From the NCBI GenBank assembly GCA_017436575.1, contig JAFSCU010000044.1, positions 1 to 61,782 of the forward strand: a DNA stretch of 61,782 nt, read 5' to 3'. The position numbers and the translations under genes were made by a program. Within the stretch, counting starts at the first letter, position 1. Each line of letters opens with the position of its first letter. The notes under the pieces were generated by a model. That model was not told where the DNA came from, searched no databases, and worked only from the letters and a program-made list of their open reading frames with translations. This document shows, one piece after another, positions 1 to 61,782 of the stretch. Source of the DNA: Oscillospiraceae bacterium (GTDB taxonomy: Bacteria > Bacillota > Clostridia > Oscillospirales > Ruminococcaceae).

Positions 1-1
1 A

Positions 2-331
2 GTGGCAGTATCCCGGGTACAGCCAAGATGGTCATTGATGAATAGCGCGACAGCTGTATGTTCTTTAAGCGATGACACTTACATTGCAAGTATGACAGCA
101 GTAAGTGATGTGTATAAAATGGATATAGATGTTGTCTTATATGAAAAAGGGCTTTTTACAAGTTATAAAGAAGTTTCGAGTATAAGTAAGATTGTGTATA
201 ATAATTATCATACTACATACAACACTTATGCTTTTTCATCTAATAAAGATTATAAAGTCGAACTAACTGTAACAGCCTATACACAGTCCGGACAAACTGA
301 AACAATCACTGTATACAACGAATACACCTGA
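2..331 (+). CDS. C-terminal part of a small secreted beta-rich protein (QPRW-type, DUF6147-like), 5' truncated
   Basis: The reading frame is open from the window edge to a TGA at 329-331, so the real start and any signal peptide lie outside. The visible ~109 residues begin with a VQPRWS motif followed by alternating hydrophobic/Thr-rich strands and end in TVYNEYT. From memory, many short exported Firmicutes proteins have this organisation: signal peptide, then A(I/V)QPRWxY, then one Ig-like beta domain. That family has no established role known to me. The codons show no internal stop or frameshift. Identification rests on the QPRW motif and strand pattern only; any other small secreted beta protein is possible. 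Confidence 0.6.
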   Translation: MAVSRVQPRWSLMNSATAVCSLSDDTYIASMTAVSDVYKMDIDVVLYEKGLFTSYKEVSSISKIVYNNYHTTYNTYAFSSNKDYKVELTVTAYTQSGQTETITVYNEYT

Positions 332-385
332 TTTATAACTTTTTATCCGCAATTTAACCATTTAACACTTGTGCCTGTAAAAAAT

Positions 386-407
386 GGTCAATCAGCAATA
401 ATTGACC
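386..407 (+). terminator. Possible weak terminator hairpin
   Basis: GGTCAAT and ATTGACC form a 7-bp stem with an 8-nt loop, followed by GAAAAATTT rather than a clean T-run. It lies about 55 nt after the first gene and could end its transcript, but the poor T-tract makes this uncertain. Confidence 0.35.
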
Positions 408-497
408 GAAAAATTTATCACTTTTGAAATTTTCCATAAATTTCCTGAGGTGCGCCTCATGTTACATAAGCCGAGAAAATTGTAATATTTTATCAGT

Positions 498-511
498 ATT
501 TGTCGACAAAT
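498..511. promoter_or_regulatory. Perfect palindrome resembling a Spo0A (0A) box upstream of the HTH/Spo0A-like pair
   Basis: ATTTGTCGACAAAT is its own reverse complement. The B. subtilis 0A box core is TGTCGAA, usually within TTTGTCGAAAAAT; this site matches except that the A after TGTCGA is C. It sits 34 bp before the ATG of the XRE-like gene, whose downstream partner carries a Spo0A-type DNA-binding domain, so autoregulation is plausible. The match is by eye and binding is untested. Confidence 0.45.
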
Positions 512-544
512 TTTCAAAACTATGTAACTGTGGAAGTAACCTAT

Positions 545-808
545 ATGAGAAAAGAATGCGAAAAGATTTTAAAAGAATTGTTTTACAACGAATTGATAAA
601 GACAAGAAATGAACAGAACCTGACACAGGAAGATATGGCCCAACTGCTGATGATGGACGTGCGTTCCTATATAGAACTGGACCACGGCTGTTCCTGCTGC
701 GGTGCGGTGACACTGTGCCAGTTTCTGTGTTTCTGTCACAAAAATCCTGTTGAATTTATCAACAATTACAAAATATCGGTAGAAAGGCAGATAGGAAATG
801 TGGCCTGA
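545..808 (+). CDS. Small XRE-family helix-turn-helix protein
   Basis: The 87-residue product contains a compact HTH: residues ~18-60 read RNEQNLTQEDMAQLLMMDVR, then SYIELDHG, then TLCQFLCFC, the usual five-helix XRE layout (LTQEDMA as helix 2, recognition helix around DVRSYIELDHG). An upstream in-frame ATG at 500 would add 15 residues. I chose 545 because GGAAG lies at suitable spacing before it and homologous small HTH proteins start just before the first helix. A CSCC cluster inside the domain is unusual for XRE folds. The stop overlaps the next gene by 11 nt, so the two are probably translationally coupled. Likely a DNA-binding regulator; target unknown. Confidence 0.75.
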   Translation: MRKECEKILKELFYNELIKTRNEQNLTQEDMAQLLMMDVRSYIELDHGCSCCGAVTLCQFLCFCHKNPVEFINNYKISVERQIGNVA

Positions 809-1145
809 CACACACTCCACCATACAGCCGGATTATATGGCTATTTATAACGTAATGTTGCCCCTGAAACCAATAGGCAACTATAAAGGATTCTGGCTGT
901 TGATATCAGTAATCGAAGAAATTTTCAAACAGAAAAATATCAAATACAATCTTTCCAGGGATATTTATCCACCGGTTGCCCGGCTGTTTGAGTGCAACCC
1001 AAAATCTATCGAAAGATGTATACGCACACTGCTGCTGAATATAGATATGTCTGCTTTGGCAGGCATTACCGGTGCAACAATACCTGAAAATATTACAGTC
1101 AGCCAGATTATTGATATTTTGGTGGTACACCTTTTAACTAAATAA
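798..1145 (+). CDS. Orphan Spo0A C-terminal (output) domain protein
   Basis: 115 residues without a receiver domain. The pattern PLKPIGNYKGFWLL...NLSRDIYPPVARLFECNPKSIERCIRTLL aligns by eye with the Spo0A effector domain (GIPAHIKGYxYL...xxxxLYPxVAxxxxTTPSRVERAIRHAI), including the YP.(V)A segment and the recognition-helix S(I/V)ER.IR. Spo0A itself has an N-terminal phosphoacceptor domain that is missing here, so activity is probably not controlled by direct phosphorelay. It overlaps the XRE-like gene by 11 nt and ends before a strong terminator. It may be a dedicated partner or antagonist of Spo0A, or a regulator of the neighbouring surface genes. Family call fairly firm; role unknown. Confidence 0.75.
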   Translation: MWPDTHSTIQPDYMAIYNVMLPLKPIGNYKGFWLLISVIEEIFKQKNIKYNLSRDIYPPVARLFECNPKSIERCIRTLLLNIDMSALAGITGATIPENITVSQIIDILVVHLLTK

Positions 1146-1154
1146 AAACAAAAG

Positions 1155-1188
1155 CACCCCAGGTGGCTTATACAAGCCGTCTGGGGTG
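1155..1188. terminator. Bidirectional terminator between convergent units
   Basis: CACCCCAG pairs with CTGGGGTG, and an inner GGCTT/AAGCC extends the hairpin. An A-rich run lies on the left and TTTACTTTTTTA on the right. It separates the Spo0A-like gene (+) from the nucleotidyltransferase gene (-) and could end both transcripts. Confidence 0.85.
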
Positions 1189-1209
1189 TTTACTTTTTTA
1201 TAAAATATT

Positions 1210-2430
1210 CTATTTGATAATCTTGTACTCTTTCAGCAGGTCTACCCTGCTGCCGGCAATTTTCAGTGAATCTATCGCCGAATTGCCTTTTGAACTGCGC
1301 AATTCTTTTGCATAAGTCATTGCACGGCTGGCCCAGGCTTTTGGCAAAAGATAGGGTTTCTTTTCAAGGTACGGGTATCTTGACTGCAGTTTTTCTGCAG
1401 GTGGGAACAGGGTGCCTTTCAGACTTTTGCCTGCTTTTTTGCCTTTTTTGTCCGCTACAACAGCATCAAGAGTAACATTGCTGCTGTGTCTGCGGCTCAT
1501 TGTGGAACCACCGAAAACACCGCCCGAAAGCATATCGGCCAGCATATTTGTTTCGTCCTGTGAACAGGCTGACCAACCGGCAGGATAATTGGCTTTTTCT
1601 TTGTCAAAAATCAGATATTTTTCACCGATTCTGAACAGTGTAGCGGCAAAAACATCCGCATTTATTACTTTGCAGTTGTCAAAAACTTTTTGCCAGTCTA
1701 TCTGTGCGCCATAAGCATTGGCATAGATAACAATGTCGCAAACCTGGCGGATACCAAAGCCGCTGTGAATAAAATGTTTGAATGCATGGCATATAAGATA
1801 AAACAGATGGTCTGTATGGTTTAATGTCATAATGCCGTCAACCATAACAGCATTGTCGAAAACATCTGTAAAAAAGCTGTTCCAGTTGCCATAGGCCTGT
1901 GAATCAGGCGGAAAAAGAGTTTTATGCAGTTCTATATACAGTGGACTGCCTGTTTTTCTGAAAGGGATTTCGTATTCGGTGGTAAATCTTTCTGCAGGTG
2001 TTTCTGTATCAAGACCAAATTCTTTGAAAATCTGTACACATTTTTCAAATTTATCCTGCGGGATAAGCATATCTTCATCTGTGGAAAGACGCAAATCCGG
2101 CTGTGGATACAGACTGCGGCACACATAACCTTTTACAACCAGCGGAGTGCAATCAGCCTCTTTCAGTTTGCTGTAAAGCTGTAAAAACTCGGTTGTTTTT
2201 ACGGTTTGCAGCATAACCAGCTGGCGCACTTTGCTGCGCAGTGCCATTGACCCGGACAATGCAGGGCAATTGTAAACCGCCTGATAAATCAGCGGCAATA
2301 CATTGTGATACTGTGACAGACTGAAAATCTGTGTCCACTGCTCCTGTGTGATGTTGTCTGTGTCAGTGTAGGTCTGTGCCTGTAGTGCCGACTTTAAAAT
2401 ATTTAAAAACAAGGTGTAGATTCTGTCCAT
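1210..2430 (-). CDS. NTP_transf_5-type nucleotidyltransferase family protein of the peptide-modification operon
   Basis: 406 residues. The segment LVVKGYVCRSLYPQPDLRLSTDEDMLI (residues ~97-123) matches the core of the uncharacterised nucleotidyltransferase family PF14907: KG, then R.S.D.D, with D118 and D120 as likely metal ligands. The rest is helical with a long basic C-terminus (KKGKKAGKS). Members are often found beside HPr-kinase-like proteins and PqqD-like proteins in lasso-peptide and other RiPP loci. In pseudomycoidin biosynthesis such an enzyme, as I recall, decorates a phosphorylated C-terminal residue. Here it is last in the operon, 100 nt after the RRE gene with a hairpin between, and has its own GGAGAAAG site. 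Family call strong; substrate inferred. Confidence 0.8.
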   Translation of the reverse strand: MDRIYTLFLNILKSALQAQTYTDTDNITQEQWTQIFSLSQYHNVLPLIYQAVYNCPALSGSMALRSKVRQLVMLQTVKTTEFLQLYSKLKEADCTPLVVKGYVCRSLYPQPDLRLSTDEDMLIPQDKFEKCVQIFKEFGLDTETPAERFTTEYEIPFRKTGSPLYIELHKTLFPPDSQAYGNWNSFFTDVFDNAVMVDGIMTLNHTDHLFYLICHAFKHFIHSGFGIRQVCDIVIYANAYGAQIDWQKVFDNCKVINADVFAATLFRIGEKYLIFDKEKANYPAGWSACSQDETNMLADMLSGGVFGGSTMSRRHSSNVTLDAVVADKKGKKAGKSLKGTLFPPAEKLQSRYPYLEKKPYLLPKAWASRAMTYAKELRSSKGNSAIDSLKIAGSRVDLLKEYKIIK

Positions 2431-2486
2431 CTTTCTCCGTCCGTCAAAGAAATGTGTTTATAATAGAAAATTGATATGTTTCTTTA

Positions 2487-2530
2487 CATTAAAATCCCTT
2501 TTCTGAACGAAACAGCACGGGGATTTAATG
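2487..2530 (-). terminator. Intra-operon hairpin between RRE and nucleotidyltransferase genes
   Basis: CATTAAATCCC and GGGATTTTAATG (minus strand) pair over 11 bp with one bulge and a ~20-nt loop, starting directly after the stop of the PqqD-like gene. There is no T-run, so it is more likely a processing or partial attenuation element than a full terminator. Confidence 0.5.
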
Positions 2531-2794
2531 TTAATCTATAATCTGCATTTCACGCAGTTTGCCGAGGAATTCAGCAGTGTCTTTTGCAGCTTCTTCCTGT
2601 GAAACTTCGTATTCTTCCAGTATTTTGGCAACAATTTCTTCCTGTGTATCCAATTCTGGAAGATTATCCCAGATAAATGTTGCCACTTCATTAAGGACAA
2701 AAAGCCCGTTTGAATCATAAACTGTTTTACCAACAGGCACAAGAATTGTATCACCGGCAATATCGCGTTTAATCAGCTGTTTTTTAATTTTCAT
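2531..2794 (-). CDS. PqqD-like RiPP recognition element (RRE)
   Basis: 87 residues starting MKIKKQLIKRDIAGDTILVP. The fold pattern is that of PqqD: short beta strands (GDTILVPVGKTVYDSNGLFVLNEVATFIWDNL), then helices with EEIVAKILEEYEVSQEEAAKDTAEFLGKL. The N.VATFIWDNL segment and the following EEY.V are diagnostic. PqqD-like proteins bind leader peptides and deliver them to modifying enzymes. The start at 2794 is chosen because the longer frame only reads back into the radical SAM gene; the two overlap by 11 nt, implying coupled translation and a stoichiometric partnership with the radical SAM protein. Confidence 0.88.
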   Translation of the reverse strand: MKIKKQLIKRDIAGDTILVPVGKTVYDSNGLFVLNEVATFIWDNLPELDTQEEIVAKILEEYEVSQEEAAKDTAEFLGKLREMQIID

Positions 2795-3914
2795 CTTCTG
2801 TTTTCCTTTCCTGATAAGCTTTCCAGGTTTCCTGTATGGTGGCTTCTGTCTGCTGACATACATAGGACGGTACACCGTCAAAACGGCCGGTTTCTGTCAC
2901 ACACACTGCGGCGCAAACAGGGCATACAGGGCGTTTAGGGCAGGCTGTGCACTGTGGAGGTATGCGGATTTCCGCCGTTTTTTCAACTATGGTTTTCCAG
3001 GCAGATTCAAAACCATCTTCCAGCGGATAAGCTGCAGGGCCCGGCATCATTCCACAAGGCAGCATACGGCCATCCCATGTCATCCAGAATGAAGATGAGC
3101 CGGCACGGCAACCTACGCCTTCGTCCAGGTCTGCTGGGCAGTCAGGTTCATCAACCGCAATAAGATTTTTCATATTTTCTGCACGAAGCATAAACTCTTC
3201 TTCAGTAAAACGCTGTTTATCCCATCTTACACTGCAACGTGCTGCTTCCAGTGGAGACAGCCTGTCTCCATGACCATACTGCCCACCGTTGACACGGATA
3301 GATGGGTACATATAGCTGGAGGCTTTTGCGTGAAGGCCGAGTTCCTGTGAAATGGCATATATTTTTTCAATATCCTGCTGATTGTAAGGTGTGATTGATA
3401 CATTGAGACGAATATCTATACCAGCCTCTTTTACAGCACGGATATTTTCAATAACTTTATCAAATGCAGCCTGGCCGCACATATTTTTATATGTTTCTGT
3501 GCAACCGCCATAAAGGGAAACATTTATGCGGAAAGGTGGGTTTTCAATAAGTTTGCGCAATATTTCCCCTGATAGCATAGAGCCGTTGGTGTTGATTGAA
3601 ATCATCAGCCCCATTTCTTTCATTGCATCATATATTTCAAAAAAGTCCTTGCGCACAAATGGTTCGCCCCCTGTGAGAAGGACAAAAACCATACCCATAT
3701 CCTTTGCCTGTCTGGCAATGTCAATCCACTGCCGTGCTGTAAGTTCTTTGCCCTGCGCCTGTATATCATCATTTTTCAGATGCACATAGCACATAGGACA
3801 ATCAAAATTACAACGGGCTGTCAGTTCAAAATTGCCACCGATTGGCAATTTTAGCCTGCGCCCTTTACTGTGGAGATATGTGGCTATATAAGGTTCTGTA
3901 TTAACTTTTTTCAT
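2784..3914 (-). CDS. Radical SAM/SPASM domain peptide-modifying enzyme
   Basis: 376 residues. ELTARCNFDCPMCYVHL carries the CxxxCxxC cluster motif (C35, C39, C42) and TGGEP follows at 82-85. The C-terminal third has the SPASM arrangement: GVGCRAG, LPCGMM, then CTACPKRPVCPVCAAVC and a final YVC. Such proteins install thioether, C-C or epimerised residues in ribosomal peptides, or act in cofactor maturation. It starts directly after the HPr-kinase-like stop (ATG adjacent to TAG), is preceded by GGAGGGAG, and overlaps the RRE gene. The likely substrate is the 84-residue peptide encoded upstream at 5586-5840. Chemistry cannot be told from sequence; an anaerobic sulfatase-maturase-like role is less likely as no sulfatase is present. 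Confidence 0.9.
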   Translation of the reverse strand: MKKVNTEPYIATYLHSKGRRLKLPIGGNFELTARCNFDCPMCYVHLKNDDIQAQGKELTARQWIDIARQAKDMGMVFVLLTGGEPFVRKDFFEIYDAMKEMGLMISINTNGSMLSGEILRKLIENPPFRINVSLYGGCTETYKNMCGQAAFDKVIENIRAVKEAGIDIRLNVSITPYNQQDIEKIYAISQELGLHAKASSYMYPSIRVNGGQYGHGDRLSPLEAARCSVRWDKQRFTEEEFMLRAENMKNLIAVDEPDCPADLDEGVGCRAGSSSFWMTWDGRMLPCGMMPGPAAYPLEDGFESAWKTIVEKTAEIRIPPQCTACPKRPVCPVCAAVCVTETGRFDGVPSYVCQQTEATIQETWKAYQERKTEDEN

Positions 3915-4778
3915 CTATATTTCTCCCTCCAAAGCCTTTTCCAAAGCGATAACTGCGGATTCGTCAGGTATACATGCAAGGTAATAGACCGGAATATTTT
4001 CAACAATATTCTTTGCCAATGTTGAAACCTTTTCCATATCATCCTTATCCCAGGTGTTTACACTTACACCTTCCCATACCTTTGAAAAAGCCCGGTAGCC
4101 TTTGATTCTTTTAATTGTTGTAACAGGTGCCTGTGCCAGATATACAACAGCTTTCAACGGTAATGTACGATTTTTACAGTATTTTGAACTGCCGGCAAAG
4201 GGTATGCCACAGGCATATATTTTGCCGTCAACATTTCTTATCGCTGCCCTGTCACCATTGATTATCTGCGCCCCTCTATATTTATTCCACAGGTCCGCCT
4301 GTGTGGATTTGCCTGTTTCTGAAGGTGCAGTAAACAAAATGGCCTCGCCATTGTGTTCTATATAAGAACAGTGATATACCACACCGCCGGCCTGGGCAAT
4401 CAGATGCTCTGCCGCCAGTGATGACAGCACTGTATGGGTGCCTACCCTATCTGTAAACTGTGATTTTTTCAGCTGGACATTGTGGTTGTAATCTTTATGT
4501 TCTGCACGGATATATGCATTTTCCCAGCTTTTTTCCACTGAACCTATATATCGCACAGATGCACCATTTTCACTGTATACACGGAAACCCGGCTTTTTCG
4601 CCACGCACTGACCGGTTGGCTGTGTAAGTTCTTCGCAATAATCAAAATTAAAAATATGTGGATTTTCTACAGTTTCTACTGCAAAAGGAGCAAGGAATCT
4701 TTCATCTGTATACATTATTTCTTCCGGCATGATAATCTGATATTCCACACCGGCAAAACAGTAATTCTTTATTTTCAT
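3915..4778 (-). CDS. HPr kinase/phosphorylase-like kinase
   Basis: 287 residues with an HprK-type P-loop at 151-159 (APSETGKST) and INGDRAAI at 173-180 in place of the HprK LVGDD segment. The N-terminal half lacks the regulatory domain of true HprK. Homologues in lasso-peptide clusters phosphorylate the C-terminal serine of the precursor. Here the candidate precursor ends in NLFNS, so a similar reaction is conceivable. The gene lies 3 nt after the lipoprotein gene and abuts the radical SAM gene, so all are co-translated. True HPr regulation is unlikely because of the context and missing domain. Substrate is inferred. Confidence 0.8.
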   Translation of the reverse strand: MKIKNYCFAGVEYQIIMPEEIMYTDERFLAPFAVETVENPHIFNFDYCEELTQPTGQCVAKKPGFRVYSENGASVRYIGSVEKSWENAYIRAEHKDYNHNVQLKKSQFTDRVGTHTVLSSLAAEHLIAQAGGVVYHCSYIEHNGEAILFTAPSETGKSTQADLWNKYRGAQIINGDRAAIRNVDGKIYACGIPFAGSSKYCKNRTLPLKAVVYLAQAPVTTIKRIKGYRAFSKVWEGVSVNTWDKDDMEKVSTLAKNIVENIPVYYLACIPDESAVIALEKALEGEI

Positions 4779-4781
4779 GGT

Positions 4782-5504
4782 TTAAACAATAGTAACAAAC
4801 ATAATAGCCGTGCCGGATTTTGACAGGTGAGCACCAACTACCTGGCGGATTTCACCGGCTTTAAGGCCACCAGTGATTCGGCTACGGTATGTTATGCCGC
4901 CATAGTACAAGTCAGCCGCACTGTTTTTATAATAAACCACAATTTCGCCATCAATGTCGTTATCTGAAATATTTGTAACGTTGATAACTCCATCCAGCAC
5001 CTGCAGTTCCAGTTTATCTGTCATAAGAGATGGTTCCGCACTGAAAAGTGCCAGATTTTCTGTTGTGACAGTTGTATAGGCTGTGTTTTTGTCATAAGAC
5101 ATTCTGGTCTGTTCCAAAAGAACAACAGACTGGCCCGGTGGCAAGGTTGTCAGTTCAAACAAGCCATCTGTTTCGCCTGTTTCAAGGGTAATTTTTGCAT
5201 ACTGGACTGTTTTATCCCCTGTGTTTTTTACTACCATCATCAGCACACCGGAAACAACTTCATCGCTGCCGTCTTCCATATAGATGCCGGTGTAACTGCC
5301 GATGTCGGTAATTACCAGCCCATTATTAAGATTTATATAATGTTCTTCTAACTGGTCAGCAGATGCCTGCTGACTATTATCCGGCAGCGCCGGCTGTGAA
5401 GATGAGCCGGAATTCGCAGCGCCGCCACAGGCTGTAAAGAACGATAATGTTGTGATAATTGCCAATAAAGTGGCAATCAGTTTTTTGTTTATAAGTTTTT
5501 TCAT
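4782..5504 (-). CDS. Putative lipoprotein of the peptide operon
   Basis: 240 residues. A basic N-terminus (MKKLINKK), a hydrophobic stretch and SFFTAC|GG give a lipobox with C26 as the probable lipidated residue. A Ser/Gln/Asn-rich linker follows, then a beta-rich domain resembling FxLYD or other immunoglobulin-like domains (GVLMMVVKNTGDKTVQYAKITLE, then VVYYKN). No enzymatic motif is visible. It lies between the peptide gene and the kinase, so it may hold or recognise the mature peptide or the giant surface protein at the membrane. That role is inference; the lipoprotein call is well supported. Confidence 0.8.
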   Translation of the reverse strand: MKKLINKKLIATLLAIITTLSFFTACGGAANSGSSSQPALPDNSQQASADQLEEHYINLNNGLVITDIGSYTGIYMEDGSDEVVSGVLMMVVKNTGDKTVQYAKITLETGETDGLFELTTLPPGQSVVLLEQTRMSYDKNTAYTTVTTENLALFSAEPSLMTDKLELQVLDGVINVTNISDNDIDGEIVVYYKNSAADLYYGGITYRSRITGGLKAGEIRQVVGAHLSKSGTAIMFVTIV

Positions 5505-5535
5505 ATTTTGCCTTTAAAAAGTATTTGCCATATAA

Positions 5536-5567
5536 AGAAGGCCGCGCCGCAACCGGCACGGCCTTCT
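5536..5567 (-). terminator. GC-rich hairpin after the precursor gene (likely partial terminator)
   Basis: On the minus strand AGAAGGCCG pairs with CGGCCTTCT (9 bp) and inner GCCG/CGGC pairs extend it. It is followed by TTTATAT, a weak T-tract. It sits just after the stop of the 84-residue peptide and before the lipoprotein gene, where many RiPP operons use leaky termination or 3'-end protection to make more precursor than enzyme. Confidence 0.65.
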
Positions 5568-5585
5568 GGCTTTAAGTATTAGAAA

Positions 5586-5840
5586 TTATGAGTTGAAGAG
5601 GTTAGTATCTGAATCTGGAACATGATAACAAGGAAAGTTAAATGCACCTTCTGCTCCCTCAGGTATCTGAAGACCAGTACATCCAGTTACTCCTTCCAAA
5701 AATACAACTAAACCACCTGTTTCATAGCCACAATCGCCACTATTAGCACCTTCTACTTTAGTATCACAGCCTGCAGCTATATTTATACTGAGAGTAAAAT
5801 CTTCAAACATAATTTCAGGTTTTGAATATATTTTTTTCAT
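5586..5840 (-). CDS. Candidate RiPP precursor peptide (84 aa, four Cys, KPE-leader, NIAAGC motif)
   Basis: The product opens MKKIYSKPEIMFEDFTLS followed by INIAAGC and a 59-residue Gly/Cys-rich remainder with Cys at 25, 37, 54 and 71, ending DSDTNLFNS. Such openings (KKxYxKPxxxFExFxLSxxIAAGC) are, from memory, common to short Firmicutes peptides near radical SAM genes. The first ~20 residues would act as leader for the RRE and the rest as core. There is no signal peptide, as expected for a RiPP. It has a strong GGGAGGG site and lies 13 nt after the giant gene on the same transcript. Alternatives: a small structural protein without modification. Confidence 0.7.
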   Translation of the reverse strand: MKKIYSKPEIMFEDFTLSINIAAGCDTKVEGANSGDCGYETGGLVVFLEGVTGCTGLQIPEGAEGAFNFPCYHVPDSDTNLFNS

Positions 5841-5853
5841 ATAGTTCCCTCCC

Positions 5854-8800
5854 TTACCATCTGAATATATTGTTTAACAAGTTTGAAACGAAATTGATAA
5901 CAGTATTAATTACATTGTTAATAACAGTTGTTGTGTTATTGCCATTGGATGGCTTATTGCTGTTATTTGGTTTTTCGTTTTCTTTGGCAGGTTTGGATGG
6001 TTTACTATTGTTGTTTTTATCCTCTCCCTTACCAGGTTTAGATGGTTTTTCAGGCTTGTTATTGTCTGGTTTTTCATCCTTATCAGGTTTAGAAGGTTTT
6101 TCTGGTTTGTTATTACCAGGTTTTTCATTTTCTTCTGGTTCTGGAGTTGGAGTAACCTCAGGAGTTGGCTCTGGAGTTTCCTCTGGGTCTGGTGTAGCAT
6201 CAGGTGTTGGTTCAGGTGTTACTTCCAGTTCCGGAGTTTCTGTAATTGTATTATCAATTTCTGGTTCCTGAACCACTGGTGCACGCATTCTCATAAGCGC
6301 GAATGTTGCAGCCTCTGGAGTCATTCTCAACATTGCAGGTGAAATAGGTTCAGTTTTATATGTTGTCTTTATATTTGTCAGTGACAGAATAGGACTAACA
6401 ATTGTTTCTTCACCAGATGTTGCGCTTTCACTAACATTTTTGATTGTTATTACTCCATCTTCAGCATATTTCAAGATGCTGTAATACATATCAGTTGTTG
6501 TGTCTACAGTAAAGGAATCACCATTGATTTCATATTTTACAGAATTGCCATTTGCAACTTTTATACCAAGCTGAACATCTGCAACATTTGCTGTATCAAC
6601 GCTAAATGCAATAGCCTGACCAGGTGCCAGATAAAGTTCATTGTTAGGACCATAACTTACATAGTCAGCTATTGATGTTGTTGCATCATTGCAGTCAATA
6701 AAGATTGCACCGCTTAAATCGTTACCTGTTACTGTTACTGTGCCATCTTCATTTTCTGTTGTAACATAGTTAGAAGCTGCAATGATATTATTACGCAGTT
6801 CCTGATATGTTGGCCAGCCTTCGCCATCAGCTACGTAAGCATTATTAGCTGTATCATTTATGTTACCTGTTGGGTCGTAGATACGTATAGCATCAAGATA
6901 CAGATCATATTCACCAGAAGCTGTTGTATGATCATAGAATTCAATATATAATGCTGTGATCTTCACTGTATACTGACCGTATTCCAGACCTGACATCTTG
7001 ATAACAGGAACCTGATAAATTGCTTCTGGATTATTAAGTGATATAGAGCCGTCTGCATTCATACCATAGTATGTGTCAACCATTGTTGTTTTATATGCAG
7101 AACCAGTTGCTGAATCACCTTTATAAACCTGAACAGTAATGCTACCTGTTGTATTGCTTGTCATGCTGATTACATCGAAGCCAGTACCCCAGAATGTAAA
7201 CACTGCTTCTGCGCGTTTATTCAGGTTAACTGTAGTTTTTGCAGCTGAGCCCATAGAATAAGTAGACATTTCTTTATATGCGCTGTCATAACCATAGTTG
7301 TTATCAGCATCCAATGTGGCACTGATTTTGCTTTCGCCTGGTCTGTCTTGATCCTGTACACCATTCTGTACAGAGTTTGAATCCCAGCCAGCTTTGCCGA
7401 TGTATTCTGTTGTGTTGCCGTCGCCATCAGCATCGGCTGTGTCAGGTTCAAATGTTTTCAGGTCTACAAAATCATCTTCATAGTAAATAGTAGTCGCTGG
7501 GATTACTGTTACTTTTGCATACATAAATGCATTTGTCAGAGTATTTGGATCTGCACTGTTCTTTATGTAGCTGATTGGAGATTCGTAGTAGAAATCAACA
7601 GGTTCGTCAAACTGCATTGTATGCTGTTTGAAGCGAATCTTACTGTTGGCTTCAATAGAGATTGTGTAACTGCCGTCTGGGGCTGTTACAGGGTTCTTTG
7701 TAAGCCGGTTTTTGCCGTCCTGTGGTTCATAGAAGCCTGTGTTGAGTACAATATTAGCTGGCAATTCGTTTGCATCTGTAGCTATACCAATAACTTCGTT
7801 ATTCAGCAGATAGTCATTACCTACAACGTCGATAAGCACATCAAGACCATAGTCTACAACAACTGTATCGTTGGCAAGAGATTTGTTCCAAACAACTGCG
7901 AATGCAACTGTTGTGTTATGGAAGTCAAAGTTGTTATGTACTCTGTTGTCTGTATGCTTTTTAACGATTGTGTAAACCTTGCCATTTTCGTCTACATAGT
8001 AGATATAGTTGCCAATCTGTGTACCGCCTGTCACACTACCGCCTGCATCCTGAATTTCTTTTATAGTTGCCTGTGTTTCACCTTCTACAGGTGTGTATGA
8101 TTTACCATTAAGGTCAACAGTGTAAATTGTTACACCATCTAATTCACTTGTTGTATATTTAGCACCTTCGATAATAGCACTCTTACAGAAATAGTAGCCG
8201 TCTGTTTTTGCATCATCTATATATGTGCCAGGAACAGTGTATTTTGTTGCATCAGCCTTTGTATTGAATACATATGTAGTATTTTTGTCTGCTGCACCTT
8301 CGATTACAAAGTGGTTGTTCAGGTTAACCTGTTTTTCATCTTCGTAAACATGAATATTGTATGCCGCACTTTCGTCATAAAGTCTGAATACGTCTGGCAC
8401 CAGGTCTTCAGCAAGATATTTTGCTTCCAGACCTGCAGACTGTTCCATATCGTTCCAGATTACGTGTTTTGTAAACACATCTGTGATGTAAACAGCTTCT
8501 GCAAATGGAACTACACGGCCCAGACGGTTAACAGGCTGACCATCTTCATTTACAAGGTAGAATGTGTAAGATACCTGTGCACCATTCCAAGTCATCTGTG
8601 GTCTTGGGAATACCTGCTGTACTTCTTTATCCTGAAAGTTTGTATATGTCAGTGTAGCATATTCGTTAGTGTAATATGTACCGGCAGGAATCTGATTTTC
8701 AACATCTGTACCTGCTGAGTTGTCAAGATATGCAAAGTACTGCAGTGCAAGTTCTGTGGAGGAGATTTTTTCTTCTTTCCATGTCAGATATTCGCCATCT

Positions 8801-11800
8801 GCCTTGCCTTTGTTTTCATATGTGAAGTATTTACCTTCAATTTTTGTGATAGTATTTGCTGCACCATCCACTGTGCCTACAGTTACATGTGCACAGTTAG
8901 CGCAGGCTGTGCCATCAACTGTATGGCTTACAAGCGCACCTGTTTCACCATCAAATGTGAAGTTTTCCTTGATAGTAGGGTCGCCTGTACGTTCTTTATT
9001 AGCATCCAGTTTATATTCAGCAACCTGGATATAGAAATCTTCCAGGCCGTCTGTTTCCTGGGAAGTGATGCCTTCTGGTAAAGCAAAGTTGATTGTATAT
9101 TTATTGCCTACTTTATCTTCTACCACAACATTTTTTGCAGCTTCCAGAATCTGCTGGGAAATGTTGCCGAAAACGTCCTTCATATCTGCTGCTGCGTTTG
9201 CGTCAGCAACGGAGAAGAAGTATTTATCAAGTTTGGAAACAGCATTACCTGTATCACGCTGTGCGGCAGTTTCGCCTGCTGGACCGGAAATATCGTTCAG
9301 CAGCATATTGGATACGCGTTCACATTCTTCTGCAGTTGCACCGTTGAGGGAACTGTTTGTACCATGAAGGCCCAAACCTACAGAATAAACAGTAACACCA
9401 TCCTGTTTCATCAGTGATGACCAATGTTCATATTTGTAGTTATCGCCACGAGTTGCATATTCCACTCTGTCAACTGTAGCAAACATTTCCGCCATAGCAC
9501 TTGAACTGGTAATTTTATCATTTGCCCCTGTGCCATATCTGTATACGTTAGGAATACCGTCAGACATAAATACACAGAACTGTTTGTTGCCATCTGCTTT
9601 AGATGCATTAAGAATATTATAACATTCTTCAAAGGACTGGTCATATTCTGTGCCGTATGGTGGATTTTGTGGTTTCACAAATACTGTATCGATTGTACCG
9701 TCATTTTTTCTTGTACCATCAGCATTTCTTGTACCAATCAATTTATCCAGTTCGTCAGCACTATTAATAATCTGATAACCATCTTCTTCATTGGTTGTCA
9801 TTAAATTGATACGGAATTCATGTCTTGACTGACCAGCATATTCAGGGTTACCACCGGCAAAGCTGCCGATATAAATACGGTTATCGTTAAATGTGCCGTC
9901 TTCATTGATTACAATGTTTTCTACAAACGCTTTAACAGCAGCTCTTGTAGCAGCCATACGTGAATCTGTCATAGAGTTGGAGTGGTCCAGCATAAGGACA
10001 ACATCCAGTCGGTTATCTTTTGTAAAAGGTACACCTGTCATAGACAGCTCTACCTGTGCAATACCTGTTTCAGAATAGTTACCTACTGCTGTTGCAGTTT
10101 TGTCAAAACGGATAGCACCTTCTGCAGGGTATGTTGGGAAGTCGTTTGTACCATCGCCTGGAACAACGTAAAGAGACTGTGTTACAGAAAGTCTGATTGT
10201 ATCTGTTACAACCTTACCATCTGCACCTTCGTAAGAAACTGTAACATCTATGTCGCCATAGCTTTTGCCTGTAAATGTGATAAGGCCTGTTACAGGGTCA
10301 ATCGTAGCGATGGATGTATTGGAAACAGTCCATGTAAGATCTTCGCCAAGACGGCCGATATCCACACCTTCATCACCTGCGGCAGCATGGGCTTTTACAA
10401 CTGCCCATACAGCATATGTATCGCCTGCTTTTATGCCTTTAAGTGCAACCGGTTTATCAATAACATCGCCTACTTCAAAAGTATTTGTATAGTACTGTGT
10501 GCCGGCCACAAACTCTGTTGCCAGTTCATAACGGTTTTTGGTTGAATCATATGTATAGTATTTGTTTGTAACAAATGTGCTTTCTGTTACTTCAACCGGT
10601 TTAAGCTCTGCTTTATGCAGTTCTACAGAGTAGAAGGCTGGTGCTGTGGCTGTAACAGCAAATTCAGTATATGCTGTCAAATCACCTGATGTGTATGTTG
10701 CCCTTACAACTGCGGTGCCTGTAACGCCAGAAAGTGTAGCAACACCATTTTCAATTTTTGAAATAACACCAGGAGTACCTTTATCATCACCTGTCATTAC
10801 TTCATATGTTGGAGTAAGGCCAGAGGAAGATGTGATATCTGTAGGTGTTTCAGCACCCTCTACAAGATCCCAAAGTTTAGATGTAAGGTTAACAGTTGAT
10901 TCTTTAACTGCTACGGTTTCAATATCGTCAGCTGTTACAGAATATACATGGCCTGGTTCGCCAGTAACTTCATTAACAGTTGTTGGAACGTAGAAGTAAA
11001 CACTTCTGCCTGAAGCGCTATTTGAGTTTGTGACATACCAACCACTATTATATCGGAGATAATATGTACTACTATTTCTTGTATAACTCAATCTATGATT
11101 GCTAGTGTTATAAGACCAAGTTGTTGAGCTATCATCAATTCTTGGTGGATTATTATTACTACTTGCACGATACAAATAGCCATCTTCGCACTCAAATGTA
11201 TAGTTGCCAGCTACTGTCCACAATTCATCTGTAGCATCATCAAGTTCGATATATGTGCCGATTTCTGAATCTGTTTTTACAGTAACACCTGTTGCCGCCA
11301 CAGAACCATTGTTATTGGCAAGCGCATAGTAAGAACCTGCAGAGTTACCATTAACAATCAGATAAGAATTATTTGCAGAGATACTGCTTGTAAGTACATA
11401 AACTGTTTTTGTTGTAGTTGTCTGTGTGCTTTCAACAGTTGCATCTCCACTTTCCAGATTAATAGTAGCACGATCGCCTACTACATATGTGGAGAAGTGT
11501 GTAGTTGTGAAAGTTACAGTACCATTGTCGTTAACTACTGCCTGCATATCCACAGCAGATTTACCACTGTCAGAAACATAGTAAACAACAGGATCTGTTA
11601 CGCCGTCAGGTACTGGCAGAGTAACCGTTTTTTCGCTGTCATTTGCTTTGTAACCTTTTGCAAATTCAAGAGAAATGTCGTATGCTTTGTAGTTACCTGT
11701 TACACGGTTGTGAATGGCTGTTGCAACATTTTCATTTGCAGAGTCAACAGCTGTAACGCCTGTCAGGCCATATTCGCCTTCGCCTACGGAAATTGTGATA

Positions 11801-14007
11801 CCATTTTCAGTAATTTCTTTGGCCCAAGTTTTGACAACAAATGTAACTGTTTCGCCACCATAAGAAACTGTTACAGTTTTTTCGCCGTAGGAGCCTGGCT
11901 GCAGGCCTTCAAATGAAAGTGCATAACCATCTGTTTCTTCATTGAAGTTGTTCCAGAAAATTTCTTTTGTGTATGTTTCATCATCGAGAACATAGTTTGC
12001 TGTTACTGACATGCCAGTGATGTCAAGGTAGATAACATAAGACTGCAGGTCTTCATTATAAACAGCGTCTATGTCGAAATAGTCAATTTTTGTTGGTGGA
12101 ACCAAAGCAATGCTGTCAAGCACAGCATCTGCTGGAATATTTTCAGCAGGAGTGCCGTAAACATATTTACCCATAGCGGCATTTTCGATAGTAATGTATT
12201 CCACATCATATTCGTCTTTTGCCACTGTATAAGATGTAACAGCTTCATATTTGCCAGTTGTTTCGTTGTAATGGTATACAACAAGGTTATTTGATTGCAT
12301 TCCGTCAGGGTCAAGCCACAGTTTAACTGTAGCTGTTGTGCCTTCCACCTGGCCATCAAGGCTGATGTCATAGCCAAACCAATAAGACATAAGTTCTTCA
12401 GCTTTGCTGTCTTCATCGATTGCTGTGAGTTCAGCACCAATTGCTGTAGCAGTTACTGCTGCAAATGTATCTTCTGAATAGTATGTCTGTTCTGCTGGAT
12501 TAACAGTAATATTAAATGTAGCTGTTTTTCCTTCATAGGTTATAGTAACGGTTTTTGTGCCGGCTGTGGACATATCAACAGCAGACAGTGTGTAATCTGT
12601 AACTGATGCTGTTGTATTATCGCTGTATGTAGCTGTAACTACAAGACCTGCTGTGTCAAGTGTATCGCCAACTGTGTACACTGTTTTTGCAGGTGGTGTT
12701 ACTTCGATAGAAGAAATTGTAGCAGCTGGAACAATACGAGCAATAGTGTTTCTGGATTCGCGTGTATCAACATGATATTTATCAACTGTAATTTCTTTAT
12801 CTGTGATTGTCAGCAGAGTTGCCCTGTTAATTGCTTTACCAGTAACAACATCATTACCTAAATATCCAGCGTTGGCATATGTAAAGTAGATTTTTATATC
12901 AGTTGAACCATTACCAGTTGACTGTACATTAAGTGTGCTGTTTGGTGCAACATAGTATGCGTTTGTATCTCTTGAATCTTCATTGGTATGGTTATGACCC
13001 CAGAAGAAAAGAACGTTGCGGTCAATAATGTCATCATCGCCAGCTGCAACTGTATTCAGTGCATTTGCCCAATAAGTTGCACCTTTGTTTTCACCACGGC
13101 GATAATGCATTGGCACGTGGGAAACAACGATAATTGCTTTGGTTTTGTCTACACCTTCGCTATTTGCCCATGCCACAAATTCTGCTGATTCAGGCTGTGC
13201 AGCTGATGGTACAACCTTACTGCCATTGTAAATACAGTCGGCTGTTACACCATAAACATAGAATTTGTCGCCTTCGTAAAGCAAACCTGCTTCAGGATTA
13301 TCCAGGAAAATACCCACATCATCATTCGTACCATCATCATGGTTACCAGCAACTATATCCATATTTGTAGCATCAATGCTTGATGTAGCTGCTGTTACTT
13401 CAGCAAGTATTTTTGATGTTTTATACTCAGGATCGTCATTAGCAGTACTGTCAATATCGCCACCCAAAGCAAGGTAATCCAATTCATTTTCGCCGATATC
13501 TTCTTCCATACCGTTAATCATTGGACCCATAGCAGTAGCAATGTGATGGCGGTCTGTTGCAACAAACAGATAATCGATATCTGTTTTGCTGCCAACCACT
13601 CTGCCTGCTTTTGGCTGAACTGTTGTGAGTTTAGTAGTTGGCTCTGTCGAAGGTTCAACAGATGGTTCTACTGATGGTTCAGCAGTTGGTTCTGTTGAAG
13701 GTTCAACGGAAGGCTCTGTTGATGGTTCTGCAGAAGGTTCGGTGGAAGGTTCTGCAGTGTTTTCCACATCAGAAATATCCTGACTGCCACCATTTAAAGT
13801 GTTGTCAGTTTCTTCCTGATTTTCAACAGGGGTTTCTGTTGGGTCTGGTTGTGTGGTTGCTTCAGGAGATGGGGTAACTGTTTCGGTTACCTGAGTTTCC
13901 GGCGCAACCGGGGTTGATTCTGTCGCAAAAGCTGCCAGTGGCAGGCTGTTAAGTGAAATGGAAACAGCCAGGACAAGAGCTAATATACGACTGAGTTGTT
14001 TACGCAT
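5854..14007 (-). CDS. Giant secreted surface protein: calcineurin-type phosphoesterase, Ig-like repeats, VWA domain, Pro/Lys-rich tail
   Basis: 2717 residues. A signal peptide (cleavage near [10 protein letters not shown], residue 28) is followed by a [12 protein letters not shown] linker (~84-124). The phosphoesterase domain (~143-430) has DRH at 152-154, GGDID, GNHD, SHVPMH and GHNH, so all metal-ligand motifs are present. Ig-like/Big domains follow at ~431-505, ~625-730 and ~1126-1276. A VWA domain at ~1330-1560 has the MIDAS DHSNS, and further beta-rich segments fill to ~2580. The tail (~2583-2690) is PEPTP then KPEKPSKP repeats, ending in an Asn-spaced aliphatic segment and IFRW. No LPXTG or SLH motif is seen. 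Probably an extracellular phosphoesterase/adhesin; substrate unknown. AAGGGA precedes the start. Confidence 0.88.
5985..6230 (-). repeat. KPEKPSKP / PEPTP low-complexity tail coding repeats
   Basis: Degenerate in-frame tandem repeats in the giant gene encode alternating PTPE and then NKPEKPSKP units rich in Lys, Asn, Asp and Pro. They would form an extended wall-spanning stalk just before the C-terminal hydrophobic segment. Confidence 0.8.
13636..13757 (-). repeat. xEPS tandem-repeat linker near the N-terminus of the giant protein
   Basis: About ten 12-bp units encode AEPS, TEPS or VEPS tetrapeptides immediately after the N-terminal acidic region. Nearly identical units make this stretch prone to length change by slippage. 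Confidence 0.85.
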
Positions 14008-14042
14008 TCGTATCCCTTCTTTCTATAAGTATACAAGGCTTG

Positions 14043-14072
14043 TAGCCAAAACCCATTTTTATGGGTTTCGGC
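14043..14072 (-). promoter_or_regulatory. Structured 5' leader hairpins ahead of the giant gene
   Basis: In the minus-strand leader GCCGAAACCCAT pairs with ATGGGTTTTGGC around an AAA(A) loop, and GGCTACAAGCC can form a competing small hairpin just after. The arrangement (AAACCC hairpin then GCTACAAG) recalls the two helices of GEMM-type c-di-GMP leaders but lacks their conserved GACGCAAAGC segment, so no riboswitch family is assigned. Confidence 0.45.
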
Positions 14073-14136
14073 AATTGTTTTTTGTTTTATTTCATCTCTT
14101 AAAAGAGTATTTGCATAAAACTATTGTATTTAATTT

Positions 14137-14165
14137 ATTATATCATCCTTTGTGTATATTAGCAA
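14137..14165 (-). promoter_or_regulatory. Promoter of the giant protein/peptide operon
   Basis: TTGCTA at 14165-14160 and TATAAT at 14142-14137 are separated by 17 bp, giving a ~120-nt leader before the ATG at 14007. It is the only good sigma-A-like promoter found between the LCP gene and the operon, so the seven genes down to 1210 are probably transcribed from here. Confidence 0.75.
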
Positions 14166-14249
14166 GTGATCGCAATGTCACAATTGGATGAAAATAATTG
14201 TGAATATATCCAAAATGGTTTTTGTAACCATATTGTAAACTGATAAATA

Positions 14250-15365
14250 TTATTCTGTGGCAGGTGACTGTTCTGCTTGTGGCTGCTGTTGTACAAAAAG
14301 CTGTGGGTAGAGAAATTCTTTCAGAGTTTCAGAATTTTTTTCAAAATCCACTGCAAACATATTTCTGCCGCCCATACCCACCATACTGCCGAAAGTATCC
14401 TGTGCAGGAACTGTCATCTGCTGGGTAGTGGTTTTGGGCAGAACTGGGATAAGTTTCATCAGTTCAGCCACTTTTGATTCTGGAATATTTGTTTTCACCA
14501 ATGGCAGAAGCGAATCTATAATTGAATCCAGTTCATCAAAGGATTTGTTTTTGCATTTTTCGATAACTGAAATAACAATTTCGCGCTGGCGCTGGATTCG
14601 CACCCAGTCATTGTCTATATAGCGCAGGCGGGCATAGTACAGGGCTTTTTCACCGTCAAGGTGATTTTCTCCCACTGTAATATTATGGTAGCCTGCTTTT
14701 ATAAAGGCATCTGCTTCCGCCTGGTCGAAGTTTACAGTAACGCCGCCCAATGTGTTGATTGCGTGGATAAAAATATTGAAATTTATTCGCACATAGTAAT
14801 CCACATCAACTTTGAAACAGTGGCTGACTTCCTGCATCAGCAGTTCAGCACCGCCATAGCGGAATGTATGGGTAAGCCAGTCCCACTGGCCTGCATAAGG
14901 GCCTTCCAGTATAGGCACACCCATACCGCGTTCTAGACTGACAAGGGAAACCACAGGGGCTTCGCCAGACATATTGACCGAAAGCAGCATACAGGCATCG
15001 CCACGGGCATTGTCACTGTAAGAGCCATCTGTGCGTTCGTCGGTGCCAATGAGCAGGACATTGAAAACATTGTCGTCCCAGACTATATTGCCATCAGCCA
15101 GTACTGATTCCATAGGACTTAAACCTGCCAGGACTGTGGATTCACGCATTGCTTCGGTCAACTCATCACTGGCATTGACAGTGCCTTCGTAATCTTCTGA
15201 ATAGGATTTGCTGTTGCTGTCATTGTATATTTTGGAATACTTGCTGTGAAAATAGCCGTATACCAGCACAGCCAGCAATAAAATCAGTATAAGAAATATA
15301 AGCAGCACTGTTCTGAATATTTTTCTTTTGGGGCGGTTTTCGCCATTTGTAAGATTATCTTTCAT
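14250..15365 (-). CDS. LytR-CpsA-Psr (LCP) family cell-wall glycopolymer ligase
   Basis: 371 residues: a short cytoplasmic basic start, one membrane segment (~20-42, LLIFLILILLLAVLVYGYF) and the extracellular LCP domain. Signature pieces are VLLIGTDER, SDNARGDACMLLSV, SLVSLERGM, and YARLRYIDNDWVRIQRQREIV with the conserved arginines that bind the lipid pyrophosphate. LCP enzymes transfer undecaprenyl-linked glycopolymers to peptidoglycan. It follows the BY-kinase genes by 12 nt and closes the capsule-control run, so it probably attaches the glycan made by the downstream-numbered island. A ~240-nt gap with a new promoter separates it from the giant gene. Confidence 0.9.
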   Translation of the reverse strand: MKDNLTNGENRPKRKIFRTVLLIFLILILLLAVLVYGYFHSKYSKIYNDSNSKSYSEDYEGTVNASDELTEAMRESTVLAGLSPMESVLADGNIVWDDNVFNVLLIGTDERTDGSYSDNARGDACMLLSVNMSGEAPVVSLVSLERGMGVPILEGPYAGQWDWLTHTFRYGGAELLMQEVSHCFKVDVDYYVRINFNIFIHAINTLGGVTVNFDQAEADAFIKAGYHNITVGENHLDGEKALYYARLRYIDNDWVRIQRQREIVISVIEKCKNKSFDELDSIIDSLLPLVKTNIPESKVAELMKLIPVLPKTTTQQMTVPAQDTFGSMVGMGGRNMFAVDFEKNSETLKEFLYPQLFVQQQPQAEQSPATE

Positions 15366-15377
15366 TTTCAGCCCCCA

Positions 15378-16784
15378 TTATTCTTCATCATCCCTGCCGC
15401 CGTAGCTGCCATAATAACCATAGCCGTAACCGTAATAGCCTGATTTACCTGACTGTGGTGTAGTCATATTTATAATGGTACCCAGGATAGGTTTGCCTGT
15501 ATCGTTAAGGCTTTGGGCTGCTTCAAGAATCTGCCGGCGCAGTGCATAATCCTGACGGACCGTAAGAATGCTGGCATCTGCCCACTGACCTATTTCTGTG
15601 GCATCTGCCATCATTGCTGACGGTGGTGTGTCAAGAATTATGTAGTCAAAGGATTTTTTCACTTCCTCCACAAAAATGTGGGCTTTTCTGTTATTCAAAA
15701 GCATTACCGGATTGTCCACCGGTTTTCCGCCAAGAACAACAGAAAGATTAGGTGTTTTGCTGTTGCAATAAATGCTGTTTATGTCGCATCGGGCTTTAAG
15801 AAACTCGCTTAAACCGTTTTGATTTTCAATGCCAAGAACACTGCCAACAGACGGATTGCGAAGGTCACAGTCTACCAGCAAAACTTTTTTGCCTTTTTGT
15901 GCCAAAGCTGTAGCAATGTTTATGGAAACTGTAGTTTTACCTTCGTTTGGCAATGTACTGGTAACCAGCAGAACTTTGCCTCCGATTTTATCAAGGGCTC
16001 TTTCCACACGGATACGGAGAAGACGGACAGATTCATTAAAGCCGAATTTATCGTTTCTGTCATTTACAACAGGACATCTGCCGTTTTTGATACCGCGGAC
16101 TTTTGGCATACGGCCGATGCAAGGCAGGTTGATAACACTGCGCAGTTCTTCTTCCCCTGAAACAGTTCTGTGGGTTGCCCAGTAGAAAAATGCCAGACAG
16201 CCCCATATTGCAAAGCCTGCAAAAGCACCCAACAGACCTGAACGGATATAATCCGGTCGGTTTACAGGCTGGGTTGGCATACCGCTTTCGTCCAGCAATG
16301 CCAGTTCTGTGGAGCCTACCACAAATTCAGCAACTGTAGGGTAGTTTTCTATAACACAGTTAAGCACATCATACGCCACCTGTGGGTCAGGTGAAGTAAC
16401 TGTAAGGGTAAAAATATTTGTATTGCCCACTGCGCTTGCCCTGACATCTGGCATTGCAGTAATACCCAGCTGTTCCTTTACCCGATCACTGAGAAGACCG
16501 TTGGTAAGAATCTGCGGGAAAGTTTTTGCCATCTGTTCCGCTGCAGAGTTGTTGTAATACTGCTGTGTGGAATAGAATGGATTTTTCATATGTACTGTAA
16601 AAGATGCACTGGCCTGGTATCTTGGATAATAGCTGTGCCACACACGGAAGCACATAACCGATGTGGCAAGTACAACCAGCAGAATACCCGGCACCAGCAG
16701 GCGCATTGCGCTTTTTATCAGCCCTCTGATAAGGGCTATCAAGTCAATTTTGGGATATACATTATCCATATATTTATTATTCAT
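15378..16784 (-). CDS. Wzz-BY-kinase fusion (capsular tyrosine kinase, copy 2)
   Basis: 468 residues. N-terminal Wzz-type segment with two membrane helices (~24-46 and ~185-205), then a cytoplasmic BY-kinase domain: Walker A TLPNEGKTTVS, Walker A' VLLVDCDLRNPS, Walker B YIILDTPPS. The C-terminus is a tyrosine cluster (GYYGYGYGYYGSYGG), the expected autophosphorylation tail. In most Firmicutes the two halves are separate CpsC and CpsD proteins; here they are fused as in Gram-negative Wzc. The start overlaps the stop of copy 1 (TAATG), so both copies are co-translated. Controls polysaccharide chain length and export. Confidence 0.9.
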   Translation of the reverse strand: MNNKYMDNVYPKIDLIALIRGLIKSAMRLLVPGILLVVLATSVMCFRVWHSYYPRYQASASFTVHMKNPFYSTQQYYNNSAAEQMAKTFPQILTNGLLSDRVKEQLGITAMPDVRASAVGNTNIFTLTVTSPDPQVAYDVLNCVIENYPTVAEFVVGSTELALLDESGMPTQPVNRPDYIRSGLLGAFAGFAIWGCLAFFYWATHRTVSGEEELRSVINLPCIGRMPKVRGIKNGRCPVVNDRNDKFGFNESVRLLRIRVERALDKIGGKVLLVTSTLPNEGKTTVSINIATALAQKGKKVLLVDCDLRNPSVGSVLGIENQNGLSEFLKARCDINSIYCNSKTPNLSVVLGGKPVDNPVMLLNNRKAHIFVEEVKKSFDYIILDTPPSAMMADATEIGQWADASILTVRQDYALRRQILEAAQSLNDTGKPILGTIINMTTPQSGKSGYYGYGYGYYGSYGGRDDEE

Positions 16785-18262
16785 TATGTATTCTCCTCAT
16801 CATTGCTTGCTTTATAGTATTTCCGGTTGCTTTTACCATAGCCGTAACTGCCGTATTTTCCATATTTACCGTATTTTCCATACTTACCGTATTTACCATA
16901 CTGATAAACAGGAGTAAAGTTGTCAGAACCGTATACATTGTTAAGAACACAGCCCAGAAGATGACTGTTTCTTTCCAGCACAGCCACCGCATCGTTTACT
17001 GCCTCGGCTGTTGCTGCATTCTGGCGGACTACCAGCAGAGATGCGTCTGACAGTTCGCTGATGTTTTCGGCATCAGATGCTGCTGACATCGGCGGCACAT
17101 CGATAATGATAATATCGTAGTTTTCTTTTGCTTCACCCAGCATATTTTTCATCGCTTCAGAGTTCAGCAGACCTGTTGCTGTTTTAAGGCTTTTGCTGCC
17201 TGCCAGCAGATAAATATTCTGCGTTTTCAGATATTTCACAGCATCGCCCAGTTTTGCCTTGCCTTTGAGCACATCGGCAGTGCCATAGCCCAGTTCTTTT
17301 ATATCAAATATAAGGTGCAGTGACGGTTTGCGCAGGTCACAGTCAACAAGAAGGACTTTTTTGTCTTTCTTTGCCAGTGAAATAGCCAGGTTTGCGGCCA
17401 CTGTGGATTTGCCCTCGTTTTCAAGGACACTGGTTATCATAACGATATGTTCGCCCTTGTGTCTGCGTTTGTCCACACGGCCAGCCAGTTTGTTGATAGC
17501 TTCTGTATAGGCAAAACTGGTAACAGGGTTTGTGATAAGAATGCTTTTCCTGCTTTTGCCAAACAGTGTTTTTCTTTTCTTTTCGTGATAAAGTTCTCCC
17601 AGAACATAACAGTTGAGCTTTTCGTCCGCTTCTTTTCTGCTGCGGATTTTGTCTGACATATATGCCAGCACAGCCAGAAGACCTGACACTGCCACAGCAA
17701 ACGCTATGGCAACTTTTACAACAGTTCCAAGTATGTCCGGAGGGTTTACAGGATTGGAAGGTGCTGCAGGATAGGAAAGCACTTCCATAACAGTGCCTAT
17801 CAGCGCCTGCTGTGAAACCACATGGTGATGTTCGATAACGCCTTTGCACATAAGAAAAACAGTGCGTGGGTCCGAACCTGTAACTGTCATTACAAGAAGA
17901 TTTGTATCACCTGTAACTGATGCAGAAATAGTGCCGTCAAAATAGGATAATCCCATTTCTTCCAGCACCTTGCGGCGCAGGATTGAACTGTTCAGCACTT
18001 CTTTAAAAACTTCAGCAGTGCTGTTGGCCGCACTGAGGTTTGTATATGATGTGCTGGTAGGACTGTCAGAACTTACAACAAAGGTTGCAGATGCCTTGTA
18101 AACCGGTTTGTATGTAAAGTCAACAATTACAAATGTAAGCATGGCGGCAATAAGCACTGACGCCAGAATCACATACCATTTTTTCAAAACATCCTGAACG
18201 ATAGTTATAATCACACCTACGGACAACTGCTGACCGGGAATAGCTGTATTGATTTCGCTCAT
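16784..18262 (-). CDS. Wzz-BY-kinase fusion (capsular tyrosine kinase, copy 1) with YGK-repeat tail
   Basis: 492 residues, same layout as its neighbour: Wzz part with membrane helices (~30-50 and ~180-200), Walker A VLENEGKSTVA, A' VLLVDCDLRKPS, Walker B IIIIDVPPMS. The C-terminal tail carries five consecutive YGK units followed by SYGYGK, encoded by 9-bp tandem repeats, and so has many closely spaced tyrosines. The two paralogues are clearly diverged, indicating an old duplication; they may form a mixed octamer. Dephosphorylation is probably by the PHP phosphatase encoded at 19188-19937. Three nt separate it from the Ig-like membrane protein gene. Confidence 0.9.
   Translation of the reverse strand: MSEINTAIPGQQLSVGVIITIVQDVLKKWYVILASVLIAAMLTFVIVDFTYKPVYKASATFVVSSDSPTSTSYTNLSAANSTAEVFKEVLNSSILRRKVLEEMGLSYFDGTISASVTGDTNLLVMTVTGSDPRTVFLMCKGVIEHHHVVSQQALIGTVMEVLSYPAAPSNPVNPPDILGTVVKVAIAFAVAVSGLLAVLAYMSDKIRSRKEADEKLNCYVLGELYHEKKRKTLFGKSRKSILITNPVTSFAYTEAINKLAGRVDKRRHKGEHIVMITSVLENEGKSTVAANLAISLAKKDKKVLLVDCDLRKPSLHLIFDIKELGYGTADVLKGKAKLGDAVKYLKTQNIYLLAGSKSLKTATGLLNSEAMKNMLGEAKENYDIIIIDVPPMSAASDAENISELSDASLLVVRQNAATAEAVNDAVAVLERNSHLLGCVLNNVYGSDNFTPVYQYGKYGKYGKYGKYGKYGSYGYGKSNRKYYKASNDEENT
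16846..16901 (-). repeat. 9-bp tandem repeat encoding YGK units
   Basis: Alternating TACGGTAAA/TATGGAAAA-type nonamers (seen on the plus strand as TTTACCGTA and TTTTCCATA) encode the tyrosine tail of the BY-kinase. In-frame slippage would change the number of phosphorylatable tyrosines without breaking the gene. Confidence 0.8.
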
Positions 18263-18264
18263 TT

Positions 18265-19173
18265 CTATCCCTCCACTACCACATTAAGGCGTGTATAGCC
18301 TTTGTAACGACCGCCTAAGTCCACCATATATGTAACTGAATAAAGACCTGGGGTTGTGGTATCTACATCACTTTTCATTTCAACATTTATAATGTTTATA
18401 GTTGGGTTTATGCTTGGATTTACATATCTGTTCACATAAACCATAGTGCCTGCTTTCCAGTCGGCGACAAGAGGATACTCCTTTGTGCCTACAACAAGGT
18501 TCTGGAGGTAACTTTCAGGCCGGAATTCTCCGCCCTGCTTTACATAAACCAGATATTCGCTGAGTTCCACAGTGGCATTGTAAGTGCCTGCATCGTAAAC
18601 TTCCACAGGCAGTGTGATACGCTGTGTGTCACCCATACTGTTTGTCACACGGAATTCTATCTGATGTTCGCCAGGATAGTTAAGGCTGGTAGCTTCGCTG
18701 AGCAGTGTGCCCTTTACCCTGTCGCTGATATCGCCGTCAATTTTGTCTGTTGCAGACACAAAACTGAGCACATCAGGTGCGGTGTTGCTTGCAAAAACAA
18801 GGGCCTTTGTCTGACCGAATACAGGTGGTGTATAATCCCTGAATTTTACTGTTCTGGTTGCCTTTGACACATTGCCGGCAGAGTCATACGCCACATAGGT
18901 AATATATGCAGTATTTTTTGCTGTAAATTTGGAAAAACCTTCAATAAGAATGCTGGAGGTAACATCTCCGTCCACATCATCAGTTGCAGTTACGCCTTTC
19001 AGCAAAGCCTTTTCGTTGGCAGTAACAGAAACATTCAATATTTCTGAGTCAATATGTATTTCAGGTGGCTGCCTGTCATCTGACAGCACAAAAAGAAAAA
19101 CATAAGCTGCTGTCAGTATTGCACAGAGCAGTACAAGCATAGACACAAATAACTTTTTATTCTTTATGTTCAC
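18265..19173 (-). CDS. Membrane-anchored protein with DUF5011-type Ig-like domains
   Basis: 302 residues. N-terminal signal-anchor helix (~9-30, LFVSMLVLLCAILTAAYVFLFVL) and an extracytoplasmic part with two Ig-like repeats, each with the DDVDGDVTS / DKIDGDISDR calcium-site-like motif followed by YVAYDSAGN or EFRVTNSMGD, typical of the Cry22Aa-like (DUF5011) fold. A third beta region follows. No catalytic motif. Its position between the phosphatase and kinase genes suggests a structural or regulatory part of the capsule export complex, perhaps sensing or binding the polymer outside. Role is inference. Confidence 0.75.
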   Translation of the reverse strand: MNIKNKKLFVSMLVLLCAILTAAYVFLFVLSDDRQPPEIHIDSEILNVSVTANEKALLKGVTATDDVDGDVTSSILIEGFSKFTAKNTAYITYVAYDSAGNVSKATRTVKFRDYTPPVFGQTKALVFASNTAPDVLSFVSATDKIDGDISDRVKGTLLSEATSLNYPGEHQIEFRVTNSMGDTQRITLPVEVYDAGTYNATVELSEYLVYVKQGGEFRPESYLQNLVVGTKEYPLVADWKAGTMVYVNRYVNPSINPTINIINVEMKSDVDTTTPGLYSVTYMVDLGGRYKGYTRLNVVVEG

Positions 19174-19187
19174 CTTTTCTCCTCCCT

Positions 19188-19937
19188 TTATCTGAACCAG
19201 TGAGGTTGTGCCTCACGGATAATTTCGTTGTTGATTAATTTCATAGGATTGGCATCCAATAATTTTTTTGCAGTGGCCGGTGAGAATTCCTCTGTCAGCA
19301 ACTGCTGTACATCCTTCATCCAGGTTGTACGTCTGATCGGCGAGTGGGCATCGCTGGCAACAGCAAAAGCAAAGCCTCTGTCCACCAGTTCAAATGCCAG
19401 CTGTTGTTCTGCCCTGCCAAAGCTGCCCAGCAGACTGCCTTTGTTTATTTGCAGCAAGCAGCCCATTTCAGTCCACAGGTTAAGCAATGCAGGGTCAGAC
19501 TGTATGTATTTATATCGTTCGGGGTGAGCAATAACAGGGCGCAACCCCAACGCCAGCACATTTTCCAGAATTTCTGTTGCCTGTGCTGCATAATTGTGAA
19601 ATGCAAATTCTATCAACGGATACCTTGAGCCGTTGATACCAATTAATTTATCCTCTTTGAAAAGTCCGGGAGTTTTGGAAGTCCCGAAAATTTCCATACC
19701 CGGTTTTAATTTAAGAGGTATTTTTTCCTTTTTCAGCATCTGTCGGAAATACAGCATATCTTCTGTAAGCCGGCTGTCCCAGTAATTTTTGCGGTCAGCA
19801 AAATCCATACAGTGTGGCGTAGCCACCAGCACAGTCACACCGCTTTCCACAGCCAATGCCGCCATTTCCAGTGCGCTGTCCATATCTGGCGCACCGTCAT
19901 CGACACCAGGCAGTATATGAGCGTGGATATCTACCAT
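19188..19937 (-). CDS. cpsB: PHP-type protein tyrosine phosphatase (CpsB/YwqE family)
   Basis: 249 residues. Metal-binding motifs of the PHP family are all present: DIHAHILPGVDDG at the N-terminus, VATPHC, the PVIAHPERY segment and the SDAHS motif near residue 215. CpsB-type enzymes remove phosphate from the tyrosine tails of BY-kinases, here probably both Wzz-kinase fusions encoded next. Length matches the family. Good GGAGG site before the ATG. It lies 31 nt from the S24/S26 peptidase gene within the same run. Symbol by family; the specific orthologue is not proven. Confidence 0.9.
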   Translation of the reverse strand: MVDIHAHILPGVDDGAPDMDSALEMAALAVESGVTVLVATPHCMDFADRKNYWDSRLTEDMLYFRQMLKKEKIPLKLKPGMEIFGTSKTPGLFKEDKLIGINGSRYPLIEFAFHNYAAQATEILENVLALGLRPVIAHPERYKYIQSDPALLNLWTEMGCLLQINKGSLLGSFGRAEQQLAFELVDRGFAFAVASDAHSPIRRTTWMKDVQQLLTEEFSPATAKKLLDANPMKLINNEIIREAQPHWFR

Positions 19938-19968
19938 ATTCCCTCCTTTTTGTTTTCTATGTATTGAT

Positions 19969-20433
19969 CTATTTGTTTCCAGTTATAAAAGTATATATTT
20001 TTATTATTGCCGGTCTGACCGGAACAAACCAAGGCCACACCTTTTCAAAAAATTCCCACCAGAAACAACCTGGTTTCTGGACTTTTCCTTTTCGCAGGGC
20101 CGATGTCATAACTGCAATAATCTGGTCTGTTCGTATTCCTTTTTCCAGCGCGGCCTGTGCATCTCCTACCATTGTGAAGCAGTTTTCCTCCACTTTATAA
20201 ACTCGATGCAATATATATGCACCGCTGTCTCTTTTGTACAACAGCACATCACCCTTTTTTACAGGTCTGTCCAGACGGGAAAGATAAACAGTATCCCTGC
20301 CGTGAACCAGAAACGGCGACATACTGTTGCCGCTGATAACCAGTGGCAACGCCTGTATGCTTTCGTCCTGCAAAAGCTGTCGGTATTCTTCCAGCAAAAC
20401 ATCAGAAGACATTACACGGGTATTTTTAACCAT
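19969..20433 (-). CDS. S24/S26-type peptidase (signal-peptidase-like), ABC exporter partner
   Basis: 154 residues. LVISGNSMSPFL carries the catalytic Ser in the GxSMxP motif and GAYILHRVYKV supplies His-Arg at the place of the second catalytic residue, as in SipW/archaeal-type signal peptidases with a Ser-His dyad. There is no clear N-terminal membrane anchor, unlike ordinary signal peptidase I. Its start overlaps the end of the ABC exporter gene by 8 nt, so the pair is coupled. From memory, soluble S24/S26 peptidases of this kind often sit with PqqD, HPr-kinase-like and exporter genes in Firmicutes peptide clusters. It may cleave the leader of the 84-residue peptide; that is inference. Confidence 0.75.
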   Translation of the reverse strand: MVKNTRVMSSDVLLEEYRQLLQDESIQALPLVISGNSMSPFLVHGRDTVYLSRLDRPVKKGDVLLYKRDSGAYILHRVYKVEENCFTMVGDAQAALEKGIRTDQIIAVMTSALRKGKVQKPGCFWWEFFEKVWPWFVPVRPAIIKIYTFITGNK

Positions 20434-22135
20434 TGTATTCCTCCGTCATATTGCCGTCCCGGATATAGTAACAGCAGTCACAGATATCTTTGCCTGCCGG
20501 GCGGTGGGTAACAAGGATACAGGTTTTCACAAGACCGCTGGCCATAAGGTTTGCCAGCAGTTTTTCTTCTGTTTTCATATCAAGTGCCGATGTGGCTTCA
20601 TCCAGCAGCAATATATGGGCTCTCTTCAGCAATGCCCTTGCAATGGCAATACGCTGTGCCTGTCCTTCGCTGAGACGTTTGTCCCTGCCTCCTATCTGAT
20701 GGTCAAGACCGTCCGGCAGTTTTTTTACAAATTCATCTGCACAGGCAATTCTGAGCACCTGCCACATTTCCTCATCTGTAGCATCCGGTTTGCTGATACG
20801 CAGGTTTTCTGCTACCGAGCCAGAAAAAATATGATTGCCCTGTGGCACATAGCCAAAGATAAATCTGGTCGCAGCAGACAAAGAATATTCCCTGCCGCTG
20901 TCACCCATAAGGAACGCTTTGCCACCGGTTGGGTGAACAAGCCCCAGCATAATTCTCAGCAAAGTCGTTTTGCCTTCACCCGATGGTCCTGTAAGGGATA
21001 TAAGCTGACCCGGTGATGCTTTCATATTGACCTGTTTCAGTACAGGTACACCCCCCCGGTAATTGAATGATATATTATCCAGTACCAACGTGTAGTCTTT
21101 TTCTTCTTGAAACTCTGGCCGGATAACTGTTTCTTCCCGTGGCAGCTGCACAACAGCCATTATACGGCCTGCAGATGTACCAATGGAAATGCAGGCAGGC
21201 ACAAGGCTGACAATGGCAGAAAAAGCATTGCCCAACATACCCGAAAGCTGAAGAAACATTGTAACTTCGCCATAGGTTATGCTGCCTTTCCACAGACGGT
21301 AGACACCCCAACCAAAACATCCAATATATGTGACAAGGCTGAGAATGTTCATAAGTATAGTTGTGCCTACAGAAAACTTGCTGTATTCCAGATATTTCTC
21401 TTTATAGTCCTGCTGCACCTGAATCATCTGTTCGGTGAACCAGTCGGTTACACCCAATGATTTTATGCTGGTAATATTCCGGAAACTGTCCTGCTGAAAA
21501 GACATTACATTGGAATAGACATCTTTCATAGCTTTGTTATGATAACGCATTTTCCTCATCAGCACATTGGAACAAAGAATTGTAACTGGGGTGCTGATAA
21601 GCGAAATCAGAGCCATTACAGGGTCGTAATGGAGAATGATAAAAAATGCGCCCGCCAGTTGTACAGTGTTTGAAATCAGTGAGGGCATAAAGCCTGTAAC
21701 ACTGCCGGAAACAATATTTGCATCACTGCTGATACGGTTCAGCAGATCACCACTGCGGAAATTTTCCAGTGACTGCCAGTCTGTACGCAAAATTCTGCCA
21801 TATATTTCAGCCTGAATTTCGTTCTGGATGCGGATATTCAGCACAGCAGCAACACGGGCACAAACAGCTCTCATGGCAATGTTGCCCAGTCGCATACCCA
21901 GCATAATAGCGGCAGCACTGCCTATGACACCACTGTCATAACTGATAACGGCATCAATAAGAAATTTACTGGCAACGCTGCTGCCCAGTGCCATAACAAT
22001 GCCCGCAACACCCATAAGGATATGGGCTGCAACAGACCATTTGTAACGGACAACATATTGCCATACCCACAGGGCTTCTTTCCAGAGTTCACGGACAGTG
22101 CCATCTTCAATTTTTGTTTTAATTTTATGGTACAT
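20426..22135 (-). CDS. ABC exporter, fused permease-ATPase (peptide/lipid exporter type)
   Basis: About 569 residues from the ATG at 22135, preceded by AGAGGAAGTGG; a TTG at 22183 would add 16 residues without a good site. The N-terminal half has about six membrane helices; the C-terminal half has Walker A GPSGEGKTTLL, Q-loop GYVPQGN, signature LSEGQAQR, Walker B ILLLDEATSALD and the H-loop VTHRP. Type IV (B-family) exporter. It lacks an N-terminal C39 peptidase domain; the adjoining S24/S26 peptidase overlaps it by 8 nt and may fill that role. Substrate could be the modified peptide or a glycan lipid; the peptidase coupling favours the peptide. Confidence 0.88.
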   Translation of the reverse strand: MYHKIKTKIEDGTVRELWKEALWVWQYVVRYKWSVAAHILMGVAGIVMALGSSVASKFLIDAVISYDSGVIGSAAAIMLGMRLGNIAMRAVCARVAAVLNIRIQNEIQAEIYGRILRTDWQSLENFRSGDLLNRISSDANIVSGSVTGFMPSLISNTVQLAGAFFIILHYDPVMALISLISTPVTILCSNVLMRKMRYHNKAMKDVYSNVMSFQQDSFRNITSIKSLGVTDWFTEQMIQVQQDYKEKYLEYSKFSVGTTILMNILSLVTYIGCFGWGVYRLWKGSITYGEVTMFLQLSGMLGNAFSAIVSLVPACISIGTSAGRIMAVVQLPREETVIRPEFQEEKDYTLVLDNISFNYRGGVPVLKQVNMKASPGQLISLTGPSGEGKTTLLRIMLGLVHPTGGKAFLMGDSGREYSLSAATRFIFGYVPQGNHIFSGSVAENLRISKPDATDEEMWQVLRIACADEFVKKLPDGLDHQIGGRDKRLSEGQAQRIAIARALLKRAHILLLDEATSALDMKTEEKLLANLMASGLVKTCILVTHRPAGKDICDCCYYIRDGNMTEEYNG

Positions 22136-22183
22136 TTTCCACTTCCTCTGAAACTTTATATATGATTTATTATCTACAAACAA

Positions 22184-23290
22184 TTAAAGTTTTAACCCTT
22201 TGATTGTTTCTTTGACTACCTTTGATTTTTCAAATTTATTCTGCATAAGCTGACGTCCGCAAACACCCATTTCCCTGCGTTTTTCCACCGGCTGATGGAT
22301 AAACTCTTTCATAACCTGATACAGGCTTTCTTCATCTTTAGGTGTACACAGATAACCGCTGTTTCCTTCATCCACTGCTTCCATACAGCCGTGGATTCGG
22401 CTGGTAATAAGCGGTCTGCCCATTGCGGCACCTTCCAGCAGAACATTGCTCATACCTTCGTGATAACTTGGCAGAACAACACAGTCTGCCTGTTCATAGT
22501 AAGGTCTTGGGTCTTCCTTGAAACCGTGGAATTTCACAATCCCCTTCTTTTCCATTTCGTCAACTTTTTCTTTGTATTCTTCTTCGAAAAAGCCAACCAT
22601 ATCAAGCACAAAGTTTTCCCCTTCATCTTTCAGACGCTGGGTGGCGGAAAAAAGTTCGTCAATACCTTTTTCCTTCATAATTCTGCCTATGTACAGAAAG
22701 TGAGTCCTGTCATTTTCCGGATATTCTTTGTAAGGATATTTTTCCATATCAATTCCTGCGCCATTAAGAATTGTCTGTTTGTCAGCAGAAAGACCAATTA
22801 TTTTCTCAAAATCGCTGGCATCCACAGTGTTTTCAAAAAAGACTGTCTTTACTTTTACAAATGCCAGTTTATAAAGCAGAGCCACAAACTGCGCCAGACC
22901 TTTTCTCTGGAATGCAGAGCCCAGCCCCTGTACATTTGCACAGTATTGCACACCTGCCAGAGTGCAGGCTATACCCCCATATATATTAGGTTTTATGGAA
23001 TATGTAATAACCAGGTCCGGTTTTTCCTGTTTCAGCAGTTTCTGGTAGAAACGGAACAGTTTCAGGTCTTTTTTAGGGTTGATGCTTCTGCGATCCAGTG
23101 CTGTATCTATACAGCGCACACCCATAGACTGAAAATCATCTTCATGACCTACAAATGGTGTACTGAGTACAACCTCGTGGTCTTTCATAAGTTCCTGAAC
23201 CAGTTCCAGTCTGAATCTGTAGAACATATATGAGTGATTTGTGATTATAAGTATCTTGCTCACTTTACTTTTTCCTTCTTTTACTGACAT
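22184..23290 (-). CDS. GT4-family glycosyltransferase
   Basis: 368 residues with two Rossmann halves: ILIITNHSYMFYRFRLELVQEL at the start, FLYIGRIMKEKGIDELF, and the donor-binding stretch PSYHEGMSNVLLEGAAMGRPLITS with the EX7E glutamates. This resembles the PglA-like GalNAc/HexNAc transferases that extend undecaprenyl-linked sugars. Two starts are possible: the ATG at 23290, one nt after the stop of the phosphoesterase gene, or a GTG at residue 10 with a better AAGGA site; the first is given. Probably adds an early sugar of the envelope glycan handled by the neighbouring kinase and LCP proteins. Confidence 0.88.
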   Translation of the reverse strand: MSVKEGKSKVSKILIITNHSYMFYRFRLELVQELMKDHEVVLSTPFVGHEDDFQSMGVRCIDTALDRRSINPKKDLKLFRFYQKLLKQEKPDLVITYSIKPNIYGGIACTLAGVQYCANVQGLGSAFQRKGLAQFVALLYKLAFVKVKTVFFENTVDASDFEKIIGLSADKQTILNGAGIDMEKYPYKEYPENDRTHFLYIGRIMKEKGIDELFSATQRLKDEGENFVLDMVGFFEEEYKEKVDEMEKKGIVKFHGFKEDPRPYYEQADCVVLPSYHEGMSNVLLEGAAMGRPLITSRIHGCMEAVDEGNSGYLCTPKDEESLYQVMKEFIHQPVEKRREMGVCGRQLMQNKFEKSKVVKETIKGLKL

Positions 23291-23291
23291 T

Positions 23292-24170
23292 TTATTTTTC
23301 CGGAATAAAATTTATCAGAACTATTTCCGGAGGATTATTAAACCTTGGCACCCAAGTAAATCCGCTGCCAAGACCGCTGGATATAATAATATCTATTTTA
23401 TCTTTTTTATAAAAGCCATACACATAGTCTGGCATCAGCCCCTGGTCAGAAGCATACAGTCCGCCCAGAAAAGGCAGTCTTACCTGACCTCCGTGGGTAT
23501 GCCCACTGATTACCAGGTCCACATCCCAGGTTTTCGATGCCTCACCCAGAACAAAACTGTCCGGACGATGTGCAAGCATTATTTTTAATTTTTCGCTGTC
23601 CTGAAATTCACATAAAAAATTGTAAACTTCTTTTTTCATTGTTTTTGGGTTTGTGCTATTGGTGCTATCCAGTGCAAAAGCATAATCCACCATTCCGCCC
23701 ACGCGGATTTGCTGGCCGTTTATTTCTATATCATCATAACCCAGGTCAAGAAATATCGCTCCTGCTGCTTTTACATCATCAATTATCTGACTGCCCTGAC
23801 TGGCAATATATTTGCCTTCATGATTGCCCCGGGAAAAGTATACCGGTGCCACAGCTGAAAGTTCTTCCACCAGCTGTGTAACATGGTCGTGGTTTTCATC
23901 GTATTTATTGATAAAATCCCCTACCATAAAAATTGCATCCGGAGACTGTAATTTTATCTTTTCAATCAGCTGACTGTTGTTTTTGCCATATTCAATGCTG
24001 TGCAAATCAGAAACAGCAACTATTTTAAAAGGGTCTGTAATCTTGTCTGACTGATAAATATATTCTGTTATAACAGGATTGTGATATGAGATATAAATGC
24101 CTGTAACACCAACTGCTGCCATAAATGCAAACAGCACCGCAAAAAAGGTCAGAATTTTCTTTATTTTCAA
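23292..24170 (-). CDS. Membrane-anchored calcineurin-like phosphoesterase (YkuE/YaeI type)
   Basis: 292 residues. N-terminal anchor helix (~8-30), then all metal motifs in order: VSDLHSIEYG, FMVGDFIN, FSRGNHEG, MLAHRPDSF and ISGHTHGGQVRLPF. The GHTHGGQ ending is typical of the YkuE/YaeI group, which act on lipid or nucleotide-diphospholipid substrates outside the membrane. The start is a TTG with AAAGGA nine nt upstream; no in-frame ATG fits. First gene of the run transcribed from the promoter at 24253. It may hydrolyse an undecaprenyl-type intermediate of the envelope pathway. Confidence 0.85.
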   Translation of the reverse strand: MKIKKILTFFAVLFAFMAAVGVTGIYISYHNPVITEYIYQSDKITDPFKIVAVSDLHSIEYGKNNSQLIEKIKLQSPDAIFMVGDFINKYDENHDHVTQLVEELSAVAPVYFSRGNHEGKYIASQGSQIIDDVKAAGAIFLDLGYDDIEINGQQIRVGGMVDYAFALDSTNSTNPKTMKKEVYNFLCEFQDSEKLKIMLAHRPDSFVLGEASKTWDVDLVISGHTHGGQVRLPFLGGLYASDQGLMPDYVYGFYKKDKIDIIISSGLGSGFTWVPRFNNPPEIVLINFIPEK

Positions 24171-24223
24171 AGCAATTCATCCTTTCTCTACGGTATGTAG
24201 AATATATGATATTCCATCATAAG

Positions 24224-24253
24224 ATTATATCATAACATTTCACATTTTGTCAC
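24224..24253 (-). promoter_or_regulatory. Promoter of the envelope-control run
   Basis: GTGACA at 24253-24248 and an extended -10 TGATATAAT ending at 24224 are spaced by 18 bp, leaving a ~45-nt leader before the TTG start at 24170. It probably drives genes down to the LCP gene at 14250, since no later promoter was evident. Confidence 0.7.
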
Positions 24254-24392
24254 TTATTATTTTGCTTTTTTCCAATTGTAAAATAATTGTAATAAATAAC
24301 TTGGTGGGATTGTTATCTGATTATAGCTTTATCGGGGTACAAATCCCTATCGCGGCATTGTATCAATCATTAATTACAATCGATTTAATTCA

Positions 24393-24474
24393 CAATAAAA
24401 ACGACCAAGCATTCCAACTTGGTCGTTTATGGTGAGCCATCGGAGACTCGAACTCCGGACACCCTGATTAAAAG
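24393..24474. repeat. Left 82-bp direct repeat: 3' half of tRNA-Lys plus its terminator (att-like remnant)
   Basis: Identical over 82 bp to 49775-49856. It holds the terminator hairpin (AAACGACCAAG/CTTGGTCGTTT) and, on the minus strand, the tRNA-Lys sequence from the anticodon to the CCA end (24474-24430). Beyond 24474 the match to the tRNA breaks off, so no full tRNA can form. This is the expected far-end copy of a tRNA-integrated element. Confidence 0.9.
24430..24474 (-). pseudogene. tRNA-Lys 3'-half fragment
   Basis: Contains part of the anticodon arm, the variable region, the T arm (GGAGTTCGAGTCTCC) and the acceptor 3' strand with CCA, all identical to the intact tRNA at 49812-49887. The D arm and acceptor 5' strand are absent, so it cannot be functional. 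Confidence 0.9.
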
Positions 24475-24525
24475 ACAGTACAAAAAGGGCAATTTTCCTT
24501 TATTTTACTGGGGAAATGAATATGC

Positions 24526-24548
24526 TGACATACATTGGGCATACATTG
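24526..24548. repeat. CATACATT direct repeats inside the left island end
   Basis: TGACATACATT and GGCATACATTG lie 12 bp apart, about 50 bp inside the left 82-bp repeat. The same TGACATACAT word occurs in three copies near the right end (49475-49518). They may be arm-type binding sites of a lost recombinase. The rest of the gap 24254-24617 contains no convincing gene. Confidence 0.5.
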
Positions 24549-24617
24549 AATTGAAAACAAGCAATTTTAATATCATATAATCAGACAATGTATCTCACAC
24601 ATTTTTATTTAAGCCTA

Positions 24618-25817
24618 TTATTTTCCTATAATACTTTTCACAATATTTTTCACCGGTCTCGGTACAGACTGGCGTATTGCTCGTTTAATTTTTATTGAAC
24701 GTAGTCTTTTTCTATACCACTTATCAAGCTCGGCATAATTGTTTCGAGCAAGTTTCAATACAATATCACGCTCTGGTTTTAATACAGATGGTGCTGTCAG
24801 CTGACGATTATATTTAGCTGCTTTCTCAAATGTTGATTGCCAGCAGTTGATTCCATGACCATAAATCGCCACCAGTTCTCTGCCTTTATCGTTATTAACC
24901 ATCATACATGAAACACCTTTGTGTTCATCAATTTGCCCGCCGTTTTCTAAAAGCAGTTCAGGATGCACCAGGTCAATACACCAGTAATCACCTATAGTTA
25001 TATCGCCTGGTCGACGGTCAGATGCATATGGACAGGAATAGCAGTTTTCACGATATGTATAAGAATTTAAAAACATCTGATAATAAGATGACTCTTCCGG
25101 TTCAAAATAAATAGTGTTGCCATTTTCCAATGTCATAGCACCATGTAATTTCCAGCCTTGGCTTTTATCACGGAATCGATATGCAGTTATATTTGATTTA
25201 TTCTTTGCTTCTTCAAAAGAAATATATTGCTGAAATAACTTTTCACTTGGTACACCATGACAAATCAAGTCTATAGTATACAAATTGATATAATCTTTCT
25301 GCAGAAAACCTTTCAGTCCTGCAATCTGGCAAGGTGTTCCACTAAAAAGTACAGTTTTTCCATTTTTTAAATCTTCCAGAACAGCAGGATATATTCCCTG
25401 TGTATTACTGTGAACATACTTACTGCCTTTCAGCAGGCATAAATCATTTTCATTTTCAACTTTAATATGCTTTACAGTCAAATGATCATTTTCATAAATC
25501 ATTGCACTGCCATAAACCGCACCGCCACTTTTCAACACTGATGTGGCAATACTTGAAAAAAGTCCACCTGACGCAGATTTAGAAATATCTGTGTTTTTTG
25601 CAACCGCTGCAAATACTTTTTTGTCAGAAACAGCAGGCTGTTCGTGCTGATAAGCACAGACTTTAGTACACAGACCGCAGTTTATACATTTTTCATTATT
25701 AACTTGTGGATATAAAAAGCCATCTTGGTCTGGCTGCATTGTAATTGCCTGTACAGGACAGACAGATTCACATGCTGTACAGCCGGAGCAGGAAGATTTT
25801 GAAACAAATAAATTCAT
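24618..25817 (-). CDS. FrhB/FdhB-type Fe-S oxidoreductase of a polysaccharide operon
   Basis: 399 residues. Two N-terminal 4Fe-4S motifs (CSGCTACESVCP and CINCGLCTKVCAY), then the F420-hydrogenase beta-subunit-like domain with SASGGLFSSIA, LFSGTPCQIAGLKGFL, LICHGVPS and CYSCPYASDRRPGDITIGDYW, and a basic C-terminus. Proteins of this kind are common in capsule/O-antigen loci, usually next to polysaccharide pyruvyl transferases, and are thought to modify a sugar or its donor; the reaction is not established. Last gene of the glycan operon and nearest the left island end. Confidence 0.85.
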   Translation of the reverse strand: MNLFVSKSSCSGCTACESVCPVQAITMQPDQDGFLYPQVNNEKCINCGLCTKVCAYQHEQPAVSDKKVFAAVAKNTDISKSASGGLFSSIATSVLKSGGAVYGSAMIYENDHLTVKHIKVENENDLCLLKGSKYVHSNTQGIYPAVLEDLKNGKTVLFSGTPCQIAGLKGFLQKDYINLYTIDLICHGVPSEKLFQQYISFEEAKNKSNITAYRFRDKSQGWKLHGAMTLENGNTIYFEPEESSYYQMFLNSYTYRENCYSCPYASDRRPGDITIGDYWCIDLVHPELLLENGGQIDEHKGVSCMMVNNDKGRELVAIYGHGINCWQSTFEKAAKYNRQLTAPSVLKPERDIVLKLARNNYAELDKWYRKRLRSIKIKRAIRQSVPRPVKNIVKSIIGK

Positions 25818-25841
25818 TGTTCACCTTACAGAATATACATT

Positions 25842-26840
25842 TCAGTTCATTTTTCTAATTGTTTTTAATAATAGTCTTACAGCGCGAAGCAGCAATTTTT
25901 GTTTGGGATAAGCTAACACATAATAATCGTAGTTTTTTGAAAAAGAAACTATTTTTTCAGCTTTTGCCCGATTCATTGCAGATGTATATTGATTCTGAAA
26001 TTTTACTGCTTTTGCTGCATTAAATTCCTGCCTTTTTTGTTGACATTCTATCAAATCCCATTGAGCTGTATACAAGAACTTCAAAATAGACAAATGATAC
26101 AATTCAGAGCAGTTGTTTTCTTTGAAAAATTGAATTCGTTCAAATTGAGCATCATATTCATCAAAGCGTTTATTGATATTGAGAGTGCCTGTAATACCAT
26201 TTGTATTTATATAGTAAAAATAATGTATATCGTCTGTCACTGCTATTTTTTTGCACTTATAATATAGTTTATATGTAGTGAACTCATCTTCAAAAAGGCG
26301 GCCAACAGGAAAAAATATATCATTAAACAGTTCTCGTTTGAAAATTTTACCGCAGGATGAGACATAGTTTGAGACATCTGTGTTTGTAAACATTTGTTTT
26401 TCGACGTCCAATCCGGAAAAGACAGTAATTTTTGAGCTAATTTTATCAGAAGAAATATCGATTTCTTTTTCATAAGAAAAACGCTGGAATGAACAAATAA
26501 CAGCATCAGCATCAGTCTGATGAAGAATAGACAGTTGTTTCTCTAATGTTTTTGAATGAATTATATCATCAGAATCTACAAACATAATATATTTGCTGTC
26601 GGCAAGCTGTAACCCAGCATTGCGGGCGGAAGACAGGCCGCCGTTTGTTTTGTGAATAACTGTTATATTTTCATGCTCCCTGGCATATCTGTCGCATATT
26701 TCGCCGGAGCCATCTGTAGAGCCATCATCCACAAGCACTATTTCGTAATCGGTAAAAGTCTGGGAAAGAACACTGCTTACGCATCTTTCCAGATAATTCT
26801 TAACTTGATATACGGGAATGATTATAGTTACAACAGGCAT
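25842..26840 (-). CDS. GT2-family glycosyltransferase
   Basis: 332 residues. Typical GT-A start VVTIIIPVYQVKNYLERCVSSVLSQTFTDYEIVLVDDGSTDGSGEICD and the DXD-type MFVDSDD at ~90. The C-terminal third is basic without clear membrane helices. Its ATG overlaps the stop of the GT32 gene (TAATG), so the two transferases are coupled. Adds one sugar of the repeat unit; donor and acceptor cannot be read from sequence. Confidence 0.9.
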   Translation of the reverse strand: MPVVTIIIPVYQVKNYLERCVSSVLSQTFTDYEIVLVDDGSTDGSGEICDRYAREHENITVIHKTNGGLSSARNAGLQLADSKYIMFVDSDDIIHSKTLEKQLSILHQTDADAVICSFQRFSYEKEIDISSDKISSKITVFSGLDVEKQMFTNTDVSNYVSSCGKIFKRELFNDIFFPVGRLFEDEFTTYKLYYKCKKIAVTDDIHYFYYINTNGITGTLNINKRFDEYDAQFERIQFFKENNCSELYHLSILKFLYTAQWDLIECQQKRQEFNAAKAVKFQNQYTSAMNRAKAEKIVSFSKNYDYYVLAYPKQKLLLRAVRLLLKTIRKMN

Positions 26841-27619
26841 TATTTTTTTAAAATCCTTTTTAATGTTTCATAATTTTTATTACCTAAAATTTTAAGTAAA
26901 ACTCTGTTAGGTAAATGTTTCCAATAGTCAATTTTTTCGTTTTTTACTGCTTGTCTATGTTTTTCGTGGTATTCCTTTTCTGACTGTGACATCCAGGTTG
27001 AATCAAACCAGTGAATAGAAATGGTTTCTGTAGATTTTTTGATTTTTCCTGTTTCAAAATCAAGAGGGCATAAATATATAGTAGGTAAAATGAGAATATT
27101 ATCATCCAAAAGCTGTTTGCTGTCATCCTGCTTCAAACCATGAGCCAGCATTACATTGGTGTTGATTACAGGGCAAGGAGTTCTGTTCAATGAGCCATCA
27201 TCAAGAATAAATTTCATATTATCGTAATCTGCCATAAGTTCTTTAAGAATATAGTGTTTCTTTTCAGCACCAAAACCAAGACCTGTGGCAATATGTACAC
27301 CATCTTCAAAGCCAAAATATGCCTTATATTTTAACAATGGATTCAGGTTTTTTATCAATTCCACATCGGTGTCCATATATATGCCACCGTTGTCATAGAC
27401 AACTTTCAGACGGACATAATCTGTAACAAAAGCCCATTTTTTTGCTTCATAAGCCTGATGGACATAAAGCGGACAAGCAGAAATATCAAAATTATCTTCA
27501 TTCCACTCTATTATTTCATAGTCAGGGCAATATTTTTTCCAACTGGCTATACACTTTTGTGCTGATTCTGGCAAAGGATTTCTGCCAAACCAGCAATAAT
27601 GAATTGTTTTCGGAATCAT
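26840..27619 (-). CDS. GT32-family (OCH1-like) glycosyltransferase, copy A
   Basis: 259 residues. Starts MIPKTIHYCWFGRNPLPESAQKCIASWKKY, with VTDYVRLKVVYDNGGIYMDTDVE containing the DXD (D-T-D) motif of the Gly_transf_sug family. It matches closely the layout of the second GT32 at 39443-40159, so they are paralogues in one operon. Likely transfers a hexose in the glycan repeat. It follows the pyruvyl-transferase-like gene by 3 nt. Confidence 0.9.
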   Translation of the reverse strand: MIPKTIHYCWFGRNPLPESAQKCIASWKKYCPDYEIIEWNEDNFDISACPLYVHQAYEAKKWAFVTDYVRLKVVYDNGGIYMDTDVELIKNLNPLLKYKAYFGFEDGVHIATGLGFGAEKKHYILKELMADYDNMKFILDDGSLNRTPCPVINTNVMLAHGLKQDDSKQLLDDNILILPTIYLCPLDFETGKIKKSTETISIHWFDSTWMSQSEKEYHEKHRQAVKNEKIDYWKHLPNRVLLKILGNKNYETLKRILKK

Positions 27620-27622
27620 AAA

Positions 27623-28756
27623 TCACCTTGTTAAAACATTTTTAATTTCTTCTGATAAATCCTTTTCACAGATTTTAGATAATTCTAATATCTTTTGCTG
27701 TAAACATTTAGTTTTATTATAATTCCATTGTAAATACTCAAAATCATTATATCCATCCGTATCACAACACCACTCAGGATAGCCAAGTTTCGTCAAATAC
27801 GTACGCACCTTGTCATCCCACACAAAACCACGGACTTCTATTCCAAAAGAAGTAGCAACAATCAAACTATGCATACGAAATGATACTATTTTCTCAAAAC
27901 CTGTAATATTATACACCAATTCTTCAGGAGTAATTGGGCGTTTCATCAACATACTATGAATATCATTATCTATATAGCCAACATCTTTAAGCAAAGATAT
28001 TGCCGTATTTTCATCAGCGCCATTTGTAAATACTTTAAAAGAAATATTGCTTTTTTTGAAATGCGTAATAATATCTTTTTGTATTTTATAATGTTGCGGC
28101 AATGATATTACTCCAATGCCATATTCAGCTACCTTTTCCGAATTTCTATTGAAAAACTTATTGCAGCATATTGCCGTATCATAAGTTTCTGTTGGTGTGG
28201 TTATATCTCCAAAAAGTTGTAGAAATCGATCCATTGAATCTCTGATAGACACGTTTTTAACATAATTATGTGCAAAAGTTTTTCTTAACAATTTAACACC
28301 ATCTTCACTTAGATAGCCCATTCCACACGAATGAAAAAGAACGGGAATCTTTTTAATGGATAATTTACGAACCGTGTAATAGATAAGTCCAGCAAAATAA
28401 TCCATGAACATTGCTCCGCCTGCAAAAATTGCTATGTCAATTTGATGTTCCTTAAGAATATTTTCTAACAACAAAATTGTTCTCAGATATCTTCTTTCAT
28501 TATTTTTATATAAATTATAAAAACTTGATTTTTTCAGAATAATCGGTAACTTTTCAGTAATTTTTATAAAACACTTTCCAAGTATTGAATAATCTTTGTT
28601 ATTATAATATTCTTGATAGTTTATTCGTCCCGAAATATCAAACAGTGTAATATCAGCATCTGAATATTCATTTTCTATCATTTTTTTTACAGTTTGACAA
28701 ATTACAGCATCACCAAGATTTTCTGAATAACATTCACCAATAAGTAAAATATTCAT
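27623..28756 (-). CDS. Polysaccharide pyruvyl transferase family protein, copy A
   Basis: 377 residues. N-terminal MNILLIGECYSENLGDAVICQTV, central FAGGAMFMDYF and SIRD, and late SFRMHSLIVATSFG are the recurring segments of the CsaB-like PS_pyruv_trans family. Members add pyruvate ketals to sugars from phosphoenolpyruvate, or act as non-pyruvyl variants of unknown chemistry. Visibly richer in A/T than the conserved genes outside the island. It lies 3 nt after the Wzt gene. Family call firm; whether it is a true pyruvyl transferase is not certain. Confidence 0.85.
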   Translation of the reverse strand: MNILLIGECYSENLGDAVICQTVKKMIENEYSDADITLFDISGRINYQEYYNNKDYSILGKCFIKITEKLPIILKKSSFYNLYKNNERRYLRTILLLENILKEHQIDIAIFAGGAMFMDYFAGLIYYTVRKLSIKKIPVLFHSCGMGYLSEDGVKLLRKTFAHNYVKNVSIRDSMDRFLQLFGDITTPTETYDTAICCNKFFNRNSEKVAEYGIGVISLPQHYKIQKDIITHFKKSNISFKVFTNGADENTAISLLKDVGYIDNDIHSMLMKRPITPEELVYNITGFEKIVSFRMHSLIVATSFGIEVRGFVWDDKVRTYLTKLGYPEWCCDTDGYNDFEYLQWNYNKTKCLQQKILELSKICEKDLSEEIKNVLTR

Positions 28757-28759
28757 GAC

Positions 28760-30058
28760 CTACACTCCATCATTGTGTATTATAGCATCTGGAAAATTAA
28801 TATTTCCCCATACAGCAGGTTTCCAAACCATTTTTGTAACATTATCCGGGTTATAATATTCTTTACGGAAAGTGAAGGCATCACCTACGACATCATGAAC
28901 GACTTCATTGCCATACTTATCCACTTCATAAAGAACAATACGTCCGTTATATTCACCTGGTGCAAGCAAAGATAAATCAAAAGACATTGTCAAATCATTT
29001 AATCCTTGTTTAGATTTTATTTCAGGTTGACTGGCAATCATACCTACTGGTACTCTGTTACCATTAAATATAATCATTCTGAATGCTGTTTCTGGAAAAT
29101 CCAATTTACTGGAATAGGATATACTCGCTTTAAGTTTTTGATTATTGTATATGACAGGAGACTCCAAATCCAGTAATTCAATAGAATGAATATGCATCAA
29201 ACCATCTGCTATTGGTTCTCGTGGGATAGAATCACAATCATTATACAAGCTGATTCTTGAGTTCGCTCCCATATAAACCCCAATCGCTTCTTCCACATCC
29301 CCTTCAAACACTACTTTACCCTTATCCAGCACTATACATCTGTCGCACAGCTGTCTGATTGTATTCATGTTATGTGAAACATACAGCACAGTGCGGCCTT
29401 CTTTTTTTGCGGCATCGCGCATTTTGTCCAGACATTTTTTCTGGAATGCCATATCGCCAACGGCCAGCACCTCATCCATAATCATAATTTCACTGTCAAG
29501 ATGTGCTGCTACAGAGAAAGCCAGTTTTACATACATACCGGAAGAATATCTTTTAACAGGAGTGTCGATAAATTCCCTTACTTCTGAAAATTCGATAATA
29601 TCTTCCATTTTGGCATCAATTTCGGCCTTTGTCATGCCCAGAATTGTGCCGTTCATATAGATGTTTTCACGGCCTGTCATTTCGCCATTAAAACCAGTAC
29701 CTACCTCCAGCATAGATGCAATTCGGCCATACAGCTGAATTTTACCTTCTGTCGGTGCAGTAACACGGGACAGCAGTTTTAGCATTGTGCTTTTACCGGC
29801 GCCATTGCTGCCGATAATACCCAATGCTTCGCCCTTGTAAACAGTCAGATCTATGCCATTGAGAGCCATAAAGGTCTGGCCTACCAGGCGCTGTTCCTGA
29901 CCTATTTTTGTATTTGGGTCTTCTTTACCACGGATTTTTGCCCACCAGCTTTGCAAATCGCCCTGCAGTGTGCCACCGCCAATCTGCCCCAGCTTGTACA
30001 TTTTTTTCACATCAGTCAGGCGGATAGCTACTTCACGGTTTTCTTGTGTATTGCTCAT
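28760..30058 (-). CDS. Wzt-type ABC-2 polysaccharide export ATPase with C-terminal carbohydrate-binding domain
   Basis: 432 residues from the ATG at 30058, which has AAGGAGG at good spacing; an upstream in-frame start in the permease gene lacks one. Walker A IGSNGAGKSTMLKLL, signature YSSGMYVKLAFSVA, Walker B EIMIMDEVLAVGD, H-loop VSHNM. Residues ~280-425 form the Wzt C-terminal beta domain that in O-antigen exporters recognises the glycan end. It follows the permease gene by about 10 nt. Exports an undecaprenyl-linked polymer across the membrane. Confidence 0.9.
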   Translation of the reverse strand: MSNTQENREVAIRLTDVKKMYKLGQIGGGTLQGDLQSWWAKIRGKEDPNTKIGQEQRLVGQTFMALNGIDLTVYKGEALGIIGSNGAGKSTMLKLLSRVTAPTEGKIQLYGRIASMLEVGTGFNGEMTGRENIYMNGTILGMTKAEIDAKMEDIIEFSEVREFIDTPVKRYSSGMYVKLAFSVAAHLDSEIMIMDEVLAVGDMAFQKKCLDKMRDAAKKEGRTVLYVSHNMNTIRQLCDRCIVLDKGKVVFEGDVEEAIGVYMGANSRISLYNDCDSIPREPIADGLMHIHSIELLDLESPVIYNNQKLKASISYSSKLDFPETAFRMIIFNGNRVPVGMIASQPEIKSKQGLNDLTMSFDLSLLAPGEYNGRIVLYEVDKYGNEVVHDVVGDAFTFRKEYYNPDNVTKMVWKPAVWGNINFPDAIIHNDGV

Positions 30059-30068
30059 GTTATCCTCC

Positions 30069-30923
30069 TTAAACCGTGTCCATAAATGTTTTTTCAACTT
30101 TGTTGAATATCATAACGCCGATTATAAGAATCAGCACTGAGAGCAATGTACTTAACGCCAGTGCTCCCGGCATGATTGCCCCCTGCCCCAGAATTGCATA
30201 GCGGAACAGTTCAACCGGTGCTGTAACAGGGTTAATTAACAGGACTGTTTTCATCCAGCCTTCTTTCAGCGCAGAAATCGGATATACAATAGGTGTGGCG
30301 TACATCCACAGCTGAACCCCAAAAGAAACCAGAATAGAAAGGTCGCGGTATTTTGTAGTAAGGCTGGAAATGATAATACCACAACCAAGCCCCAGCATAC
30401 CCAGTTCCAACAGCACCAGTGGTATCAAAGGCCAGGCGTGCCAATTAGGCCGCACTGCACCTGTAAGCACATAGTAAATCAAAAAACCTGCAACAAGGAA
30501 CATCTGCACGCCAAACTGAATCACAGCCGACAGTACATTTGAAATCGGTATTGTTAGGCGTGGGAAATATACTTTGCCAAAAACCCCTGCATTTGCTGTA
30601 AATGTATGGGCATTTTTATTTACAGAACTTGAAAAGTAAATCCAGATAGCATTGCTGCACAAGTAAAACAACAGTTGTGGCACGCCATCAGTAGAAATAC
30701 CGGCAATTCCACCAAAAACACAGGCATAGATGATACTGCTGATAAGTGGATTAAGAAAAATCCAGGCAGGACCAAGAATTGTCTGTTTATATGTAAGCAC
30801 AAAATTTCGTTTTGTAAAAAGTGTAATCAAATCCTTATAACGCCAAACCTCTTTCAGATTCAGGTCAAACAGATTATGTTTTGCGGTAATTTCAGTATAA
30901 TACTGATTTTTTGTTTCGTTCAT
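30069..30923 (-). CDS. Wzm-type ABC-2 polysaccharide export permease
   Basis: 284 residues with about six membrane helices and the ABC-2 pattern FTKRNFVLTYKQTILGPAWIFLNPLISSIIYACVFG near the N-terminus, then PRLTIPISNVLSAVIQFGVQMFLV and a late LLINPVTAPVELFRYAILG loop. AAAGGAGATAAA precedes the ATG. Forms the transporter with the Wzt ATPase that follows. Its presence together with an EpsG-type polymerase in one operon is noteworthy because ABC export usually pairs with processive synthesis. Confidence 0.92.
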   Translation of the reverse strand: MNETKNQYYTEITAKHNLFDLNLKEVWRYKDLITLFTKRNFVLTYKQTILGPAWIFLNPLISSIIYACVFGGIAGISTDGVPQLLFYLCSNAIWIYFSSSVNKNAHTFTANAGVFGKVYFPRLTIPISNVLSAVIQFGVQMFLVAGFLIYYVLTGAVRPNWHAWPLIPLVLLELGMLGLGCGIIISSLTTKYRDLSILVSFGVQLWMYATPIVYPISALKEGWMKTVLLINPVTAPVELFRYAILGQGAIMPGALALSTLLSVLILIIGVMIFNKVEKTFMDTV

Positions 30924-30933
30924 TTTATCTCCT

Positions 30934-32094
30934 TTAAAAGCATTCAGTCTGTTTCAGTGCTTCTCTGATTGCTTCTAATTTCTGATATTCATATTTTTTA
31001 TCTGGTTCAAGGAAGGCTCCTTCGCCCCATTCGTTCCATGCATTGATAAATATCATCGGTTTGTTTTCTTTTTTTGCACGATGTACAAGTCTGGTCATGT
31101 AGCTTTGAAATTTTTCAATGCTGAAGCCGGAATGTACAAGCCCGTGTTTATTGCGCGGAGTGTTGTCCCAGTCTACAAATCCGCCGGGCAGAAATTCGTC
31201 AGTCCATGGGGCTGAAAGTATTTTTTCCCACACTTCATCGTAAAAATACATTGCCAGGCTCTGTGGTTTTGCGTAGCTGGCTGATGTGGTTTTCAAACGC
31301 TTTTTTCTATAGGCAGACAGTGCGTCTTCCCCTAAGTATTTACGAAACAGCTGAACCTTTTTCGATGTTCCTGGTTTCATTGAAGAAATATTTCTGGCAT
31401 GAACAGGTTCAAAACCTATTCTGAAATCAAAGATGTCATCACGATAATACATATCAGAATAATATGTAGGAAACTGGAAGGCCAGACACAGACCTGGAAA
31501 ACCTTCTTCCACAGCTCTTTTTCTCCAATATATTGTCATCTGATACAGATCAATAATCTGATCTGGTTTATATATCACAAAAAGCGGCTTACCGTCTACT
31601 GTAATGTATCTTTCATCTCTGAAAAATGGCAGAAGATATTGAAAATGCTTTTCCCAATCCTCTTTACCGCCGTAATCCTGCTCCATGATAACTTCACGAT
31701 TACCACCATCCCAGTTTTTGCTCCAGTTTTCATTTGCCCAACTAAAACAAAACGGAATGTCCACTTCAGGATTCAGCAGCATTTGCTCTGCAGGTTTTTC
31801 AAGGAGCTGTCGACCATTTTTAAACCAATAGTGATAATAACAGAAACCGTAAACACCGTGTGCTTTGGCCTGTTCCGCCTGTCTGATTTTTACATTATCA
31901 TCCAGCAGGTTGTATTCACCATCCAAAGGGATTCGAGGCTGGTCGTGTCCCGGGAAAAGAGGCTGGGCTTTTCGTACATTTGTCCATTCGGTAAAGCCTT
32001 CACCCCACCAGTTGTCATTTTCCGGTATTGTATGAAATTGCGGAAGGTAAAAGGTAATTATTTTAATACCTTTCCCATCTTTTATTTCACTCAT
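30934..32094 (-). CDS. WbsX-like (GH99-like) glycan-modifying protein
   Basis: 386 residues. IKIITFYLPQFHTIPENDNWWGEGFTEWTNV, YGFCYYHYWFKNGRQLLEKP, FSWANENWSKNWDGG and late INAWNEWGEGAFLEPD are the hallmarks of the Glyco_tran_WbsX / GH99-like family, found in O-antigen and capsule loci. The fold relates to endo-acting GH99 enzymes, and members may transfer or trim sugars; no proven activity is known to me. AAGGAGGAC precedes the start. It lies just before the exporter genes, suggesting late action on the repeat unit or lipid-linked chain. Confidence 0.88.
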   Translation of the reverse strand: MSEIKDGKGIKIITFYLPQFHTIPENDNWWGEGFTEWTNVRKAQPLFPGHDQPRIPLDGEYNLLDDNVKIRQAEQAKAHGVYGFCYYHYWFKNGRQLLEKPAEQMLLNPEVDIPFCFSWANENWSKNWDGGNREVIMEQDYGGKEDWEKHFQYLLPFFRDERYITVDGKPLFVIYKPDQIIDLYQMTIYWRKRAVEEGFPGLCLAFQFPTYYSDMYYRDDIFDFRIGFEPVHARNISSMKPGTSKKVQLFRKYLGEDALSAYRKKRLKTTSASYAKPQSLAMYFYDEVWEKILSAPWTDEFLPGGFVDWDNTPRNKHGLVHSGFSIEKFQSYMTRLVHRAKKENKPMIFINAWNEWGEGAFLEPDKKYEYQKLEAIREALKQTECF

Positions 32095-32131
32095 TGGTTG
32101 TCCTCCTTGAATTTGCTGAACATAATTAAAA

Positions 32132-33112
32132 CTATAAAATCTGTTGCTTTATTTTTTCATACCGCTCTGTCAGGCTTTTCATCTGTTTTTGGGTAACATC
32201 CTGTAGCATAGGGCGATGCATCAGTTTTGCCAATTTATGCTGCCTTTCCAGACGCAGCATCCTGTAATGGTAAAAATATTGTACTCCCTGCGGACCGAAT
32301 CTTTTTCTGTAATATGTCATTGCACCGGTCATTCGCATGGAAAACTGTCTGGAATTGAAAGAGTTGTCTATTTTGAAGGTTCCCCCATCCAGATGTATTA
32401 TCTTTGCTGCAGGTACGCTGATAATTTTATATCCTGCCTGATGTATTCTCCAGGACAGTTCTTCTTCCTCGGCGTACATAAAGAAATCGGGGTCAAAGCC
32501 GCCCATTTTGTTATACAGCTTTCGGGATAGCATCATATCTGCACCAAAGATATAACCCACTTCCATAGGTCTGTCTGTGTGATTAAAAGTGTTTTTATAT
32601 GTATATCTGCGCTTCTGTTCGTCGCTGTAAAACCTCTGTCGGTACAGACGGAAGATAATTTCTGTGATTATACTTGTCCAGCGAGCCTTCTTTTTCAGGG
32701 AGTCCACATCATCAAAACTGAGGCTGAAAGAAGAATTTTCTTTCATATCCACAGAATAAAGATTACCGCCTACTATACCGACGTTATTGTTATTTTCAAG
32801 ATAATCGTATAGGATTTTAATTGCATTGTTTACAAGAACAGTATCAGAGTTCAGCAAGAAAACATAATCGCCTACAGCGTTTTCAAATCCCAGGTTATTG
32901 GCTCTGCCAAACCCAAGGTTTGTATCAGATTCAATCAGTTTTATTGTTTCTCCAAATTCTTTTCTCAATACTTCCAAAGAATTGTCTTTAGAAGCATTGT
33001 CAACAACGATTATTTCATAGGAAATACCCTCTGTCAGCTGTCTGACAGAGTTTACACAATCTATAACCAGATCCGGTGTTTTATAGTTGACAATAATAAC
33101 TGAGACATCCAT
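32132..33112 (-). CDS. GT2-family glycosyltransferase (rhamnosyltransferase-like)
   Basis: 326 residues. DVSVIIVNYKTPDLVIDCVNSV, EIIVVDNASKDNS, NLGFGRANNLG and FLLNSDT are characteristic of the WbbL/RfbN-type GT2 subgroup, and FMYAEEEELSWRIHQAGYK supplies the conserved acidic loop. Such enzymes often transfer rhamnose from dTDP-L-rhamnose. No dTDP-rhamnose genes lie in this window, so the donor would be made elsewhere. Starts 2 nt after the preceding GT2 gene. Confidence 0.88.
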   Translation of the reverse strand: MDVSVIIVNYKTPDLVIDCVNSVRQLTEGISYEIIVVDNASKDNSLEVLRKEFGETIKLIESDTNLGFGRANNLGFENAVGDYVFLLNSDTVLVNNAIKILYDYLENNNNVGIVGGNLYSVDMKENSSFSLSFDDVDSLKKKARWTSIITEIIFRLYRQRFYSDEQKRRYTYKNTFNHTDRPMEVGYIFGADMMLSRKLYNKMGGFDPDFFMYAEEEELSWRIHQAGYKIISVPAAKIIHLDGGTFKIDNSFNSRQFSMRMTGAMTYYRKRFGPQGVQYFYHYRMLRLERQHKLAKLMHRPMLQDVTQKQMKSLTERYEKIKQQIL

Positions 33113-33114
33113 TG

Positions 33115-34101
33115 TTATTGTTTCTCTCTCCCCAGCAATTTTTTGACAAATTGTCTTATTTTGAAATAATAATAAATATGAGAAGGTTTATTATTTAGAT
33201 ACCTGTTGATAATAATTTTCTTTTCACCTTCTAAATTGCAATTCAAAAGATAAGCTTTCAAACCGTTCACACTATCCATCTTTTCACAAGCATCAAATAC
33301 CTTTTCTTTTTTGTCAGCACCATAAAACATCACATATATATAACCACAAATTCTGGTTTGTATTTTGTTTTTGGCATTAGAATCAATATTGAATTTTTCT
33401 TCAGCTATAGACAAAAGTTTCAGCTGATTCCTCATAAAATCACAGTATGGAGGTATCCTTCTTCCCTGTTCATAGTCATAGTTATAACCTACATAATCAG
33501 TAAGATAAAAACTATTACATCTGGAATAATATGATAGACAAAAATCTAAATCTTCCTGGGCATACATCTCCTCATTGAAACGTATAAAATATTTATTTAT
33601 AATTTCTGTTTTAAAAAATTTACCTCCGATATATCCATATATTTCAGAATTATCGCAAATTCTGTTCCATAATTCTTCTTTCAAATACCCATTCACAGGT
33701 GGTATTTTTGGAAAGCATATATCAGTTGACAATTCTCTCCCCTTTAATCCGCTTATAACAACATCTGTATTATTTTTAACCATAAGTTCAAGACAGTGTG
33801 ATAGCATATCGTTCTCTATCCAGTCATCACTATCAAGGAACAACAGATAACTTCCTGTGGCTCTTTGTATACCAATATTTCTTGCAGAGGAGACACCGCC
33901 ATTTTGTTTGTCTACAACAATTACTCTATTATCTTTCTTCATATATGAATAGCACATATTTAAGCTGCAATCAGTCGAACCATCATTTATAAGAATAATC
34001 TGTATGTTTTTATATGTTTGGTTTAAAACAGATTCTACACATTTTTCTAATGTTCTCTCTGCATTATAAACAGGTATAACAACACTAATTAAATCCATCA
34101 A
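33115..34101 (-). CDS. GT2-family glycosyltransferase
   Basis: 328 residues. SVVIPVYNAERTLEKCVESVLNQTYKNIQIILINDGSTD and LFLDSDDWIENDML give the GT-A core. The C-terminal region is lysine- and aromatic-rich without clear membrane helices. It is separated by 1 nt from the next GT2. The DNA is A/T-rich compared with flanking housekeeping genes, in line with horizontal origin of the operon. Sugar specificity unknown. Confidence 0.9.
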   Translation of the reverse strand: MMDLISVVIPVYNAERTLEKCVESVLNQTYKNIQIILINDGSTDCSLNMCYSYMKKDNRVIVVDKQNGGVSSARNIGIQRATGSYLLFLDSDDWIENDMLSHCLELMVKNNTDVVISGLKGRELSTDICFPKIPPVNGYLKEELWNRICDNSEIYGYIGGKFFKTEIINKYFIRFNEEMYAQEDLDFCLSYYSRCNSFYLTDYVGYNYDYEQGRRIPPYCDFMRNQLKLLSIAEEKFNIDSNAKNKIQTRICGYIYVMFYGADKKEKVFDACEKMDSVNGLKAYLLNCNLEGEKKIIINRYLNNKPSHIYYYFKIRQFVKKLLGREKQ

Positions 34102-34102
34102 C

Positions 34103-35116
34103 TCAAACCTCTGATATTATCCACCACAAATTATTTTTAATAATCTTCATTAGTATTTTTTGTTTTTTGCTGACTGCGTACCATTTCGGTTTGAATACGC
34201 ATTGTTTCACCATATTATCAGCCATTATTCTTTTACAGTATTCATTCCTTTGCTTCTTATCTGTAATGTTATGTCTTTCGCCAAGACCAAGAAGAATACA
34301 AAACCAAGTCAGTCGGTTTAATTGTATTGAGAAATCAAAATTTTTATCTCCTGAAAAATCTTCATAAGCATGATTTACAATACTTTTGCAGGCTTCCCAT
34401 CTGTCTGGTTTGAAGGATTTTGAGATTGAATTTGGATTGTAAAAGTAATGATATACCCCAGCATTGTCGTCATAATAAAAGCTGCTGGCTTTTCTCATAA
34501 CATTTGCACTGAACAAAACATCTTCGCTGTATCTGATATCTTCATAAAAGCAAATATTATTCTCCTTTAGAAAGCTGTGTTTATACAATCCACCCCAAGC
34601 TCCTAATACAGGGGAAAATGTCAGCTGCGCAGTTACAAGCATTTTAGGCAGTATGTCTTTTTCAATTTTGCTTTTGTCATATAATCCACCTGCGATTTCA
34701 CGTGCCGGTTCCAGCATGCAAGGTGCATTCTCCGGCAGTCCCGGCCAGCCGGTTCTGAAAGAGCGATAGCGCACAAAGTCTACATTGTATTTCTTTGCAA
34801 GGCTGTATAAATGCTCAAGACCATCGGGTTCAAGCCAGTCATCACTGTCAAGGAAAAAAATATATTCTCCCACAGCAATACTCATACCTGCATTACGGGC
34901 TGAAGCAAGCCCGCCGTTTTTTTTATGAATGACCTTCACTCTACTATCATTTGCCCGGAATCCATCACATATATATGGACAATTATCAGGAGAACCATCA
35001 TCTACCAATATAATTTCCAGATTGTCCATAGTCTGTGCAAATACGCTGTTTACACACCTACCCAGATACTGTTCCACATTATATACAGGAATAATTACCG
35101 ATACTTTAGGGATCAT
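34103..35116 (-). CDS. GT2-family glycosyltransferase
   Basis: 337 residues. VSVIIPVYNVEQYLGRCVNSVFAQTMDNLEIILVDDGSPDNCPYICD and IFFLDSDDWLEPDGLEHL define the GT-A domain; the 200-335 region has SKSFKPDRWEACKSI and a basic end. Immediately follows the pyruvyl-transferase-like gene (1-nt gap). Likely one sugar-adding step of the repeat unit; donor unknown. Confidence 0.9.
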   Translation of the reverse strand: MIPKVSVIIPVYNVEQYLGRCVNSVFAQTMDNLEIILVDDGSPDNCPYICDGFRANDSRVKVIHKKNGGLASARNAGMSIAVGEYIFFLDSDDWLEPDGLEHLYSLAKKYNVDFVRYRSFRTGWPGLPENAPCMLEPAREIAGGLYDKSKIEKDILPKMLVTAQLTFSPVLGAWGGLYKHSFLKENNICFYEDIRYSEDVLFSANVMRKASSFYYDDNAGVYHYFYNPNSISKSFKPDRWEACKSIVNHAYEDFSGDKNFDFSIQLNRLTWFCILLGLGERHNITDKKQRNEYCKRIMADNMVKQCVFKPKWYAVSKKQKILMKIIKNNLWWIISEV

Positions 35117-35117
35117 A

Positions 35118-36200
35118 TTATATCTTCCTTACTGAATCTATTACTTTATCAATGTATTTTTTGGAACTGGAAATCTGACTTTGCAACAAAGCATCAACTT
35201 CTTTGTAATCAATGTTTTCCCCGTTCATAGAAATACCCAAACCTTTCAGCAGGTCTCTCATTCTTGTGTTTATTTTTTCTTTTCTTTCATAAAGTACAAA
35301 CTGTCGCTCAAAGATAATTGAAAAAGCTACTGCATGAAATGAATTTGATATAACCATCTCCGCATTTTTTACAAGTTCTACAAACTTAAGGGGACCATCA
35401 TCAAAAAAACATTTATCACAAATTGAATTTGGAAACATTGAATAAATACTCCAGCCATTGCTTTGAGCCAATTCAACAGCTTTGGCATTCATTTCAATAT
35501 TTTCATCAAAATCATATATCAACAGATATTTTTCTGTAGGAATATTATCTTTCAGCAATGCTTCCCATTCTGTTTTTGAAAGCAGGAACACCGGATCAAC
35601 AACCTGTTGCGCTGTGGTAATACCAAGATTATTCAAAATTGTAACACCCGATGTTTCTCTTACTGAAACATGGTTCAGATTTCTCAGCCATTCTGATATT
35701 TTTTCTTTGTAGTTTTCATCAATATCTTCTGTAGCGAAACTGGCGGCATAGGATGCACACACAGAATCTGCCGGTGCAAAATCCAGGTAAAAGGCCGGGT
35801 CCTTGCCGTTCTGAAATATGGTATTCCATATCTGGTCACTACCGGCAAATATAATATCTGCATCCAGATTTGCCTGTTTCAGTTCGTCATTATTCTGATA
35901 GGTTGTTTTTGTAACAGGCAAATATTCTTTTGTAAAGCTGTCAAAAGCTTTTTTACGCTGTGAAAATCTTTCTTTTAGCCTGCCTGGAAGTTTGGCGAGA
36001 TTGTACAACAACCCTACAACCGGTTTATCGTATTTAGGATTTTTAACTCCCCACAACTGATAATGTTTTAAATAATAGGGTTTATAATTTATTATTTCCA
36101 CCTGGTGACCCAGTTTTGACAGATAGGCAGATAAAGCATAGGCCTGCAGACTGGCCCCCACATTATACACATCGTGGCAGGTTATTGTCTTGATAATCAT
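35118..36200 (-). CDS. Polysaccharide pyruvyl transferase family protein, copy B
   Basis: 360 residues. VYNVGASLQAYALSAYLSKLGHQVEIINYKP at the N-terminus, IFAGSDQIWN, VSVRETSGVTIL and VISNSFHAVAFSIIFERQFVLYER mark the subgroup with GSDQ(I/V)WN that usually accompanies FrhB-like Fe-S proteins in glycan loci. It therefore probably works with the protein at 24618-25817 rather than with copy A. ATGA overlap (4 nt) with the acyltransferase gene. Confidence 0.87.
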   Translation of the reverse strand: MIIKTITCHDVYNVGASLQAYALSAYLSKLGHQVEIINYKPYYLKHYQLWGVKNPKYDKPVVGLLYNLAKLPGRLKERFSQRKKAFDSFTKEYLPVTKTTYQNNDELKQANLDADIIFAGSDQIWNTIFQNGKDPAFYLDFAPADSVCASYAASFATEDIDENYKEKISEWLRNLNHVSVRETSGVTILNNLGITTAQQVVDPVFLLSKTEWEALLKDNIPTEKYLLIYDFDENIEMNAKAVELAQSNGWSIYSMFPNSICDKCFFDDGPLKFVELVKNAEMVISNSFHAVAFSIIFERQFVLYERKEKINTRMRDLLKGLGISMNGENIDYKEVDALLQSQISSSKKYIDKVIDSVRKI

Positions 36201-37258
36201 ATAGCTGTTTCGTTAACCCACTTTCTTATAAAATTATTTATAAACATTATGACATATGAACACATTATACAGATAAGCAACAAACCCACAAGCATAAATA
36301 ATGGATATCTGAAACTTTGTACAAGTCCATCAAAAATATATGTGTAAAAAAACATATGAGTGAGCCATATGTTTGTAGAATGTTTACCCAGTGACATAAA
36401 TATCTTTCTGGATATTTCACCTTTCTCCCATATGTTAAACAATACAAAAACTACTATTGCCACAGGTAAAACGAGCACCGCTTTATGCAGAACATTGTAG
36501 GCCGTAAAAACTATACCCAGAATAATCAAGCATATTGCAACTCTTGACTCTTTTTTATAGACTGCTTTTGTGAATTTATCACTTATTTTTCCAATCATTT
36601 TATACTTACAGAAATAACCACCTATCCATACACTTGGCAATATTCTAAGTATATTTTCTATTTCTGTAATTACATAGCTTATCACAGCACTATCCATCTG
36701 TATACTAATAAGTCCAAATCGTCTTATCAGATAGCCTGTTACTTCCAGAGCAAGACAAACTATAATACCATTGATCAAGTTGAATTTTTTTACTATACAC
36801 ATCAGTATGCCGACAGGTATCATCATTATAAATACATAACTGTGCAAATACCACCATGCTCCATTGTAACTGTCAAGCAAAAAGATGTTTTTAACAAATC
36901 TACCTATACTGCCAGGTATGCTATTACCGCCAGTATACAATATGCTTATTAAAGAAAACATTACAAGTATTATCCAGTAATTAATCAGTAATTTAATAAT
37001 TCTGTTCCATCTTTCTTTAAAAGACGTTCTGTTATTCTCATACATAAGGTAAATTGCATAACCCGCACACATTGAATATAGTGGAACACATATTTCCGCA
37101 AAAAAGCCAAATAGATACACAAGTGGCTTTGACTTATTTAGCCAGAGTAATGGAGTGCCAAAAACAGCTGAATCTGTTCTACAGAATAAATGCAATATTA
37201 CCATACATAATATGCCAACGCCCTTTGTCATCTGTGCATCTTCTTTGTTATAAGTCAT
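36197..37258 (-). CDS. Acyltransferase-3-family integral membrane protein
   Basis: 353 residues with about ten membrane helices. The N-terminus TKGVGILCMVILHLFCR holds the helix-1 histidine typical of acyltransferase-3 enzymes (MVxxHxx), and a lipid-side PLYSMCAGYAIYLMYENN loop follows. These enzymes acetylate or otherwise acylate sugars during glycan assembly. It overlaps the GT4 gene by 11 nt and the pyruvyl-transferase-like gene by 4 nt. Several members of the family lack proven activity, so only O-acylation in general is suggested. Confidence 0.82.
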   Translation of the reverse strand: MTYNKEDAQMTKGVGILCMVILHLFCRTDSAVFGTPLLWLNKSKPLVYLFGFFAEICVPLYSMCAGYAIYLMYENNRTSFKERWNRIIKLLINYWIILVMFSLISILYTGGNSIPGSIGRFVKNIFLLDSYNGAWWYLHSYVFIMMIPVGILMCIVKKFNLINGIIVCLALEVTGYLIRRFGLISIQMDSAVISYVITEIENILRILPSVWIGGYFCKYKMIGKISDKFTKAVYKKESRVAICLIILGIVFTAYNVLHKAVLVLPVAIVVFVLFNIWEKGEISRKIFMSLGKHSTNIWLTHMFFYTYIFDGLVQSFRYPLFMLVGLLLICIMCSYVIMFINNFIRKWVNETAI

Positions 37259-38450
37259 TGTGTTTACCTGTCTGTATAATACTTTCTATTTTTGCAATTT
37301 CTTCTGAGTTGGAATAATCTCTGCTTTTACAATTTGTTATTAATTCTTCAGTCAGTTTTTTATTGTTTATTAACCGGGCTATTCCGTCTGCACAGCCTAT
37401 GTTATCCATCGGTACAATGATGCCATCCACACCATCTTCCAACTGACTTAATGAGGTGGCATAATTGGTTATCATTACAGGTTTTGCCAGCATCTGTGCT
37501 TCTCTTACAGTCACCGCTTTGCCTTCATATCTTGAAGGTTGTATATAATAATCACAAGCGGCTATATAAGGGTACGGATTGTCCTTTTTACCCAGCAGTA
37601 TAACCCTGTCTTCCATTCCAAACTGTTTTATTTTATCCTTTATCAGTTGTTCATCTGAACCAAAACCTATTATGTACCAATAAACATCCAATCCTTTTCC
37701 TAAAAGTTTGGAACATATTTCCGGCACATTGTCAAAATTTTTGGCTGTACAATATCTGCCAATCGACAATAGTTTTATGCCTATATCTGGCATTTCATTT
37801 TCGACCGTAAAAGCATATGATTGATTCTGAATATACTGTTTTGAAAGAATATTTTCAATTACAACAGTATTGTTTTCATATTCAGGAAACATACCTGTAA
37901 ATGCCTTTTTACATTGTTCGCTTACTGCAACAATATAATCGACTTTACCGTAATCACTTTTTAAGACCGCAATATTATTTTCTTCTGTAGAATAATCAGT
38001 ATGTATCCAACCTAATTTTATATCGGCATCAACCTTTTCACTGATGAATTCAAATGGCCTGAAAAAACCAAGCGCCAAATCATAATGACCATCAAGGTTT
38101 GGTGCTGTTTTCCTCAAAACTTTAGCCCGTGTTTTATCAAAGTCTATTTCATGAAAGTGTTTTATCAGTTCGTCAATAACTCTTAAATATGCTGAATAAT
38201 AACACCTGTGTTTCAGCTTTGATATCAAAGATTCTCTCAAGTAAGCTAATTCTTTTACTTCTGGCAATAAATTAACTTTTTCATTTATTAAATCAAATAA
38301 TGGGCCATGATGACCATACAAGAATAAATCGACATCATATTTATCATAGTCAAAAGAGTCCAATAATCCTAAAAGGCTTCTTTCAACTCCACCTAATTCC
38401 ATTGAGCCTGTAAAAGCTATTAAAACTTTCTTTTTAGGAAATTCTGTCAT
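37248..38450 (-). CDS. GT4-family glycosyltransferase
   Basis: 400 residues. MELGGVERSLLGLLDSFDY at the start is the glycine-rich acceptor-side motif of GT4 enzymes; LLSIGRYCTAKNFDNVPEIC and IQPSRYEGKAVTVREAQMLAKPVMITNY give the donor site with the EX7E glutamates. Probably transfers a sugar by a retaining mechanism. It lies 15 nt after a GT2 gene and overlaps the acyltransferase gene. Confidence 0.9.
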   Translation of the reverse strand: MTEFPKKKVLIAFTGSMELGGVERSLLGLLDSFDYDKYDVDLFLYGHHGPLFDLINEKVNLLPEVKELAYLRESLISKLKHRCYYSAYLRVIDELIKHFHEIDFDKTRAKVLRKTAPNLDGHYDLALGFFRPFEFISEKVDADIKLGWIHTDYSTEENNIAVLKSDYGKVDYIVAVSEQCKKAFTGMFPEYENNTVVIENILSKQYIQNQSYAFTVENEMPDIGIKLLSIGRYCTAKNFDNVPEICSKLLGKGLDVYWYIIGFGSDEQLIKDKIKQFGMEDRVILLGKKDNPYPYIAACDYYIQPSRYEGKAVTVREAQMLAKPVMITNYATSLSQLEDGVDGIIVPMDNIGCADGIARLINNKKLTEELITNCKSRDYSNSEEIAKIESIIQTGKHNDL

Positions 38451-38465
38451 TTTATGCTCCGTAAT

Positions 38466-39446
38466 TTACTTTACTTGTGGCAAGTTTATATATTCTTTAG
38501 ATGCAATGTAATCTTCTGCTTCAGCTATTCCTCTTTTAAAAGCTGTAGCATACACCTTATTATCTGCTTTAAGTGCTTTGACTGCTCTATATAAATACAT
38601 CATATATTTCCAGTACAAAAGGCATATGCTATTAATCACCTTCAATATATTATTATCTTCCATATCCTGTATAAAGCGTTGCCAAAAGATTCTATGCATA
38701 TAAGCCATACAGAATACCGGTTTAGTATCTGCCATTTCTTCTTTTGATGTTGATGTTTTTGCATCATTGTGTTCATAAATCGCATCAGATACTATACAAG
38801 CAGAATAGCCTTTTTTCACCAGTTTATAAGCCATAACCCTGTCATCCCCTGCAGCGTAGCCATATTTTTCAAGCCAGATTATCTCATCTTCCATTTTAAT
38901 TGCTTTCATGACATGTGTTTTAATCATAAAGCATGTCCACGCAAATGATTCCGTTGGATAATATCTTCTTACTGATGTATCAAAAGTATGATAAGACCAA
39001 CCGCCACTTCTCAATATTTTTACATACATATCTCTGTTGAATAGCGATAAGCTCACCGATGCTGTCAATGTTCCCGCTATTGTTCCTAAAATACTTGCTG
39101 GAAAAAACGAGAACAATGGACCTGTAGAACAATCAAACAAGTTGTTTTCCAAGGGAGTTATTAATTTTTCGATAAAGTCTTCATCAAAAGATACATCATC
39201 ATCTAAAAACAGGATATATTCAGAAGTTATATATTTTAACGCCTCTATTCTTTGTTTTATCATACTTTTTTCACAATAAACAAATTCTTCCCATCCTAAA
39301 CGTTCTTTTGGTAATTCATAGCCATGAGGAAGAACCACGACAACCTTTTCCGGTTTTAACTTGCTATTGGCAATACTATCCAGCAATTTCTGATATTTCA
39401 TACCGGCACGCCCCAATGTTCTTATTGCAATAGAAAAACTTTTCAT
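38466..39446 (-). CDS. GT2-like glycosyltransferase with extended aspartate motif
   Basis: 326 residues from the ATG at 39446, chosen because AAAGGA lies six nt upstream and the ATG overlaps the stop of the GT32 gene (ATGA). SFSIAIRTLGRAGMKYQKLLDSI replaces the usual VSVIIP start, and EYILFLDDDVSFDEDFI provides a DDD metal site. The C-terminal part is helical and basic. This subgroup is rarer than the other GT2 enzymes of the operon. Sugar unknown. Confidence 0.85.
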   Translation of the reverse strand: MKSFSIAIRTLGRAGMKYQKLLDSIANSKLKPEKVVVVLPHGYELPKERLGWEEFVYCEKSMIKQRIEALKYITSEYILFLDDDVSFDEDFIEKLITPLENNLFDCSTGPLFSFFPASILGTIAGTLTASVSLSLFNRDMYVKILRSGGWSYHTFDTSVRRYYPTESFAWTCFMIKTHVMKAIKMEDEIIWLEKYGYAAGDDRVMAYKLVKKGYSACIVSDAIYEHNDAKTSTSKEEMADTKPVFCMAYMHRIFWQRFIQDMEDNNILKVINSICLLYWKYMMYLYRAVKALKADNKVYATAFKRGIAEAEDYIASKEYINLPQVK

Positions 39447-40159
39447 TTTTTTCCTTTCTTCAACCAATCAAAGCAATTTTTTCCAAAAATACGATGGAAT
39501 GGTCTAGTTATTTTACTTCTTAAAATTGCTTTTTTACTCAATGCGCTTTTAGAATACCAGTGAACAGAAACTGTGTTTTTTGTTTTGTTTAATCTACCGG
39601 TTGGGTCGTCATAGGGATTAAGATACTCTACGGGTAGAATTACTGCTCCGCTAACATTCTGCATTTCCCCGTTAAGCTGTAAACCCATAGGAATCAACGC
39701 AGCTGTGTTTAATGCCGGGCAGCCTGTCAGTTTATAACAGCCTGTTTCATCAGGCTTTAAATCATCATACTGTTTTAACATAGCTTCTACAGTCTTATGC
39801 TTTTGAACTGCGGCAAAGCCAAGACCTGTTGCAACATAATCATCATTTTCAAAACCATAAAACGCATCATAGTCCAGCAATTCAGCAAACGGTCTGATAA
39901 CTTCGACATCGGTATCAAAATAAATACCGCCTTGTTCACAAACAACTTTAAGTCGGGCATAATCGCTGAGATACGCCCATTTCTTATTTTCATAACAATA
40001 TTTTGTATACGGGTGAGCGTATACATCAAAATTACTTTCGTTCCATTCGAATATTTCAAAATCAGGGAAATATTTTTCCCAGCTGGCAATACATTTCTGT
40101 GCCAGTTTTGGTTTTTCGCCATTACCGAACCAGCAATAATGAATTTTTTTAGGGATCAT
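39443..40159 (-). CDS. GT32-family (OCH1-like) glycosyltransferase, copy B
   Basis: 238 residues. MIPKKIHYCWFGNGEKPKLAQKCIASWEKYFPDFEIFEWNESNFDVYAHP and LSDYARLKVVCEQGGIYFDTDVEVIRPF match the GT32 pattern, with D-T-D as metal motif. It is close to copy A (26840-27619) throughout, including GLGFAA and CPALNT segments, so a duplication within the operon is likely. It would add a second, possibly identical, hexose. Overlaps the next transferase gene by 4 nt. Confidence 0.9.
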   Translation of the reverse strand: MIPKKIHYCWFGNGEKPKLAQKCIASWEKYFPDFEIFEWNESNFDVYAHPYTKYCYENKKWAYLSDYARLKVVCEQGGIYFDTDVEVIRPFAELLDYDAFYGFENDDYVATGLGFAAVQKHKTVEAMLKQYDDLKPDETGCYKLTGCPALNTAALIPMGLQLNGEMQNVSGAVILPVEYLNPYDDPTGRLNKTKNTVSVHWYSKSALSKKAILRSKITRPFHRIFGKNCFDWLKKGKK

Positions 40160-40161
40160 AA

Positions 40162-40974
40162 TTAACCTACCTGTTTAGATTTGTTTTGCACTTTTCTAAT
40201 TTTATCCCTTAGGCTTGCCGGTACAAGACCTATTATCATAGGTCTAAATGCTTTCAAATAACTTTTCATTCCTAGCCCCAGCATCTTACAACCTTTTAAC
40301 CTTACATAGGTTGAATTGATTCTATATTTATATTTACGCCTGTTCAATGCGTTTTTATCATTACGCATCATATATAGTGGCTGCTGAATGTTATAACACC
40401 TATATCCTTTGGCATATAATTTAATCCATAAATTAACATCCTCAACGCGAATCATATGTTTGTCTACTGTATAGCCATTTACTGCATCTATACATTCTTT
40501 TCGCATCATTACTGGAGCATGGCAGATTGGAGAACCTGAAATTATATCCTCTTTCTGTGGTGTTTCAATAACACTATGTACACCCCATTCTCCATTTTCG
40601 TCAAATAAGATCATTGACGAACTAACGATATCAAAATCAACATTTTCTATAAGAAAATTTATCTGCTTTTCAAAGCGATATTCTTTACAGCAATCATCTC
40701 CATCCATACGAGCTATATAACTACCTGTAGCTTTTTCCAAACATCTATTTAATGTAACATTCAAACCATAATTCTTATCATTTTTCAATAATATCAATCT
40801 GGAATCCTGCTGCGCCAAGCTTTTTGCAAGTGTGTATGTTCCATCAGTTGAACCATCATCACACATAATCAATTCCCAATCTGTATAGGTTTGGTTACGA
40901 ATTGATTCTACCGCCTGTTTCAATGTTCCTTCACAGTTATAAATTCCCATCAAAACTGATATCTTTTTGTTCAT
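40162..40974 (-). CDS. GT2-family glycosyltransferase
   Basis: 270 residues from the ATG at 40974, which is preceded by AAGGAAG; a longer frame would run back into the previous gene without a ribosome site. KISVLMGIYNCEGTLKQAVESIRNQTYTDWELIMCDDGSTDGT and ARMDGDDCC are the donor-binding motifs. Resembles EpsE/WchA-adjacent GT2 enzymes of Gram-positive capsules. Sugar unknown. Confidence 0.88.
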   Translation of the reverse strand: MNKKISVLMGIYNCEGTLKQAVESIRNQTYTDWELIMCDDGSTDGTYTLAKSLAQQDSRLILLKNDKNYGLNVTLNRCLEKATGSYIARMDGDDCCKEYRFEKQINFLIENVDFDIVSSSMILFDENGEWGVHSVIETPQKEDIISGSPICHAPVMMRKECIDAVNGYTVDKHMIRVEDVNLWIKLYAKGYRCYNIQQPLYMMRNDKNALNRRKYKYRINSTYVRLKGCKMLGLGMKSYLKAFRPMIIGLVPASLRDKIRKVQNKSKQVG

Positions 40975-40990
40975 AAAATCTTCCTTTAAA

Positions 40991-41959
40991 CTAATCCATT
41001 CCGTAACGGAATATTTTTGCCCATAATTTATAATTTGCACACAAAAGAAGTGCAGATATGTAGTACTTTATACCCCATTTAAATAAACGCAACTGTTTTT
41101 TATGAGTTTTGACATATTCTATAGACTCATTAATATAAGCGTTGTCTGGATTTTGTAGTTTTCTTAAAACAGTCTGGTAAAACATTGCAGATTTAGCTTG
41201 TGAAAAACATACCACTTCTTCCGAAATATTTCTCAATGCTTCTGAAGTGTAGCGCCATGCTCGTGGTAAACTAATATAATGTTTATCAACCACACGATTT
41301 TTCCTAAAGGAATTCATAATACTTCCCTCAGTTATAATATATCCATACATTTTCTTTTTAATATAAGCAGTTTTTTTACAATGCAAAATATAGTCAATAT
41401 TAAAAAACTGGTCCTCCGCGCCATAAATATTTGTGATAAAACGAATCTGGTTTTGATCCAAAATTTCTTTTATGTACAACTTATTCCACACATATGGTCC
41501 CACATTACCACAGCAAATCCGTTTTGCAGTTTCAGCCTGATTTAAGTGAAAAACAGTCCGTGACCCAGTTTTTAATATTCCCGATATATCTTCACGTTTG
41601 CATCGGTGAAAATCACACATTGAAAGCTGAACACTCTCTGTCATAGAGTTAACCATATCATTAAACATATCTGGCGCAATAACATCATCCGCATCCACAA
41701 ATCCGATAAATTTTCCTTTAGCTTTATCCAAACCTAAATTACGCGCTGCAGAAAGGCCCTGATTTTGTGTATGAAAAACACAAATATTAGAATGCTTTTC
41801 AGCTAGCTTATCACACAAATCTCCTGTTCCATCTTTTGAGCCATCATCTATTACAATGATTTCATAGTCTTTAAAATTATTGGCCAAAACACTGTTTATA
41901 CAGGCTTCCAGATACTGTTCCGCATTATATACTGGTATAATGATACTAAGCGTCGGCAT
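40991..41959 (-). CDS. GT2-family glycosyltransferase
   Basis: 322 residues. LSIIIPVYNAEQYLEACINSVLANNFKDYEIIVIDDGSKDGTGDLCD and IGFVDADDVIAPDMF form the GT-A core. Its start overlaps the end of the LicD gene by 14 nt, so translation is coupled to it. Likely early in sugar assembly given its place near the start of the operon; not provable. Confidence 0.9.
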   Translation of the reverse strand: MPTLSIIIPVYNAEQYLEACINSVLANNFKDYEIIVIDDGSKDGTGDLCDKLAEKHSNICVFHTQNQGLSAARNLGLDKAKGKFIGFVDADDVIAPDMFNDMVNSMTESVQLSMCDFHRCKREDISGILKTGSRTVFHLNQAETAKRICCGNVGPYVWNKLYIKEILDQNQIRFITNIYGAEDQFFNIDYILHCKKTAYIKKKMYGYIITEGSIMNSFRKNRVVDKHYISLPRAWRYTSEALRNISEEVVCFSQAKSAMFYQTVLRKLQNPDNAYINESIEYVKTHKKQLRLFKWGIKYYISALLLCANYKLWAKIFRYGMD

Positions 41960-42800
41960 TATGAATTAAATTTCTCCCTATTAATATTTCATTTAAATCT
42001 TGTTCAAAATCCAAGATAATAGGGTGATGTTTCCATTCCCTTTCAGATTCTGGTGGTAATTGCATATAATCATTGAATTTACATTTCAAATGTTCGTCCC
42101 AATCAGCAAAGCACATAAAATCGCCATCTTCAAACTTCAGATATGTATATCCACCCAGCATATTCTTTGAAAAATGTTTTTTAAGTGAACCAACAGTTTC
42201 TATACCAACGGTTTTCAGACTGTCATTATGATTATATACTGTTATTTTTTTTAGCAGTTTCTGTCTTTTAATCATTCTACTATTATGCGAATTCAACTTT
42301 AACAGTATTCCTGATACCAGCTGTACAACTTTATTGGATTTTGAAGGAACAAACTCTCTTGTGTACAACTGATAAATCATACAGTGAAGTTTGTACATCA
42401 TTAACCGTAAGCCTTTATCTGGTATTCTGTCTATTGGGAATATGTCAATAAAAATACCTGTATGATATTTTTCTCTTTCCCATTCATACTGCAGAAAAGT
42501 TGTGTTTTCTTTTCTTATCTTGGTAAAAGACTGCGTAAATTCAGGTGTGTTTTCTTTATTCTGGATGATATAACCTGATGGACAATCCTTTGTCCACAAT
42601 TCAATAAATCTGTTGTAGTTTTCTCTAGACATACATATATCTAGATCATCATCCCAGGGGATGAAGCCCTGATGTCTTACAGCACCAAGTAATGTGCCTG
42701 CATACAACGAATATTGAATATCATTTTCTTTACAAAAAGCATCTACAACTTTCAACATTTCCAACTGAGTAAGTTGCAGTTTTCTAAGTGTGTTTTCCAT
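41946..42800 (-). CDS. LicD-family phosphotransferase
   Basis: 284 residues. LQLTQLEMLKVVDAFCKENDIQYSLYAGTLLGAVRHQGFIPWDDDLDICMSRENYNRF is the full LicD signature with the DDDLD metal site. LicD proteins transfer phosphocholine, phosphoglycerol or related groups from a CDP-activated donor to glycans. The next gene upstream on the transcript is TagD-like (CDP-glycerol synthesis), which makes phosphoglycerol the likely group. Four nt separate the two genes. Confidence 0.9.
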   Translation of the reverse strand: MENTLRKLQLTQLEMLKVVDAFCKENDIQYSLYAGTLLGAVRHQGFIPWDDDLDICMSRENYNRFIELWTKDCPSGYIIQNKENTPEFTQSFTKIRKENTTFLQYEWEREKYHTGIFIDIFPIDRIPDKGLRLMMYKLHCMIYQLYTREFVPSKSNKVVQLVSGILLKLNSHNSRMIKRQKLLKKITVYNHNDSLKTVGIETVGSLKKHFSKNMLGGYTYLKFEDGDFMCFADWDEHLKCKFNDYMQLPPESEREWKHHPIILDFEQDLNEILIGRNLIHNADA

Positions 42801-42804
42801 ATTT

Positions 42805-43194
42805 CTATTCCTTGAGTTCAGCTTTTATCTGAGTAGTTGATATTTCAGGAGTTCTGGTAAGATATACAACTTCACAATAATCTTTTAAAAAGTCAAACTT
42901 GCCTTCCCAGTCATTTCCAATAACAAAAGTATCTATTCGGAATTCTTTTATATCGGATATTTTTTGCTCCCAATTTTCTTCTGGGATAACCAAATCAACA
43001 TATCTTATCGATTCCAACAACTGTTTTCTCTGCTCATAAGAAAAATAGCATTTTTTATTTTTCTGATTATGATTGAATTCATCAGTTGACAATGCCACAA
43101 TTAGGTAATCCCCCAGTGCTTTTGCTCTGCGCAAAAGATTAATATGCCCATAATGAAGCAAATCAAATGTACCATATGTAATAACTTTTTTCAT
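42805..43194 (-). CDS. tagD: Glycerol-3-phosphate cytidylyltransferase-like protein (TagD type)
   Basis: 129 residues, the usual size of Tag[27 protein letters not shown] carries the HxGH nucleotide-binding motif and [11 protein letters not shown] the conserved C-terminal RTxxISTT motif. The reaction would be CTP + sn-glycerol-3-phosphate to CDP-glycerol + PPi. Together with LicD it predicts a phosphoglycerol (or related) substituent on the glycan. Ethanolamine- or ribitol-type cytidylyltransferases are relatives but the length and motifs favour TagD. Confidence 0.88.
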
Positions 43195-43206
43195 ATTCGA
43201 TTCCTC

Positions 43207-44304
43207 TTAATGCATTCCCCATTGTATAAAAATCTGATAATAATAAAACCCTATATATGCTACTATAGCTGTCAGTTTCACCAGTCTCGCTGACTGCCTG
43301 GTAAATATATTATCTATCTCCCACGGCAAAAGGATATAATTGTACAGAGAAGCATAAATAGGCAAGCGTCCCATAAAGATACCGCTGGTAACCATTGATA
43401 TAATGTACAACCCTGTTGAAACAATAGACATATTTGTACAGAAATTGATAACAGGGTCATTTGCCTGTCTGATATGTTTTATACCTATTGCCGCCAGGAT
43501 TGTCGGCACTGAATAAACCAGAACCCTGATTGCATTTGTACCATCATCACCCCAGCTTGTCCAGTCTGAAACCATGCTGGAATACTGTGTTTCCTGCATT
43601 ATAATATCAAGAATATCTGTAAACTGGTCAACAAACATAACCGCAACAAGTGTTGCCGCAAGGAATAAAATGGATTTAATATTCCACGCCTCGCCATGCG
43701 CAATTATAACTATCGGTATCATCAGAAGTGCCGACTGATGCATTGTGGCCGCCAGCAAAATAACCAATACCGTTGGCATCCACTTTTTTTGCAGCATTAA
43801 TTCAGTTGCCGCAAACATAAGTGTTACAGCTGTAAACTGGCGCATACCGTTGAACATCCAGGAGATATAGTCCGTGGATGCTATAAACAGAAATACTGAG
43901 AACAGATAGTCGATGGAGTATTTTCTGTAAACATGAATAAGTATCATCCCCTGTATAACAGCAATGATGAAAAAATAAAATATATCACTGCCGATCACAC
44001 ATTTTATAAGCCCGCCTAACACAGTAAAACCCGTGTCTTTTTTTACATTCGGAAGGTGACGTATAAGGCCAATAATGGTGTCTGGCAAATCATTGAATGC
44101 CCTTCTGTATGCTTCTGTATCACCAACCCATCTGCGGAAAGTGGTCATAATAATGACAGGTGCAAATGCAAAAGTCGCAAACGCCATAGATACCCTGTAT
44201 TCTTTTTTACCTGATATGTAAACTGGACTGTAGCCTACATTCACAAGTTCTTTAACAAGGAACATAGCCATTATCCATATTAAAATCAAAATATATTGTG
44301 ACAT
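43207..44304 (-). CDS. EpsG-family polysaccharide polymerase
   Basis: 365 residues from the ATG at 44304, which has AGGAG seven nt upstream; an ATG at 44340 lacks a site. About ten membrane helices, with FAPVIIMTTFRRWVGDTEAYRRAF and the ISWMFNGMRQFTAVTLMFAATELM segment characteristic of the EpsG family (Wzy-like). These proteins polymerise repeat units of exopolysaccharide on the outer face of the membrane. First gene of the glycan operon, just after its promoter. No Wzx flippase is seen in the window. Confidence 0.87.
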   Translation of the reverse strand: MSQYILILIWIMAMFLVKELVNVGYSPVYISGKKEYRVSMAFATFAFAPVIIMTTFRRWVGDTEAYRRAFNDLPDTIIGLIRHLPNVKKDTGFTVLGGLIKCVIGSDIFYFFIIAVIQGMILIHVYRKYSIDYLFSVFLFIASTDYISWMFNGMRQFTAVTLMFAATELMLQKKWMPTVLVILLAATMHQSALLMIPIVIIAHGEAWNIKSILFLAATLVAVMFVDQFTDILDIIMQETQYSSMVSDWTSWGDDGTNAIRVLVYSVPTILAAIGIKHIRQANDPVINFCTNMSIVSTGLYIISMVTSGIFMGRLPIYASLYNYILLPWEIDNIFTRQSARLVKLTAIVAYIGFYYYQIFIQWGMH

Positions 44305-44357
44305 TAAAAATCTCCTATTAAGCGAGACTGTTTTTGACATAATTCTTTAATTTAATT

Positions 44358-44366
44358 ATTATAGCA
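44358..44366 (-). promoter_or_regulatory. Extended -10 promoter of the glycan operon
   Basis: TGCTATAAT is a consensus extended -10 about 50 nt before the EpsG ATG at 44304; no good TTGACA lies 17 bp upstream, as is common for extended -10 promoters. The genes that follow have gaps of a few bases or overlaps down to 24618, so a transcript of about 20 kb is likely. Confidence 0.65.
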
Positions 44367-44420
44367 CAAACAATAAAAGTATTCTACTATTTTGAGACAA
44401 TTTACCTTGGATTTCATAAA

Positions 44421-44450
44421 AAAGGCGGCAGTAAAATTACTGCCGCCTTT
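44421..44450. terminator. Terminator between the polymerase pair and the glycan operon
   Basis: AAAGGCGGCAGTAA pairs perfectly with TTACTGCCGCCTTT (14 bp, 2-nt loop). On the minus strand it is followed by TTTTTTATG, so it ends the YolD transcript; it lies just upstream of the glycan promoter. Confidence 0.9.
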
Positions 44451-44493
44451 GAGCTTTGAATATCATTTTTACTTGTTTTTATGCACACCATTA

Positions 44494-44910
44494 CTATTCT
44501 ATTTCAATTACCAATATATCATTATACCGGACTTCTGTTCCGTCGGTCAGAGATATGGTATGTTTTATATCATCCGTTTTCTTTACACCTGTCTGTTTTG
44601 TCACATATCGCCCACCATAGTTTTTTCTGCTGTCCGGCACAAAATATGTAATGATTACAGCCGGTCCATTTTTGATATTGCCTTGAATACAGTTCAGTTT
44701 TTCAGAAATTTCCTGTACGGCATCTTCTCCCAAAACAATCCTGCTGTCCACTGTTCGTGCCGTTTCACTGATTGCTTCTCCGTGACCGGTCAAGGCCGCA
44801 AAAGGTGCAAACTGGGCAGCGCGGTCGTGGATTAACATATGGGGGTGCTTTTTGGAAATATGTCTGGGTAAATTTATAATGCCCTGATAATCGTGTATAT
44901 CTCTTTTCAT
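44494..44910 (-). CDS. YolD-like protein, partner of the Y-family polymerase
   Basis: 138 residues. INLPRHISKKHPHMLIHDRAAQFAPFAALTGHGEAISETARTVDSRI matches the YolD-like family pattern (DRAAQF.PFAALTG...I.E). Family members are almost always encoded next to UvrX/UmuC-type Y-family polymerases on phages, plasmids and integrated elements, and may act like UmuD as a control subunit. ATGA overlap of 4 nt with the polymerase gene confirms coupling. Function not established biochemically as far as I know. Confidence 0.85.
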   Translation of the reverse strand: MKRDIHDYQGIINLPRHISKKHPHMLIHDRAAQFAPFAALTGHGEAISETARTVDSRIVLGEDAVQEISEKLNCIQGNIKNGPAVIITYFVPDSRKNYGGRYVTKQTGVKKTDDIKHTISLTDGTEVRYNDILVIEIE

Positions 44911-46409
44911 TGTTCCTCCCCTGCCCGATGGCCGCCAATCTGTCTGTTGCGGTCTCTCATTGTGGCGCCTTCCTGAAAACTCATTCCTTTCAACACAGCA
45001 TTTTTGCCATATTTATGTTTTAAGCCCATAACAGCTTTCTGCAGTCGCTTTTCCTTTTCGAGAGCTTCGTGTTCTTTTTCAACATCTGCAGATGAAACTG
45101 TTGAAAACAAATCGAGCTGCTGCACCTGCTGTTCTTCCCGCAGTTCTTTTTCCGTTTTGATATGGGAAGCCACCAGGGTAAGCCTGCGGATAAGCAGGTT
45201 TTTGTCTGTTATCCTGTCATACAATCCGAGAACCGCATTTGTTATGAGTTTTGCAGATGAGGTATATCTGTCAAGATTTGCTGTTCCATGGGCGTGTTTC
45301 GGTTTTTTGCGGCCATACCGGTCAATTACAATTTCCCCATCATAACCGCTATCTGCAGAAATATTTTCTATATCATAACCTACAGTCAGCACCATCTGGT
45401 CGGTGACAAGTTCCCCTTCCAATAGCTGATACACCACTGAATCCGCCATTTCGTGAAGGACAACCCTTGCTTTTTCAAAGGTATAAGGACTGTGCAGCAC
45501 CTGGCCGGAAGCTATACTTTTAGCCTGCGGTTTGTATCCTTTTATATCTGCAATGGTAACAGGCTCCCAGCCCCAGGCGTGGTCAATCAGCAGTTCGGCA
45601 TTTATGCCCAATTCTTTATAGAGTATATCCTCATTGTGGATGCTCATTTTTGCAATGTCACCCATTGTGTATATATCAAACTTTTCAAGACGTTTTGAAA
45701 TGCCTTTACCCACACGCCAGAAATCTGTGATAGGCTGATGTGCCCACAGTTTTTCCCTGTAAGTCTTTTCATCCAGCTGTGCAATACGCACTCCGTACTC
45801 GTCAGCTTCTTCGTGCTTGGCCATAATGTCCATGGCAACCTTTGCCAGATACATATTTGTACCGATGCCTGCAGCTGCAGTGATACCTGTCTGCCACAGA
45901 ACATTGTAAATAATATCCTTTGTCAGTTCATAAGCTGTCTTTTTATAGGTTTCCAGATAATTGGTAAGGTCGATAAAAACTTCATCTATGGAGTAAACGT
46001 GGATATCTTCCGCTGAAACATAGTTAAGATAGATTTTATAAATCTCTGTGCTGTATTTCAGATACATTGCCATTCGGGGCGGTGCAATTATGTAATCCAA
46101 TTCAGCCGATGGATTTTCTTTCAATACACTGTCGTAAACAGATTTTACGGTAAACTTTCTGCCGGGGGCATTCCATCGGCGGTTTTCATTTACTTCTCTT
46201 ACTTTCTGGATAACCTCAAACAGTCTTGCCCTGCCGGGTATACCATAGGCTTTCAGTGATGGGGAAACAGCAAGACATATAGTTTTTTCGGTACGGCTGG
46301 CATCTGCCACCACCAGATTTGTGTCCATAGGGTCAAGGCCGCGCTCGGCACATTCCACAGAGGCATAAAAACTTTTCAGGTCTATTACTGCATAAACTTT
46401 TTCTTTCAT
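44907..46409 (-). CDS. Y-family DNA polymerase (UmuC/UvrX-like)
   Basis: 500 residues from the ATG at 46409 (AGGAGG six nt upstream). AVIDLKSFYASVECAERGLDPM at the N-terminus holds the first metal aspartate and steric-gate FY; VYSIDEVFIDLT gives the second acidic pair (S-I-D-E). The polymerase continues with AAGIGTNMYLAKVAMD and a little-finger domain, and a LDLFS clamp-binding motif (QLDLFS) lies near residue 450. It performs error-prone bypass synthesis. Element-borne copies like this, with YolD, are typical mobile-DNA cargo, in line with its place inside the tRNA-flanked segment. Confidence 0.92.
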   Translation of the reverse strand: MKEKVYAVIDLKSFYASVECAERGLDPMDTNLVVADASRTEKTICLAVSPSLKAYGIPGRARLFEVIQKVREVNENRRWNAPGRKFTVKSVYDSVLKENPSAELDYIIAPPRMAMYLKYSTEIYKIYLNYVSAEDIHVYSIDEVFIDLTNYLETYKKTAYELTKDIIYNVLWQTGITAAAGIGTNMYLAKVAMDIMAKHEEADEYGVRIAQLDEKTYREKLWAHQPITDFWRVGKGISKRLEKFDIYTMGDIAKMSIHNEDILYKELGINAELLIDHAWGWEPVTIADIKGYKPQAKSIASGQVLHSPYTFEKARVVLHEMADSVVYQLLEGELVTDQMVLTVGYDIENISADSGYDGEIVIDRYGRKKPKHAHGTANLDRYTSSAKLITNAVLGLYDRITDKNLLIRRLTLVASHIKTEKELREEQQVQQLDLFSTVSSADVEKEHEALEKEKRLQKAVMGLKHKYGKNAVLKGMSFQEGATMRDRNRQIGGHRAGEEQ

Positions 46410-46438
46410 AACTGCCTCCTGTGGTGATTTATAATTTA

Positions 46439-46479
46439 ATTGTAGCATAACACAGCAATTTTTACAACTATCAGTTGTA
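46439..46479 (-). promoter_or_regulatory. Promoter with overlapping palindromic operator for the Y-family polymerase pair
   Basis: TTGTAA (46467-46462) and TACAAT (46444-46439) are 17 bp apart. The -35 overlaps a 17-bp palindrome TACAACT-ATC-AGTTGTA at 46463-46479, placed ideally for a repressor. It does not match the usual LexA box of Firmicutes (GAAC-N4-GTTC), so another repressor is likely. Confidence 0.7.
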
Positions 46480-46542
46480 TCTCATTTGCTATATATTAAC
46501 TTTTGAAATAGTGTCGCAAACCCGTACGGTTTATATAAAAAC

Positions 46543-46849
46543 AAAAAAGCCCTGACCTTTCGGTCAGGGCGCTTTATCTATTTCCACTTTTCATCAAGCG
46601 GTGGTCTCGGTCTTGCGACCTCAACTCACTGCCTGACGATTAGTTTCGTCTGCAATTTCCTTTTGTCTTCCGTCGGATTCAATCCCCGCAGATGCTTCCC
46701 CGGTGCCCGTCTTGGCTCTCGCCTTCCTCGGTTTCCCCTGTCTCTCCGACCTGTTGCCATGCCGTCCTTCCGATTCCGGTACTCAGCTTTCTACAGTTCC
46801 TTTCTCCCACGCTGGCTCGTCCCACAGTGCTACTTCACCACTATGCGTA
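46543..46849 (-). ncRNA. Structured non-coding RNA gene (~307 nt), family not assigned
   Basis: A purine-rich, G/C-richer stretch without a convincing reading frame, bounded by its own promoter and a strong terminator. Many short stems closed by GNRA loops are visible on the minus strand: GTCGCAAGAC, GGCGAGAGCC, a GGGGAAACC element, GGATTGAATCC, GACG(N8)CGTC and an ATCTGC/GCAGA long-range pairing. This density of tetraloops is typical of large structured RNAs. It is not RNase P, tmRNA or SRP RNA by their known conserved cores as I recall them. Rfam motifs such as raiA, OLE or ROOL should be compared; I cannot confirm any. Confidence 0.75.
46549..46570 (-). terminator. Terminator of the structured RNA
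   Basis: GCCCTGACC-GAAA-GGTCAGGGC (9-bp stem, GAAA loop) followed by TTTTTTG on the minus strand; a textbook intrinsic terminator. Confidence 0.93.
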
Positions 46850-46855
46850 GGTTAT

Positions 46856-46883
46856 ATTGTACATATTTGTGCAGGGTGTACAA
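46856..46883 (-). promoter_or_regulatory. Promoter of the structured RNA
   Basis: TTGTAC (46883-46878) and TACAAT (46861-46856) with 16-bp spacing place the RNA start near 46849, at the edge of the structured region. Confidence 0.6.
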
Positions 46884-46970
46884 CCATTCAACAATGCAAA
46901 TAACTTGTCAAACCTAATTCATTTTGTTACCATAATATTAAAGGATAATCCTATTCAGACAGGAGGATAT

Positions 46971-49445
46971 ATGATGAAGGAATACACAAAAGCAAGTTAT
47001 AACAATAATCCCAATCAGCGTGAGCTTGACAATCTGCAGGTGGCATACCGTGCAGCTTGTGAAGCAATTGTACTGCTGGAAAACGACGGTACTTTGCCAC
47101 TGGCAAACAAAAAAATCGCCCTGTTCGGCAACGGTGCCAGCCGCACTATAAAAGGTGGCACAGGCAGTGGCGAAGTAAACGAACGCCATAGCGTTTCCGT
47201 GCTGGAAGGGCTGGAAACAGCAGGTTTTGAAATCACCACAAAAGATTGGATAACAGAATACGACGCCCTTTATTCAAAAGAGAAAGATGAATTCAATAAA
47301 AACAGGTTTAAAAAAGCTATAAAGGAAAAGAACATCTTGGGCGGATTTTTAAGTGATTTTCCGGGCTGTGATGCAAGACCGATAACAGAAGATGATATTT
47401 CCGCCAGCCACACTGACAGTTGTGTTTATGTGCTGTCACGCCAGGCCGGTGAAGGTCTGGACCGCGTGGCCGAAAAAGGCGACCTGTTTATCACAGACAG
47501 GGAAAGAGCCGATATTTCCCTGTGTGCTGAAAAATATGAAAATTTTGTTCTGCTTATAAATGCAGGTTCACAGCTGGATATGAAATTCCTGCAGGAAATC
47601 AATGGCATAAATGCCGTGCTGTTTATGGCACAGCTGGGTACTGCCGGCGGCACAGCAGTGGCTGATACCCTTTCCGGCAAGGTTAATCCAAGTGGTAAGC
47701 TGACAGACACCTGGGCAAAACAGTATGCGGATATTCCGTACCATGACCAATTCAGTTATCTGAATGGTAATCTGGACGACGAATACTACCACGAAGACAT
47801 TTATGTAGGTTACAGATATTTTGACAGTTTTGGTGTAGAGCCAGCCTATCCTTTCGGCTATGGCAGAAGCTATACAGATTTTTCTGTGGAAGCAGAAACT
47901 GTTTCAACAGATGGCACTGTGGTTACAGTAACCGCAACTGTGGAGAATACAGGTGATAAATACAGCGGCAAGGAAGTGGTGCAGGTTTATCTGTCCAGCC
48001 CACAGGGCAAGCTGAACAAGGAATATCAGTCTCTGGCAGGCTTTGGAAAAACAGCATTGCTGGCACCGCATACTGCAGATAAAATACAGATTACTTTTGA
48101 TATAGCAAAATTTGCAAGCTATGATGAAGAAACAGCCAGTTATATCCTGGAAAAAGGGGAATATATTGTCCGCGTGGGTAATTCTTCCCGCAATACACAG
48201 CCTGCCGCAGTTATTGTGCTGGATGAAACCGCAGTTGTGTCTGTACACGAAAATATCTGCCCGGTGCATAAAGAATTTGAAAAACTGACAGAGCCGGCAG
48301 TAAAACCACAGCCTGCAGATGAAACAGTGCCAAGAATAAATATATCAGCAAAAGACATCAAAACAGTTACATATACCTATGAAACATCTGCTGTATGTGA
48401 CGATGAGCGTGTGACAGAATTTATTGAAAAGCTGTCGGTAGAAGATATGATGGATATTGTTATCGGTGTAGGTATGTTTGGCGGTGAAAGACGTTTCAAT
48501 ATGCCGGGTTCTGTAGGCAACACCACATCGAAATTCTGGGATAAAGGTTTGGCAAATGTCACACTGTGTGACGGTCCTGCCGGTCTGCGTATATCCAAAC
48601 GTGCGGCTATAACCTCTGACGGCCGGATAAAAAATGTGGATATGCCATTTTCATCACTGGAATCACTGCCAGGATTTGTAAAAAGATTTATGGCAGCAGA
48701 TGAAAATAAAAACACCCTGTTGTATCAGTACATCACTGCATTTCCTGTGGCCACTGCCCTGGCACAGACATTCAACACTGATATTCTGGAAGAAGTGGGT
48801 GCTGCTATTTACAAAGAAATGAAAGAATACGGTGCAGTTTACTGGCTGGCACCAGCGTTAAACATCCATAGAAATCCTCTTTGCGGCAGAAACTTTGAAT
48901 ATTATTCTGAAGACCCATTCCTGTCCGGTGCAATGGCCGCCGCCATTACAAAAGGCATTCAGCAGGAAGATGGCTATTATGTAACCATCAAACACTATGC
49001 AGCCAACAATCAGGAAAACAACCGCAACTTTGTTTCCAGCAATATAAGCGAAAGGGCTTTGAGAGAGATCTATCTGCGTGGTTTTGAAATTGCTGTAAGA
49101 GACGGCAACGCCAAAGGTGTGATGACATCGTACAATAAAATCAACGGTACATGGGCACCGAACAATTATGACCTGTGCACAAAAGTGCTGCGCAACGAAT
49201 GGGGCTTTGACGGTGTGGTAATGACAGACTGGATGTCCACCGGCAAAGGCAAAGCAGACAATGCCCTGGCAATGAAAGCCGGCAATGACATGATAATGCC
49301 TGGTGGAAAATATTATAAAAAAGATATGCTTGCAGGGCTGAAAGCCGGCAGATGCACAGAAGAAGATATCCGCCGCTGCTGTGCAAATGTGGTGAAATCC
49401 ATTCTCAACAGCCAGATTCAGAAAGAATATATTGATAATAACTGA
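46971..49445 (+). CDS. GH3-family beta-glycosidase with permuted domain order
   Basis: About 824 residues; start at 46971 (or 46974) after AGGAGG rather than the longer frame beginning inside the RNA promoter. The GH3 C-terminal domain comes first: NDGTLPLANKKIALFGNGA, KGGTGSGEVN, then a PSGKLTDTW segment and a fibronectin-III-like domain. The GH3 N-terminal barrel comes last: CDGPAGLR, RNFEYYSEDPFLSG, TIKHYAANNQE and GVVMTDWMS, whose Asp is the likely nucleophile. This inverted order is known for Ruminococcus albus and Butyrivibrio beta-glucosidases. No signal peptide, so cytoplasmic, acting on imported oligosaccharides. Probably beta-glucosidase or related; exact sugar unknown. Confidence 0.92.
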   Translation: MMKEYTKASYNNNPNQRELDNLQVAYRAACEAIVLLENDGTLPLANKKIALFGNGASRTIKGGTGSGEVNERHSVSVLEGLETAGFEITTKDWITEYDALYSKEKDEFNKNRFKKAIKEKNILGGFLSDFPGCDARPITEDDISASHTDSCVYVLSRQAGEGLDRVAEKGDLFITDRERADISLCAEKYENFVLLINAGSQLDMKFLQEINGINAVLFMAQLGTAGGTAVADTLSGKVNPSGKLTDTWAKQYADIPYHDQFSYLNGNLDDEYYHEDIYVGYRYFDSFGVEPAYPFGYGRSYTDFSVEAETVSTDGTVVTVTATVENTGDKYSGKEVVQVYLSSPQGKLNKEYQSLAGFGKTALLAPHTADKIQITFDIAKFASYDEETASYILEKGEYIVRVGNSSRNTQPAAVIVLDETAVVSVHENICPVHKEFEKLTEPAVKPQPADETVPRINISAKDIKTVTYTYETSAVCDDERVTEFIEKLSVEDMMDIVIGVGMFGGERRFNMPGSVGNTTSKFWDKGLANVTLCDGPAGLRISKRAAITSDGRIKNVDMPFSSLESLPGFVKRFMAADENKNTLLYQYITAFPVATALAQTFNTDILEEVGAAIYKEMKEYGAVYWLAPALNIHRNPLCGRNFEYYSEDPFLSGAMAAAITKGIQQEDGYYVTIKHYAANNQENNRNFVSSNISERALREIYLRGFEIAVRDGNAKGVMTSYNKINGTWAPNNYDLCTKVLRNEWGFDGVVMTDWMSTGKGKADNALAMKAGNDMIMPGGKYYKKDMLAGLKAGRCTEEDIRRCCANVVKSILNSQIQKEYIDNN

Positions 49446-49474
49446 TTAAACTGAAAACAATCATATTACACAGA

Positions 49475-49518
49475 AAAATGTGACATACATTTTGACATAC
49501 ATTTGTATGTCACATTTT
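49475..49518. repeat. 15-bp inverted repeat with internal TGACATACAT copies near the right island end
   Basis: AAAATGTGACATACA and TGTATGTCACATTTT are perfect inverted arms around a 14-bp centre that holds another TGACATACAT. The same word occurs at the left end (24526-24535). Candidate recombinase/excisionase binding cluster; it also might serve as a terminator for GH3. Confidence 0.6.
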
Positions 49519-49599
49519 GTTTGCTTGTGTATTTTTGTGTTACACAGTTTTTTCTGACAAGACAGAAACAAAGTCGGAAAACAAAATAAAAATCAAAAA

Positions 49600-49637
49600 A
49601 GCCTGTGAAATTGCAGCAAATGCAAAAATCACAGGCT
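49600..49637 (+). terminator. GH3 terminator candidate
   Basis: AGCCTGTGA pairs with TCACAGGCT, flanked by AAAAAA and TTTACTATTTTTTG, giving a usable terminator on the plus strand and a possible one on the minus strand. Confidence 0.65.
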
Positions 49638-49698
49638 TTACTATTTTTTGTGCAGACAGAATATATTTCAATGCTTATTTTTGTATAAACACAATAAA

Positions 49699-49728
49699 AA
49701 ACCGCCTGTATTCCAACCCAGGCGGTTT
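49699..49728. terminator. Terminator-like hairpin in the GH3-tRNA gap
   Basis: AAACCGCCTG and CAGGCGGTTT pair perfectly (10 bp) around a TATTCCAACC loop. The loop shares ATTCCAAC with the neighbouring tRNA terminator, suggesting duplicated or co-evolved hairpins. Confidence 0.7.
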
Positions 49729-49774
49729 GTTGCTTTTCACTTTGAAAGGGAAGTTACTTCGCATATTAAATTCG

Positions 49775-49856
49775 CAATAAAAACGACCAAGCATTCCAAC
49801 TTGGTCGTTTATGGTGAGCCATCGGAGACTCGAACTCCGGACACCCTGATTAAAAG
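49775..49856. repeat. Right 82-bp direct repeat overlapping the intact tRNA-Lys (att-like)
   Basis: Identical to 24393-24474 and includes the 3' part of the functional tRNA-Lys and its terminator. Together the copies bracket 25.3 kb. The geometry, with an intact tRNA at one end and a 3' fragment at the other, is what site-specific integration into a tRNA gene leaves. Confidence 0.9.
49781..49810 (-). terminator. tRNA-Lys terminator
   Basis: AAACGACCAAG pairs with CTTGGTCGTTT around an 8-nt loop one nt past the tRNA CCA end; on the minus strand TTTTTATTG follows. An identical copy is at 24399-24428. Confidence 0.9.
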
Positions 49857-49887
49857 TCAGGTGCTCTGCCGACTGAGCTAATGGCTC
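49812..49887 (-). tRNA. tRNA-Lys (anticodon TTT)
   Basis: 76 nt with encoded CCA. Acceptor GAGCCAT/ATGGCTC, D arm around AGCTCAGTCGGCAGAGC, anticodon stem CTGA(C)/(A)TCAG with loop CTTTTAA (anticodon TTT), T arm GGAGTTCGAGTCTCC. Full cloverleaf by eye. It is the intact copy of the sequence whose 3' half recurs at 24430-24474. Confidence 0.96.
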
Positions 49888-49920
49888 TCACTCTTAGCTG
49901 TTGTCCTTGACAGCTTTTAT

Positions 49921-49949
49921 ATTATAGCAAGGGGCAAGCAAAATGTCAA
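49921..49949 (-). promoter_or_regulatory. tRNA-Lys promoter
   Basis: Consensus TTGACA (49949-49944) and TGCTATAAT with the -10 hexamer at 49926-49921, 17-bp spacing, about 30 bp before the tRNA 5' end. Confidence 0.88.
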
Positions 49950-50123
49950 CACTTTTTTTGAGAAATTTTTAATTTTTTCTGCATTTTTCTGATATTTGTC
50001 AGTTATGACCAGCTTTTCACCATTATCAAAGGGTATTTTACCATATTTTAACTATAATTTCAAGCAAGCTGTATACCCAATTATATAAAAGTTTAAAAAA
50101 ATTCTTTGGTTTTCCTGTTTTAT

Positions 50124-50152
50124 TTGCAATTAACTACGCCAGGCAATATAAT
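50124..50152 (+). promoter_or_regulatory. ymdB promoter
   Basis: TTGCAA and TATAAT separated by 17 bp, giving a short leader of about 25 nt before the ATG at 50182. Confidence 0.75.
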
Positions 50153-50181
50153 ATATACATAATATATAATAAGAGGTTTTT

Positions 50182-50955
50182 ATGAAAATACTGTTTATTG
50201 GCGATGTGGTGGGTATAAATGGTGTTAACCTGCTGAGAAAAGGATTGCCAGGTTTAAAGAAAGAATATGATGTTGACGTATGTATAGTTAACGGAGAAAA
50301 TTCCAACGAAAGCGGCACAGGCATGAACAGTCGTGATGCACAGGATATTTTCACCTGTGGCGCAGACGTGATAACAGGTGGCAACCACTCCATGCGCAGG
50401 GCAAATATGGCATTGTACACCGAAAACGAGTATATTCTGTGCCCTGCCAACCTGCTGTACAGCGAAGATGGCTGTGGTGTGGCAACTGTGGATATGGGCA
50501 GGCACCAGATAGCAGTAATCAATCTGATGGGTGTGGCTTTTATCGACAACCACAGAAACCCGTTTTTTGAGCTGGATAAAATTCTTAAAAATATAGACTG
50601 CAAAAATATATTTGTGGACTTCCACGCTGAGTCCACTGCAGAAAAACAGGCTTTTGCCAACTATGCAGATGGCAGGGTGTCAGCGGTGATAGGTACCCAC
50701 ACCCATGTGCAGACCAACGATGAACAGATACTGCCAAAAGGCACAGCCTACATCACTGATGCCGGCGCCGTGTGTGCCGCACACTCGGTACTGGGTGTAC
50801 AACCACAGCTGGCTGTGGAAAAGCAGAAATACCTGAAACCTGTACAGTTTAAAGTAGCAGAAGGTCCCGGCTATATTGACGGTGTATTTGTAGAAACCGA
50901 CAGCAATGGCAAGGCATTGAAAATTGAAAAGTTCAGAAAATTTGTGAAAATTTAG
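50182..50955 (+). CDS. ymdB: YmdB-family metallophosphoesterase
   Basis: 257 residues, near the ~264 of B. subtilis YmdB. MKILFIGDVVGINGVNLLRKGLPGLK, VNGENSNESGTGMNSRDAQDIF, DVITGGNHSMRR and VIGTHTHVQTNDEQILPKGTAYITDAGA are the family motifs with metal ligands. YmdB hydrolyses 2',3'-cyclic nucleotides and influences biofilm and sporulation-related expression. The usual clostridial order rny-ymdB-spoVS is partly kept: spoVS follows, but rny lies beyond it on the opposite strand. AAGAGG ribosome site. Confidence 0.93.
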   Translation: MKILFIGDVVGINGVNLLRKGLPGLKKEYDVDVCIVNGENSNESGTGMNSRDAQDIFTCGADVITGGNHSMRRANMALYTENEYILCPANLLYSEDGCGVATVDMGRHQIAVINLMGVAFIDNHRNPFFELDKILKNIDCKNIFVDFHAESTAEKQAFANYADGRVSAVIGTHTHVQTNDEQILPKGTAYITDAGAVCAAHSVLGVQPQLAVEKQKYLKPVQFKVAEGPGYIDGVFVETDSNGKALKIEKFRKFVKI

Positions 50956-51060
50956 TTTCTGCAAAATTTTAACGGTTTTATCACTTGTTATGTAGTATAA
51001 TATTTATAACTATTAATATAAAGCAATAATTGAGATATGCGACATAATAAGGAGAGTAAA

Positions 51061-51321
51061 ATGGACGTATTAAAAGTTTCATCAAAATCCAATCCTGTTT
51101 CTGTGGCTGGCGCCATAGCAGGTATTATAAGAGAAAAAGGCCGAGTAGAGGTGCAGGCTATCGGTGCCGGTGCTGTAAACCAGACTTTGAAAAGCGTAGC
51201 GGTTGCAAGAGGTTACCTGACGCCAGGCGGAATTGACATTGTATGTGTTCCTTCCTTTGTTTCAGTGGAAGTTAACGGCGAAACAAAGACCGCAATGAAA
51301 CTGACCGTAGAAACAATATAA
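51061..51321 (+). CDS. spoVS: Stage V sporulation protein S
   Basis: 86 residues from the ATG at 51061 with AAGGAG upstream; a frame extension to 51037 lacks a site. VLKVSSKSNPVSVAGAIAGIIREKGRVEVQAIGAGAVNQTLKSVAVARGYLTPGGIDIVCVPSF is the highly conserved SpoVS fold (Alba-like). In B. subtilis it affects septation and coat assembly in sporulation. Suggests, but does not prove, a spore-forming relative; SpoVS also occurs in non-sporulating bacteria. Confidence 0.95.
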   Translation: MDVLKVSSKSNPVSVAGAIAGIIREKGRVEVQAIGAGAVNQTLKSVAVARGYLTPGGIDIVCVPSFVSVEVNGETKTAMKLTVETI

Positions 51322-51362
51322 TAAGTAAACCGCTGTTTTGTCCGGTGTTCGTAAAACAGTTT

Positions 51363-51391
51363 AAGCCAAGTTGCATTTTGCAACTTGGCTT
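51363..51391 (+). terminator. spoVS terminator
   Basis: AAGCCAAGTTGCA and TGCAACTTGGCTT form a perfect 13-bp stem with a 3-nt loop, followed by TTATCG. Confidence 0.88.
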
Positions 51392-51429
51392 TTATCGTTG
51401 CTCACACTACATAGCAGAATACAATGTAT

Positions 51430-52080
51430 AGAAGTGCGCCCTTACTGTTGGGCAAATTGGGATTTGACGAACAGAAAGGGGTTCGGGGAAATACATTTCC
51501 CCGAATAACAATCGCGTAGTCTGCGGAGAGCAAAAATATTTCAAGGGCTTTAGCAGGTTGAAATATTTTTGCGAAAATCGCGAAGAAATTTGTCGAGCGA
51601 ATGAGTGAAACGAATGAGGTTTCAAATTTCCGCGATTTGTAGCAGACGTAGCATTCCACACTTGTGCAGCGTTAGGGGGCCGGGGCGAATCGCAACGCCC
51701 CGGGCCTTTGGTTACTTTCGGCACCGAAAGTAACATAACATCCATAAATGGATGTTATCAAAAAAATGCTAAAACTAATACTTTTCACAAAACGATAGTA
51801 CAAAGATTCCTCGACAAGCTCGGAATGACACGGGCGGATAATATCCTCCCCTACGGGGTGTGTGTAAAATATAAACTTTTGCGTGACTATTACTTCAAAA
51901 ATTCTTCACTACGTTCAGAATTACATAATAGCAGTTTGTTTGTTGTAAATCGGGCAGGGAAAACCGCCCCTACGCGGTTTTACATATCAACAACTGTTCG
52001 ACAAATTCAAATTTTTCTGTCTGATTATATACTACCCCACTCTATGCTATCACATACAACATCAGGCACAGCAGTATAAG
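51430..52080. repeat. Non-coding mosaic of palindromic, repeat-like elements
   Basis: The ~830-bp gap between spoVS and rny terminators shows no credible gene but a run of hairpins: 51483-51504 (TCGGGGAAAT/ATTTCCCCGA), 51530-51572, 51678-51706 (GC-rich), 51711-51734 (GTTACTTTCGG/CCGAAAGTAAC) and 51735-51758 (ATAACATCCAT/ATGGATGTTAT). These are followed by CGGGCGGATAATATCC and CTACGCGGTTTT words that, from memory, recur in intergenic regions of gut Clostridia. Likely an interspersed repeat family; copy number must be checked in the whole genome. Confidence 0.55.
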
Positions 52081-52190
52081 CTGCTGTGCCTGTTAACTGT
52101 TTTAGGAGTGTCGCCCTTTACATCGGTTTTGTTTTTTATAAACATGGCTTCTGCGCCCTAATCAACAAATTACCATTACAACAATCAAAA

Positions 52191-52212
52191 AAGGTGAGCT
52201 TTCGCTCACCTT
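52191..52212 (-). terminator. rny terminator
   Basis: AAGGTGAGC-(4 nt)-GCTCACCTT with AAAAAA on the plus-strand left side, so a T-run follows on the minus strand. Confidence 0.9.
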
Positions 52213-52225
52213 TTAATTTTTAAAA

Positions 52226-53785
52226 TTATTTTGCGTAATCAACCGCACGGCTTTCTCTGATTACATTTACTTTAATCTGACCTGGGTAATCCAGCTCGTT
52301 TTCAATCTTGGCAACAATGTCGCGTGCCAGAATTACTATCTGGTCGTCATTTACTGCCTCTGGTTTAACCATGATTCTTACTTCACGGCCAGCCTGTACA
52401 GCATAGCTGTTTTCAACACCTGCAAAACTGTTGGAGATTTCTTCCAGTTTTTCAAGACGTTTGATGTAGTTTTCCAGGTTTTCTCTTCTAGCACCTGGGC
52501 GTGCAGCACTGATAGCATCAGCAGCCATTACGATAAATGCCAGCGGAGTCTGTGGTTCAACATCGTTATGATGTGCCTGGATTGCATGAATAACCGCAGG
52601 GGATTCTTTGTACTTTTTGGCCACTTCCACGCCGATGGAAACGTGTGTACCTTCGTATTCGTGGTCAAGACCTTTACCGATATCATGCAGCAGACCGGCA
52701 CGTTTTGCCTGTGCCACATCCATGCCCAGTTCGCCGGCAATAAGACCGGACAGGTAACTTACTTCCAGAGAGTGCTTCAGCACATTCTGGCCATAGCTGG
52801 TACGGTATTTCAGGCGACCGATAAGTTTAACCAGTTCAGGGTGCAGGCCGTGGATGCCGGCTTCCATAACTGCTCTTTCGCCTTCTTTTTTGATTGTGAT
52901 TTCCACATCTTTTTTGGCTTTTTCCACTGTTTCTTCAATTCTTGCAGGGTGGATACGACCATCGGAAATAAGTTTTTCCAGTGTCTGGCGGGCCACTTCC
53001 CTGCGCACAGGGTCAAAGCTGGAGATTGTGATTGCTTCAGGTGTGTCGTCAATGATTAAATCTACACCTGTTGCAGTTTCAAGTGCACGGATATTTCTGC
53101 CTTCACGGCCGATAATTCTGCCTTTCATTTCATCGCTTGGCAGCGGTACCACGCTAACCACGGCGTCTGCAGAATGGTCAACTGCACAGCGTGCAATAGT
53201 CTGTGTCAGCAGGTTTCTTGCCAGTTCTTCACTGTCTTCTTTCAACTGGTCTTCGTAAGCTGTGATTTTAACAGCTTTTTCATGGGTCAACTGTTCGTCA
53301 AGTCTCTGGAGAATCAGTGCCTTTGCAGCGTCCTGTGAAAGACCGGAAATTGTTTCCAGTTTTTCCAGCTGGCGCTGTTTCATCTGTTCAATTTCATCCA
53401 GACGGGCAGAAACCAGCAATTCTTTCTGCTTGATATCTGCTTCTTTCTTTTCAAGAGCATCAGTTTTCTTATCCAGATTTTCTTCTTTCTGGTTAAGTCT
53501 TCTTTCCTGGCGTGATACTTCGCCACGACGTTCTTTCAGCTCTTTTTCACCTTCAGCCTTCATTTTGTATATTTCATCTTTGGCTTCCAGCAGTGTTTCT
53601 TTTCTTTTCTGTTCAGCTGACTTGATAGCGTCATTGATAATTCTTACTGCTTCTTCTTCCGCACTGCCGATTTTTGCTTCGGCTTCTTTGCGTCTATGAG
53701 ATACACCCATGTTGAATGTAACAAACCCAACAATGGCTGATACAATGAGCACCACCAAGACAACAATCCATAATGGTAATGTCAT
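52226..53785 (-). CDS. rny: Ribonuclease Y
   Basis: 519 residues, the normal size. N-terminal membrane helix (~5-27), a long coiled coil rich in Glu/Lys (~30-190), KH domain with [38 protein letters not shown], and an HD domain with [15 protein letters not shown]. Membrane-bound endoribonuclease starting mRNA decay. Elsewhere it usually precedes ymdB in the same direction; here it is convergent with spoVS and isolated by a repeat-like region. GAGGAG ribosome site before the ATG. Confidence 0.96.
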
Positions 53786-53907
53786 AATGTGTTACTCCTC
53801 TAATAAATGAATTTGCGTTTTTTAATATAATTAAATTTTATATATGTTATATGATAATGGTACTTATTATATATAATACAAATTTAAAAATTATTATGCC
53901 ACTATAT

Positions 53908-53936
53908 ATTTTAAATCCCATTAAGCAAAATGTCAA
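53908..53936 (-). promoter_or_regulatory. rny promoter
   Basis: TTGACA (53936-53931) and TAAAAT (53913-53908) with 17-bp spacing; leader of ~115 nt to the ATG. Confidence 0.75.
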
Positions 53937-53991
53937 GGTTATATAGTCAACATTTTACTTGATAATAAAATAACAAATTGTATTTTATATA

Positions 53992-54020
53992 TTGACAACT
54001 GTATTCGAAAGTGGTAATAT
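53992..54020 (+). promoter_or_regulatory. thrS promoter
   Basis: Consensus TTGACA and TAATAT 17 bp apart, immediately before the T-box leader. Confidence 0.82.
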
Positions 54021-54027
54021 GAACTTA

Positions 54028-54249
54028 CAGCGTTGATACGGACAAGTTTTACAGGTATCGATTTTTCAGAGAGCCTTTGGTTGCTGCGAAAAGGCAAATC
54101 CACCTTTAAAATACCACCGTTGAGCCGGCATGGCGAACCGTGCCCGGGAAAGACCGTTATATCTTGCAAGAGTGGCAGTATATACTGCAATTCGGGTGGA
54201 ACCGTGGGGGATTTATACACCTCATCCCGTTTGGGATGGAGGTGCTTTT
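54028..54249 (+). promoter_or_regulatory. T-box leader of thrS
   Basis: Contains the T-box core GGGTGGAACCG at 54194-54204 and the stem I landmarks CAGAGAGCC and GGTTGCTGCGAAAAGGC at ~54068-54096. The candidate specifier is ACC (54114-54116), in accord with threonine. The leader ends in a terminator CACCTCATCCC/GGGATGGAGGTG (54218-54244) followed by CTTTTTTATTTTA. Uncharged tRNA-Thr binding would stabilise the antiterminator and switch on thrS. Confidence 0.93.
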
Positions 54250-54319
54250 TTATTTTATAGCACCAAAATTCCAAAATCTGTAAATAAAAGTAACTTAAAG
54301 AAACAGAAAGGGAAAAATT

Positions 54320-56221
54320 ATGATTAAAGTTACACTGAAAGACGGCTCTATCAAAGAGTTTGAAAACCCAATCAGCCTTGCCGAACTGGCAAAATCCATC
54401 AGCCCAAAACTTCTGGAAAAAGCAACAGCTGCAAAAGTAAATGGCGACATCAAAGACCTGAGAGACATCGTTGATGGCGACTGCGAAGTTGAAATCCTTT
54501 CCTTTGAAGACAAAGACGGCAAAAAAGCATTCTGGCATACAGCAAGCCATGTTATGGCACAGGCTATCCTGAAGTTTATCCCAGACGCTAAACTGACAAT
54601 CGGCCCTGCTATCGACAATGGTTTCTACTATGATATCGATACAGACGTAGTTATCGGCGAAGAACTGATTGCTAAAATTGAAGAAGAAATGCTGGCTATC
54701 GCCAAAGCAGGCAGCGAACTGAAACGCTATAACCTGCCTAAAGAAGAAGCTCTGGCAAAATTCCCAGGCAACGAATACAAACAGGAACTTATCAACGAAC
54801 TGCCAGAAGGCGAAGAAATCTCCTTCTATGAACAGGAAGGTTTTGTTGACCTGTGTGCAGGCCCACATCTTATGAACCTGAAACCTATCGGCGCAGTAAA
54901 AATTATGTCCGTTGCAGGCGCTTACTGGAGAGGCAACAGCGAAAACAAAATGCTGCAGCGTGTTTATGGTATTGCATTCCCTAAACAGAAAGAACTGGAT
55001 GAATACCTGAACAGACTGGAAGAAGCCAAAAAACGTGACCACAGAAAACTGGGTAAAGAACTCCGCCTGTTTGAAATGGCTGACGAAGGCCCTGGTTTCC
55101 CATTCTTCCTGCCAAACGGTATGATTGTTTACAACACACTGATGGATTACTGGAGAGAAATCCACAAACGTGAAGGTTATGTAGAAATTTCTACACCTAT
55201 TATCCTTAACCGTGCTCTTTGGGAACAGTCCGGCCACTGGGATCACTATAAAGAAAATATGTACTTCACAAAGATTGATGAAGGCGACTATGCTGTTAAA
55301 CCAATGAACTGCCCAGGCGGCATGCTGGTTTACAAAATGGAACCACATTCATACCGCGACCTGCCAATGCGTGTTGGTGAAATCGGTCTGGTACACAGAC
55401 ACGAACTTTCCGGTGCTCTCAATGGTCTGATGCGTGTAAGATGCTTCCACCAGGACGATGCTCATATCTTTATGACAAGAGAACAGATTCGTGACGAAAT
55501 CAAAGGCGTTGCAAGACTGTTTGACGAAGTATATGGCCTGTTTGGTCTTTCTTACCATGCAGAACTGTCCACAAGACCAGAAAACTCAATGGGTTCAGAC
55601 GAAGACTGGGAAATCGCAACAGAAGGTCTGCGCGGTGCTTTGGAAGAAATCGGTCTGCCTTACATCATCAATGAAGGCGACGGCGCATTCTACGGTCCAA
55701 AGATTGACTTCCATCTGAACGATGCTATCGGCAGAACATGGCAGTGTGGTACAATCCAGCTGGATATGCAGATGCCAGAAAGATTTGAACTGGAATACGT
55801 TGGTGCTGACGGCGAAAAACACCGCCCAGTTATGATCCACCGTGTTGCTTACGGTTCTATCGAACGTTTCATCGGTATCCTGATTGAACACTTTGCAGGC
55901 GCATTCCCAACATGGCTTGCTCCTGTACAGGCAGTTGTTATCCCTGTTTCTGAAGCACATAAAGAATATGCTTACGAAGTTCAGAAGAAACTGGACGCAG
56001 AAGGCATCCGTGTTAAAGTTGACGACAGAAACGAAAAAATGGGTTACAGAATCCGTGAAAACCAGCTGCAGAAAGTTCCTTACATGCTGGTTGTTGGTGA
56101 CAAAGAAATCGCTGACGGTGCTGTATCTGTTCGTGCAAGAAAAGAAAATCTGGACGGCGCAATGCCAGTTGCAGAATTCCTTGATTACATCAAAGCAGAA
56201 ATCAAAGAACGCAGACTGTAA
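54320..56221 (+). CDS. thrS: Threonyl-tRNA synthetase
   Basis: 633 residues. N-terminal TGS domain (~1-62), editing-type second domain with WHTASHVMAQA and later DLCAGPH (~73-220), class II catalytic core with RVGEIGLVHRHELSGALNGLMRVRCFHQDDAH (motif 2), PMNCPGGMLVYK and the zinc-binding Cys/His set, motif 3 around MIHRVAYGSIERFIGILIEH, and an anticodon-binding domain from ~530. Start chosen at ATG 54320 with AAAGGGA. Controlled by the T-box leader upstream. Codon use is strongly biased, as for highly expressed genes. Confidence 0.98.
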   Translation: MIKVTLKDGSIKEFENPISLAELAKSISPKLLEKATAAKVNGDIKDLRDIVDGDCEVEILSFEDKDGKKAFWHTASHVMAQAILKFIPDAKLTIGPAIDNGFYYDIDTDVVIGEELIAKIEEEMLAIAKAGSELKRYNLPKEEALAKFPGNEYKQELINELPEGEEISFYEQEGFVDLCAGPHLMNLKPIGAVKIMSVAGAYWRGNSENKMLQRVYGIAFPKQKELDEYLNRLEEAKKRDHRKLGKELRLFEMADEGPGFPFFLPNGMIVYNTLMDYWREIHKREGYVEISTPIILNRALWEQSGHWDHYKENMYFTKIDEGDYAVKPMNCPGGMLVYKMEPHSYRDLPMRVGEIGLVHRHELSGALNGLMRVRCFHQDDAHIFMTREQIRDEIKGVARLFDEVYGLFGLSYHAELSTRPENSMGSDEDWEIATEGLRGALEEIGLPYIINEGDGAFYGPKIDFHLNDAIGRTWQCGTIQLDMQMPERFELEYVGADGEKHRPVMIHRVAYGSIERFIGILIEHFAGAFPTWLAPVQAVVIPVSEAHKEYAYEVQKKLDAEGIRVKVDDRNEKMGYRIRENQLQKVPYMLVVGDKEIADGAVSVRARKENLDGAMPVAEFLDYIKAEIKERRL

Positions 56222-56241
56222 TACACATTATACAACAATCA

Positions 56242-56266
56242 ACTCCCCTGCTATATGCAGGGGAGT
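56242..56266 (+). terminator. thrS terminator
   Basis: ACTCCCCTGC and GCAGGGGAGT form a 10-bp stem followed by TTTTTATAT. Confidence 0.92.
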
Positions 56267-56348
56267 TTTTATATGCATTTCAAGTTGAAAAATAAATAAT
56301 ATAATGATAATATATTATTAATAAAATACGTATAAGCAGGAGAAAACT

Positions 56349-57044
56349 ATGAAAAAAATCGGTATGGTTGGCGGGCTCAGCTGGCAGTCAACAGTAGACT
56401 ATTACAGAATCGTAAACGAAGAATCAAATAACCGTATGGGCAACAAATCCACAGTGGAATCCATCATATATTCCACAGACCTGGAAAGAAAATACAATCT
56501 GGTTACCAGCGGTCAGCTGGATACACTGGCAGAAGAATTTATCGAAATAGCCCAGAGTCTTGAAAAAGCCGGTGCTGATGTGGTGATTATGTGTACAAAC
56601 ACAATGCACACGGTTTTCGACCAGATTCAGGCAGAAATCAACATTCCTATGATTCATATTGTTGATGCAACTGCACAGGCTATCAAAAAAGCTGGCAAAA
56701 GCAAAGTTGCCCTTTTAGGCACTACATTTACAATGACACAGCCTTTCTACAAAGCAAAACTGAAAGATGTTTATGGCATTGACACAGTAGTACCACAGCC
56801 TGAACAGATGGACGAAATTATGCGTGTTATTGAAGAAGAACTGACATTCAACATTATCAAGGATTCTTCCAGAGATTACTTTGTAAATGTTATCAAGGAA
56901 CTGAAAGAACAGGGTGCTGAAGGTGTTATTTTAGGCTGTACTGAAATCCAGATGCTTATCAAACAGAAAGACAGCCCTGTACCTGTTTTTGACTCTACAG
57001 AACTGCATGCATTGGCTGCACTGGATTTTGTAATGGGTGAATAA
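56349..57044 (+). CDS. Aspartate/glutamate racemase family protein (YgeA-like)
   Basis: 231 residues. IGMVGGLSWQSTVDYYRIVNE at the start, VIMCTNTMH with the first catalytic Cys and GVILGCTEIQ with the second are the family signature. Both cysteines being present supports PLP-independent racemase activity on aspartate or a broad set of amino acids. Preceded by GCAGGAG. Single-gene unit between two terminators. Confidence 0.92.
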   Translation: MKKIGMVGGLSWQSTVDYYRIVNEESNNRMGNKSTVESIIYSTDLERKYNLVTSGQLDTLAEEFIEIAQSLEKAGADVVIMCTNTMHTVFDQIQAEINIPMIHIVDATAQAIKKAGKSKVALLGTTFTMTQPFYKAKLKDVYGIDTVVPQPEQMDEIMRVIEEELTFNIIKDSSRDYFVNVIKELKEQGAEGVILGCTEIQMLIKQKDSPVPVFDSTELHALAALDFVMGE

Positions 57045-57054
57045 TTGCACAAAA

Positions 57055-57080
57055 AAGAGAGTATCGGCTGATACTCTCTT
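57055..57080. terminator. Bidirectional terminator
   Basis: AAGAGAGTATC-(4 nt)-GATACTCTCTT with A-run on the left and TTTAATTT on the right; ends the racemase gene (+) and the zinc-ribbon gene (-). Confidence 0.88.
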
Positions 57081-57096
57081 TTAATTTGTCAATATT

Positions 57097-57729
57097 TTAC
57101 CAGTACATAAGTGCTGTCATCATAATGCCCATGCTGAAAACAATGCCCATAACAATACCAAAAGCAATAAAAATCATTGTTGCTCTGGCAAATGAGCGTT
57201 TGTTGGCATTTTCCTGCTGCACAAAACCCAGATAAATCAGGTAAATAAGGCCTATTACAGGAATTCCGGAAATCAGCATCATCCACACAAAGTCTGTGGT
57301 TGACAGTGTCTGGTCTTCCCTCACCTGCTGTGGCTGTGACACAAGTGCAGCATATTCATACTGTCTGTCTTCCGCAGTCTGTGAATGTTCATACATTGGG
57401 TGAACAGGCGCATTGGCACTGTATTCTGACTGACCAGGCTGTGTGATGTCTTCCAACTCAAGAGAAACCTGTTCATTTTCATCTGTTTTCAAGGAATATT
57501 CAACATTATTTGTATTTACATCAGTTTCTGTGGTATAATCTTCTACAGGGCTGATACCTGTAAGGTCACCTTCCAGCTGGCTGATAGTGGAATCAAGTTC
57601 CGTTATATCAACCTGTTCAAGCTGTGGGACTGGCTGTGACATTCTTTCAATTTCTGCTTTTGGCAGTCCGCAACCACCGCAGAAATTTGCTGTCCGGCTG
57701 ACCGGACGTCCGCATCTTGGACAAAACAT
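57097..57729 (-). CDS. Zinc-ribbon membrane protein of unknown function
   Basis: 210 residues from the ATG at 57729, nine nt after AAAGGAG. The N-terminus FCPRCGRPVSRTANFCGGCG is a CxxC...CxxC zinc ribbon. A ~110-residue acidic, low-complexity linker follows, then two C-terminal membrane helices (~140-165 and ~180-205, with MIFIAFGIVMGIVFSMGIMMTAL). Such ribbon-linker-membrane proteins are widespread in Firmicutes without defined role. The helix pair resembles YckC/DUF4870-like small membrane modules only loosely. Confidence 0.75.
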   Translation of the reverse strand: MFCPRCGRPVSRTANFCGGCGLPKAEIERMSQPVPQLEQVDITELDSTISQLEGDLTGISPVEDYTTETDVNTNNVEYSLKTDENEQVSLELEDITQPGQSEYSANAPVHPMYEHSQTAEDRQYEYAALVSQPQQVREDQTLSTTDFVWMMLISGIPVIGLIYLIYLGFVQQENANKRSFARATMIFIAFGIVMGIVFSMGIMMTALMYW

Positions 57730-57844
57730 ACATATCATCTCCTTTATCATAAATGAATTTTAACACATATATGTGAAAAAATAAAGTTATTTAATCTATC
57801 AAACAGACAATTTTACAATTATTTTTACAGAAAGTGAGTAATTT

Positions 57845-59077
57845 ATGCTTACAAAAACTATGTTGGCCGCAGTTGATACCGGCGAATACAATATTGATGA
57901 CTCCATAAAGGAACTGGCCGCTTTATGCGAAGCAGCCGACCTGGATGTTGCTTTCAGCGTTGTGCAGAGAAGAGACAATCCCGAAAACAAATATTATCTT
58001 GGCGAAGGCAAGCTGGAGGAAGCAAAACAGCTGGCACAGGCCAATGAAATAGAGTTGTGTGTGTTTGACTGTGAACTGACAGGCAGCCAGATAAGAAATA
58101 TTTCTGATTATCTGGAAATAGAAGTTATAGACCGCACTATGCTGATTCTGGAAATATTTTCACGCCGTGCAACCACCAGCGAAGGCAAACTGCAGACAGA
58201 ACTGGCTTTGCTGAAATACCGTCTGCCAAGACTTTCAGGGGTGGGTGTGTCAATGTCCCGTCAGGGTGGCGGTGGCGGTGGCGGCGGTGGTGCCCGCCGT
58301 GGTGGCGGTGAAACCAAACTGGAACTGGACCGCCGTTATATCCAGGGCCGCATAGACCTGATTAAACAAAAACTTGCCCAGGTAGAAAAACGCCGTGATA
58401 TTCTGAATAATCAGCGTAAGAAAAACGATGTACCTATTGTAGCACTGACAGGCTACACCAACGTAGGCAAATCCAGTCTGCTGAACGCACTTACCGGCAG
58501 CGAGATTTTTGAAAAAGATATGCTGTTTGCCACACTGGACCCAACTGCCCGCAAATTGATACTGCCAAGCGGACAGACAGCTATACTGGTAGACACTGTT
58601 GGTTTTGTAAGCAGGCTGCCACATAAACTTGTAGAAGCATTCAAATCCACTCTGGAACAGGCAAAATATGCCGATATTATTCTTAATGTATGTGATATTG
58701 CCAGCGAAGACAGGGATTTGCAATTACAGGTAACGCAGGAAGTTCTGGCTGAAATAGGCTGTGAAATGGAAAATGTTATCACAGTTTACAACAAATACGA
58801 CAAAGAGCACGATATGCCTGCCCCACCAACTGCTGTGGTAACCAGTGCAAAAAGCGGATACGGTCTGAACAATCTGCTGAATCGCATTGATGATATGCTG
58901 GCAGCCAGAATGGCAGACCTGAACCTGATGCTGCCATACAGCCAGACAGGTCTTATCAATACTATCAGAGAAAACGGCCGTGTTGACAGCGAAGAATACA
59001 CTGCAGATGGCATTGCCGTAAAAGGTAAAATTGACAAAAAGTTTTTATATATTTTCAACAGCTATCAGGTAAAATAG
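57845..59077 (+). CDS. hflX: GTPase HflX
   Basis: 410 residues. HflX N-terminal domain (~1-190) includes the Gly-rich loop (SRQ then nine Gly, ARRGGGETKLELDRR at ~140-164). The G domain follows: G1 GYTNVGKSS (~203-211), G2 region FATLDPTAR, G3 VDTVGF, G4 YNKYD in place of NKxD, G5 SAKSG. HflX splits or rescues stalled ribosomes. Length normal. Ribosome site GAAAGTGAG. Standalone gene. Confidence 0.95.
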   Translation: MLTKTMLAAVDTGEYNIDDSIKELAALCEAADLDVAFSVVQRRDNPENKYYLGEGKLEEAKQLAQANEIELCVFDCELTGSQIRNISDYLEIEVIDRTMLILEIFSRRATTSEGKLQTELALLKYRLPRLSGVGVSMSRQGGGGGGGGGARRGGGETKLELDRRYIQGRIDLIKQKLAQVEKRRDILNNQRKKNDVPIVALTGYTNVGKSSLLNALTGSEIFEKDMLFATLDPTARKLILPSGQTAILVDTVGFVSRLPHKLVEAFKSTLEQAKYADIILNVCDIASEDRDLQLQVTQEVLAEIGCEMENVITVYNKYDKEHDMPAPPTAVVTSAKSGYGLNNLLNRIDDMLAARMADLNLMLPYSQTGLINTIRENGRVDSEEYTADGIAVKGKIDKKFLYIFNSYQVK

Positions 59078-59117
59078 TTGAAAATTATGTATTATTTAAC
59101 AAAGTTTCATTTTTCAC

Positions 59118-59146
59118 TTTACAAACATTAAATATATCTATATAAT
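59118..59146 (+). promoter_or_regulatory. Promoter of the Lrp/AsnC gene
   Basis: TTTACA and TATAAT with 17-bp spacing; leader of ~80 nt. Confidence 0.78.
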
Positions 59147-59232
59147 GTTAATCGTATTTATAACTTATTAAATAAAAGAATTTATTGTTTAAATTTTTAA
59201 AAAATAACAAAAATTCTTTGAGGGGGAGAAAA

Positions 59233-59661
59233 ATGGACGCTATCGATAAGAAGATACTGGAACTTCTGCAGGACAACGGCAGAATGACTGTAAAAGAAAT
59301 TACACAGACTATTTCACTTACTGCACCGGCTGTAAGCGAAAGAATCAAAAGACTGGAAAAAGATGGCGTTATCGAAGGCTACACAGCTATCGTTAACCCA
59401 CGCAAAATGGGTAGAACTGTACATGCCATCATCAATGTTTCTGTTCTGCCAGGCGACACAGAAAAACTGCTGAACCTGGTAAATAACGAACCAATGGTAA
59501 TTGAATGCCACCATGTAACAGGTGCATACAGCTATCTGGTAAAAGTTGATGCAACAGAAATCAATGAACTGGAAAAACTTATTATGAAATTCCAGAAAAT
59601 GGGCGAAACATCTACACAGATTATCCTGTCCACACCTATTGCTCGCAAAGCAATACTGTAA
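59233..59661 (+). CDS. Lrp/AsnC-family transcriptional regulator
   Basis: 142 residues from the ATG at 59233 after GAGGGGGAG; an upstream extension is unsupported. DAIDKKILELLQDNGRMTVKEITQTISLTAPAVSERIKRLEKDGVIEGYTAIVNP is the standard AsnC HTH, followed by the RAM effector domain (VLPGDTEKLLNLVNNEPMVIECHHVTGAYSYLVKV). Probably senses an amino acid; targets unknown. Monocistronic. Confidence 0.95.
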   Translation: MDAIDKKILELLQDNGRMTVKEITQTISLTAPAVSERIKRLEKDGVIEGYTAIVNPRKMGRTVHAIINVSVLPGDTEKLLNLVNNEPMVIECHHVTGAYSYLVKVDATEINELEKLIMKFQKMGETSTQIILSTPIARKAIL

Positions 59662-59700
59662 TTTCATCAGCGAATCCTTATAGTTAAATACACTTAAAGA

Positions 59701-59722
59701 GACACCGTGGGTGTCTTTTTTT
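59701..59722 (+). terminator. Terminator of the Lrp/AsnC gene
   Basis: GACACC-GTG-GGTGTC followed by eight T residues. Confidence 0.9.
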
Positions 59723-59739
59723 TGTTTTTGCAAACGAAA

Positions 59740-59765
59740 AACACCTGCACAACTGCACAGGTGTT
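59740..59765 (-). terminator. Terminator of the GT2/small-protein pair
   Basis: AACACCTG and CAGGTGTT pair; TTTCGTTTG follows on the minus strand. It ends the transcript of the genes at 59783-60994. Confidence 0.8.
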
Positions 59766-59782
59766 TACCACTTGTTATATTA

Positions 59783-59995
59783 TTAATTAATTTTACAATT
59801 CGTTAATATACTTAGCTGTTCCATAACGCTATGGGCCTCTTCCCTGGTATCGTATCGGCCTATAACAATCACAGGCATATCATCACAATGGACCTGTATA
59901 GCAAATTTACTGCCGTCGGCTTTCATAGTGATTTTCTGCACATTGTGTGGCAGCTTTTTGAAATTATGGTTTGTGTTTAAAACTCTTTTCAGCAT
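59783..59995 (-). CDS. Small hypothetical protein (~70 aa)
   Basis: Starts at ATG 59995 (a GTG six nt earlier is also possible) almost directly after the GT2 stop. The product MLKRVLNTNHNFKKLPHNVQ continues as a small alpha/beta unit with FAIQVHCDDMPVIVIGRYDTREEAHSVMEQLSI, which suggests a compact domain with a strand-strand-helix pattern as in SPOR-like repeats. No family recognised. Co-transcribed with the glycosyltransferase and followed by a terminator, which supports it as real. Confidence 0.6.
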   Translation of the reverse strand: MLKRVLNTNHNFKKLPHNVQKITMKADGSKFAIQVHCDDMPVIVIGRYDTREEAHSVMEQLSILTNCKIN

Positions 59996-60001
59996 AGGCA
60001 C

Positions 60002-60994
60002 CTACTTGATTTTAAGAAATCTTTTCACACGGTAGTCAACGTATGTAAAACAGGTGATGAACATTTTCCATTCAATCCACAGATAATTCGGGATATTTTT
60101 GAAACGGAATTTTGGTTTGTTAATATCTTTTCTCATTCTGAAAGCATTTTTTGTGCCTTCAATCAGCTCCTTGTCAAAACCATTGTGGCGGAACATAAGA
60201 TACTTTGGCAGAAAACCAATAAGAATAAACGGCATATTGATAATCAGCTGCAGCAGTGGCTGATTTTTCCACAGCAGCAAAGCAGTGTTCTGGCCGGATT
60301 TGATAGCCTTGAAGGCGTTATATCTGCCGCCGGTAGTTGCTGAACAAATATGGTAAACTATTGCTTTGGGGTTGAATATGTTTTTATAGCCGTGAATATT
60401 GCCTCTCCAGCCCAGGTCCACATCTTCGCCATAGGCAAAAAATGCCTCTTCAAAATAGCCTATTTCATCCAGAATACTTCTTCTGTAAAGGGCTGCGCCG
60501 CCACAGGCTGAAAAAATGCGTTCCTGTTTCTGATATCTTTCTTTTGAAAGACCATCGCCACGTTTGCAGGTCCAACCAAACAGTGGTACATAGTCCCCCG
60601 CATCATCAGTAAGGTCACGGTTAAAATGCTGAATCATGTGACTGCCAACTGAGAAGATTTTCGGGTCAGAGTCTGCCACTCTTACCAGTTCTGCCAACCA
60701 GTCCGGCTGTGCAAAAGCGTCGTTGTTGAACATTACAACATATTCAGCCTGGCTCATTCTTATGCCCTGATTAACAGCCGGTGCAAAACCCAGATTTTCT
60801 TCATTTACAATAACATGCAGATTTTTAAATCTGGTCTGGCACTCCCTGATAATGTCCATAGAGCTGTCAGTGCTGGCATTTTCTATAACAATAATTTCAT
60901 ATTCATCGTCAAAATTCTGATTGATACAGCTGTCTATACAGTCTTTCAGCCATTTTTCACCATTGAGATTAGGAAAGATAATACTTGCTTTCAT
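60002..60994 (-). CDS. GT2-family glycosyltransferase (rhamnosyltransferase-like)
   Basis: 330 residues. KASIIFPNLNGEKWLKDCIDSCINQNFDDEYEIIVIENASTDSS, NLGFAPAVNQGI, VMFNNDAFAQPDW and FFAYGEDVDLGWRGNIHGYKN are the motifs of the rhamnosyltransferase-like GT2 subgroup. It lies outside the island, 16 kb from the glycan operon, and may serve a core surface glycan conserved in the species. Own promoter upstream. Confidence 0.9.
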   Translation of the reverse strand: MKASIIFPNLNGEKWLKDCIDSCINQNFDDEYEIIVIENASTDSSMDIIRECQTRFKNLHVIVNEENLGFAPAVNQGIRMSQAEYVVMFNNDAFAQPDWLAELVRVADSDPKIFSVGSHMIQHFNRDLTDDAGDYVPLFGWTCKRGDGLSKERYQKQERIFSACGGAALYRRSILDEIGYFEEAFFAYGEDVDLGWRGNIHGYKNIFNPKAIVYHICSATTGGRYNAFKAIKSGQNTALLLWKNQPLLQLIINMPFILIGFLPKYLMFRHNGFDKELIEGTKNAFRMRKDINKPKFRFKNIPNYLWIEWKMFITCFTYVDYRVKRFLKIK

Positions 60995-61035
60995 ATTTAC
61001 CTCTTTTATACAGTTTATACTGTCTTATCTAATTA

Positions 61036-61064
61036 ATTATAAAATATATTCCAATAATCGTCAA
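61036..61064 (-). promoter_or_regulatory. Promoter of the GT2 gene
   Basis: TTGACG (61064-61059) and TATAAT (61041-61036) with 17-bp spacing. Confidence 0.78.
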
Positions 61065-61080
61065 TGATATGGCAAATAAA

Positions 61081-61103
61081 AAAAGCCGTGAAACACGGCT
61101 TTT
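61081..61103. terminator. ridA terminator
   Basis: AAAAGCCGTG-AAA-CACGGCTTTT, perfect 10-bp stem; A/T-runs on both sides. Confidence 0.92.
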
Positions 61104-61117
61104 TCTACGGAATATAA

Positions 61118-61498
61118 TTATTCTTTGTAAGCGATAGCTTCGATTTCCAGTTTAGCACCCTTTGGTACTGCAGCTACCTGGAAAGCAGAACGTGCTGGGA
61201 ATGCACCTTCAAAGAATGTTGCGTAAACTTCGTTCATTGCTGCGAAGTCAGCAATGTCAGCCAGCAGAACTGTTGTTTTAACAACGTCAGCCATTGAGTA
61301 GCCTTCGCTTTCAAGGATGGATTTGATATTTGTCAGGGACTGTCTTGCCTGATCTTTGATATCATCTGATGGGAAGTTACCTGTTGCTGGGTCTACTGGA
61401 AGCTGGCCAGAAACATAGATTGTTTTTTCTGTTTTGATAGCCTGTGAGTATGGGCCGATAGCTGCTGGAGCGTTTTCGCTGTAAACTACTTTTTTCAT
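61118..61498 (-). CDS. ridA: RidA family enamine/imine deaminase
   Basis: 126 residues from ATG 61498 (AAAGGA upstream). KKVVYSENAPAAIGPYSQAIKTEKTIYVSGQLPVDPATGNFPSD, IKSILESEGYSMADVVKTTVLLADI and FPARSAFQVAAVPKGAKLEIEAIAYKE are classic RidA sequence, with the catalytic Arg in ARSAFQV. It hydrolyses reactive enamines from PLP enzymes. A GCACC/GGTGC small hairpin lies in its leader. Confidence 0.95.
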   Translation of the reverse strand: MKKVVYSENAPAAIGPYSQAIKTEKTIYVSGQLPVDPATGNFPSDDIKDQARQSLTNIKSILESEGYSMADVVKTTVLLADIADFAAMNEVYATFFEGAFPARSAFQVAAVPKGAKLEIEAIAYKE

Positions 61499-61553
61499 TG
61501 TAATCAAATCCTTTCGTTTTTCAACACCTTTTGTGGTGCTTCTTTACTATTAC

Positions 61554-61582
61554 AGTATACCATTTTTGTAAAGCTTTTTCAA
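61554..61582 (-). promoter_or_regulatory. ridA promoter
   Basis: TTGAAA (61582-61577) and TATACT (61559-61554) with 17-bp spacing. Confidence 0.78.
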
Positions 61583-61608
61583 TAGATTTTATAATTATAT
61601 AAATAAAA

Positions 61609-61630
61609 ACGCACCCGGTAGCGGGTGCGT
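61609..61630 (-). terminator. Terminator of the partial gene at the right edge
   Basis: ACGCACCCG-(4 nt)-CGGGTGCGT followed by TTTTTATTT on the minus strand. Confidence 0.88.
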
Positions 61631-61699
61631 ATTACTTATGTTAATCTATCGTTCAAATGATTAATTTATAAGTTTTTAATTTTTAATCGACTGATTAAA

Positions 61700-61782
61700 T
61701 TACATCAGTTCGTAAGATGGGCTCATATGAACTTTACCGGATTTGTACAGGTATGTAGCAAAGCCGCCGAATGCAACCATGG
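61700..61782 (-). CDS. C-terminal end of an unidentified protein (5' truncated by window)
   Basis: The minus-strand frame entering from the edge reads MVAFGGFATYLYKSGKVHMS followed by PSYELM and a TAA at 61702-61700. A terminator follows ~70 nt later, so a real gene end is likely. The fragment is too short to name a family; the start Met shown may be internal. Confidence 0.5.
   Translation of the reverse strand, partial: MVAFGGFATYLYKSGKVHMSPSYELM

Follow-up and report, generated by a model that had tools for sequence, protein, structure and literature searches.

The window, by which we mean the whole 61,782-nucleotide stretch of an Oscillospiraceae contig that was analysed, carries on its minus strand a compact group of genes for a putative modified peptide, its candidate modification enzymes and a very large surface protein (Table 1). 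A preliminary description had listed six genes between 1210 and 5840 and all six were found there in the minus orientation. The extent that it gave to the cassette was too small, since the giant gene upstream of the peptide gene (14007-5854) counts as part of it and positions 22183-19969 carry two further genes of interest, an exporter and a signal-peptidase-like one.

Table 1 Features of the cassette and of its surroundings, in positions of the whole window
Feature	Position	Strand	Basis or remarks
NTP_transf_5 nucleotidyltransferase-like protein	1210..2430	minus	Pfam
Discrete RRE, PqqD family, closest to lasso RREs	2531..2797	minus	Pfam/NCBIfam, profile
Radical SAM/SPASM enzyme	2784..3914	minus	Pfam, invariant Cys
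HprK-like kinase	3915..4778	minus	Homology, conserved His/Lys/Asp
Membrane-anchored extracytoplasmic protein	4782..5504	minus	Lipoprotein-like here
Stable hairpin, terminator/attenuator-like, between peptide and lipoprotein genes	5500..5590	minus	z -4.5
Precursor peptide gene, 84 aa	5586..5840	minus	YxxP leader, Cys-rich core, C-terminal LFNS
Giant secreted surface protein, 2717 aa, with Big_3, vWA and a Pro/Lys-rich C-terminal part	5854..14007	minus	
~300-aa domain conserved among giant proteins (residues ~2257-2553 here)	6349..7239	minus	
Genes of the capsule operon that separate the giant gene from the exporter: LytR-CpsA-Psr, two Wzz/BY-kinase-like, Ig-like, CpsB/CapC	14250..19937	minus	
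Signal-peptidase-like protein, 154 aa, conserved SM.PFL, HR and GD; candidate leader peptidase	19969..20433	minus	
MsbA-like ABC exporter, 585 aa; candidate peptide exporter	20426..22183	minus	

Among the window proteins the nucleotidyltransferase-like protein matched NTP_transf_5 (PF14907, 3.4e-43), the radical SAM enzyme matched Radical_SAM (PF04055, 2.1e-27) and the RRE matched PqqD (PF05402, 3.8e-17). With the SPASM Pfam model the radical SAM enzyme of the window scored 15.1 bits, under the cut-off of 21.5; C35, C39 and C42 of the CxxxCxxC motif together with C269, C287, C322, C325, C331, C334 and C353 were invariant in the 33 aligned radical SAM sequences, whose profile found SkfB as its best match in the PDB and also matched 5v1q (titled 'Radical SAM'), which we take to be SuiB, over most of its length. 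A search of plasmids with the radical SAM protein returned no match. For the RRE the best NCBIfam model was lasso_PqqD_Bac, at 38 bits against a cut-off of 80, and the best PDB matches of its profile were TbiB1, 9x8z and 9x90 (titled PqqD family protein and lasso PqqD chaperone) and TfuB1. The kinase had no meaningful Pfam match and its match to ScmC (TIGR04249, 2.2e-7) fell below cut-off; its family profile matches HPr kinase structures (E 0.0008), with His136, the P-loop Lys157 and Asp176 invariant across 33 aligned sequences. Neither the 84-aa peptide nor the lipoprotein, relatives of which in some cases look TM-anchored, had a convincing family match in Pfam or NCBIfam.

The cassette recurs in other gut Clostridia genomes, and Pseudoflavonifractor phocaeensis An569 (L022) is one carrier. 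Of the loci retrieved by means of the radical SAM protein 14 bear the peptide, and 10 of these show the order giant protein, peptide, membrane protein, HprK, radical SAM, RRE; because this order recurs we regard the gene set as beyond chance. In an order-wide peptide search, HprK or radical SAM lay within 6 kb of 11 of the 14 distinct peptides whose loci had not been retrieved by the enzyme (25 of 33 with further copies from known cassette genomes), and eight of the ten HprK-bearing peptide loci had radical SAM within the same distance. Conserved co-occurrence was the check proposed in the preliminary description, and peptides lying mostly apart from the enzymes were not what this search returned. 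Radical SAM is also carried by distant cassettes, which were themselves found through it. Of the 20 genomes reached via cassette loci, 18 had NTP_transf_5 over cut-off, vs 27 of 148 in a family sample; only 7 of the 47 peptides had it within 6 kb.

Peptides were counted after removal of duplicates from overlapping loci and of peptide-model matches below 35 bits (one at 21 bits, L111); three weak peptide-search matches (L094-L096, E 0.003-0.01), around which reading of the stretches revealed neither a peptide nor any cassette gene, were excluded from the 47. A YxxP leader is present in all 48 distinct peptides, the starts being inspected by reading, and 44 of the 48 have at least four Cys. None fits YxxPx[VI]LxHQ, the leader pattern of the linear polyphosphorylated peptides (LPPs; Popov et al., Nat Commun 2026, PMC13381572). 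The C-terminal residue is Ser in 45 of 47 complete peptides and the remaining two end in SY and SF with Ser penultimate, while Ser makes up 7% of the 15 positions preceding the C-terminal residue in the peptide set. According to the available text of PMC8498205, C-terminal Ser is the residue phosphorylated by the HprK kinases of lasso peptides. Among distant HprK-bearing cassettes, the peptides of L028 and L029 lack the terminal Ser (ending in CR, SY and LN) and one L117 peptide has it.

The giant protein has a signal-peptide-like start, and the ends of some giant proteins we read as LPXTG-like. Its ~300-aa domain matched no Pfam family in the two giant proteins scanned, and sequence profiles of the lipoprotein and of this domain gave weak PDB matches only (best E 0.1 and 0.07). 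The domain occurs within 6 kb of 41 of the 47 distinct peptides, being absent from that range for the other six; in 33 the protein that carries it lies directly upstream, with a gap of 12-20 nt in 26 of these and of 13 nt in the window. Lone pairs of giant protein and peptide (L080, L100, L101, L108) occur in genomes that carry the enzymes elsewhere. One genome (G532) has two giant-domain proteins, L142 and L144, with no recognised peptide alongside and a third, L143, that stops at the contig end, and peptide L086 has none of the cassette genes nearby. Over 30 loci the distance matrix of the peptide correlated with those of the giant domain (r 0.80) and the radical SAM enzyme (r 0.85); the partial correlation of peptide and domain given radical SAM was 0.28, with 3 of 2000 permutations as high, and this lends weak support to the pairing because shared descent explains most of the correlation.

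The preliminary description saw a locus without lasso cyclase or protease. No cyclase (Asn synthetase-like) was found among the cassette proteins scanned with Pfam and NCBIfam, and the lasso B2 protease model PF13471 was over cut-off in 0 of 19 cassette genomes, with weaker matches below it in three, so that we rejected the B2 protease for leader removal. The same applies to a C39 peptidase-exporter as a general route, over cut-off in only 4 of the 19. The cassette may nevertheless not be protease-free, because a signal-peptidase-like protein and an MsbA-like exporter share its contig. The best model for the former was TIGR02228 (32 bits vs a cut-off of 51.85) and its conserved motif presumably represents Ser-His-Asp; for the latter it was MsbA_rel in NCBIfam (1.8e-77), below its cut-off. 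Of the 19 cassette genomes only 8 had the signal-peptidase-like gene, and 7 the exporter, near the cassette in the stretches examined; both stand beside HprK in four distant cassettes. Since both sit among capsule genes in the window they could instead serve the capsule. Glycosyltransferases were compared in seven stretches upstream of cassettes and seven control stretches from genomes also holding cassettes (PF00535 in 8 of 83 vs 5 of 89 proteins; PF00534 in 6 vs 3), and the excess was too small to claim a capsule neighbourhood as a general feature of the cassette. The exporter/CpsB/Wzz block near several cassettes, as seen in cassette loci only, is better evidence for a capsule link than these counts.

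From the observed gene content, conservation, pairing and motifs we regard it as rather probable that the cassette is a RiPP system with two modification arms that is linked to a cell-surface protein. Judged from sequence, its product is most likely a radical-modified, C-terminally phosphorylated peptide that is exported and works together with the surface protein. The genes of the giant protein and of the ~84-aa precursor, 13 nt apart, would probably be co-transcribed, with the hairpin 3' of the peptide gene probably lowering expression of the enzymes. Homology and motif suggest that the YxxP leader would be bound by the lasso/LPP-type RRE, whereupon the radical SAM/SPASM enzyme would modify the Cys-rich core, with radical cross-links (thioethers, for instance) as the most likely outcome. 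By analogy with paeninodin and pseudomycoidin, the near-invariant C-terminal Ser is the predicted target of the HprK-like kinase, and its phosphate may in turn receive a sugar or nucleotide from the NTP_transf_5 protein. LPPs and gene linkage point to the signal-peptidase-like protein as a candidate for leader removal, perhaps near a conserved IA[AG] site, and to the MsbA-like ABC protein as the putative exporter. Outside the cell the peptide may act with its partner giant protein, perhaps via the conserved domain, as the gene pairing suggests. Several observations speak against this reading: the LPP kinase has another target site, the L028 and L029 peptides lack the terminal Ser, the signal-peptidase-like, exporter and NTP_transf_5 genes are near only a minority of the cassettes or peptides in the stretches examined, some giant-domain proteins and some peptides stand unpaired, and the peptide distances follow the radical SAM enzyme slightly more closely than the giant domain. 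A bolder version, which we put forward tentatively, sees here a new class of RiPP. The peptide, radical-cross-linked, phosphorylated at its C terminus and possibly phosphoglycosylated, would be made one per giant surface protein, a new receptor domain of ~300 aa would hold or present it, and one enzyme set would serve satellite pairs of giant protein and peptide in trans; the modified peptide would then be a working part of the cell surface.

The overlap with LPPs in RRE, HprK, NTP transferase, MsbA-like exporter and capsule locus, and perhaps in the signal-peptidase-like protein (compared with the available text of PMC13381572), could mean that the cassette is a member of the LPP family that has acquired a radical SAM tailoring gene, the giant protein being a chance neighbour inherited along with it. 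We think this unlikely, given the absence of the LPP leader pattern from all 48 peptides and the persistence of the pairing between giant domain and peptide where the enzymes are absent. The radical SAM gene moreover looks core and not occasional, because it is near eight of the ten HprK-bearing peptide loci and in the distant cassettes, the latter found by means of it.

A Cys-rich core and a radical SAM/SPASM enzyme with conserved Cys and SkfB as best PDB match would also suit a sactipeptide- or ranthipeptide-like bacteriocin, a secreted antibacterial product in which radical SAM cross-links are the sole important modification and the kinase is regulatory or confers self-immunity. Such a bacteriocin gives no reason for the near-invariant C-terminal Ser, 15 of the 19 genomes are without a C39 peptidase model over cut-off and a giant surface protein is an unusual partner for it, which makes it improbable in our view. 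The tight coupling of giant and peptide genes, the lone pairs and the sizeable share of genomes in which no export gene turned up near the cassette are what would be expected if the peptide served the giant protein as a small partner or in its assembly, with the enzymes acting on the giant protein (or on both) and no free peptide formed. The leader motif and the RRE however indicate the peptide as enzyme substrate and the giant protein, with a signal-peptide-like start of its own, would have only brief contact with cytosolic enzymes, and we consider this explanation very improbable. The two-armed system that we favour would be a case of two peptide-modification chemistries on one precursor. 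It would offer a handle on the roles of LPPs and paeninodins, as a similar kinase pathway is here joined to a radical enzyme and tied genetically to a surface protein by a recognisable domain, and it opens the testable question of whether a modified peptide acts on or in a surface protein.

The proposal that lasso/LPP-type tools (RRE, HprK, NTP_transf_5) are joined here to a radical SAM/SPASM enzyme in a putative peptide-modification cassette is borne out. With the phosphorylated lasso peptides paeninodin and pseudomycoidin the cassette has in common the HprK homologue, the C-terminal Ser of the precursor, the nucleotidyltransferase, which in pseudomycoidin acts on the phosphate (available text of PMC8498205), and a lasso-type RRE; it differs in its longer, Cys-rich precursor, in that none of the 19 genomes searched had a B2 protease over cut-off and in that the cassette proteins scanned included no cyclase. 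The available text of PMC4289311 mentions HPr kinase for lasso clusters and also contains the term radical SAM. Sactipeptides, ranthipeptides and streptide share the radical SAM/SPASM maturase and the Cys-rich core, whereas the cassette has a separate, lasso/LPP-like RRE, a kinase and an NTP transferase, and the C39 peptidase in only 4 of 19 genomes. The SynChlorMet cassette (ScmC-F, TIGR04248-TIGR04251), known here by models only, looks like another combination of these three kinds of enzyme: ScmC weakly matches the kinase, ScmD the RRE, and ScmE and ScmF the radical SAM enzyme, although every one of these scores lies far under its curated cut-off. Among the open-access literature matches listed, judged mostly by the starts of their abstracts, we recognised no description of HprK and a radical SAM enzyme acting on one peptide.

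The LPPs come close to the cassette, with the same discrete RRE, HprK-like kinase, NTP transferase, MsbA-like exporter, YxxP leader and capsule-locus setting and no cyclase seen; the archaeal-type signal peptidase I of the LPP set may have its window counterpart in the signal-peptidase-like protein with its TIGR02228 match below cut-off. In the available text of PMC13381572 the LPP leader motif is YxxPxVLxHQxIxFETxxS, paeninodin leaders have WxxP, and LPPs and paeninodins are often located in capsule loci. The LPP kinase targets core Ser3 and not the C terminus (available text of PMC13381572), and HprK homologues thus differ in target site. The term radical SAM is absent from the text of that paper, whereas the cassette has a radical SAM/SPASM enzyme and adds the C-terminal Ser and a membrane protein. 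The preliminary description expected a new type of modified peptide; as RRE, kinase and NTP transferase without cyclase have already been published as LPP (PMC13381572, available text), absence of the cyclase alone is not new, and what the cassette adds is the radical SAM enzyme, the Cys-rich core and the paired giant surface protein.

The six cassette genes lie where the preliminary description had placed them, on the minus strand of the window, and clear Pfam matches bear out its radical SAM, PqqD/RRE and NTP_transf_5 assignments. For the kinase identity, the evidence is a sub-cut-off match to the NCBIfam ScmC model together with PDB matches of the kinase family profile to HPr kinase/phosphorylases, where 1jb1 and 2qmh score best (E 0.0008) and 1ko7 less well (0.038). 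The matched region takes in the P-loop as well as the His and Asp positions, and none of His136, Lys157 and Asp176 varies in the kinase alignment (n=33). The RRE of the window scores below cut-off for both lasso PqqD models, 27/27 aligned RREs match both models at E <= 0.001, and the best PDB matches of the RRE profile are the lasso RREs TbiB1 (1.2e-11) and TfuB1 together with two other records, 9x8z and 9x90. In the radical SAM protein the CxxxCxxC motif and seven further C-terminal Cys are kept (alignment, n=33), and the best match of its family profile is SkfB, with 5v1q, which we take to be SuiB, covered over most of the profile. As a computational statement the core idea of that description, that two tool sets for peptide modification converge on a single conserved precursor, stands; it is limited in that every modification of the precursor by the cassette enzymes is inferred.

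Using the radical SAM protein as query we retrieved 21 loci from the genome collection, many in ruminant or other gut Oscillospiraceae/Clostridia assemblies. A same-family peptide was recognised in 14, and 10 of these 14 have the order giant protein, peptide, membrane protein, HprK, radical SAM, RRE; the L022 cassette lacks the membrane protein and the peptide-bearing loci L025-L027 have a different gene arrangement. No peptide was recognised in L023 and L024, where the contig end is reached at the membrane-protein gene, and no same-family peptide in the distant loci L028-L030; L012 has the enzymes without an adjoining peptide, peptides being elsewhere in its genome, and L018 has radical SAM and RRE only. 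Few neighbours beyond the cassette set are common to the loci, some of them exporter and capsule genes. The distribution of the cassette is patchy, with the radical SAM protein (E <= 1e-40) in 5/297 genomes of the window's family sample, the window's own counted, the peptide in 1/297 of the same sample, namely the window's own, and peptide model matches in 12/394 genomes of the order sample, two of them weak and with no cassette gene nearby. The contig of L025 carries two tandem cassettes that have separate giant-protein, peptide, HprK and radical SAM genes, and in the otherwise full L011 cassette the giant gene is broken into three ORFs, perhaps through decay or sequencing error.

Fourteen distinct peptides came from the order-wide search, at loci that the enzyme query had not retrieved. 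Of these, 11 have HprK or radical SAM <=6 kb away (HprK 10, both 8) and 10 have the giant domain, a conserved stretch of the giant protein, nearby; at L085 and L088 this domain is split and is seen in the giant-domain profile run on the 394 genomes, not in the peptide-neighbour count. With 19 further copies from known cassette genomes added, the figures are 25/33 for HprK or radical SAM and 28/33 for the giant domain. Seven of the eight peptides without enzymes have the giant protein (3 of the 7 at contig ends), and the L086 peptide has neither nearby. L080, L100, L101 and L108 are giant and peptide pairs without adjoining enzymes, which occur elsewhere in the same genomes. NTP_transf_5 lies <=6 kb from the peptide in 7/47 cases and on one contig with it, about 20 kb or less apart, in 12/20 genomes. 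Over cut-off it was found in 18/20 genomes reached via cassette loci (those of the window and distant L028 included) versus 27/148 of a family sample that itself includes the window's genome, a comparison that ignores kinship.

Profile searches gave 47 distinct peptides, to which L145, a small YxxP-starting ORF located 17 nt past the end of a giant gene, was added by eye; the L091 peptide is cut by a contig end, leaving 47 of 48 complete. Tyr5, Pro8, Glu13, Cys37, Phe47, Cys71, Tyr72, Phe82 and Ser84 are invariant in the peptide alignment (n=15). The last residue is Ser in 45/47 complete peptides, the other two ending in Ser plus one aromatic (SY/SF), and at 40% identity 11 of 14 clusters are wholly Ser-ending, two being the SY/SF peptides and one holding the cut peptide; the homology of the peptides, and the use for most of them of a profile covering the C terminus, mean that these counts are not independent draws. 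Ser frequency at the 15 positions preceding the peptide end is 7%. L085 (TERS) and L088 (TQIS), where the match was confined to the N-terminal part, still end in Ser, as does L145. The rule weakens in distant cassettes, where one L117 peptide is Ser-ending and those of L028 and L029 are not. This C-terminal Ser fits the kinase and also adds weight to the cassette.

Pfam scans of two giants returned no match for the giant domain; elsewhere the 2717-aa protein of the window shows Big_3 and vWA. A profile built from 38 such stretches and run on the same 394 order-sample genomes as the peptide model matches 12, 10 of them common to the 12 peptide genomes. The two peptide-only genomes are weak peptide matches (E 0.006 and 0.0095). 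The domain-only genomes are likewise two: G492, which carries the diverged L145 peptide, and G456, where the sequence breaks off at a contig end. In genome G532 the domain-bearing giants L142 and L144 have no recognisable adjoining peptide and a third giant, L143, reaches the contig end. For 33/47 peptides the gene immediately upstream, in the same orientation, encodes a domain-bearing giant, and in 26 cases the two are 12-20 nt apart. By eye, giant-protein C termini carry LPXTG-like signals in some relatives and a Pro-rich stretch with a short tail in others. The cassette gains weight from this tie to a giant surface protein whose conserved domain matched no known family.

In the window, the exporter and signal-peptidase-like genes sit on the upstream side of a block of CpsB/CapC, Ig-like, Wzz/BY-kinase-like and LytR-CpsA-Psr genes extending to the giant gene. 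TIGR02228, the peptidase model used as membership test for linear polyphosphorylated peptides (LPP), gave some match in 16/19 cassette genomes, three over cut-off and none of these at the cassette. Our signal-peptidase-like profile found 13 loci (window, L022, L029, L090, L099, L107, L116, L117, L153, L156, L168, L171, L192) and the exporter profile 12. In the stretches covered, where some contigs end too soon, the peptidase is near the cassette in at least 8 and the exporter in at least 7 of the 19 genomes (G000, G659-G676). At L090 the exporter adjoins radical SAM. L116 and L117 (genome G134), L119 and L029 are distant HprK and radical SAM cassettes whose peptides are other or unrecognised; in all four exporter and/or peptidase directly adjoin HprK, and such cassettes probably represent a wider family. 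The hairpin following the peptide gene (-32.8 kcal/mol, z -4.5) is as expected of a read-through terminator holding the enzymes below precursor level.

Features of the window and of two related loci
Feature	Position	Strand	Remark
Conserved giant-protein stretch, ~300 residues	7239-6349	(-)	later part of 2717-aa protein
Signal-peptidase-like protein, 154 aa	19969-20433	(-)	SM.PFL, HR, GD motifs kept in relatives
MsbA-like ABC exporter	20426-22183	(-)	overlaps 154-aa signal-peptidase-like gene
Weak TIGR02228 match	20343-20143		
Capsule/exopolysaccharide cluster	14250-42800		LytR-CpsA-Psr, two Wzz/BY-kinase-like, CpsB/CapC, glycosyltransferases, WbsX, pyruvyl transferase, LicD
Strong hairpin	5500-5590		between peptide and membrane-protein genes
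Small Spo0A C-terminal-domain-like protein	798-1145	(+)	just past cassette; PF08769, 1.6e-8
Small ORF	500-808		adjoins Spo0A-like gene; weak HTH_3 match
Tandem cassettes on the L025 contig	L109 1-14846		
Broken giant gene	L011 99-4784		

Among phosphorylated lasso peptides the C-terminal Ser is the target of paeninodin-type kinases and the pseudomycoidin nucleotidyltransferase puts hexoses on the phosphate (PMC8498205); a C-terminal Ser of paeninodin type is also present in the window's system. LPP biosynthesis, as described in PMC13381572, employs SpI, a discrete RRE, an HprK-like kinase, an NTP transferase and an MsbA-like transporter, encoded in capsule loci, with LppK multiply phosphorylating core Ser3, and the term 'radical SAM' is absent from the text of that paper. 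Counterparts of the LPP parts are present in the system of the window, the peptidase as a candidate, and a radical SAM/SPASM enzyme is added to them. We do not class it as LPP because a search of the peptides for the LPP leader motif did not find it; it probably works like LPP in leader recognition, phosphorylation and export.
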